Assembly: GCA_947427325.1 (NCBI GenBank)
Contig: CANEHP010000003.1
Location: forward strand, 1-32,704
Reading direction: 5' to 3'
From: an uncultured Clostridia bacterium
Lineage (GTDB): Bacteria > Bacillota > Clostridia > Oscillospirales > Ruminococcaceae
DNA length: 32,704 nt
In this document: positions 1 to 32,704 of the stretch, piece after piece
How positions within the stretch are numbered: position 1 is the stretch's first letter
How the letters are laid out: every line of letters begins with the position of its first letter
Notes under the pieces: model-generated
The model's database searches: none
What the model saw: only the letters and a program-made list of their open reading frames with translations
What the model was told of the DNA's origin: nothing
Translations under genes and position numbers: made by a program

Positions 1-57
1 TGCTTTGTCGGATATTCTATTAACAAATGTATCGACGGCGGGATTGTAAAAAAATAA
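1..57 (+). CDS. 3' end of an unidentified plus-strand gene
   Basis: The first 57 bases are open in frame 1 and end at TAA (55-57), giving the last 18 residues of a protein (CFVGYSINKC then IDGGIVKK). The frame closes two bases before a hairpin with a T run, which is where a gene end is expected, and the gene would converge with the leu operon. The fragment is too short to identify a family, and a chance open frame of this length cannot be excluded. Confidence 0.4.
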   Translation, partial: CFVGYSINKCIDGGIVKK

Positions 58-58
58 G

Positions 59-130
59 AAAGTTTCCGTTCAGAGAATTACCCTTGCGTAATTCTCAAGC
101 CCTTCTTCAAGGGGCGGACGGAAACTTTTT
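59..130. repeat. Branched palindromic repeat, copy 1; probable bidirectional terminator
   Basis: An outer stem AAAGTTTCCG (59-68) pairs with CGGAAACTTT (119-128). It encloses two smaller hairpins: GAGAATTAC/GTAATTCTC (73-96) and CCCTT/AAGGG (about 101-113). T runs follow on both sides (plus strand from 126; minus strand over the A-rich stretch 49-61). It could therefore end both the plus-strand gene to the left and the leu operon arriving from the right. The first 50 bases recur at 32655-32704 with 44 of 50 identical, so this is a dispersed family rather than a one-off terminator. Confidence 0.7.
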
Positions 131-208
131 ATATTATTTTAACAAGAAGTTTTTACCAACATTTTTTACGGCTTATTAAAACCATAAAGACCAACAGTTG
201 GGAGACTG

Positions 209-1282
209 CTAAATCTCGGCAGCAATTCTGTCGCCCATTTCGGAGCAGCTTACAAGGGTCATGCCCTCGCTCATAATATCTCCTGTGCGAATGCCATCGC
301 CGAGTACCTTATCCACCGCAGCCTCAACAGCGTCGGCTTCGGTCTGCATATCAAAGCTGTAGCGAAGCATCATAGCGGCGGAAAGAACGGTAGCTATGGG
401 ATTGGCTTTGTTCTGTCCCGCAATATCGGGAGCAGAGCCGTGAATAGGCTCGTAGAGTCCCAAGCTTCCCTCGCCCAGGCTTGCGGAGGGGATCATTCCC
501 AAAGAGCCTGTGATCATGCTTGCCTCATCGGAAAGAATATCGCCGAACAGGTTTTCGGTAACTATTACGTCAAACTGAGCGGGATTTCTTACCAGCTGCA
601 TGGCGGTGTTGTCCACCAGCATATCCGAAAATTCAACATCGGGGTAATCCTTTGCAACCTTGTGAGAAATCTCTCTCCAAAGTCTTGAGCTGTCAAGCAC
701 ATTTGCCTTGTCAACAGAAGTGACCTTTTTTCTGCGCTTTCTTGCCATATCAAAGGCTACACGGCAAATTCTCTCTATCTCATAATCACTGTATATCATT
801 AAATCCGAAGCGCATTTGTTTCCGCTGCTGTTGACGCAGGTTTTCTTTTCACCGAAATATGCGCCGCCGATAAGCTCGCGAACTATAACCAAATCAAGAC
901 CGTTGTCCGTAATATCGCTTTTTAAAGGACAAGCGGAGGCGAGAGGCTTCAGAAGCTTTGCGGGACGGATATTTGCAAAGAGCTTTAACGCTCCCCTTAT
1001 GCCCAAAAGTCCTGCTTCGGGACGCATACTGCCCTCTCCCTTATCCCATTTCGGACCGCCTACCGCTCCCAGCAAAACGCTGTCCGAAGCAAGACACTTG
1101 TCTACGGTTTCCCGGGGAAGGGGAACGCCCGTTTCGTCAATGGCTATCCCTCCCATAAGAACCTGTGTGTAATTAAAGGTGTGACCGAACCTTTCTCCCA
1201 CCTTATCCAATACCTTCATGGCTTCGCTTACAATTTCAGGGCCGATGCCGTCGCCCTTGATTACCGCTATATTTTTGGTCAT
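209..1282 (-). CDS. leuB: 3-isopropylmalate dehydrogenase LeuB
   Basis: Cytosolic NAD-dependent oxidative decarboxylase acting on 3-isopropylmalate (leucine synthesis). By family knowledge, the same enzyme class acts on 3-methylmalate in the citramalate route to isoleucine. The 357 residues match the usual LeuB length. It starts with the dinucleotide-fold strand [14 protein letters not shown], has the substrate-loop region [11 protein letters not shown], and the C-terminal decarboxylase signature [20 protein letters not shown] with its metal-binding Asp residues. It is the last gene of the operon, 73 bases after leuD, with an AAAGGA-type ribosome site upstream of the ATG. The palindromic element at 59-130 lies 80 bases past its stop. 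Nothing in it looks defective. Confidence 0.97.
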
Positions 1283-1355
1283 AGCCGTTTATCCTTTCTT
1301 TTGTCGTATTTTATTTTACTTTGCTTTTTTCCTGTCTGCGCCGCCGATTTCCGTC

Positions 1356-1844
1356 TTATTTTCCCGCCTTAATGGAATTAAGCAGTCCGCCCTTATCTAT
1401 AATATCCTTGATAAATTCGGGAAAAGGCTCGGCGGTAAAGGTTTTTCCCGAGGTGATATCCGTGATTTTGCCTGTGTCAAAGTCCACCTCTACCTCGTCT
1501 CCCGCCTTTATCTCCTTTGCCGCTTCGGGACATTCCAAAATAGGCAGTCCTATGTTTATTGCGTTGCGGTAGAAGATCCTGGCAAAGGTAGCCGCAATTA
1601 CGCAGGCGATACCCGATTCCTTAATGGCGATAGGCGCATGCTCTCTGGAGCTGCCGCAGCCGAAATTGGCTTCCCCTACCATAATATCGCCCTGTTTTAC
1701 ATTGTTTACAAATTCCTTGTCTATATCCTCCATACAGTGAGCGGCAAGCTCCTTATGGTCGGCTGTGTTAAGATATCTTGCAGGGATAATTACATCGGTA
1801 TCCACATTATCCCCATATTTATGTACTAAACCGTGTGCGTTCAT
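1356..1844 (-). CDS. leuD: 3-isopropylmalate dehydratase small subunit LeuD
   Basis: Swivel-domain subunit of isopropylmalate isomerase, working with LeuC to isomerise 2- to 3-isopropylmalate (or citramalate to methylmalate). At 162 residues it is of the short LeuD2/archaeal type, not the ~200-residue enterobacterial type. The hallmark [11 protein letters not shown] loop is present, preceded by [11 protein letters not shown] near the N-terminus. It lies between the Dabb gene and leuB in the same orientation. Its partner leuC is not adjacent: the Dabb gene separates them. Confidence 0.96.
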
Positions 1845-1915
1845 ATTTCAAAATCGATACAAGGCCCTAAGCATACAAGCCTTGTATCTCTCCTTTCAAA
1901 TCAAATCATTTCAAT

Positions 1916-2215
1916 TTAGGCAATAAAGTCAGCTGTATATGTCTTTTCAAGATTTTCGTCGAGAACGTTTCTGAAATTAAAGGCAAGAGGGCTTGTGTGA
2001 TAATTTTGCAGCGCTTCCTTGGTTTCAAACTGCGCCATTACCACCATATCTACGTTTGAGGAGCTAAGAAGAAGGTTTTCCACCTTAATGCTTATCATTC
2101 CGTCGATTTTACCTGCCAAGTTCTCAAAGCCGCTTTTCAGCTTAACGGAAGCGAGCCTTTTCTCGCTTTCCTCCAAATTCTTTTTGAATCTAAATAAAGC
2201 AATATGTGTAAGCAT
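1916..2215 (-). CDS. Dabb-domain (stress-responsive alpha/beta barrel) protein
   Basis: A 99-residue protein opening MLTHIALFRFKK, with HTSPLAFNF in the C-terminal half. This matches the small dimeric alpha/beta-barrel Dabb family (the start resembles the family's MxxHIVLFKxK, and the H-P pair is its usual landmark). Biochemical roles in the family vary (some plant members are cyclases, most bacterial ones are unassigned), so no reaction is claimed. It sits inside the branched-chain operon between leuC and leuD, with GGAAAGGG upstream of its ATG as ribosome site. A very A-rich spacer of about 90 bases separates it from leuC. Cotranscription with the leu genes is inferred from orientation and the lack of a terminator. 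Confidence 0.85.
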   Translation of the reverse strand: MLTHIALFRFKKNLEESEKRLASVKLKSGFENLAGKIDGMISIKVENLLLSSSNVDMVVMAQFETKEALQNYHTSPLAFNFRNVLDENLEKTYTADFIA

Positions 2216-2306
2216 AACTTTCCCTTTCCTGAATTTGCCGTTATTGTAGTTTGTGTTTTCGTTTTCTTTTTATTTTTCTGTTTTATTTTTATTTTTATTT
2301 TTTGCC

Positions 2307-3563
2307 TTAGCCCTTGTATCCCGCAATTTTTCCCGCAATGGCGCTTGCCGCCGCAACGTATGGGCTTGCAAGATAAACCTCGCTGTCTACATGACCCATT
2401 CTTCCCACAAAGTTGCGGTTGGTGGTGGAAACTGCCCTTTCTCCTGCCGCTAAAATGCCCATATGACCGCCGAGACATGGTCCGCAGGTGGGCGTGGAGA
2501 ATACGCAGCCCGCATTTATAAAGATTTCCGCAAGACCCTCCCGTATACACTGTAAATAAATCTTTTGCGTGGCGGGGATTACTATGCAGCGAACGCCCTT
2601 AGCGACCTTTTTGCCTTTAAGCACGCTTGCGGCTTGGCGCATATCGCTTATTCTTCCGTTGGTGCATGAGCCTATAACCGCCTGATCGATTTTTACCTCG
2701 CCCCAATCCTTTTCCGTTCTGGCATTTTCGGGAAGGTGAGGGAAAGAAACAGTCTGCTGGATTAAGTCAAGATCAATGTCGATAACCTGTGAATAAAGAG
2801 CGTCCCCGTCCGCCTTAAACACTTCAAAATCCCTGTCGGTGCGTTCCTTTACATAATCTATTGTCTGCCGGTCAACCTCAAATATACCGTTTTTCGCTCC
2901 CGCTTCAATAGCCATATTAGCCATACAAAGCCTGTCCTCAACGGTAAGAGAGGCAAGACCCTCGCCGCCGAACTCCATACTCTTGTACAATGCGCCGTCA
3001 ACGCCTATCATACCTATAATATGGAGAATAACGTCCTTACCCGTAACATAAGGCTTAAGTTTTCCGTGAAGATTAAAGCGGATAGCGGCGGGAACCTTGA
3101 ACCACGCTTCTCCCGTCGCCATACCTGCCGCCATATCCGTTGAACCTACGCCGGTGGAAAATGCGCCCAGTGCGCCGTATGTGCAGGTGTGACTGTCTGC
3201 GCCTATACATAATTCTCCGGGAGCAATAAGTCCCTTTTCGGGAAGCAAGGCATGCTCGACGCCCATATCTCCCGCATCGTAAAAGTTTACTATATCGTAT
3301 TTTCCCGCAAATTCACGGCACTGCTTACATTGCGCAGCCGCCTTAATATCCTTATTGGGCGCAAAGTGATCCATTACAAGGCTTATGCGACATTTATCAA
3401 AAACGCCCCCAAATCCCGCCTTGTTAAATTCATTGATCGCCACAGGGCCTGTAATATCGTTAGCCAGCACCATATCCAGCTTTGCACGGATAAGCTGTCC
3501 TTCTCTTACCTCGTCAAGTCCCGCATGCTTTGCCAAAATCTTTTGGCTCATAGTCATACCCAT
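2307..3563 (-). CDS. leuC: 3-isopropylmalate dehydratase large subunit LeuC
   Basis: Aconitase-superfamily subunit carrying the catalytic [4Fe-4S] cluster. The 418 residues fit the LeuC2/HacA-like class (about 420) rather than the ~466-residue enterobacterial LeuC, consistent with the short LeuD. Cluster ligands are readable: Cys300 in GSCTNGR and Cys360/Cys363 in PTCGPCLGG. The N-terminal DHFAPNK and the [14 protein letters not shown] motif are also present. The ATG follows an AGGAAG-type ribosome site. It is preceded by cimA with a gap of about 146 bases that holds short T-rich repeats but no obvious terminator. Confidence 0.97.
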
Positions 3564-3709
3564 ATTATTTTCTTCCTTTCTTTTAGAGCTTTTTTCTCAT
3601 ATTCTTGTTTTCATATTCTTGTTCTCGTATTATTATATAGTTTTTTTCGTACTTTTGCAAGGCTGTTTCAGAAGTTCTCGTTCGGAAGTTATTGTTCAGC
3701 AGCTTTCGT

Positions 3710-5323
3710 TCAGAAGTTCTTGTTCAGCAGCTTTTCGGCTTCCTTCGCCGTATGATAAAGGTAATAGTTTATTGCGTCAAGGAGCGCAGTAAGACTTGCG
3801 TCTATTACATCCTTGGACGCTCCCACCGTCGTCCAGATTTTTTCGCCGTCGGTGCTTTCGATTAAAACCCTTGTTACTGCGGCTGTGCTGTCCCCCTTGG
3901 CAATTACTCTTACCTTATAGTCAATAAGATGAGTGCGCTTCAGCTGCGGGTAAAATACCTCAAGGGCTTTTCTCAGGGCTTTGTCTATTGCGTTAACGGG
4001 ACCGTCCCCTTCGTCTGCGGTTATCTCGTATTTATCGCCGACCTTGACCTTTACCATTGCGCCCGCCTTTTCAAGACCGTATGTGCCGTAATTCTGGCTG
4101 GATACCACGTGAAAATGCTCAATTCTGAAAAAGGGCTGAAAATAACCCAATTCCTTTAACACCAAAAGCTCAAAGCTTGCCCCTGCCGCTTCAAACTGAT
4201 AGCCTAAATTTTCCAGCTTTTTCAGCTTATCCATAATCCTCTTGGTTTCGGGGCTGTTTTTATCAAGGCTTTTATCGAATGCAGCAAGCTTTGACAATAC
4301 CGTGCTTCTGCCGCTGACCTCGGAAAGCAGAAAGCTTCGTTCGTTTCCCACTGCCTCCGGAGGAATATGCTCGAAGGTTTTGGGATTTTTTGCCACTCCG
4401 TCGGCGTGCATTCCGCCCTTGTGCCCAAAAGCGTTTCTCCCTACATAAGCCATACTGCCCGCTAATTTTGTATTGGCGATTTCCGCAATGTAGCAGGCGG
4501 TGGGAGTTAACTGCTCCATGCTTTCACGAGGTACGCAGTCATAGCCTTTTTTCAGCTGTAAATTGGGGATAATAACCGAAAGGTTGGCGTTTCCGCAGCG
4601 TTCGCCGATACCGATAAACGTTCCTTGAATATGAACCGCCCCCGCCTTTACCGCCGCCATAGTGCAGGCTACGGCGCAGCCCGTATCGTTGTGACAGTGG
4701 ATTCCCACGGGGATATTTACCGCCCGAACCGCTTTTTTGGTGATTTCCTCGATTTCCTCGGGGAAAGAGCCGCCGTTGGTATCGCAAAGAGCTATTGTTA
4801 CCGCTCCCGCTTTTTCCGCCGCCCTCAAGGCTTCAAGGGCAAACTCGGGATTGTCCTTATAGCCGTCAAAAAAATGCTCTGCGTCAAATATTACTTTTTT
4901 CCCCTTGCCTGTAAGATAACTTACAGTATCGCTTATCATTGCGAAATTTTCCTCTGCCGACGCTCCGAGAATAATATCGGAATGAAGCTTCCAGCTTTTG
5001 CCGAAAACGCTTACATACTCGGTTTCGGCGATAAGAAGCGCATTCAGGTTTTCGTCCTCCTCGCAGGTAAGGTTTTTTCTTCTTGTAGAGCCGAAAGCCA
5101 CCGGCTTGGTGTAGTTCAGCTCAAGGTTTTTTGCTCTTTTAAAAAACTCCAGATCCTTGGGATTTGAACCCGGGTTTCCCGCTTCGGCAAAAGCAACTCC
5201 AAAGCTGTCTAATTTTTGCAGAATTTTCAGCTTATCGTCTGCGGAAAAACTGATTCCTTCCCCCTGTGCGCCGTCTCGAAGGGTTGAATCAAAAATTTCT
5301 ATTTTTTTCATTCCTGCCTCCAT
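3710..5323 (-). CDS. cimA: Citramalate synthase CimA
   Basis: Condenses acetyl-CoA and pyruvate to (R)-citramalate, the first step of the threonine-independent route to 2-oxobutyrate and isoleucine. The 537 residues match the CimA family (about 520-540), longer than LeuA-type 2-isopropylmalate synthases of ~390 residues. Visible are the DRE-TIM start FDSTLRDGAQGEGISFS, LCDTNGGSFPEEI, and the metal-binding HCHNDTGCAVA. A C-terminal LeuA-dimer allosteric domain (about residues 400-520) contains HVVSSQNYGTYGLEKAGAMV. The T-box upstream reads an Ile codon, which supports CimA over a homocitrate or isopropylmalate synthase. The last codons are partly duplicated just after the stop. Confidence 0.93.
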   Translation of the reverse strand: MEAGMKKIEIFDSTLRDGAQGEGISFSADDKLKILQKLDSFGVAFAEAGNPGSNPKDLEFFKRAKNLELNYTKPVAFGSTRRKNLTCEEDENLNALLIAETEYVSVFGKSWKLHSDIILGASAEENFAMISDTVSYLTGKGKKVIFDAEHFFDGYKDNPEFALEALRAAEKAGAVTIALCDTNGGSFPEEIEEITKKAVRAVNIPVGIHCHNDTGCAVACTMAAVKAGAVHIQGTFIGIGERCGNANLSVIIPNLQLKKGYDCVPRESMEQLTPTACYIAEIANTKLAGSMAYVGRNAFGHKGGMHADGVAKNPKTFEHIPPEAVGNERSFLLSEVSGRSTVLSKLAAFDKSLDKNSPETKRIMDKLKKLENLGYQFEAAGASFELLVLKELGYFQPFFRIEHFHVVSSQNYGTYGLEKAGAMVKVKVGDKYEITADEGDGPVNAIDKALRKALEVFYPQLKRTHLIDYKVRVIAKGDSTAAVTRVLIESTDGEKIWTTVGASKDVIDASLTALLDAINYYLYHTAKEAEKLLNKNF

Positions 5324-5387
5324 TTCTGACTTTTTCCTTTTTTATCTTTTTTTGATTTTGGAGGATGAAGGCGTACAAAAATAAGTA

Positions 5388-5681
5388 ATATAAAAATAAC
5401 CTTCATCTCCAAAGAGATGAAAGTCACAACTTCCACGGTACCACTCTAATTGACATTGCCGTAAAGCAACGCCCACTCATAGACATCAAACAATGCCTGC
5501 CCCTGTAACGTGAGGACACGTTCCGTTCTCCGAATGAAAAAAGCTTAGGCTGATTATTCACTCATTGACGGAAGGCTCAAAGGTGATTTAGAAAGAAGTT
5601 CCGCCGCTGTCTTACACCAACCGACAGCTCTCTGTGGGCTTCCGTACTTTCCGCTCCTTGTCACAGCCTTTTTTATATTAC
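5388..5681 (-). promoter_or_regulatory. T-box riboswitch leader, apparent Ile (AUC) specifier
   Basis: Reading the minus strand, stem I starts with AAGGCU and closes with AGCCUU. It carries the AGUA motif, the AGAGAGCUG...UUGGUG apical elements and the UUUGAG kink-turn strand. The specifier-loop strand reads AAAUCA just before CCUU, placing AUC (Ile) at 5587-5585. The antitermination T-box sequence AGAGTGGTACCGTGG is at 5447-5433, where UGGU can pair with an ACCA tRNA end. The competing terminator TTCATCTC-TTTG-GAGATGAA plus a T-rich tail is at about 5421-5385. Uncharged tRNA-Ile would favour readthrough into cimA. A Leu specifier would need a shifted register. Confidence 0.93.
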
Positions 5682-5687
5682 AATGAC

Positions 5688-5716
5688 ATAATAACATATT
5701 ATTAGCGGATTGTCAA
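5688..5716 (-). promoter_or_regulatory. Sigma-A promoter of the cimA-leuCDB operon
   Basis: TTGACA (5716-5711), 17-base spacer, TATTAT (5693-5688) on the minus strand. Transcription would start near 5681, immediately before stem I of the T-box. The opposing tRNA promoter lies about 110 bases away, so the two units are divergent. Confidence 0.85.
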
Positions 5717-5824
5717 TACATTGACGCAGATTTTTGCGCTTATATGCTGCAATTTTTGATTGTTTTCCCGTTTTTCCCCGTTACGGTTTTTTCAAATTTA
5801 TGTGCCTAAGATTTCTAAAAAATA

Positions 5825-5853
5825 TTGACATAAACTTAAAATTATGATATACT
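5825..5853 (+). promoter_or_regulatory. Sigma-A promoter of tRNA-Gln
   Basis: TTGACA (5825-5830), 17-base spacer, TATACT (5848-5853). The predicted start is near 5860, about ten bases before the mature tRNA 5' end. A strong -35 with near-consensus -10 is typical of stable-RNA promoters. Confidence 0.85.
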
Positions 5854-5870
5854 GATTCTTGTTTGAATAT

Positions 5871-5946
5871 TGGGCTATAGCCAAGCGGTAAGGCAACGGA
5901 CTTTGACTCCGTCATTCCGGTGGTTCAAATCCACCTAGCCCAACCA
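5871..5946 (+). tRNA. tRNA-Gln (UUG anticodon)
   Basis: The acceptor stem TGGGCTA (5871-5877) pairs with TAGCCCA (5936-5942), followed by discriminator A5943 and an encoded CCA (5944-5946). The anticodon arm ACGGA/TCCGT encloses loop CTTTGAC, with anticodon TTG at 5903-5905, reading CAA glutamine codons. The T arm contains GGTTCAAATCC. All stems close without mismatch, and no intron or second tRNA is seen nearby. Confidence 0.97.
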
Positions 5947-6080
5947 GCCCGCAAGGCGGGCGGCTAATATGCTTCCAATTTTACGGGAGCGTATTATTAT
6001 GGATTTATACCAAAAATCTTTTTGGTAACGATAACACAGAAGGGAATTGAACTGTAATCTTTTATTTAGGAGGGATTGGT

Positions 6081-6281
6081 ATGCCTGATTACAAGGCTAT
6101 GTACTATCACTTGGCGGGGCGCATGGCGACTGCTATCGATGCGCTTGAAGCCACCACCAATGCGTTAACCGATATTACCGAAAGGTTGAAGCTGGCGCAG
6201 CAGACCACGGAGGAAATGTTTATTTCCGCCTCCGACGACGATGAAGATTTTTCGGATAACTCGGATAACGTTTCGGAGTAA
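6081..6281 (+). CDS. Small acidic hypothetical protein downstream of tRNA-Gln
   Basis: A 66-residue protein with an excellent ribosome site (AGGAGGG at 6068-6074, six bases before ATG). The N-terminal two thirds look helical (TAIDALEATTNALTDITERL is amphipathic and possibly coiled coil). The C-terminus is a highly acidic Asp/Ser tail (SASDDDEDFSDNSDNVSE). No signal peptide, membrane segment or catalytic motif is visible, and I do not recognise a named family. No terminator with a clear T run separates it from the tRNA, so the two may share a transcript ending at the hairpin at 6337-6366. Confidence 0.75.
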   Translation: MPDYKAMYYHLAGRMATAIDALEATTNALTDITERLKLAQQTTEEMFISASDDDEDFSDNSDNVSE

Positions 6282-6336
6282 GAGCCGCAGTCACTGTTTT
6301 TATAGGCGTCTTTTACGATAATAGGATATTATGGGT

Positions 6337-6366
6337 CGGAATGAGTTGTGTTCATTCCGTTTTTTA
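6337..6366 (+). terminator. Rho-independent terminator after tRNA-Gln / small ORF
   Basis: CGGAATGA (6337-6344) pairs with TCATTCCG (6352-6359) across a seven-base loop, followed directly by seven Ts. It lies about 55 bases past the stop of the 66-residue gene. Confidence 0.85.
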
Positions 6367-6463
6367 TTTATAACTTATGCTATCTCTTTTTAAGTTGGAT
6401 TATTAGACGTAATTCCTTTAACCGTTTTGAGGATTACGCCATACATTTTTAAAACACTTTTAC

Positions 6464-6501
6464 AAAAAACCTCCCCAAAGCCTAAGCTTTGAGGAGGTTT
6501 T
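6464..6501 (-). terminator. Terminator of the S8 protease gene (bidirectional shape)
   Basis: On the minus strand a long stem AAACCTCCTCAAAGC / GCTTTGGGGAGGTTT is followed by a T run (6469-6464). It sits about 50 bases past the protease stop. The plus strand also ends in four Ts, so it may insulate both directions. Confidence 0.88.
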
Positions 6502-6550
6502 AATATTTATTTAAGCTGTTTGATCTTAAGCTTAAACGGGGAAATAAGCA

Positions 6551-9500
6551 TTACTTGCGCTTATCTCTCTTTCTCGCAAATACAACTGCGGCAGCTGCTG
6601 CCACGGCAGGTACAAATGCGATTGCAATACCGGTAGGCTTGTTCTTATCGGGATCATCCTTTCCGGGATCGCCTGCAACGCCTGTTGTAGTTTCCTCGGG
6701 AGTTGTCTCGGAAGCTTCGGTGTCCTCGGGAGTTGTCTCGGGAGCTTCGGATTCCTCGGGAGTTGTTTCGGAAACGGGAGCTTTTTCTTCGGCTATAACA
6801 AATTCGCCTACTTGGTCGCCGTTTACCGTAAATACAAGGAAGCCGTCAACAATCTCCGCTTTCACCTGAGTGTATGTGCCGTCTGCATTCTTGACGGATA
6901 CGGTGGTTTTTTCAGGATCAAAGCCCTCGGGAACGGGAACCTTAATGGTTACGGGTCCGTCTACAGGGTTGCCTTCCGCATCGGTCAATGTTACGCTGTA
7001 GGTGACGGACGATTCGTTGGAAGCCACCACTTCGGGAGCTTTATAGATCACGCCCTCCGTAACGGGATAGGTGATCTCAATGCCTGTTTCTTCATCTGTT
7101 ACGGTTACTACCGTAGACTTTGCGCCGGTGAGAAGCATAGGCCATACGCCGTCGCCTGCATCGCCGATCTTTCTTGAAGAGCAGTCTACTACCGTGTAGG
7201 TTTCATTGTATTCTTCATCTGTCTCTTCATGGGTGCTTACGGCGATCTGATAAAGGTTGTTTGTGTTGCCGTCACAAGCGGAGAGATAGAGATAACCGTC
7301 TTCTCCCGCTACCATAGAAGCAACGATATCGTCTTCCATAGCTAAGGGGTATGTTTCGGAAATACATGACTTTTCACTTACATCGAAGGTGCATCCGTAT
7401 GCCGGATTGCCTTCTTCATCAATAGTAGCATAAATATTGAACATCCATAAATATCCCAAGTCATCCAATGCGGCAAATTGTTCTGCGACACAAACCTCAC
7501 CGGTAATGTCGTCAACTACCTCGGTTTCGCCCATGCTTGCAATAGCTACAACGTACTCGGCGCCGGTAGCGAGCATAAGATAATATTGCAAGTTAAATGC
7601 GTAAGGCTGCAATGCCATAGGATTGGTAGGACCTATAAGCATAGAACCGTAAACACCGACGATCAAAGGCTCTTCCTCGGTAGAGAATACTTGGCTGTAT
7701 GCCATATCCCACAGCGGAACGCCTAAGGGGTTGCTTGCAACGGCAACCTCGCTGCCGTCGGTAGGGTCGATTTCGTGCATACCATATGAACCTTGAACAC
7801 CGTCAAACATATAAATATGTCCGTTATCGGTATTGAGGGTTGCGGAAATCATAGAGGACTTAAGAGGATAGGTTTCGGACCATGTGGTGTCCTTTGACAT
7901 ATCCCAGCTGTAGATAAAGGGATTGCCTTCTTCGTCCTGCAATGTACCGCCGAGAAGAATGTTGAGAGTTTCAACCTTGATCTCGATAGAATCGGAAACA
8001 TTTTTGTCTGCCTTGGAGGAAGCTGTGATTACTGCTTTTCCGTCGCTTACGGCAGTAACTCTGCCATTGCCGTCAACAGTCATAACATCCTCGTCGGAGG
8101 AGCTCCAATCCAAATCCGCATTGGTTAATGTCCAAGGCAATGCGGTAGCGTTTACCTTCTGTGAAGAGCCCTTGATCATTACCGTATCCGCATTGAGGAT
8201 AACGGCTGAAACCTTATCGGTAGGCTTTGCCCAATCGGGGTTAACGGAAGGAGTGGACTTATCGGGAATAATCAATGCGCAAAGCTGTGCGTTAATATTT
8301 TCGCTTGCCTCAAAGGTCTTAGTTGTGGGATCAATTTCAACAAAGTAGGATTCGACATTGAAATTGTACAAAGCCCAGCAAACCTTCTTGGTGTTGGGAT
8401 CATATTCCATCGCCTGAATTGAATAAATGCCGGAAACAAGCTTTTCGTCAGTTGCAGCCAAATCAACTACAAGCTCAGGCGCCGCTTTGCCTGCAAGACC
8501 CTCCGACGTGTACTTGTAAACCTTGCCTGTGCCGCGCTCTGATGAGTAGAAGCTGCCGTTCTCGTCACATGCCAATGTGAATGTTGCAAAAGGAATCAAT
8601 CCTACAAGCTCGGGAACACAGTTAAGCTTATCGAAGGAAATAAGGTAAGTTTCATCGCTGATATCATAGCCCATTGCCTTTCCGACAATAGCGTAGATCT
8701 TGCCGTCCTTTGCGTTGTAAGCCATATCCAAAGGAATAATTTCATCCTCAAAGAAGTTCTGAATATTGATAACTTCCTTAGTATCCGTCAGATCGCTTTC
8801 GGGCATTACAATAAGCGTGCCCTTTTTGTCTAATGCGTATACGATATGATCTGCAATAGTTGCGGCGTTTATCATATACTTGGAATTTTCATACTTGACC
8901 TCAGGGTCTTCGGGAGTTACGTTCACTCCGTCAAAGCTGGTCCAATAGTAATGACCGTATTCGGTGTTGAATGCGATTCTGCCGGGAAGAATCGTGCCTT
9001 CGCCGAACTTTTCGTCAATTTCAACGGTTACGGTATTGCATGCATAGTCGCAAACCTGCAAATAAAGCATATCTGCATTGACTTCGGAAACATCGATTTC
9101 AACTTTATACTCGTCACCCGCCTTAGCCGCTTCGTCAGGACCGACAGAAGCGTAAACTCTGGAGCCGCTCTTGTTGGTGAGAAGAACCGCAGCGATAAAC
9201 TGGTTATCCTTAACGGTAACGGTAAGCTTGCCGTCCTTAACAACAGGATCGGAAACAATTACGGGCTTGGTGTTATCAATGGTAACAGAGGTCTTAAGCG
9301 CATTGGTAAGATCAATATCCTCCCAGCGAACATTGCCATTTGCGTCCTGATAATATTCGGGAGCAAGCGCAAAGGTGATGTTCAGCCTTTCGCCTTCCTT
9401 AGCGCCGCTGAAATCATAGTTGGGTTTAAGGGTCTGAACGGTTTTTTGCCATGAACCCGCATTAGTATGATAGTATGCGCAGTCAACAGCGCCGATTGAG

Positions 9501-12500
9501 TTATCTATAACGGTTTTTCCTGTGGTTTCATTGTAAACAACGAATCTGGAATCTACCGCATTGCGGATAGCGGCAAACTGCACCATATTGAGCAATGTGC
9601 CGTTGGTGTTGTTTACTGCGTTTCGGTTGGGATTGTAAACTTCCTCTTCTTCAAGATAGTTAAAGTAAGGGTTGCCGCCGAAATAATAAGCGTCGCCGCT
9701 TTCGCCGTAGGTTACCCCGAACGCATTTGCACGGAAAGAGTTTTCATCGCTTGCGACATAAAGGTAAGGTACTCTGTGTTCAGCGCCGGAAAGGTAATAA
9801 GCTTCGTAAGAGCCTTTATCGAACATGGACGCTGTGGACCAGTCGCCATAGTATCCCAATACGGGGATCGAGTGAGAGGTTGAAAGAACGCCCTCCTCGT
9901 CTGATACGCCGTCAGCGTAAACAAAGCCCTGGATATATGCGCCTGCATCCTCATAGTAACGATCTAACCAATTCTTGCTTTCATCGGAAAGAGTAAGAGT
10001 GACTTGTACATGAACCTTGCCGTTTGCGGGAACAACAGCCGTATCGCCGCAGTCAAATTCGGCTGTTGAAGGCAGCAGCTGAGTGCTCTGACCCATTACA
10101 AGGCTGGGTAAGCCTGCTAAGCTTAATCCTTCTATAGGTCCTGCTTCCTGAGTGAAGATATCTGCGTCAAGAGCATAGCTCTTTTCGGTATTTGTAAGAT
10201 TATAAAGAGTGAAGCCGAAGGTGTAAACACCCTTTCTTGCGGGGTCGTCGCCCAGCTCAACCTTAACCTTGCCGTCCTTTGCGCCTGCATTGGCGTTTTC
10301 GTCCATAAGGATATAGCTTTCCGCCTTAACAACATTGCCGATGTTGGCAAGACCTGCGCCCTGGCGCAATACGGGATAGTATGCAAGTCCGTACTCGCCC
10401 AAATCTTCAATCATAGGCTCTGCCGTAGACATAAGCAGGCTTTGGGCAAGAACACGTGCGGAAAGACCCGTTTTCTTGTCAAGACCCTTTTCCTTTATGT
10501 ACTGTGCCGCCAAAGCCGCCATACCTGCAATCTGAGGAGAAGCCATGGAAGTACCCGACATATTTACGTATTTATCGGTTTCAGCGGGTTCGCCGTCAAC
10601 GGAATAAATGTTTCCGCCGGGTGCGGTAATCTCGGGCTTTAATTCCAGAGAACCGGGAACGCCCCAGGAGGAGAAGTCGCTGATAACGGACTTGTCGGGA
10701 GTTGTGATGACTATAGCTTCAGGCTTATCCTTATTAACGATTTTGCCTGTGTAGTATTTTCCGTCCTCGGAAGGAACGGCGTTAGCTTTTAAGAGCTGAC
10801 CCTCTGCCTGTGTAACGGTTATAGCGGGAGCGTCTTGGGTATAGTCGGAAAGATCCATACGGATAACGCCCGGTTGGTTATTGTAAATAATGGTTGCGGC
10901 TGCGCCTGCCTTAACGGCATTTTCGCATTTTTCAACGAAGCTGATATCGCCTCTGGAGCATACCGCTATCTTGCCCTTAAGAGCGTCGCCCACAGCTGCC
11001 CAATCCTCGGGAGTGCCGAAACCGTCGATAAGCACGTATTCCAGCTCGCCCTTGAGAGTAGCAAAAGGCTTGTTGGTATAAGCTTCGCCGTTGTTGCCCA
11101 CAGTGGATTCAGTGTAAACAACGGGGTAACCGTCAACGGTAAAGTATACGCTGTAAGCGCCGATATTCTCCGCAGAAGCTACGGTAAAGGCATTGGTGAA
11201 AGATCCGGGAGAACCGTCGGTCTGTGAGTTTACGTCGTCGGTATAAAGGAAGCCCTGAGTTTGAGCGTTATCCGCCCAGTGACCTGCGTTGCCTGCGGAA
11301 ATAGCGACAACCGCGCCGCTATTGGTGATATCCTCAAGTATCTGCTGATATTCGGGATTGCTGTTTCTCGAGCTGCCGCCGTTGCCTGAACCCAGTGAAA
11401 GGTTGACAGCGTCAGCGCCTAAAACGATAGCGTCCTCAATAGCAAGCATATAGTCGGAATCGTAAGCTCCGCCGCCCTTGCCGAATACCTTCATGGTAAG
11501 GATCTGTGCGTCGGGAGCTACGCCCTGTACTCCTGTGGAGCTGATGGCTGCGACGTAGTCGCCGTACTGATCCTCGATAAACCTGTTGGCTGCCGAAATG
11601 CCCTCAACGTGAGAACCGTGACCACCCTGTGAATCGTTGTCATGGGTAATGTCATAGTCGCCGTCGATATAGTTGTAAGCAAAAGGAATTTTCTCGCTGA
11701 GGAATACCTTTGCGGGATCGATTTTTACATTGAGCTGATCCAAAACCGCCTCGATCTTTGCAGCGCTGAGGAGGTTAAGAGAAGTCTTATAATCGGCAAA
11801 ATTTTTGCCCAATGCCTTCGCATTCTGCTTTAAGGAATAGAGGAATGCGCCTTCTGCAAAGGATTGATGGTCGGAATCGATACCCGTATCGATAACCGCA
11901 ATCTTTGTGCCTGCGCCTGTGTATCCCTCTGCCCAAGCTGCGCTTGAACCGATCTGCAAAGCAGATGTAGCCATATTGGGGTCGTTGGGTACATCCTCTA
12001 CGGTTTTAGCCGCCTCGTATTTTGTTTCAATAAGTACGGTCTTAACACCGCTGATTTTTTCGATTGCCTTGATTTGACCGAATTTTACATTTGCGGAAAT
12101 AATATTTGCCGCCAAAGTTAAATTATGAACAACATCAAGATTTTCTTTTGTGGCCTTTTCGATTTTTTCTTCAACCGTTTGCTGTTTAAGCTTCAGACTG
12201 TCACGGTAAGCGACTGCCTTGGAGTTTACGGCAATAGTTTCGATATCGAAACCGGCCTTAATGGTGGAGGCGTCCTCAAGAACGATGGATACGCGAACTT
12301 CGTCGTCATTTGCATAACCAAGGTCTTCAGCTTCTGTCATCTTGTCCTTGCCGGGAGAAACAACAGAAATGCCCTTGCCGCTTAAATCCGAAATATTTAC
12401 TCCGCTGGCGTTGGCTGTGGTAGGGACGACTACCGCAGAAATCGTTACAGCAGCAGCTAAAATTCCGGCAAGCAAGCGTTTTAACACTTTTTCTTCTTTC

Positions 12501-12502
12501 AT
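6551..12502 (-). CDS. Giant secreted, surface-anchored S8 (subtilisin-like) serine protease
   Basis: A 1983-residue exported protease. A signal peptide (basic start, hydrophobic core, likely cut after TANA near residue 32) precedes an inhibitor-I9-like propeptide (about 47-165). The peptidase_S8 catalytic triad is intact: Asp205 (AVIDTGID), His295 (GGHGSHVEGI), Ser652 (SGTSMASP), plus oxyanion Asn in SAGNAGH. A PA domain is inserted at about 480-580. C-terminal to the catalytic core are Fn3-like regions as in C5a-peptidase/lactocepin proteins, repeat-rich segments that could form a beta-propeller (about 1230-1425 and 1515-1790), and between them a Big2 Ig-like domain (about 1429-1510). The tail has three 10-residue Ser/Glu/Thr/Pro repeats, then NKPTG, a hydrophobic stretch and a KRDKRK stop-transfer end. 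This resembles a sortase signal but lacks a canonical LPxTG/NPxTG. Substrate is unknown, probably extracellular protein or peptide. Ribosome site AAAGGAG precedes the ATG. Confidence 0.93.
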   Translation of the reverse strand: MKEEKVLKRLLAGILAAAVTISAVVVPTTANASGVNISDLSGKGISVVSPGKDKMTEAEDLGYANDDEVRVSIVLEDASTIKAGFDIETIAVNSKAVAYRDSLKLKQQTVEEKIEKATKENLDVVHNLTLAANIISANVKFGQIKAIEKISGVKTVLIETKYEAAKTVEDVPNDPNMATSALQIGSSAAWAEGYTGAGTKIAVIDTGIDSDHQSFAEGAFLYSLKQNAKALGKNFADYKTSLNLLSAAKIEAVLDQLNVKIDPAKVFLSEKIPFAYNYIDGDYDITHDNDSQGGHGSHVEGISAANRFIEDQYGDYVAAISSTGVQGVAPDAQILTMKVFGKGGGAYDSDYMLAIEDAIVLGADAVNLSLGSGNGGSSRNSNPEYQQILEDITNSGAVVAISAGNAGHWADNAQTQGFLYTDDVNSQTDGSPGSFTNAFTVASAENIGAYSVYFTVDGYPVVYTESTVGNNGEAYTNKPFATLKGELEYVLIDGFGTPEDWAAVGDALKGKIAVCSRGDISFVEKCENAVKAGAAATIIYNNQPGVIRMDLSDYTQDAPAITVTQAEGQLLKANAVPSEDGKYYTGKIVNKDKPEAIVITTPDKSVISDFSSWGVPGSLELKPEITAPGGNIYSVDGEPAETDKYVNMSGTSMASPQIAGMAALAAQYIKEKGLDKKTGLSARVLAQSLLMSTAEPMIEDLGEYGLAYYPVLRQGAGLANIGNVVKAESYILMDENANAGAKDGKVKVELGDDPARKGVYTFGFTLYNLTNTEKSYALDADIFTQEAGPIEGLSLAGLPSLVMGQSTQLLPSTAEFDCGDTAVVPANGKVHVQVTLTLSDESKNWLDRYYEDAGAYIQGFVYADGVSDEEGVLSTSHSIPVLGYYGDWSTASMFDKGSYEAYYLSGAEHRVPYLYVASDENSFRANAFGVTYGESGDAYYFGGNPYFNYLEEEEVYNPNRNAVNNTNGTLLNMVQFAAIRNAVDSRFVVYNETTGKTVIDNSIGAVDCAYYHTNAGSWQKTVQTLKPNYDFSGAKEGERLNITFALAPEYYQDANGNVRWEDIDLTNALKTSVTIDNTKPVIVSDPVVKDGKLTVTVKDNQFIAAVLLTNKSGSRVYASVGPDEAAKAGDEYKVEIDVSEVNADMLYLQVCDYACNTVTVEIDEKFGEGTILPGRIAFNTEYGHYYWTSFDGVNVTPEDPEVKYENSKYMINAATIADHIVYALDKKGTLIVMPESDLTDTKEVINIQNFFEDEIIPLDMAYNAKDGKIYAIVGKAMGYDISDETYLISFDKLNCVPELVGLIPFATFTLACDENGSFYSSERGTGKVYKYTSEGLAGKAAPELVVDLAATDEKLVSGIYSIQAMEYDPNTKKVCWALYNFNVESYFVEIDPTTKTFEASENINAQLCALIIPDKSTPSVNPDWAKPTDKVSAVILNADTVMIKGSSQKVNATALPWTLTNADLDWSSSDEDVMTVDGNGRVTAVSDGKAVITASSKADKNVSDSIEIKVETLNILLGGTLQDEEGNPFIYSWDMSKDTTWSETYPLKSSMISATLNTDNGHIYMFDGVQGSYGMHEIDPTDGSEVAVASNPLGVPLWDMAYSQVFSTEEEPLIVGVYGSMLIGPTNPMALQPYAFNLQYYLMLATGAEYVVAIASMGETEVVDDITGEVCVAEQFAALDDLGYLWMFNIYATIDEEGNPAYGCTFDVSEKSCISETYPLAMEDDIVASMVAGEDGYLYLSACDGNTNNLYQIAVSTHEETDEEYNETYTVVDCSSRKIGDAGDGVWPMLLTGAKSTVVTVTDEETGIEITYPVTEGVIYKAPEVVASNESSVTYSVTLTDAEGNPVDGPVTIKVPVPEGFDPEKTTVSVKNADGTYTQVKAEIVDGFLVFTVNGDQVGEFVIAEEKAPVSETTPEESEAPETTPEDTEASETTPEETTTGVAGDPGKDDPDKNKPTGIAIAFVPAVAAAAAVVFARKRDKRK
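6691..6780 (-). repeat. Three 30-bp tandem repeats encoding the Ser/Glu/Thr/Pro stalk of the protease
   Basis: Units at 6691-6720, 6721-6750 and 6751-6780 share CCTCGGGAGTTGT and differ at a few positions. They encode a 10-residue motif of the form SETTPEESEA. Such stalks typically span the cell wall. Unit number may vary between strains because the copies are in frame and nearly identical. Confidence 0.85.
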
Positions 12503-12854
12503 TTAAGTGCTCCTTTACTCCTTATTTTATTTATATCACGCCCATAGGCATAACACATACAAGGCTAAGAACTTGTTCTCATATTAACGCTTTTGCGCTT
12601 TTACTTGTTAAAATGCATTGGTATATGTATGTGCAAGCAGCAAACAGCATTATGATTTGTGAATTTTTATTTCACAAAACCGACACTTATATACAATTTT
12701 AATTTTACAGCACTTTAATTTAAAAATCAATGCATTTATCACAAAATCTTTACATATTCACTTAAAATGTCACTTTGCATTTTTTTAAATGCGTATAGCG
12801 GGTAATTGTTGTGGAATGTTACAAAAGGGCAGTCGAAAAAGGTTGGTTAAAATC
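12503..12854. other. AT-rich intergenic region upstream of the protease
   Basis: No coding frame or RNA gene is supported here. Near the protease start there is a TGATATAAAT extended -10-like element on the minus strand (about 12536-12527) without a good -35. An 8-bp palindrome TTTGTGAA/TTCACAAA with a seven-base spacer lies at 12656-12678 and could be an operator. AGAACTTGTTCT at 12568-12579 is a second near-palindrome. None of these is assigned to a known regulator. Confidence 0.4.
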
Positions 12855-12893
12855 AAAAAAACCGCCCTCCCTGAGCGTTTTGAATAGGGCGGT
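12855..12893 (-). terminator. Terminator of the fliB-like gene
   Basis: Minus-strand stem ACCGCCCT (12893-12886) pairs with AGGGCGGT (12868-12861), followed by a run of Ts (12860-12855). It begins about 18 bases past the stop of the fliB-like gene. Confidence 0.85.
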
Positions 12894-12910
12894 TTGGTGT
12901 TATTGATTTT

Positions 12911-14137
12911 TCAGCTTACTAAAAATGCGGCGTGGGGGAGGTCGAAGGAGTCGGTTGCTATAAAAGAACCGACAGTCCATGTATCAGCAACCTTACTGTT
13001 AAGTATAATTTTTGCGGCATGAGTAAATGCCAGGGCTAAATCTCTGTCGTTCCAATTCTCCGGCAAAAAGGCGGGAACACAGATTTTGAGCATATTGTAA
13101 AAAACAACGAGAACAAAATAATTTTTAAATATTCCGTCTAAAGGAGATTGGCACAGGATTTGATTAACCAGCAGATTTTCCAAAATATACGGGCGCTCCG
13201 CTTCTATACTTCCGAACAGCTCTTGATTGTTTAAATATTTGTCTTTGCTGTAAACAAAATCAATTTTGTCATTGTTTTTTTCTGTTTTGACGCCCAAATT
13301 TTGCCTTACCTCCGAAAACAGCTGTTTTATAAAGCTTAAGCCTTCAGCTTCTTCAGCCCAATCCGCCATTCTTACAAGAATATCAATAGATTTGAGAGCG
13401 GCGCTGTCATCGGTTTGAGGAGCTTTCAGGGAATCGGCAATTTTCCGGCACGTTTCATGGTCAAGCATCATTTTGCAAAGACTTGCAATTTTTTCATCAT
13501 TTCCTTCATCTATGTATTCATCGGCCTTTTTACTGAAATATCCTAATATGAGCAGTCTTTCCCGAACAGAAAATCTGCGGTTTTGAAGAATATCTATTTC
13601 CGCATTTTTTACGATCCAAAAATAAGGATATCCTTTCCAGCTCTTTGGAACATTATAATTGGACATACGCCCCTTGTTTATATATTTGTCCTTTCCGTCA
13701 TACTCTTCCTCAAGAATTTCAAGACCCTCGGGATGATTCATAAGTATTTCGGTTACGTGAGGGCATGTAATATTAAGGGTGAAGATCATTGCGCTGTCTT
13801 CCACAACAGCATGAAGTCGGGGAAAGGTATTGCATACATAACCCATTTTTTCCTCCCCAAGCTCTTTTTGAAGCCGACAAAGTCCATCGTCGCACAGCAT
13901 AGGGCAGTATCCGCCGTCTCCGAATTTTATTGCCGCATATTGCAGATCGTTTGCGTTGTTTATTCTGACAAAGGCGTTAGCGATTATTTTTCTTAATTCG
14001 GGACTGCAGCGGGCGTGCTTTATATTAAGATAATCTCTTTTGCCGAAGAGTATACCCCAGTGCTGACAGCAGGTTTCGGGACACTGCGAGCCTATACAGT
14101 GAAACTCATCATAATACTTGAACTTAACTACCTTCAT
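12911..14137 (-). CDS. fliB: FliB-like flagellin lysine N-methylase
   Basis: A 408-residue cytosolic protein close to the ~400-residue FliB family, which methylates surface lysines of flagellin. The N-terminus has a Cys-rich motif CIGSQCPETCCQHWG (about residues 14-28). A second cluster, CPMLCDDGLCRLQ followed by VCNTFPR (about 77-113), together forms the CxxxCxxC pattern typical of FliB/YkgJ proteins and is presumed to bind metal or Fe-S. The rest is helical with no obvious SAM motif, as in other FliB proteins. It sits directly downstream of the complete flagellin gene on the same strand but has its own promoter, so it probably modifies that flagellin. The AGGAGA ribosome site supports the ATG at 14137. 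Confidence 0.9.
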   Translation of the reverse strand: MKVVKFKYYDEFHCIGSQCPETCCQHWGILFGKRDYLNIKHARCSPELRKIIANAFVRINNANDLQYAAIKFGDGGYCPMLCDDGLCRLQKELGEEKMGYVCNTFPRLHAVVEDSAMIFTLNITCPHVTEILMNHPEGLEILEEEYDGKDKYINKGRMSNYNVPKSWKGYPYFWIVKNAEIDILQNRRFSVRERLLILGYFSKKADEYIDEGNDEKIASLCKMMLDHETCRKIADSLKAPQTDDSAALKSIDILVRMADWAEEAEGLSFIKQLFSEVRQNLGVKTEKNNDKIDFVYSKDKYLNNQELFGSIEAERPYILENLLVNQILCQSPLDGIFKNYFVLVVFYNMLKICVPAFLPENWNDRDLALAFTHAAKIILNSKVADTWTVGSFIATDSFDLPHAAFLVS

Positions 14138-14162
14138 CTTGATTCTCCTTATTTATTAAAGC

Positions 14163-14190
14163 ATTGTATCAAAAGCTGCGGAAATTTCAA
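14163..14190 (-). promoter_or_regulatory. Sigma-A-like promoter of the fliB-like gene
   Basis: TTGAAA (14190-14185), 16-base spacer, TACAAT (14168-14163) on the minus strand, about 25 bases before the start codon. It lies after the flagellin terminator, so the methylase appears to be transcribed independently of sigma-D. Confidence 0.65.
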
Positions 14191-14354
14191 AGCAATAAAG
14201 CTGTTTCTGTTTTATTTATATTTTAACATTTTTCCTGCCATTTGTCTATATGTTTTTTCAACAATAAGAACTCCCGCCGTTCTGTATATTTTTTCATTAC
14301 CTCGTCCTGCGCAAAAGCGGCGGGAACATCGCTTTTCCAATTATACAAACAATA

Positions 14355-14372
14355 CCCCCGCCGAAGCGGGGG
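14355..14372 (-). terminator. Terminator of the complete flagellin gene
   Basis: CCCCCGC (14355-14361) and GCGGGGG (14366-14372) form a GC-rich stem with a CGAA/TTCG tetraloop. The minus-strand tail is TATTGTTTGTAT, a weak T run. The identical stem-loop follows the third flagellin copy at 18323-18340. Confidence 0.75.
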
Positions 14373-14376
14373 CAAT

Positions 14377-14402
14377 GTATTTGTAGGAATTGTAATAAGT
14401 AC
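14377..14402 (-). repeat. Conserved 3'-UTR element shared by the three flagellin copies (copy A)
   Basis: On the minus strand, GTACTTATTACAATTCC followed by TACAAATAC lies between the flagellin stop and its terminator. The same sequence is at 18345-18370 (after copy 3), and its core is at 18164-18185 on the plus strand (after copy 2). It marks the extent of the duplicated unit beyond the coding region. Confidence 0.8.
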
Positions 14403-14424
14403 AATAAAGCTTGCGCTGAATATA

Positions 14425-16062
14425 TTAGCCGAGGAGCTGGAGAACTGCCTGAGGCTGCTGATTAGCCTGAGCCAGCATAGCCTGAGAAGCCTGCTGCAAG
14501 ATGTTGAACTTGGTGTAGTTAATCATCTCGGTAGCCATATCTGTATCCCTGATCTGAGATTCAGCGTTTGTTAAGTTCTCGTTAGTAGTGGTTAAGTTGT
14601 TTACAGTGTACTCAAGACGGTTCTGGAGAGCACCGAGGTCAGCTCTCTGCAAGGAAACCTTCTTAACTGCTGCGTCAACTGAGGTGATAGCCTTGTTAGC
14701 TGCTTCTCTGGTGGAAACGTCTATGTTTGCAACACCCAATGAATCTGCGCCCATATCGTCAACATTAAGAGCAACTCTCTGATCCTTAACGCCGTTAGCG
14801 CCGATCTGGAATACTAAGCCTTCGCCGTTGCTGCCTGTGAAGTTCTTACCAAGACCTAAGCCTTCGGTTACATCTGCTGCGCCAATGGCATCAACTTTAT
14901 TGAAGTAAATATGACCGTTGTTAGCTCCGTCAGGATTCTTAGCGTCGGTCAATTTAACCTCATAATCATATCCTGCCTTAGCCAAAAGGTTTTCAATATC
15001 CTTTTCGGAATAGTCAACGCCTGTTGACAGGTGCAATGTAACCGCTGCGCCGCTTGTGCCTATAACGGGAGCTGTATCGGTAACAACCTCTTCCTTGCCG
15101 GCTGCTCTGTCAAACGAAATAGCAACGCTTGCAACAAGAGATTCGTTAAGCTTAGAATCACCGTAAGAGTTAGCTGTAAGGGTGATAGTATCGGAAGAAC
15201 CAACGCCGCCGTTTGTGCCGTCCGCTACGTTAGTCGATGCGTCAATTTCAATGGTTCCGCGAGTGCCTGCTACGGTTGCAGTTGTGGTGGCTGCTGCTGC
15301 TGTGATAACGCCATATTCACTCTTAAAAGTAATATCACCAAAAGGAGCGGTCATACCTGCGTCCTTGGGAACGGTTGCGTTCTTGATTAAGTCGTTGATC
15401 TCTTCATCAGTATAGGATTTATTAGCAACCAGGTTAACAGTAACCTTAAGTCCGGCTTTATCCCAAACAGCATTCTCTCCGCCTGCTCCGGAAGCTGAGT
15501 TCGTTGTAAACGCAATCTGCATTCCCTTAACGGAAGATGTGGTGGAAATGCGTCCGCCGCCGATAGCAGCAACCTTTTCGTTCATTCCGTAAAGAGCGCC
15601 GTAGTTATTGGTGTTTCCGCCTGCGCCCGAAAGAGAACCGTCAAGCAGCTGCATTCCGTTGTACTCGGTAGCTGTGGAAATTCTGTCGATTTCGCTCTTA
15701 AGAGCGTCAACTTCCTTCTGGATAGCCTCACGGTCTGTATCATTCTGGTAAGTACCATTAGCGGACTGTACAGCAAGTTCTCTCATTCTCTGGAGAATGG
15801 AGTGAGTTTCGTTCAAGCCGCCTTCAGCAGTCTGGATAAGAGAAATACCATCGTTAGCGTTTCTTGTAGCCTGAGCAAGACCACGGATCTGAGATCTCAT
15901 TTTTTCGGAGATAGCCAAGCCTGCAGCGTTGTCGCCTGCACGGTTAATCTGATAACCGGAGCTGAGCTTTTCGGTAGCCTTCTTAAGACCGGCTACGTTT
16001 GTGTTCATCTTGTTGTTCGCATTGAGAGCGGACATATTATGTTGTACTACTAATCCTGCCAT
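14425..16062 (-). CDS. fliC: Flagellin (complete copy)
   Basis: A 545-residue flagellar filament protein exported by the flagellar type III system. The conserved N-terminal D0/D1 region (residues 1-~150) contains HNMSALNANNKMN, the LSSGYQINRAGDNAAGLAIS signature and RELAVQSANGTYQNDT. The conserved C-terminal D1/D0 region (about 455-545) contains ALQNRLEYTVNNL and ends AQANQQPQAVLQLLG. The intervening ~300 residues are Thr/Ala/Gly-rich and variable, forming surface domains. It is the only copy here with a start, a GGAGG ribosome site (16072-16076) and a sigma-D promoter (16202-16228), so it is the copy presumed expressed in this orientation. Confidence 0.97.
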   Translation of the reverse strand: MAGLVVQHNMSALNANNKMNTNVAGLKKATEKLSSGYQINRAGDNAAGLAISEKMRSQIRGLAQATRNANDGISLIQTAEGGLNETHSILQRMRELAVQSANGTYQNDTDREAIQKEVDALKSEIDRISTATEYNGMQLLDGSLSGAGGNTNNYGALYGMNEKVAAIGGGRISTTSSVKGMQIAFTTNSASGAGGENAVWDKAGLKVTVNLVANKSYTDEEINDLIKNATVPKDAGMTAPFGDITFKSEYGVITAAAATTTATVAGTRGTIEIDASTNVADGTNGGVGSSDTITLTANSYGDSKLNESLVASVAISFDRAAGKEEVVTDTAPVIGTSGAAVTLHLSTGVDYSEKDIENLLAKAGYDYEVKLTDAKNPDGANNGHIYFNKVDAIGAADVTEGLGLGKNFTGSNGEGLVFQIGANGVKDQRVALNVDDMGADSLGVANIDVSTREAANKAITSVDAAVKKVSLQRADLGALQNRLEYTVNNLTTTNENLTNAESQIRDTDMATEMINYTKFNILQQASQAMLAQANQQPQAVLQLLG

Positions 16063-16071
16063 AATAATTTT

Positions 16072-16108
16072 CCTCCATGATTTCTGCTGTCAATTTCCTT
16101 TTGACAGC
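16072..16108 (-). promoter_or_regulatory. Candidate CsrA-binding leader of the flagellin mRNA
   Basis: On the minus strand, GCTGTCAA and TTGACAGC (16108-16101 and 16093-16086) form a perfect 8-bp hairpin whose loop is AAGGAAA, displaying GGA (16098-16096). A second GGA lies in the Shine-Dalgarno sequence GGAGGA just downstream. A GGA-loop hairpin plus a GGA overlapping the ribosome site is the arrangement used by CsrA to repress hag in Bacillus subtilis. That CsrA or FliW exists in this genome is inferred; neither gene is in the window. Confidence 0.6.
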
Positions 16109-16201
16109 TCGCAGCAGCATTAAAAATTTTACGGCTGCGATTGTTAAAAATTAATGATAAGATTTGCAAATCTTCAAGGCTTCTTGAACCTTTCAGAAAT
16201 A

Positions 16202-16228
16202 ATATCGGCGGTGACGAAAAAAACTTTA
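16202..16228 (-). promoter_or_regulatory. Sigma-D (sigma-28) promoter of the flagellin gene
   Basis: TAAA (16228-16225), 15-base spacer, GCCGATAT (16209-16202) on the minus strand. This is an exact match to the Bacillus-type sigma-D consensus. It leaves a leader of about 135 bases containing the GGA hairpin. No comparable promoter was found in front of either headless flagellin copy. Confidence 0.92.
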
Positions 16229-16342
16229 GCGTTTTTTAGTAATTTTTTTGTAATTTTTTTGGATTGGCGGTTCTGCGGTATGGTTTGGGTACTGTTTTGG
16301 GAGTTTTTACAAGGAAACGGGTATAATTTTGCGTTTTTGCTG

Positions 16343-16371
16343 TTGACAAAAGCGGTAAAGCCGTGTATAAT
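16343..16371 (+). promoter_or_regulatory. Perfect consensus sigma-A promoter for a small RNA
   Basis: TTGACA (16343-16348), 17-base spacer, TATAAT (16366-16371). All twelve hexamer bases match consensus and the spacing is optimal, yet no protein-coding gene with a ribosome site follows on this strand. Downstream it runs into the region antisense to the small toxin gene. Confidence 0.9.
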
Positions 16372-16377
16372 ATAAAT

Positions 16378-16460
16378 AAAGAGGGCGATAGGCGTGTCGC
16401 TCCCGATTTGGTTATGAAATAACCGCCTACGGTCGTGAAACGTGAAGGCGGTTATTTTTT
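16378..16460 (+). ncRNA. Predicted antisense RNA antitoxin of the type I toxin
   Basis: Starts about 7 bases after the consensus promoter and ends at the first hairpin with a T run. It would overlap the 3' end of the toxin gene at 16452-16556. If the first hairpin leaks, transcription would run to the second hairpin (16584-16620) and cover the whole toxin. Convergent overlap with a strong antisense promoter is the layout of TxpA/RatA-like systems. No expression data are available; the RNA is inferred from promoter, terminator and toxin positions. Confidence 0.6.
16417..16460 (+). terminator. Hairpin terminator 1 of the toxin-antitoxin module
   Basis: AAATAACCGCC (16417-16427) pairs with GGCGGTTATTT (16447-16457), followed by Ts to 16460. 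The toxin stop codon (16452-16454, minus strand) is inside the 3' arm, so the hairpin may also end the toxin mRNA in the other direction. Confidence 0.8.
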
Positions 16461-16556
16461 ATTGCTCTTGAAAAAATTCAGAGCAAGGAGCAGTACAGTT
16501 ACAACATCACACAAAAGCATGAACAGCTGTATTAACTCGGAAAGAGTTATGTACAT
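16452..16556 (-). CDS. Putative holin-like type I toxin peptide (34 aa)
   Basis: A 34-residue peptide, MYITLSELIQLFML then LCDVVTVLLLALNFFKSNKK. It has a short polar start, one hydrophobic helix of about 22 residues and a Lys-rich end, the build of the small membrane toxins called holin-like toxins in Clostridia and Bacilli (TxpA/BsrG-like). A GGGGTGAGG ribosome-site-like sequence is just upstream, very close to the ATG. A perfect promoter drives transcription against it from the other side, and hairpins with matching arms flank it. Function (membrane damage when unpaired from the antisense RNA) is inferred from the family and not shown here. The toxin promoter itself is not clear. Confidence 0.75.
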   Translation of the reverse strand: MYITLSELIQLFMLLCDVVTVLLLALNFFKSNKK

Positions 16557-16583
16557 ATCCTCACCCCTGCGTAAAATAACCGC

Positions 16584-16620
16584 CCGCTTTCACAAAAACA
16601 GTGAAAGCGGTTATTTTTTT
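16584..16620 (+). terminator. Hairpin terminator 2 of the toxin-antitoxin module
   Basis: CCGCTTTCAC (16584-16593) pairs with GTGAAAGCGG (16601-16610) around an AAAAACA loop, followed by TTATTTTTTT. The flanks AAATAACCGCC (16574-16584) and GCGGTTATTTTTT repeat those of hairpin 1. The two hairpins thus bracket the toxin gene and could also pair with each other's arms. Confidence 0.75.
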
Positions 16621-16720
16621 GCAGTCGGTTAAAATGAAGCAATTCCTGTCTAATATGGCGTAAAGCAAAACAATTTTGTTTGCCAAATTCTTCCATTAGC
16701 CACGCAAAGCCGCATTATAA

Positions 16721-18124
16721 AGGCAAAGTTCCAATAATGGTACTTATCAGAACGACACTGACCGTGAGGCTATTCAGCTTGAGGTTGACGCTCTTAAGTC
16801 TGAAATTGACAGAATTTCCACTGCTACCGAGTATAATGGTATGCAGTTGTTGGATGGTTCGCTCAGCGGAGCAGGCGGTGCTGTTACAGAGTATGGTCCT
16901 AAGTATGGCGTTGTTGACACTGCAACAACAAATTTCACAGGTGCAATTATTACTTCTGACGTTGCAGGTGTTACATTGAAAACTACAGCTAATGCAACCG
17001 AAGGCGGCGAAAGCGCAACATGGGATGCTGATGGCAGAGAACTTACCTTTAATTTAGTTGCAAACAAAACTTATTCTCAAGCAGATATTGATAAGCTTAT
17101 CAGAAACGCTGATACTCTTAAGGCAGACGGCGACAAGCCTAATATTACCGTTGCTCTTAAAAACGGTATAATGACAATGGATGACGGTACTATCACAGCC
17201 GCCACATCAGCAACCGCTGCCGGTGTAAGAGCCACAACCACAAGTCAATCTATTGTTGGAACCACTGCTCCTTTAAGTGCAGCGATTTCCGGATATGGCG
17301 ATACAATTAAGCTTACATCTAATAGTTATGGCGTTGATGTGAGAAATATTGTCATTGCAACAGACGCAGAAGCAGGCAAGGAAAGTGTTGAAACTTTGCA
17401 GTCTGATAATACTGGGTACAAAGACGGTACTTTTGTACTTCACTTGTCAACAGGTAAAGAATATTCTAAAAAGGATATTGAAGCTTTATTGGCAAAAGAA
17501 GGACTTGATTACTCAGTAGAAATTACTGATTCTAACGCACCTGACGGCGATGTTTCTTTGAAGTTTGACCAAAAACAAGCAACGGCAAAATTTACTGCCA
17601 GCGCTACTGCTGGTACTGCCGGTACTTTTGCCACCGCTGCAGCTGGAACTGGCGCAATAGTTTTAGCATTAGGCGGTGGTACCTTGGGCGTAGGCGTAGG
17701 CAAGGAATTTTCTCCTACAACCGGTGAAGGTTTGACCTTCCAAATCGGTGCTAACGGCGTTGAAGACCAGAGAGTAACTCTTAACATTGACAATATGGGC
17801 GCAGACGCTCTCGGAGTAGCTTCCGCAGACGTTTCCACAAGAGACGCCGCTAACGAAGCTATCGATGCAGTTGACGTAGCAATTAAAAAGGTTTCCATGC
17901 AGCGTGCAGGACTCGGTGCTCTCCAGAACCGTCTCGAGTACACAGTTAACAACCTGACTACAACCAACGAGAACTTAACAAACGCTGAATCTCAGATCAG
18001 AGACACAGACATGGCTACAGAGATGATCAACTACACCAAGTTCAACATCCTGCAACAGGCTTCTCAGGCTATGCTGGCTCAGGCTAATCAGCAACCTCAG
18101 GCAGTTCTCCAGCTCCTTGGCTAA
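16721..18124 (+). CDS. Flagellin copy 2, headless (5'-truncated)
   Basis: The frame is open from just after TAA (16718-16720) to TAA (18122-18124), 467 codons. Recognisable flagellin begins near 16727 (QSSNNGTYQNDTDREAIQ), matching residue ~105 of the complete copy, so about 105 N-terminal residues, the export signal, start codon, ribosome site and promoter are missing. The first in-frame ATG is at 16841, inside the conserved NGMQLLDGS motif, and is not a credible natural start. The central domain differs from copy 1; the C-terminus is complete (ends QPQAVLQLLG). No stop interrupts it. Against copy 1 over about 143 bases there are about 27 differences and only one changes a residue (K to L), a sign of protein-level constraint. 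It is better viewed as a silent body than as a decayed pseudogene. Confidence 0.85.
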   Translation, partial: RQSSNNGTYQNDTDREAIQLEVDALKSEIDRISTATEYNGMQLLDGSLSGAGGAVTEYGPKYGVVDTATTNFTGAIITSDVAGVTLKTTANATEGGESATWDADGRELTFNLVANKTYSQADIDKLIRNADTLKADGDKPNITVALKNGIMTMDDGTITAATSATAAGVRATTTSQSIVGTTAPLSAAISGYGDTIKLTSNSYGVDVRNIVIATDAEAGKESVETLQSDNTGYKDGTFVLHLSTGKEYSKKDIEALLAKEGLDYSVEITDSNAPDGDVSLKFDQKQATAKFTASATAGTAGTFATAAAGTGAIVLALGGGTLGVGVGKEFSPTTGEGLTFQIGANGVEDQRVTLNIDNMGADALGVASADVSTRDAANEAIDAVDVAIKKVSMQRAGLGALQNRLEYTVNNLTTTNENLTNAESQIRDTDMATEMINYTKFNILQQASQAMLAQANQQPQAVLQLLG

Positions 18125-18125
18125 T
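17825..18125 (+). repeat. 301-bp inverted repeat, left arm (flagellin copy 2 C-terminus)
   Basis: The 301 bases from GCAGACGTTTCC to the stop codon match the reverse complement of 18391-18691 with three mismatches. The arms are separated by 265 bases. Copy 1 is more divergent over the same region. Confidence 0.93.
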
Positions 18126-18225
18126 TTATTTTCGGCGCAAAGCTTATAATTCTTTCTTATTATCTTATTACAATTCCTACAAATAATAACACACGGCTTT
18201 GGCAAAAAGTTAATAACTTATGTTA

Positions 18226-18259
18226 AGCAGAAAACCCCGCTTCGGCGGGGTTTTCTGCT
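18226..18259. terminator. Bidirectional terminator between tail-to-tail flagellin copies
   Basis: AGCAGAAAACCCCGC (18226-18240) and its exact complement (18245-18259) form a 15-bp perfect stem with a TTCG tetraloop. The upper stem is GC-rich and the lower part is an A/T run, so it can terminate in either direction. It mainly serves flagellin copy 2 on the plus strand. Confidence 0.88.
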
Positions 18260-18322
18260 TGCTGTCTTGTTTTGTGCTTGCCGTCTTTATAAGGCAAAGG
18301 GCGTTAACGCATACAAACAAAA

Positions 18323-18340
18323 CCCCCGCCGAAGCGGGGG
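18323..18340 (-). terminator. Terminator of flagellin copy 3
   Basis: CCCCCGC and GCGGGGG with a CGAA/TTCG loop, the same stem-loop as after copy 1. Here the minus-strand tail is TTTTGTTTG, a better T run. The conserved 3'-UTR element lies at 18345-18370 between the stop and this hairpin. Confidence 0.8.
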
Positions 18341-18390
18341 AAATGTATTTGTAGGAATTGTAATAAGTACAAAAAGCTTTTGCTGAATAT

Positions 18391-18691
18391 ATTAGCCAAG
18401 GAGCTGGAGAACTGCCTGAGGTTGCTGATTAGCCTGAGCCAGCATAGCCTGAGAAGCCTGTTGCAGGATGTTGAACTTGGTGTAGTTGATCATCTCTGTA
18501 GCCATGTCTGTGTCTCTGATCTGAGATTCAGCGTTTGTTAAGTTCTCGTTGGTTGTAGTCAGGTTGTTAACTGTGTACTCAAGACGGTTTTGGAGAGCAC
18601 CGAGTCCTGCACGCTGCATGGAAACCTTTTTAATTGCTGCGTCAACTGCATCGATAGCTTCGTTAGCGGCGTCTCTTGTGGAAACGTCTGC
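18391..18691 (-). repeat. 301-bp inverted repeat, right arm (flagellin copy 3 C-terminus)
   Basis: Counterpart of 17825-18125, differing at three positions. Identity ends upstream at the GCAGACG position, where the two proteins' sequences diverge, and downstream at the stop codon. Confidence 0.93.
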
Positions 18692-19150
18692 ATTAGCTAC
18701 GCCGAGAGCGGAAGAACTCATATCGTCAACTGTCAAAGTAACTCTCTGGTCTTCAACACCGTTAGCTCCTATTTGGAAGGTCAAGCCGGTACCTGTGGAA
18801 GTTACTTGTTCTTTTCCAACGCCTGCACCATCAGTAATACTTACGTCTGCCGTTCCTGCAACATTAAAGTAAACATGACCATCGTTATCACCGTCAGTAG
18901 CCTTGGAGTCGGTTAACTTAACATCAAAATCATAGCCCTCTTTAGCAAGAATGAGTTCAATATCCTTTTCGCTGTAATCAACACCGGTAGCCAAGTTAAG
19001 GGTGAGTTCAGTAGGTTTTGCGGCGTTTGCAACTGTTACAGATTCTTTACCCTTGTCAACTCCCGAAGTGTTAATTGTAATCTTTGTAGCACCGTGAGTA
19101 TCGGCAGCCAATCCATAGCTATTAGCGGTAAATGTACCATTATTTTCCAA
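18392..19150 (-). CDS. Flagellin copy 3, more severely 5'-truncated
   Basis: 252 codons from a TTG (19150) to the stop at 18392. It keeps only the later part of the variable region (from TANSYG, about residue 300 of copy 1) and the full C-terminal D1/D0 end. The D0/D1 N-terminus, sigma-D promoter and a convincing ribosome site are absent. An in-frame stop lies a few codons before the TTG. The breakpoint is about 45 bases from the cheV terminator, so sequence was lost between that terminator and the flagellin body. It cannot make an exportable flagellin by itself but could donate sequence to the other copies. Confidence 0.8.
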   Translation of the reverse strand: MENNGTFTANSYGLAADTHGATKITINTSGVDKGKESVTVANAAKPTELTLNLATGVDYSEKDIELILAKEGYDFDVKLTDSKATDGDNDGHVYFNVAGTADVSITDGAGVGKEQVTSTGTGLTFQIGANGVEDQRVTLTVDDMSSSALGVANADVSTRDAANEAIDAVDAAIKKVSMQRAGLGALQNRLEYTVNNLTTTNENLTNAESQIRDTDMATEMINYTKFNILQQASQAMLAQANQQPQAVLQLLG

Positions 19151-19191
19151 ATAACACCCTACTTAGTTGCCAAAAATTGTCAAAACGGCAG

Positions 19192-19225
19192 CAAAAACCG
19201 CCCTAACCAAAAGGTCTAAGGCGGT
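19192..19225 (-). terminator. Terminator of cheV
   Basis: On the minus strand ACCGCC...ACC (19225-19213) pairs with GGTTAGGGCGGT (19208-19197) across TTTT, followed by Ts (19196-19193). It is about 38 bases past the cheV stop and just upstream of flagellin copy 3. Confidence 0.82.
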
Positions 19226-19262
19226 AAATATACAATAGCAAATATACCATATTATAATAGTA

Positions 19263-20180
19263 TCACTTATTATTTTTACTGAGATATTTATAAAGCGTCT
19301 CCACAAGTATACCGATCTGCGGCTTGGAAAATTGCTCGTCTGCGCCGATGCTTTCGCCCTTTATTCTCATCTGCTCGTTAATAAGCGAGCTGAACAGGAA
19401 TACGGGAATCTGCTTCATAACGGGATCGTCCTTTATTCTCTTGGTAAGGTGATGTCCGTCCATCTGCGGCATTTCGATATCGGAAATAATCAGCGCCACT
19501 TCACTGCGTATATCGTCTCCCAGCTCCTTAAAGCTGCTGATATAGTCAAAGGCGTCCTTGCCGTTGGTAAAGGACATAACATTTCTGAAGCCTGCGGTGT
19601 GCAGAGTATCCATTATCATCTTGTTAAGCAATGCGCTGTCCTCTGCAATAACAATATGGCTTGTAAAGTCCACCGACTCCATTTTCTTCAGCTTATCCAT
19701 ACCTGAGGTGTCAAGACCTGCCGACTTGTTGATATCCGCAACGATTCTTTCAAAGTCGAGAATAAGGATCATTCCGTCCTCAAGCTTTGCAACGCCCGTA
19801 ATAAGTCCGCCGTTTTCGTTCTGTGCAACTGAGGGCGGCTTCTCAATGCTTGCCCAGCTTAATTTTACAATACCGTTTACCGAGCTTACATGGAACGCCA
19901 CATGCATACCGTTAAACTCGCATATGATCATCATACCCTCGGAGCTTTCGTCCGCAGGGGATTTAAGAACCCTGTGCAAATCCACCACAGTGATAAGAAT
20001 ATCACGGGGCATAAATATACCTTCCACAGCGTCAGGAGCGTCGGGCATGGGCGTAACGGTGGAATAGCGCATCATTTCGCTGACCTTGGCAATATTTATT
20101 CCAAAACACTTTTTGCCCACATAAAATTTCAGAAGCTCTAATTCGTTAGTGCCGCTTTCAAGCAGAATACCTGTATCCAT
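19263..20180 (-). CDS. cheV: Chemotaxis coupling/adaptation protein CheV
   Basis: A 305-residue cytosolic protein with an N-terminal CheW-like coupling domain (about 12-160; ELELLKFYVGKKCFGINIAKV, IFMPRDILITVVDLHRVL). A C-terminal receiver domain (about 170-305) contains the acidic pair in VIAEDSALL, the phospho-acceptor Asp234 in LIISDIEMPQMDG, a conserved Ser in FLFSSL and Lys in FSKPQ. CheV links chemoreceptors to CheA and adapts signalling by phosphorylation. It has its own promoter and terminator. Its position beside the flagellin cluster fits a motility island, although no other che genes are in the window. Confidence 0.95.
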   Translation of the reverse strand: MDTGILLESGTNELELLKFYVGKKCFGINIAKVSEMMRYSTVTPMPDAPDAVEGIFMPRDILITVVDLHRVLKSPADESSEGMMIICEFNGMHVAFHVSSVNGIVKLSWASIEKPPSVAQNENGGLITGVAKLEDGMILILDFERIVADINKSAGLDTSGMDKLKKMESVDFTSHIVIAEDSALLNKMIMDTLHTAGFRNVMSFTNGKDAFDYISSFKELGDDIRSEVALIISDIEMPQMDGHHLTKRIKDDPVMKQIPVFLFSSLINEQMRIKGESIGADEQFSKPQIGILVETLYKYLSKNNK

Positions 20181-20226
20181 AGCAATCCTCCGATATTATG
20201 TAAATTGTGCTTAAATGCTTTTTTTT

Positions 20227-20255
20227 ATTATACTACATTTTTAAAGGGATTTCAA
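20227..20255 (-). promoter_or_regulatory. Sigma-A promoter of cheV
   Basis: TTGAAA (20255-20250), 17-base spacer, TATAAT (20232-20227) on the minus strand. The predicted start is near 20220, and CGGAGGA (20192-20186) supplies the ribosome site. No sigma-D motif is seen, so cheV may be under housekeeping control unlike the flagellin. Confidence 0.8.
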
Positions 20256-20275
20256 GAGCTTTATTTAAAAAACTC

Positions 20276-20300
20276 AAAAGCCGCTTCAGGGTCAGCTTTT
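20276..20300 (-). terminator. Possible weak terminator of the ABC exporter operon
   Basis: AAAAGC (20300-20295) and GCTTTT (20281-20276) can pair around a 13-base loop on the minus strand, followed by GAGTTTTTT. The stem is short. It lies about 95 bases after the last ABC gene. Confidence 0.4.
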
Positions 20301-20356
20301 TAAGCAGCGCCTTAAATTGGAAAAAATGCAAATAATAATTTTTATCGTTACTTAAC

Positions 20357-20404
20357 AAATCACTCAAGAAATCACTCAAGAAATCGCTCAAAAAATCACT
20401 CAAG
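20357..20404. repeat. Four tandem 12-bp repeats overlapping the end of the ABC gene
   Basis: Units AAATCACTCAAG at 20357, 20369, 20381 (variant with GCTCAAA) and 20393, plus-strand orientation. The stop codon of the ABC gene (20398-20396) is inside the last unit, and because 12 is a multiple of three, TGA recurs in the same frame in two further units. The array appears to have grown from the gene's 3' end. Confidence 0.88.
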
Positions 20405-22309
20405 CTCAAAAGCTCCCGTATAAAGCCTGTAATACTGCCCCTTTTCCTCAATAAGCTTTTGGTGGCTTCCTCTCTCAATAATTCTTCCGTGGTCAAGCAC
20501 CATAATAACGTCGGAGTTCTGCACGGTGGAAAGTCTGTGAGCGATTACAAAAACGGTTCTGCCCTTCATCAGGGCGTCCATTCCCTTTTGCACGATCGCC
20601 TCCGTTCTTGTATCAATGGAGGAGGTAGCCTCGTCAAGTATCATAACGGGCGGATCGGCAACCGCCGCTCTGGCAATCGCCAAAAGCTGCCTCTGACCCT
20701 GTGAAAGATTTGCGCCGTTGCCGCTGAGCTGGGTATTGTACCCCTCGGGAAGTCTTGTAACAAAATCGTCTGCTCCCGCAAGCTTTGCCGCCCTGATGCA
20801 CTCCTCGTCGGTGGCGTCAAGCTTGCCGTAGCGGATATTATCCATAACCGAACCCGTGAAAAGGTTGGTGTCCTGCAAAACGATACCGAGAGAGTGACGG
20901 AGATCGGCTTTCTTTATTTTGTTTATGTTAATTCCGTCATAGCGTATCTTTCCGTCCGCAATATCGTAAAATCTGTTTATCAGGTTTGTGATAGTGGTCT
21001 TTCCTGCGCCTGTCGCACCCACAAAGGCAACCTTTTGTCCCGGCTCTGCATAAATGGTTACGTCATGGAGAACCGTTTTGCCCTCCTCGTAGGCAAAGTC
21101 CACGTCAAACAAGCGGACGTCGCCCGTAAGCTTTGTGTAGGTAACCGAGCCGTCCTCGGAATGCGGGTGCTTCCATGCCCAAAGACCCGTTCTTTCCCTG
21201 CACTCGGTAATAACGCCGTTTTCTTCCTTAGCATTTACAAGGGTAACATAGCCCTCGTCGGTTTCAGGCTCCTGATCCATAAGCTCAAAAATACGCTGTG
21301 CGCCTGCAATACCCATTACAACCGAGTTTATCTGGAAGGAGACCTGACCGATATTTCCCGCAAACTGCTTTGTCATATTAAGGAAAGGTACGGTTACGCT
21401 TATACTGAACGCCATTCCCGAAATACTGATGTTTCCCGCTCCCGAAATCAGGAAAAATCCTCCCGCAAGAGCAATAACCACATAAAGGATATTGCCTAAA
21501 TTTCCCATAACCGGACCTAATATGTTGGAGTAGCTGTTAGCCCTTTCGGAGTCATGGTAAAGCTGATCGTTGATACGGTCAAAGTCCTCCTTGCTTTCCT
21601 CCTCATGGCAGAAAACCTTTACCACCTTCTGACCGTTCATTATTTCCTCGATATAGCCTTCTTCCTTACCGATGGCTCTTTGCTGTTTTACAAAGTATTT
21701 GGCAGAGCCGCCGCCGATTTTCTTTGTAAGGAATATCATAACCGCCGTTCCCGCCAATACCACAAGTGTGAGCCACAGGCTGAAATACAGCATTATTCCC
21801 AAAACTGTGGCAATAACCACGCCCATGCTGAACAGCTGGGGCAGGCTTTGCGAAATAAGCTGGCGGAGAGCGTCTATATCGTTGGTGTAAACGCTCATGA
21901 TATCGCCGTGATTGTGGGTGTCAAAATACTTTATGGGCAATGTCTGCATCTGCCCGAACAGCTTTACACGCATTTTCATAAGCACGCCCTGGGTAACGGT
22001 TGCGCCCATTTGATTGTAAATAACGGAGGAAATAAGGGACAGCACATAAAGCGCCGCCAAAACTCCCGCAATGGATAAGATCTCGCCGCTTACCGCCGCC
22101 CAGTCGCCCGATTTCCAGCTTTCCTCGATTATGCCTATGATTTTTTGCATAAACACAGAGGGTATTGAGCTGACTGCCGCATTAAACAAAATACAGAAAA
22201 TAATAATGGGAACTCTTACAGGGTAAAATTGAAAGACCATTTTAAGGGTGCGCTTTACTGCGCCCTTTTTCAGCTTGGGCTTAGGTCCTCTCGGTCCTCT
22301 CGGAGGCAT
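20396..22309 (-). CDS. ABC exporter subunit with the catalytically complete ATP site
   Basis: A 637-residue half-transporter: six-helix exporter membrane domain (about 30-340) then an ABC ATPase. Walker A VGATGAGKTT has Lys437, the signature is LSQGQRQLLAIARA, and Walker B ILDEATSSID has catalytic Glu560. An extra segment (about 355-405, including RTGLWAWKHPHSEDG) links the domains. The N-terminus is Pro/Gly-rich and basic (PPRGPRGPKPKLKKG). It starts one base after the stop of the upstream ABC gene, so the two are translationally coupled. Together they fit the heterodimeric multidrug/lipid exporter type (BmrCD/YheHI, TmrAB). Substrate cannot be read from sequence. Confidence 0.93.
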   Translation of the reverse strand: MPPRGPRGPKPKLKKGAVKRTLKMVFQFYPVRVPIIIFCILFNAAVSSIPSVFMQKIIGIIEESWKSGDWAAVSGEILSIAGVLAALYVLSLISSVIYNQMGATVTQGVLMKMRVKLFGQMQTLPIKYFDTHNHGDIMSVYTNDIDALRQLISQSLPQLFSMGVVIATVLGIMLYFSLWLTLVVLAGTAVMIFLTKKIGGGSAKYFVKQQRAIGKEEGYIEEIMNGQKVVKVFCHEEESKEDFDRINDQLYHDSERANSYSNILGPVMGNLGNILYVVIALAGGFFLISGAGNISISGMAFSISVTVPFLNMTKQFAGNIGQVSFQINSVVMGIAGAQRIFELMDQEPETDEGYVTLVNAKEENGVITECRERTGLWAWKHPHSEDGSVTYTKLTGDVRLFDVDFAYEEGKTVLHDVTIYAEPGQKVAFVGATGAGKTTITNLINRFYDIADGKIRYDGININKIKKADLRHSLGIVLQDTNLFTGSVMDNIRYGKLDATDEECIRAAKLAGADDFVTRLPEGYNTQLSGNGANLSQGQRQLLAIARAAVADPPVMILDEATSSIDTRTEAIVQKGMDALMKGRTVFVIAHRLSTVQNSDVIMVLDHGRIIERGSHQKLIEEKGQYYRLYTGAFELE

Positions 22310-22310
22310 A

Positions 22311-24086
22311 TCAGCTCACCTCGCTTTCACTGTTATTCCGACTGCCGTCAACCTTGTTTTGTGAGGTGTAAACTTCACGGTAGATCCTGTTGGTTTTCAA
22401 AAGCTCCTCATGCGTTCCCACACCGTCAATTCTGCCGCCCTCCATAATTACAATGCGGTCGGCGTCCTGAACGGAGGAGGTTCTTTGAGCTATTATGATT
22501 TTTGTGGTATCGGGCATATACTTTTTAAAGCCGTTCCTTATCAGGGCGTCGGTCTTTGTGTCAACAGCGCTGGTGGAGTCATCAAGAATAAGTATCTTGG
22601 GCTTTTTTAACAGCGCCCTTGCTATGCAGAGCCTTTGCTTCTGTCCGCCCGAAACGTTTGCGCCGCCCTGCTCGATATAGGTGTCGTAGCCGTCGGGGAA
22701 GCCCTGAATAAATTCGTCCGCCTGTGCGATTTTGCAGGCTTCGATCATTTCCTCGTCGGTGGCTTCCTTATTGCCCCAGCGGAGATTTTCTTTGATCGTG
22801 CCGCTGAACAGCACGTTTTTCTGTAAAACAACGGCGACCTGATTGCGGAGAGCCTCCACGTCATAATCCCTTACATCGACGCCGCCCACCCTTACATCGC
22901 CCTCGGTGGCGTCGTAAAGACGGGATATAAGCTGAATGAGAGAGGATTTTGAAGAGCCTGTTCCGCCGATAATACCAATGGTTTCCCCGCTTTTTATATG
23001 CAGGTCGATATCCGACAGCGCAAATTTTTCCGCCTGCGCCGAATATCTGAAATTAACATTATCAAAGTCAACAGAACCGTCCTTTACCTCCCAAACGGCA
23101 TCGTCGGGGGAAGTAATGGTGCTTTCCTCGGTAAGAACCTCCGAAATTCTTCTTGCGGATTCGTTTGCCATAGTTATCATAACAAATACCATGGAAACCA
23201 TCATAAGGCTGCTTAAAATCTGAAAGCTGTATGTAAGCAGTCCCGAAAGCTGTCCCACCTGCAAATCAATGCCCGTGGAGGTAATAACCGTATAAGAGCC
23301 GAAAATCATAACGAAAATCATAACGCTGTATAAGCAGAACTGCATTAAAGGACCGTTAAACGCCAGGATCTTTTCCGCCCTTGTAAAGTCCTTTCTTACG
23401 TCCTCGGCTGCGTTTGTGAACTTCTCCGTTTCGTAATCTTCCCTGACGTAGGACTTAACGACTCTCATACCCTTAACGTTTTCCTGTATGGACTCGTTGA
23501 TTTTATCGTACTTTTTAAATACTCTTTTAAATAAGGGCATTGCCTTTTTTATAATTATAACAAGGCAAATACCCATAAAGGGCATAAGAGCCACAAAGAT
23601 CCACGCCATTTTTCCGCCCATAATAAAAGCCATGGCAAAGGAAAATACCAGCATTATGGGACAGCGTACCGCCATTCTTATAATGGTCATAAACGCCATC
23701 TGAACATTGGTAACGTCGGTAGTCAGACGGGTAACCAGAGATGATGTGGAAAAGCGGTCGATGTTTTCAAAGGAAAAGCTCTGTACCTTATAGAACATAT
23801 CCTTGCGCAGATTTTTTGCGAATCCGCAGGAAGCTACCGCACAGGTTTTTCCCGCTCCTACGCCGAATATAAGCGAGATAACCGCCATTACGGCAAGGAT
23901 GACGCCGTATTTGACTATCACCTCAAATTCGCAGCCCGCCTGTATCTCGTTTATCAGCTTGGCAATTACAAACGGCAGCATACATTCCATAGCTACCTCG
24001 CCTATAATAAGGATGGGCGTCCAGATTGCAGGGGCTTTGTATTCCCTTACGGACTTCATAATCGTTCTTATCATTTTCTCAGTCAT
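22311..24086 (-). CDS. ABC exporter subunit with a degenerate ATP site
   Basis: A 591-residue half-transporter with a six-helix membrane domain (about 15-310) and an ABC domain. Walker A IGGTGSSKSS has Lys380, the signature VSGGQKQRL is canonical, but Walker B reads LILDDSTSAVD with Asp503 where the catalytic Glu is expected. Pairing with the downstream subunit gives one full site (partner Glu560 with this subunit's VSGGQ) and one degenerate site (this Asp503 with the partner's LSQGQ), the hallmark of asymmetric heterodimeric exporters. It is the first gene of the operon, about 110 bases after a perfect promoter, with AAAGGAG before the ATG. Confidence 0.93.
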   Translation of the reverse strand: MTEKMIRTIMKSVREYKAPAIWTPILIIGEVAMECMLPFVIAKLINEIQAGCEFEVIVKYGVILAVMAVISLIFGVGAGKTCAVASCGFAKNLRKDMFYKVQSFSFENIDRFSTSSLVTRLTTDVTNVQMAFMTIIRMAVRCPIMLVFSFAMAFIMGGKMAWIFVALMPFMGICLVIIIKKAMPLFKRVFKKYDKINESIQENVKGMRVVKSYVREDYETEKFTNAAEDVRKDFTRAEKILAFNGPLMQFCLYSVMIFVMIFGSYTVITSTGIDLQVGQLSGLLTYSFQILSSLMMVSMVFVMITMANESARRISEVLTEESTITSPDDAVWEVKDGSVDFDNVNFRYSAQAEKFALSDIDLHIKSGETIGIIGGTGSSKSSLIQLISRLYDATEGDVRVGGVDVRDYDVEALRNQVAVVLQKNVLFSGTIKENLRWGNKEATDEEMIEACKIAQADEFIQGFPDGYDTYIEQGGANVSGGQKQRLCIARALLKKPKILILDDSTSAVDTKTDALIRNGFKKYMPDTTKIIIAQRTSSVQDADRIVIMEGGRIDGVGTHEELLKTNRIYREVYTSQNKVDGSRNNSESEVS

Positions 24087-24196
24087 ACACTCCTTTCGTT
24101 TTGCCTTTTAAATTAAAAATCCTAACTAAAACTCCGCAAAAAAAGAAAAAGTTATACGAATAAATTTGTTTGTGTACAAAACTTATTGCAAATTGA

Positions 24197-24225
24197 ATTA
24201 TAGCACAACAAATTTTTATTGTCAA
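24197..24225 (-). promoter_or_regulatory. Perfect consensus sigma-A promoter of the ABC exporter operon
   Basis: TTGACA (24225-24220), 17-base spacer, TATAAT (24202-24197) on the minus strand. The leader of about 105 bases is AT-rich and contains TTTGTACACAAA, a near-palindrome that could be an operator. No regulator gene is adjacent. Confidence 0.9.
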
Positions 24226-24283
24226 TAGGTTTTGGGACAATAAATCAGTTAGACGGGCTAATTTGTTATAATACGGCGGAAGA

Positions 24284-24440
24284 TATTGCTCCCCCAATTA
24301 AAGTTTGCCACAGGATGCAGGCGCAAATGAAAAATATCAAGGAAAAAAGCACAGCAATATGCCATATTGCGAGCATTTTTGACGCAGAGATTTTTTATTC
24401 GCATCAAGTATTGTGGCAAGATTTAATTGGGGGAGCAATA
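24284..24440. mobile_element. MITE-like 153-bp palindromic element with TA flanks
   Basis: Terminal inverted repeats of 27 bases (24286-24312 and 24412-24438; starting TTGCTCCCCCAATTAAA) match at 25 positions and are flanked on both sides by TA. The interior is an imperfect palindrome whose exact centre is the GCAATATG-C-CATATTGC motif at 24354-24370. No transposase is encoded. TA target duplication with long inverted repeats is characteristic of non-autonomous IS630/Tc1-mariner derivatives; that parentage is inferred. It lies between the ABC operon promoter and the small YdeI-C-like gene. Confidence 0.8.
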
Positions 24441-24455
24441 AGAACAAGTTCTAAA

Positions 24456-24512
24456 ATTCGTGCTGCCGAGAAAGCGGGCATAAATTCCCGCAGCTTCCCT
24501 GACAGCACGAAT
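24456..24512 (-). terminator. Probable terminator after the glucan-synthase-type operon
   Basis: ATTCGTGCTG (24456-24465) pairs with CAGCACGAAT (24503-24512), with an inner GCGGG/CCCGC stem (24474-24478 with 24487-24491). The minus-strand tail AATTTTAG is a weak T run. It begins about 19 bases past the stop of the small downstream gene. Confidence 0.55.
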
Positions 24513-24530
24513 CTTGAGATCGGTAATTTA

Positions 24531-24728
24531 TCAGATCCACATAGTCTTATCCATATTGTTAACAAATTTTTCCATCTCTTCCTTGGACCGAATAGTATGG
24601 GTATGGGCAATTATCTCCCTTCTGTGGGCGGGAGTAAGAGTCGAAAAATACTCCATAGCGTCGTTATTCTTAGCCAAAGCGATACCGAAGCCCAAAGGCA
24701 GCTCGGTATAATTATCCTTGATATCCAT
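24531..24728 (-). CDS. Small protein resembling the C-terminal domain of YdeI/OmpD-associated proteins
   Basis: A 65-residue protein with LPLGFGIALAKNNDAMEYF followed by LTPAHRREIIAHTHTIRSKEEM. This pattern (small helical domain; LPLGFG...A...F..L....R..II..TH.I.SK.EM) matches the C-terminal part of the YdeI/OmpD-associated family, whose biochemical role is unclear. A strong AAAGGAGG ribosome site precedes the ATG, 17 bases after the stop of the giant upstream gene, so they are probably cotranscribed. It ends before the MITE-like element. Whether it works with the glucan synthase is unknown. Confidence 0.8.
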   Translation of the reverse strand: MDIKDNYTELPLGFGIALAKNNDAMEYFSTLTPAHRREIIAHTHTIRSKEEMEKFVNNMDKTMWI

Positions 24729-24745
24729 TTGATCTGTTCCTCCTT

Positions 24746-27700
24746 TTAATCTCCGAATTTTACCTCGAAATCTCCCTCTTCCCCTATTGCCGTTTCCTTA
24801 TTCTTTCCGCCTGCATAGCTGAATCTCACGCTTATATTTTTCCCGTTCAGCCGCATTTTCAAAACCGTACCGTCAAGTTCCGGGGGGAGATTGGGCTTAA
24901 AGCTGAGCCTGCCCTTTTTCATTACGGCGCCCAGCAATCCCTCAAAAATACATTTCCAATACCAGCCCGCCGCTCCCGTATACATGGACCAGCCGCCTCT
25001 TCCGTAACACTGCGGATTTGTGTAAATATCCGCCGTCATAAAATAAGGCTCTCTGCCGAAATTTTTGTCGGGATAGAGAATCACCCTGTTTTCTTCCTTT
25101 TGGTCGGCTGTCTCTTCACCGCCCTCCCCTGCGTTGTCCGTAAAGCCTGCCGCTTCGGAGATTTCAGCCCCCTCCCGACCCGGCATAGCGCTTAAAATAC
25201 TGTCAAGCTCTCTTTCCTTTTCCCTCTTGTAGCTTTCCTTATAATCCCATTCTCTTTCGCCCTTTAAAGCAGGGTTCAGCATATTTAAAAGCTCATAGGC
25301 TCTTTCCTTCTGTCCCGCCTTAAAGCAAGCAAGACAGTACCACACTGCGCCGTGAGTATACTGACCGCCGTTTTCTCTTACTCCCTCGGGATAGGACATA
25401 ACATAGCCGGGACGCTGTGAAAGAATCCGCTCCCCGTTCTGCTTTGCCGCTTCGGACTTTTTACCGTCCTTTTCCCCGTTTTCGCCGATTTTGCCCTTTT
25501 CCTTTTCCGCTTCCGCCCTGCTCATGGTATTTTCTTCCGTAAAGGGCGGAGTGAACAGCTTTATTATTCCCGCTTTTTTGTCAACCAATCTGTCCCATGC
25601 GGAATTAAGAGCGGTTATATTTCTGTCTCCGTCGGGCAGCTCGGCCAATACCGCAAAGGCTTGGGGCAGAATGTCTATCTGACAGGCGGCGCTGCTTTTG
25701 CCGCCCATTTTGTCGCCGCTGTCGTAAAACGCCCTTAAATACCAATCTCCGTCCCAAGCGTTTTCCTCCAGGCTTACGCACAGCTCGGCTATCCTTTTTT
25801 CCAGCTTTTCCGCATAGCCGCCGTCGTTGTTGCTTCTCGCCGCTGCCGCAAACTTTCTTCCGCAGATTATATAGAACATGGCAAGCCAAACGCTTTCGCC
25901 CTGCCCCTTAACTCCCACGTTGTTGTAGCCGTCGTTCCAATCGCCGCAGCCTATTTTTATAAGTCCGTTTTTACCTTTGTTAAAGCCCTTTTCCATTGCC
26001 CTTTTACAATGCTCGTACACGGTTTCGGCAAGCTGCGTTACCTCCGCCGCCATAAACAGCTCCTGCTTATCCGGGGGCAAAGGCTCTCCCTTGCAGAAGG
26101 GGATCTGTAAATCCCAAAAGCCCTCCTCGCCATACGCCTCGTCATAACAGCAGGCGGTATAGGGCAGCCATAGCAAATCGTCGCTGTACCTTGTGCGCAC
26201 TCCTGTTTTTTTGCCCTCCAGGTCATGCCACCAATGCAGCACATCGCCCTCTTCAAACTGACTTTGACAGCAAAGTAAAATATGCTCCTTTGCAAGCTTT
26301 GGCGAAATATACATTGCCGAAAGGCAGTCCTGAAGCTGATCTCTGAAGCCGAAGGCGCCGCCGTTCTGAAAAAATCCCGTCCTTGCCCAAATTCGGCAGG
26401 CAATAATCTGATGAGGCAGCCAGGTATTGAAAAGGTGATTTAAAGCCTTGTTGGAGGTGCGGAGGGCTATGGAGTTTTCAAATTCATTTCCGCAGGGGCT
26501 TCCCTCGGACTTTTTAAGATAATCCAAAGCCGAATTGGCAGCCTTTTCCATAGCGGCGTTTAAACGGTCTGTACCGTTTTTGGGCGTTTCGGCGTTTAAA
26601 AGGTTTATACCGGTTTTGGGCGTTTCGGCATTTAAACGGTTTTTACCGTCCCCCTGCGCCCTTTGGATATTTTCATTATTCAGGGCGTTTTGCAGAGCAA
26701 ATTCTTCATTATAATACCCCAAAATAAATCTTATCCGCAAATTTTCCTTGGGGGGCAGCTTTATAGGCACTATAACCGCTGCAACGGGGCTGTTGTAAAC
26801 ACCCTCGCCGCTGACTGCGTTCCCGAAATTACCTGAGGCAAAATCAAGAGCCGAAAAGCAGAATTTCGGCTTTTGCGGGCAGTACAAAGCAGTTAAGCCG
26901 CTAAAGCTTTGATTCCTGCTGTTAAAAAATACCGCTCCGTCCTTTAAGGTATAAGCCGCAGGCATGGAAGACTCTTTATCCGACGCCATTAAAGGCGTCA
27001 GCTTGTACACAAGGTCAAAGCTCTGTTCGGTATCGGCATTGTTCGCAAGAGTAAGGGAGATCTCTTTGCCTAAGCCGCTTGTATAAACCTTTACCTCGGT
27101 TGTCGCCTTAACCGACAAAACCGTCCCCTCATAAACGCAGGAATAAGGGGAAAACTCCGCCCTGCTGCCCCTTATTAAATCATAATAGGCATTGCTGAGC
27201 TTAATCAGCAGCATTTCGCCGTAATTGTCCTTAATAATATCGTTGCTCCAGGGGGTAAGCTTGTTTTCTCTGCTGTTCAGGGCGTAGGTGAAGCCAAGGC
27301 TGTTTTGGGAAAGCAATGTGCCAAATTCCGAATTTGCAAGAATATTGCACCAGGTATTACGCTCGTTTCCTATAACAAAGCCGTCCTCCTTGAAACCGTT
27401 TTCCTTATCCGAATGAGAACAGGGAAGAACGGGCAGAGCCTTCGGCATCTTTTTAATTTTTATATCCGCAATACTGTTGTCGGAAAATAAATCCTGCAAG
27501 TTTACAAAGGCTGCAAGGGAATAAATCAAGGTGATAAGCTCCTTGCTGCTTTTCTCCTCTTTCTCCGCAAAAAGCAGGGGAAAACCGTTTCCCGCCAAAA
27601 TGCCTGCCGCTTCGCTCTGTTCTAAGGCATTGCCGCAGATAACAACCAGATCGCAGTTTATGCCGCAGCCGTTAAGTCCGGATTTAAGCAGGGTTATATA

Positions 27701-30700
27701 CTCCAAGCCCTCTGTTCCCTTGGTGACCAGCAGGGGAAAATCTCCCGAAATACCGAACCGCCACAGCTCCTTTTTATTAAGGGTATTGCTTTTTTGAGCC
27801 TGCAAAATTTCCTTTTGGAAAATTTCTCCGTACAAAACGGCCGCCAGAACTCTTTCCGCCATTCTGCCCTGCAAGGTGTTAATTGAAAGAGGGGATAAAA
27901 AATCTTCCTCAAAGGCGGAATTTTGATTTGAGCCGTTTGTCTGTTCCGCTGCTGCCGGCAAATTCTTTTGGTTTAGCGCATTTGCTGCCTGCTGCTTTTG
28001 CGTTTTGTTTTTGAATAAGGTTTTTTTGCCGCAAACGCCGCCGTTCCCTCTCAAAAGGACAGTACAGCCCTTTCGCAAATCCAAAGCCGCCTTTTTTGCC
28101 TCCTCCCTGCTGTCCCCGTAGCAGTAAAACAGGGTACACTGCTTTTCTTCTCCTGCGTCAAGCTCAATGCTGTTTTTTATAAAAAGACAGGGTGCGGGGA
28201 TGCTGTTTTCGATATTTTCCCTTATAAAAGCATTTTTAAAAAATGAAAAAGGCCGGTAATCGGTGCAGCTTTCCCTTGATAAGCAGTAAGTGAAATCCTC
28301 GTCTTCAAGAAATCCTGCGGCGCAGGCGGTAACATTATCGCTGTGTCTGTCCTTTCTGCTGTATTCAAAAAGCCTGTTGTCCCTGTCATAGGAAATTTTC
28401 AAAAACAGATCCATAAACATAGGGTGGGCGGTATAATCTCTTGAAGCGGCAAGAACAGGCTCGCTGTAACAGCACAAAACAAGCTGCTTTTTGGATTTGG
28501 TTTTGTTTTTTACGGAAAATTTGCGTATTTCCGCATTATGCCCGCCCTCCGCCTTAACCGTCATGGAAAAGTCAAATTCTTTTTCTTTTATGGTATATTC
28601 GGTTTCCTTAGTCGAAAAAACCGTTGTTAAATTATCCTTAAGCATCGGATGGGCAAAAAAGGGATAAACGTTTTTCTCGTCGCAAAAGCCGTAAAAAGCG
28701 CCTTGGGGGCGGTTTAAATAATCCGATGTTTTGTTTAATGCCGACAAGCCCTTATAGGATGAATAAAAACAGCCGTTGGCAGAGGTGAACAGCGCAAGCT
28801 GTCCGCTCCACAGCACATTTACGGGCGAGCCTTGGGCCTTCTGCACCGTTATTTCCTCTCTTTCGCAGCTTGTTATTCCGCTGTCATAATGCCTTTCCGT
28901 TATTTTCAGCACCTTTTCTCCCGCCATAACCTTTTCCTCCAATAATTCCTCGGCTCTTTTCATTCTTTGGTCGCTTAAAAACAGCTCTGAGCAGATATTG
29001 CTTTTAAGGGCGTTTGCCGCTCCGCAGATCGCCATTCCCGTATGATGAGCCATAAAGCTTTTAATAACCGCCTTATCTCCCACACGACCCTTTGTATAGT
29101 CCACCGCCTCATAAAAACCGTAGTCGTTGTTAAAAGCTCCCTCTTTTTCAAGCAGAGCCAAATTATTCCAGCTTTCAAGAGGGTGGGAGGACAGGGTTAA
29201 ATAAGAGGAATAGGGACTTACAACATATTCCTTATCCATTCCTCCCTTTAAGGCGGTTTTCTGCACTCCGTGAGCCTTGTACTGATAGTTTAAGTCCTTG
29301 TCAAAGGCATAGTAGCCGCTTTCGGAAATTCCGAAGGGTATACGCCTTGTTCCCGCCCCTCTGTTTCCCGCAGGTCTGTGACTGTGCTTTTGACAGTAAA
29401 AGGCGTATCTTAAAGCCTCATAGCTCATACTTCCCTCCTTTGACGTCAGCAGCAGCTCGGGCATATAAAACTCGAACATTGTGCCTGTCCATGCTATTGC
29501 TCCCGCATAGCGTCCGTTTCTCGACATGGCTCTTGACAAGGCTCTCCAGTGCTTTTTCGGCGCTTGCCCCAGGGCTATGGCCGTGTAGCTTAAAAGCCTT
29601 GCCTCGGACATAAGCATATCATAGCGGTGATGGGACAATTTTCCGGTTTTGCAGTCATAGCCTATGCTGAAAAGCTGCTTTTTTTTGCAGTAAAATTCGT
29701 CAAGCCTTGTTTCGTTTATAATTTTTTCACATCTTTCCGCAAGCCTGAGAGAAATTTTGTTTTGGATTAAACATTCTTTAACAGCGATAAGACAGGCTAA
29801 AAAATTTCCGCTGTCCACCGAAGAAACAAAGCTGCTTATTACTGTAAGGCTGTTCAGGTCATACCAGTTATAAAGATTTCCCTTCCATTTTTCCAAGTTT
29901 TCAACAGTTTCAACCGAGTTTTCCACAATTTCCTCAAAACGCTTTTTGTTGATTATGCCTAAATTAAACACTGCCGCCGCCGCTAAAAGATACATACCTA
30001 TATTTGTGGGCGAGGTGCGCATTGCCACCCTATATATGGGGTAAAGCTGAACATTGTCGGGAGGGAGAAAATGTGTGCTTTCATTGGTGTAATCCTCAAA
30101 AAACCGCCACATCTTTTTTATTTGTGCAAACAATTCTTCCCCTGCGCTTTTGGGCAGGGCGGGCTTGTGTGTTTTTGACGGCTTGTCTGCGTAAAGAAAA
30201 TAAGGAAAGGCGGCGCACATAATAACTGCCCCCAAAAGGACAAGGAACGCCCCCGCATTAAAACCCCCAAAGCTGCCTGCGCCATATTCCGCTAAGTCGC
30301 CACCCGAAAAGCCGATTGCGCTCAAGCCGCATCCCGAAACCCCGCACACCAAAAGAATAAGCGAAGCGGCAAAGGCGGGCAAAAGCGAAAAAACGCTGCC
30401 CTTAAAGGCGGTTTTTTCCAAAATTCCGCTGGTAGTCCATTCCAACAGCTTTTTCTTGCTGAAAACACCTCTCCAAAGAGCCTTGATCCCTGCGTCAAGG
30501 GAAACCAAGGCAGCCTTCGGCAAGGTCATAAGCTCCATAGCCGCTCTTAAGGCAAGCTGTTTTGTCTCACTGACTATGGGAGAATAAAACTGTCTTGTAA
30601 TTCCAAAGCCAAAGCCCCTTTTCACCGAACCGATAAAAGGCGGCAAAAAGGGAAGAAGCAGAGAGCAATAAGCGGTGACTGCCCCAATATAGCCTTTTGC

Positions 30701-32524
30701 GGTAAAGCAGGAAATAAACAAAAGAGCTAAAATTAAAACGGGGTTTATTCCTCTTCTGAAATTGTCAAAAAGCTTAAATTTGGTAAGAGGGGAAAACTCC
30801 TTTTTGAAAATAAAGCGGATATTCTGAAAATCTCCTCTTATCCAGCGGTGCGCCCTTTTAAAATATGCCTTGGAGGTGGCGGGAAAGCCGTCGGAAAACT
30901 CCGTGCTTCCGCTGTAAGCCACTCCCGTAAAGCCGCCCTCCAAAATATCGTGGGAAAGCACCCTTTCCGCAGGCAGCTTATCCTTGCAGCTTTTTAAAAA
31001 TTCCCTTTTTTTAATCAAGCCCTTTCCGCAAAAAATTCCCTCGCCGAAGCAGTCAAAATAAAACTCTCCTCCGAAGCTGTCATAGGAGGAAATGCCGCTT
31101 ACTCCGCCGTTTCCCGCCATTCCTCCCGCAAAGGGCGTTTTTAAGGTGGAATCAAGAGTAGAGGTGCAGCGGGGTGCGATTATGCCGTATTTTTGATTTA
31201 AAGGGTGAAGCGCCGCCGCCGCCAAATCCTTTATACTGTCCATTAAGGGGACGGTGTCAAGGTCAAGGGCGGCTATAAATTCGCATTGTCTCGCATTGGC
31301 GGCGTTTCCCGAAACATAGGCAAAATCCGACCATGTGCCGCACATATATTCCGCCAGCTGCTCGATTGCTCCACGCTTGCGTTCGTACCCCTGCCACTTG
31401 TTCATGGTTTTGCAAAAGCCGCGTTTGCGAAAAAAGATAATGCTTTCGGGGAAGATCCTTTGTCTCAGCTTTTCCGAGGCTGCAAAAAGCGGCTTGTCCG
31501 AGGAGTCTTTTTCCTTGTCCTTTGGCGGCAGATCCAAAAGAAGAGCAAAATATATGCCCTTTTGGGTATTTTTAAGCTTGGCGTTTTTCAGCTTTTCAAG
31601 CGCTTCCTCCAACGCCCTCCCGTCATTTACCAGCGCAGAGATCACACAAAGGGTTTTTCCGCCTTCCCCGAGATCGCCGCCTATATCCATACGGGGCAGG
31701 GGACTGCTTTTCACCCTTCTTGCCGTAAGCAAATCCGCAAAAGGCTTAACAATGGCAAAAACAGGGAAAAACAAAAGGGGAATAAGCAGGGGGTTCCACA
31801 AAAGACCTATGCCTGTGCTCAGCAGGGCGGCAATAAGAAAAACGGACATAAGATAAAGACCGACCTTGCGGTAAGGGAATATGTTTCTGTAATCGGTTTC
31901 CAGCACTTCCGTTACGGAAACACCCTCTGTCTGCGCTCTCTTTGTTACCTCGGGGGTATAGCGTTCCTCTCCTATTCCTATTTCTCTTGCTATCAGCGCC
32001 GCTTTGGTTCTGAACGCCGCCTTGGTTTCTTTGGAGGAGCTTTGGTAAACCCGGTCCGAGCAAAAGGCGGTATGAACGGGACTTAGCTCAGCCAGCCGTT
32101 CCATATCCAAATCCCGCAGAGCATACATTTTTTCATAATACTTCCCGGGATTGTATTTTTCCCGGGTTTGATTTTTACAGCTTTCCTGCCATACCTTTAG
32201 GGCTTCCCGAATAAGGCAGAGCTTACTCTGCCATAAAAGGCTGTTAATATCTCCCTCGCCTATATAGCTGCTTTGGGACAGCTCCTCTATAAGCTGTGAA
32301 ACCGTGCTGTCGTTAATATCGGAGAGAGAAAGCATTTTTTCTCCCAAAATAATTTTATTTTCGGAAACAGTGATATACTGCTCCTTTGCGGTTTTTATAA
32401 GCTCGGTCAGCTCCCTTTCAAAAAGGCGGTTTTCCCAAAGTGGAGGACAGCCCTTTAAAGCCTTCGCCGCTTGTCTCAGCTCTTTAAGTAAGGTTTTTCC
32501 GCATAAAACAGTGCTTTGTGACAT
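24746..32524 (-). CDS. Cyclic beta-1,2-glucan synthase-type protein (GT84 + glycoamylase-like + GH94)
   Basis: A 2592-residue membrane protein of the NdvB/ChvB type. The N-terminal third is a GT84 glycosyltransferase: membrane segments near 221-265, ALDLDTVP near 420, HRWIRGDFQN near 559 (Q/RxxRW-like), then more membrane segments near 590-630, 710-730 and 758-778. The middle (about 1030-1230) is glycoamylase-like, with PFGISESGYYAFDK and HGVQKTALKGGMDKEYVVSP. The C-terminal third is a GH94 phosphorylase module: FGFRDQLQDCLSAMYISP, VLHWWHD and CGDWNDGYNNVG, where Asp2198 is the expected general acid. Family members use UDP-glucose to make beta-1,2-glucan and use GH94 to control chain length; substrate here is inferred. 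Charged low-complexity inserts interrupt the GH94 part. The upstream ribosome site is AGGAGAAGG. Confidence 0.9.
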   Translation of the reverse strand: MSQSTVLCGKTLLKELRQAAKALKGCPPLWENRLFERELTELIKTAKEQYITVSENKIILGEKMLSLSDINDSTVSQLIEELSQSSYIGEGDINSLLWQSKLCLIREALKVWQESCKNQTREKYNPGKYYEKMYALRDLDMERLAELSPVHTAFCSDRVYQSSSKETKAAFRTKAALIAREIGIGEERYTPEVTKRAQTEGVSVTEVLETDYRNIFPYRKVGLYLMSVFLIAALLSTGIGLLWNPLLIPLLFFPVFAIVKPFADLLTARRVKSSPLPRMDIGGDLGEGGKTLCVISALVNDGRALEEALEKLKNAKLKNTQKGIYFALLLDLPPKDKEKDSSDKPLFAASEKLRQRIFPESIIFFRKRGFCKTMNKWQGYERKRGAIEQLAEYMCGTWSDFAYVSGNAANARQCEFIAALDLDTVPLMDSIKDLAAAALHPLNQKYGIIAPRCTSTLDSTLKTPFAGGMAGNGGVSGISSYDSFGGEFYFDCFGEGIFCGKGLIKKREFLKSCKDKLPAERVLSHDILEGGFTGVAYSGSTEFSDGFPATSKAYFKRAHRWIRGDFQNIRFIFKKEFSPLTKFKLFDNFRRGINPVLILALLFISCFTAKGYIGAVTAYCSLLLPFLPPFIGSVKRGFGFGITRQFYSPIVSETKQLALRAAMELMTLPKAALVSLDAGIKALWRGVFSKKKLLEWTTSGILEKTAFKGSVFSLLPAFAASLILLVCGVSGCGLSAIGFSGGDLAEYGAGSFGGFNAGAFLVLLGAVIMCAAFPYFLYADKPSKTHKPALPKSAGEELFAQIKKMWRFFEDYTNESTHFLPPDNVQLYPIYRVAMRTSPTNIGMYLLAAAAVFNLGIINKKRFEEIVENSVETVENLEKWKGNLYNWYDLNSLTVISSFVSSVDSGNFLACLIAVKECLIQNKISLRLAERCEKIINETRLDEFYCKKKQLFSIGYDCKTGKLSHHRYDMLMSEARLLSYTAIALGQAPKKHWRALSRAMSRNGRYAGAIAWTGTMFEFYMPELLLTSKEGSMSYEALRYAFYCQKHSHRPAGNRGAGTRRIPFGISESGYYAFDKDLNYQYKAHGVQKTALKGGMDKEYVVSPYSSYLTLSSHPLESWNNLALLEKEGAFNNDYGFYEAVDYTKGRVGDKAVIKSFMAHHTGMAICGAANALKSNICSELFLSDQRMKRAEELLEEKVMAGEKVLKITERHYDSGITSCEREEITVQKAQGSPVNVLWSGQLALFTSANGCFYSSYKGLSALNKTSDYLNRPQGAFYGFCDEKNVYPFFAHPMLKDNLTTVFSTKETEYTIKEKEFDFSMTVKAEGGHNAEIRKFSVKNKTKSKKQLVLCCYSEPVLAASRDYTAHPMFMDLFLKISYDRDNRLFEYSRKDRHSDNVTACAAGFLEDEDFTYCLSRESCTDYRPFSFFKNAFIRENIENSIPAPCLFIKNSIELDAGEEKQCTLFYCYGDSREEAKKAALDLRKGCTVLLRGNGGVCGKKTLFKNKTQKQQAANALNQKNLPAAAEQTNGSNQNSAFEEDFLSPLSINTLQGRMAERVLAAVLYGEIFQKEILQAQKSNTLNKKELWRFGISGDFPLLVTKGTEGLEYITLLKSGLNGCGINCDLVVICGNALEQSEAAGILAGNGFPLLFAEKEEKSSKELITLIYSLAAFVNLQDLFSDNSIADIKIKKMPKALPVLPCSHSDKENGFKEDGFVIGNERNTWCNILANSEFGTLLSQNSLGFTYALNSRENKLTPWSNDIIKDNYGEMLLIKLSNAYYDLIRGSRAEFSPYSCVYEGTVLSVKATTEVKVYTSGLGKEISLTLANNADTEQSFDLVYKLTPLMASDKESSMPAAYTLKDGAVFFNSRNQSFSGLTALYCPQKPKFCFSALDFASGNFGNAVSGEGVYNSPVAAVIVPIKLPPKENLRIRFILGYYNEEFALQNALNNENIQRAQGDGKNRLNAETPKTGINLLNAETPKNGTDRLNAAMEKAANSALDYLKKSEGSPCGNEFENSIALRTSNKALNHLFNTWLPHQIIACRIWARTGFFQNGGAFGFRDQLQDCLSAMYISPKLAKEHILLCCQSQFEEGDVLHWWHDLEGKKTGVRTRYSDDLLWLPYTACCYDEAYGEEGFWDLQIPFCKGEPLPPDKQELFMAAEVTQLAETVYEHCKRAMEKGFNKGKNGLIKIGCGDWNDGYNNVGVKGQGESVWLAMFYIICGRKFAAAARSNNDGGYAEKLEKRIAELCVSLEENAWDGDWYLRAFYDSGDKMGGKSSAACQIDILPQAFAVLAELPDGDRNITALNSAWDRLVDKKAGIIKLFTPPFTEENTMSRAEAEKEKGKIGENGEKDGKKSEAAKQNGERILSQRPGYVMSYPEGVRENGGQYTHGAVWYCLACFKAGQKERAYELLNMLNPALKGEREWDYKESYKREKERELDSILSAMPGREGAEISEAAGFTDNAGEGGEETADQKEENRVILYPDKNFGREPYFMTADIYTNPQCYGRGGWSMYTGAAGWYWKCIFEGLLGAVMKKGRLSFKPNLPPELDGTVLKMRLNGKNISVRFSYAGGKNKETAIGEEGDFEVKFGD
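26555..26650 (-). repeat. 36-bp tandem repeat inside the GH94 part of the giant gene
   Basis: Units begin GGCGTTTAAA at 26555 and 26591, with a partial third at 26627. They encode a 12-residue motif (RLNAETPKTGIN, LLNAETPKNGTD, RLNA) at about residues 1958-1990, ahead of the conserved GH94 barrel. The insertion keeps frame. Confidence 0.88.
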
Positions 32525-32654
32525 AGCCTTCTCCTATTAGTTGCAATAATCTGTGATTAGTATGCCACATCAGGTTTAAATCATACTTTTTTGGAAGAAT
32601 TTCAAAAGCAAAAAGGGGCTGTAAAAAAACTACCTGTTAAAAAAAGAGCTTAAT

Positions 32655-32704
32655 AAAGTTTCCGTCCGGAGAATTTCGCTTGCGAAATTCTCAAACCCTT
32701 CTTC
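32655..32704. repeat. Branched palindromic repeat, copy 2 (cut by the window edge)
   Basis: Matches 59-108 at 44 of 50 positions in the same orientation. The first inner hairpin is better here: GAGAATTTCG / CGAAATTCTC around CTTG is perfect. The A-T pair at repeat positions 22/31 in copy 1 is T-A here, a compensatory change. The outer 3' arm lies beyond the window. Confidence 0.8.

Follow-up and report, generated by a model that had tools for sequence, protein, structure and literature searches.

A dispersed family of hairpin-rich, covarying repeats in a clostridial order, carried in one genome by an element with terminal inverted repeats

Two repeat copies in the window

The window is the whole 32,704-nucleotide stretch of DNA analyzed here, and it is contig G000:C3 (32,704 bp) of a draft genome of 2.3 Mb in 277 contigs that is 86% complete; copy counts for this genome derive from searches. 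Copy 1 is flanked by a plus-strand reading frame with its stop at 55–57 and by the 3' end of leuB on the minus strand, and its stem has a run of A ahead and a run of T behind. These features agree with the convergent gene junction of the original prediction. A T-box leader (5410–5673) lies upstream of the leuA-leuC-leuB genes, and a tRNA is located nearby at 5871–5943. Three consecutive flagellin genes occupy 14425–19150 with the middle one (16841–18124) on the opposite strand, and at the threshold used two of the three match the C-terminal flagellin domain only. A gene encoding a 2592-residue protein with a GH94 domain spans 24746–32524, and copy 2 is located 90 bp upstream of its start. The features of the two copies are collected in Table 1.

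Table 1. Coordinates of repeat copies 1 and 2 and of the gene facing copy 1.
Feature	Position	Strand	Evidence or remark
Candidate decayed left terminal repeat, copy 1: GGGATTGTAAAAAAA (compare GGGGCTGTAAAAAAA)	39–53	+	Local score 22, weak alone
Outer stem, 5' arm, copy 1	57–71	+	Pairs with 116–130 in the computed fold
Hairpin 1, copy 1 (additional arm, optional in the family)	73–96	+	Arms 73–81/88–96; homologous and covarying in 9 copies
Hairpin 2, copy 1 (family hairpin A, CCCTTCTTCAAGGGG form)	99–115	+	Arms 99–104/110–115, computed fold
Inverted duplication, left end of the element	115–154	-	82% to element positions 12–55
Outer stem, 3' arm, copy 1; leads into a T-rich stretch	116–130	+	Computed fold
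leuB, 3' end toward copy 1	209–1282	-	PF00180 (Iso_dh), E = 4.4e-145
Copy 2, left 91 bp of a young TIR element, truncated where the contig ends	32614–32704	+	98% to element
Terminal inverted repeat GGGGCTGTAAAAAA, copy 2	32615–32628	+	41 exact sites of the 14-mer in the draft genome; reversed control 0
Start of the structured core, copy 2: AAAGTTTCCGTCC, hairpin 1, first arm of hairpin A	32655–32704	+	
Hairpin 1, copy 2	32669–32692	+	Perfect 10-bp stem, CTTG loop

In the computed fold, the palindrome of copy 1 forms an outer stem and two inner hairpins with an energy of -37.4 kcal/mol (z = -7.81), and none of 200 shuffles was equally stable. This is the fold originally proposed for the site. 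The 48-base pattern of letters common to copies 1 and 2 has two matches in the window and zero expected by chance. A chance palindrome is ruled out by the fold z score together with this shared-letter pattern.

The outer stem and two hairpins were predicted for both copies, and this holds for copy 1 but not for copy 2. Copy 2 stops at 32704 within the loop of hairpin 2, where the contig ends, so its outer stem is not an observation. The visible part of copy 2 as a whole is little better than shuffles (z = -1.55), and hairpin 1 is its sole strong stem. The two compensatory differences claimed between the copies were read directly from the sequences. Where copy 1 has the pair A80-T89, copy 2 has T32676-A32685, and a G32678-C32683 pair in copy 2 takes the place of the C82xC87 mismatch of copy 1. 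The position of A80-T89 also varies together with its partner in other copies.

The TIR element and its fold-back derivatives

Searching the genome with copy 1 gave as clear matches copy 1 itself and six copy-2-like places that start with AAAGTTTCCGTCC. One copy is whole within a contig (C84:1311–1648) and reads GGGGCTGTAAAAAACTACC, a string of hairpins, and GAGTTTTTACAACCCC, with terminal inverted repeats (TIRs) around about 340 bp. At least 12 copies of this element are present in the genome, counted by left or right ends, and most of them break contigs. Contig ends are about 150 bp or less away from 10 of 11 intact left ends, and about 170 bp or less away from all but a few of the element ends, left or right. 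Contigs break in the element because its copies are near-identical, and the end of the window is one such break. Copy 2 is a young copy, truncated to its left end.

The element in this genome has the features of a MITE in that it is short, multicopy, and intergenic, has TIRs, and lacks a transposase gene. Complete TIR pairs of 90–660 bp contained no transposase genes. They also showed no consistent target-site duplication; 4-bp flanking repeats were found at only two of about 25 pairs, which is near chance. The TIR is present in 10 of the 71 genomes of the genus, and six congeners have 14–65 TIR sites each with a reversed control of 0. A second, unrelated interior (TTGACAGTTGACAG...) carries the same GGGGCTGTAAAAAA ends, which points to movement in trans. 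This second family has a GGCTTCGCCGA hairpin and measures 124–370 bp in the present genome, for example at L066 (G000:C57:5492–5615). Further loci of the TTGACAGTTGACAG-interior family are L049, L059, L070, L106, and L112.

The right side of copy 1, read on the minus strand, was aligned to the left end of the element over 44 columns at 82% identity, and none of 2000 shuffles was as good. The matching stretch outside the copy 1 stem is 21 nt, and this stretch alone was reached by 15 of 2000 shuffles. The right arm of copy 1 thus repeats the left end of the element in inverted form, which makes copy 1 a fold-back derivative, and an old and decayed one. The score of the candidate terminal repeat to its left was matched by 55 of 2000 shuffles, and the same bases double as the coding end (..IVKK, stop) of the upstream frame. 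The long closing stem is known from copy 1 only. Longer copies in the genome, which read AAGTTTCCGTCC...GGTGGGGTTTCC or GGCGGCAGGTTTCC, leave the long outer stem unclosed, and therefore the three-way junction with this stem is a private derivative and not a conserved unit. The 70-bp junction that had been taken for the repeat unit is thus a fold-back fragment derived from a longer element. A fold-back derivative of another type than copy 1 is L114 (G000:C237), a minimal element that is about 55 bp long and has right-end sequence only (GGGGCTGTAAAAAAACTCTGCCGTGC...GGCAGAGTTTTTTAC).

Copy 1 has the attributes of a plain bidirectional intrinsic terminator of two convergent genes, namely its position between them, the A and T runs, and a very stable stem. 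The idea that it is such a terminator and that its likeness to the repeats is incidental is nevertheless quite improbable. Copy 1 matches the dispersed element much better than chance allows (E = 1e-12 in the genome), and its right arm still follows the sequence of the element's left end past the stem, which refutes the incidental part of the idea. Termination can still be true although the likeness to the repeats is not incidental, and the stem and U run suggest that copy 1 may terminate transcripts of leuB and the facing gene. A simple terminator scan left copy 1 unflagged because its loop region is over the size range of the scan.

A structured core across the order

The conserved core of the repeat is about 165–185 bp long with five or more hairpins, and it extends from AAAGTTT to a hairpin closing with CCCC. 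The order of hairpins, derived from relatives in the genus, is A (CCACCCTTTTCAAAGGGTGG), B (CCAAAGGGCAAAGCCCTTTGG), C (CGCCCTCCGCAGAGGGCG), a linker (GCGCTCCG..AAGGGGTGAATT), D (AAAACAGTCCGGTGGACTGTTTT), and E (GGGGAAGCCCTGCAAGAGAGGGCTTCCCC). In the family, hairpin 1 is optional and forms an additional arm inserted within hairpin A, and whole hairpin arms are swapped for other palindromes among copies. A covariance model of the first three hairpins, A–C (R1), had matches in 93 of the family's 299 genomes and in 37 of 107 genera. These matches, with the multiple element copies in the present genome, bear out the prediction of a dispersed palindromic family. Many genomes of the family have at least 15 scored R1 copies each, adjoining unrelated genes. 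At the class level, matches were found in 17 of 393 genomes with the strong ones almost all inside the order, and confident core matches outside the order are nearly absent. Within the genus, a one-query search found the core in 10 of 71 genomes.

Genome G177 contains fifteen near-identical cores in unrelated flanks that start with AAAGTTT, and most of them end at CCCC about 165–180 bp on. Across the order, the core begins at AAGTTT in unrelated flanks without the GGGGCTGTAAAAAA TIR. The TIR is thus a local vehicle, and the order-wide core lacks the terminal repeats of a MITE. A contig scan found two loci, both in one MAG, 'uncultured Ruminiclostridium'. Viral carriage was searched in two IMG/VR scans that gave no matches, and one unannotated 'phage' scaffold, MT836735, gave a weak match. 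A plasmid search gave no match. Genome G191 has cores arranged as inward-facing inverted pairs in intergenic gaps, and one of these sites is within a gene run that, judged by eye, resembles histidine utilization. The cores on contig C1 of G191 (L149–L160) are clustered, with several elements each in 1–20000, 20001–40000, and 1325001–1345000 and none in four stretches spanning 40001–120000.

Covariation in the core extends beyond the two sites first noticed. In an alignment of 87 copies, 96.1% of the cells are paired, and 20 of the 22 pairs have changes on both sides. There are 288 double-change cells compared to 79 in shuffles (0/500 as many) and at most 94 in slid controls. Two limits apply here: fitting the alignment (A3) to the model favors structure, and the shuffles ignore relatedness. 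Hairpins D and E are 98.9% paired with 35 double changes compared to 10.7 in shuffles, and hairpin 1 plus hairpin A in nine copies have 12 compared to 4.7. This covariation suggests that selection or a copying process keeps the stems intact. Loops and inter-hairpin linkers are conserved across genera beside variable stems, a pattern that speaks for structural constraint, either in RNA or in single-stranded DNA. The compensatory changes could also arise from DNA copying, with template switching between hairpin arms perfecting the palindromes, and not from selection on the fold. Long inverted repeats are known template-switching substrates. The stems of the core are close to perfect, and the replacement of whole hairpin arms by other palindromes fits this process. 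However, template switching alone does not predict variable stems beside conserved loops and linkers, and we consider it a possible but unlikely source of the changes.

The gene context of the core was compared with control gaps using neighbor genes from mechanical ORF calls. Both neighbors were called for 58 copies, which comprise 35 codirectional, 18 convergent, and 5 divergent settings compared to 73, 22, and 27, respectively, in the control gaps (convergent versus divergent, Fisher p = 0.011). The predicted enrichment at convergent gene ends is therefore present but modest. An excess between convergent genes is also seen for the pneumococcal BOX, RUP, and SPRITE repeats, where it is explained by tolerated insertions downstream of genes (PMC3049150). 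In 47 of 66 cases, the upstream gene and the core point the same way (binomial p = 0.0008, although the copies are not independent). This orientation, the strong covariation, and the conserved loops and linkers would suit a host structured RNA gene or cis-regulatory RNA that has been multiplied by duplication. Such an origin is improbable given the high copy numbers beside unrelated genes in many genomes, the patchy presence in the genus and the family, the near-identical copies with unrelated flanks in one genome, and the lack of an Rfam match.

Mobilization and relationship to known repeats

The original prediction also raised a REP-like family with a REP-associated tyrosine transposase, and this part was not supported. 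We did not detect a Y1/RAYT transposase in the present genome (86% complete) or a Y1 transposase in eight core-rich genomes that are 94–100% complete (G164, G270, G094, G344, G312, G690, G601, and G505). Conversely, the motif is absent from all 14 Y1 loci scanned in other genomes. The high copy number, intergenic location, 3'-end bias, and inverted dimers of G191 do resemble REPINs, but the unit of 165–185 bp with five or more hairpins compares to 20–40 bp for REPs, there is no GTAG tag, and the foot is not conserved. REP/REPIN sequences moved by a REP-associated tyrosine transposase are thus a very improbable identity for the family. The search for an autonomous partner covered two transposase families, Y1 and IS256, in draft genomes. 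IS256 (PF00872) was rejected as the mobilizer; its matches were in 4 of 7 genomes at loci without the TIR ends.

The core was compared with known repeat systems. REP, BIME, and REPIN sequences with RAYT (PMC2817692, PMC3116915) are likewise high-copy extragenic palindromes that form inverted dimers and are mostly downstream of genes, whereas the core is much longer and has neither a GTAG foot nor an associated tyrosine transposase. The CGTC-tagged palindromic repeats (PMC3733652) also form inverted dimers and have no dedicated transposase, and many cores have CGTC before hairpin A. However, CGTC is not conserved in the cores (GGTC, GCTC, and CATC also occur), the core's first stem pairs differ from the A-T pairs found in that class, and the core unit is far longer. 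The CGTC-tagged class is described from five phyla that do not include Firmicutes (PMC3733652). MITEs (PMC10969869) share with the present element the small size, the lack of a transposase gene, the TIRs in this genome, the many intergenic copies, and the stable transcript folds. The core differs from MITEs in being order-wide without a TIR and in its strongly covarying multi-hairpin structure, and a target duplication was not seen. The BOX, RUP, and SPRITE repeats of Streptococcus pneumoniae (PMC3049150) are structured interspersed Firmicute repeats with the same convergent-gene excess; the terminator-like SPRITE and the BOX and RUP TIRs that pair in the fold are further points of likeness. 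Compared by description, they differ from the present family in host group, sequence, and modules. They are mainly from one species group, whereas the present family is order-wide, and no mobilizing IS was found for it.

Rfam 15 contains no family that matches the repeat at gathering or relaxed thresholds, and the open-access literature examined contains no description of the repeat family. A large set of candidate structured RNAs predicted from the human microbiome includes palindromic and terminator-like ones (PMC8040213); passages of its main text name no such element, and the motif could be among the predicted candidates. Judged against Rfam 15 and the open-access literature, the family is new, as originally proposed, although the table of PMC8040213 could contain the motif.

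These data establish that the order has a dispersed repeat family that is rich in hairpins with covarying stems and is here located inside a TIR element, with copy 1 as a fold-back derivative and copy 2 as a truncated young copy. The best explanation of the whole, and probably the correct one, is that the two sites are fragments from a new family of non-autonomous interspersed repeats that are rich in hairpins and resemble MITEs, REPINs, and BOX elements. The core is carried inside a MITE-like element with GGGGCTGTAAAAAA TIRs in this genome and in several congeners. A transposase that recognizes the GGGGCTGTAAAAAA ends presumably moves this element in trans along with the second, unrelated interior. 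Upstream of the GH94-like gene, copy 2 is a recent copy represented by its left end. At copy 1, an inverted duplication of the left end produced the long stem with A and T runs, which now probably ends transcription of leuB and the facing gene. It is rather unlikely that the core is instead a distinct kind of mobile structured-RNA element that has no terminal repeats, target duplication, or dedicated transposase, possibly spreading through the order by RNA- or hairpin-dependent copying and captured only at times by transposons with TIRs.

A high-copy structured repeat that has no Rfam entry affects annotation in an order that is abundant in gut and MAG data. The repeat affects assembly by breaking contigs, including the present one, and it probably affects the transcript ends of many genes. 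The family is easy to model because its covariation is strong. The absence of an evident mobilizer raises the testable question of how such repeats spread. At locus L126 (G281:C90, 1501–2261), two inverted cores flank about 450 bp of cargo; the cargo includes a small ORF (MDFADDFYKRIEYLKSEK...) and a sequence that resembles an operator (TTGTAACGTTACAATT). The small ORF between the inverted units has no Pfam match, and the cargo is a possible route to the mobilizer.
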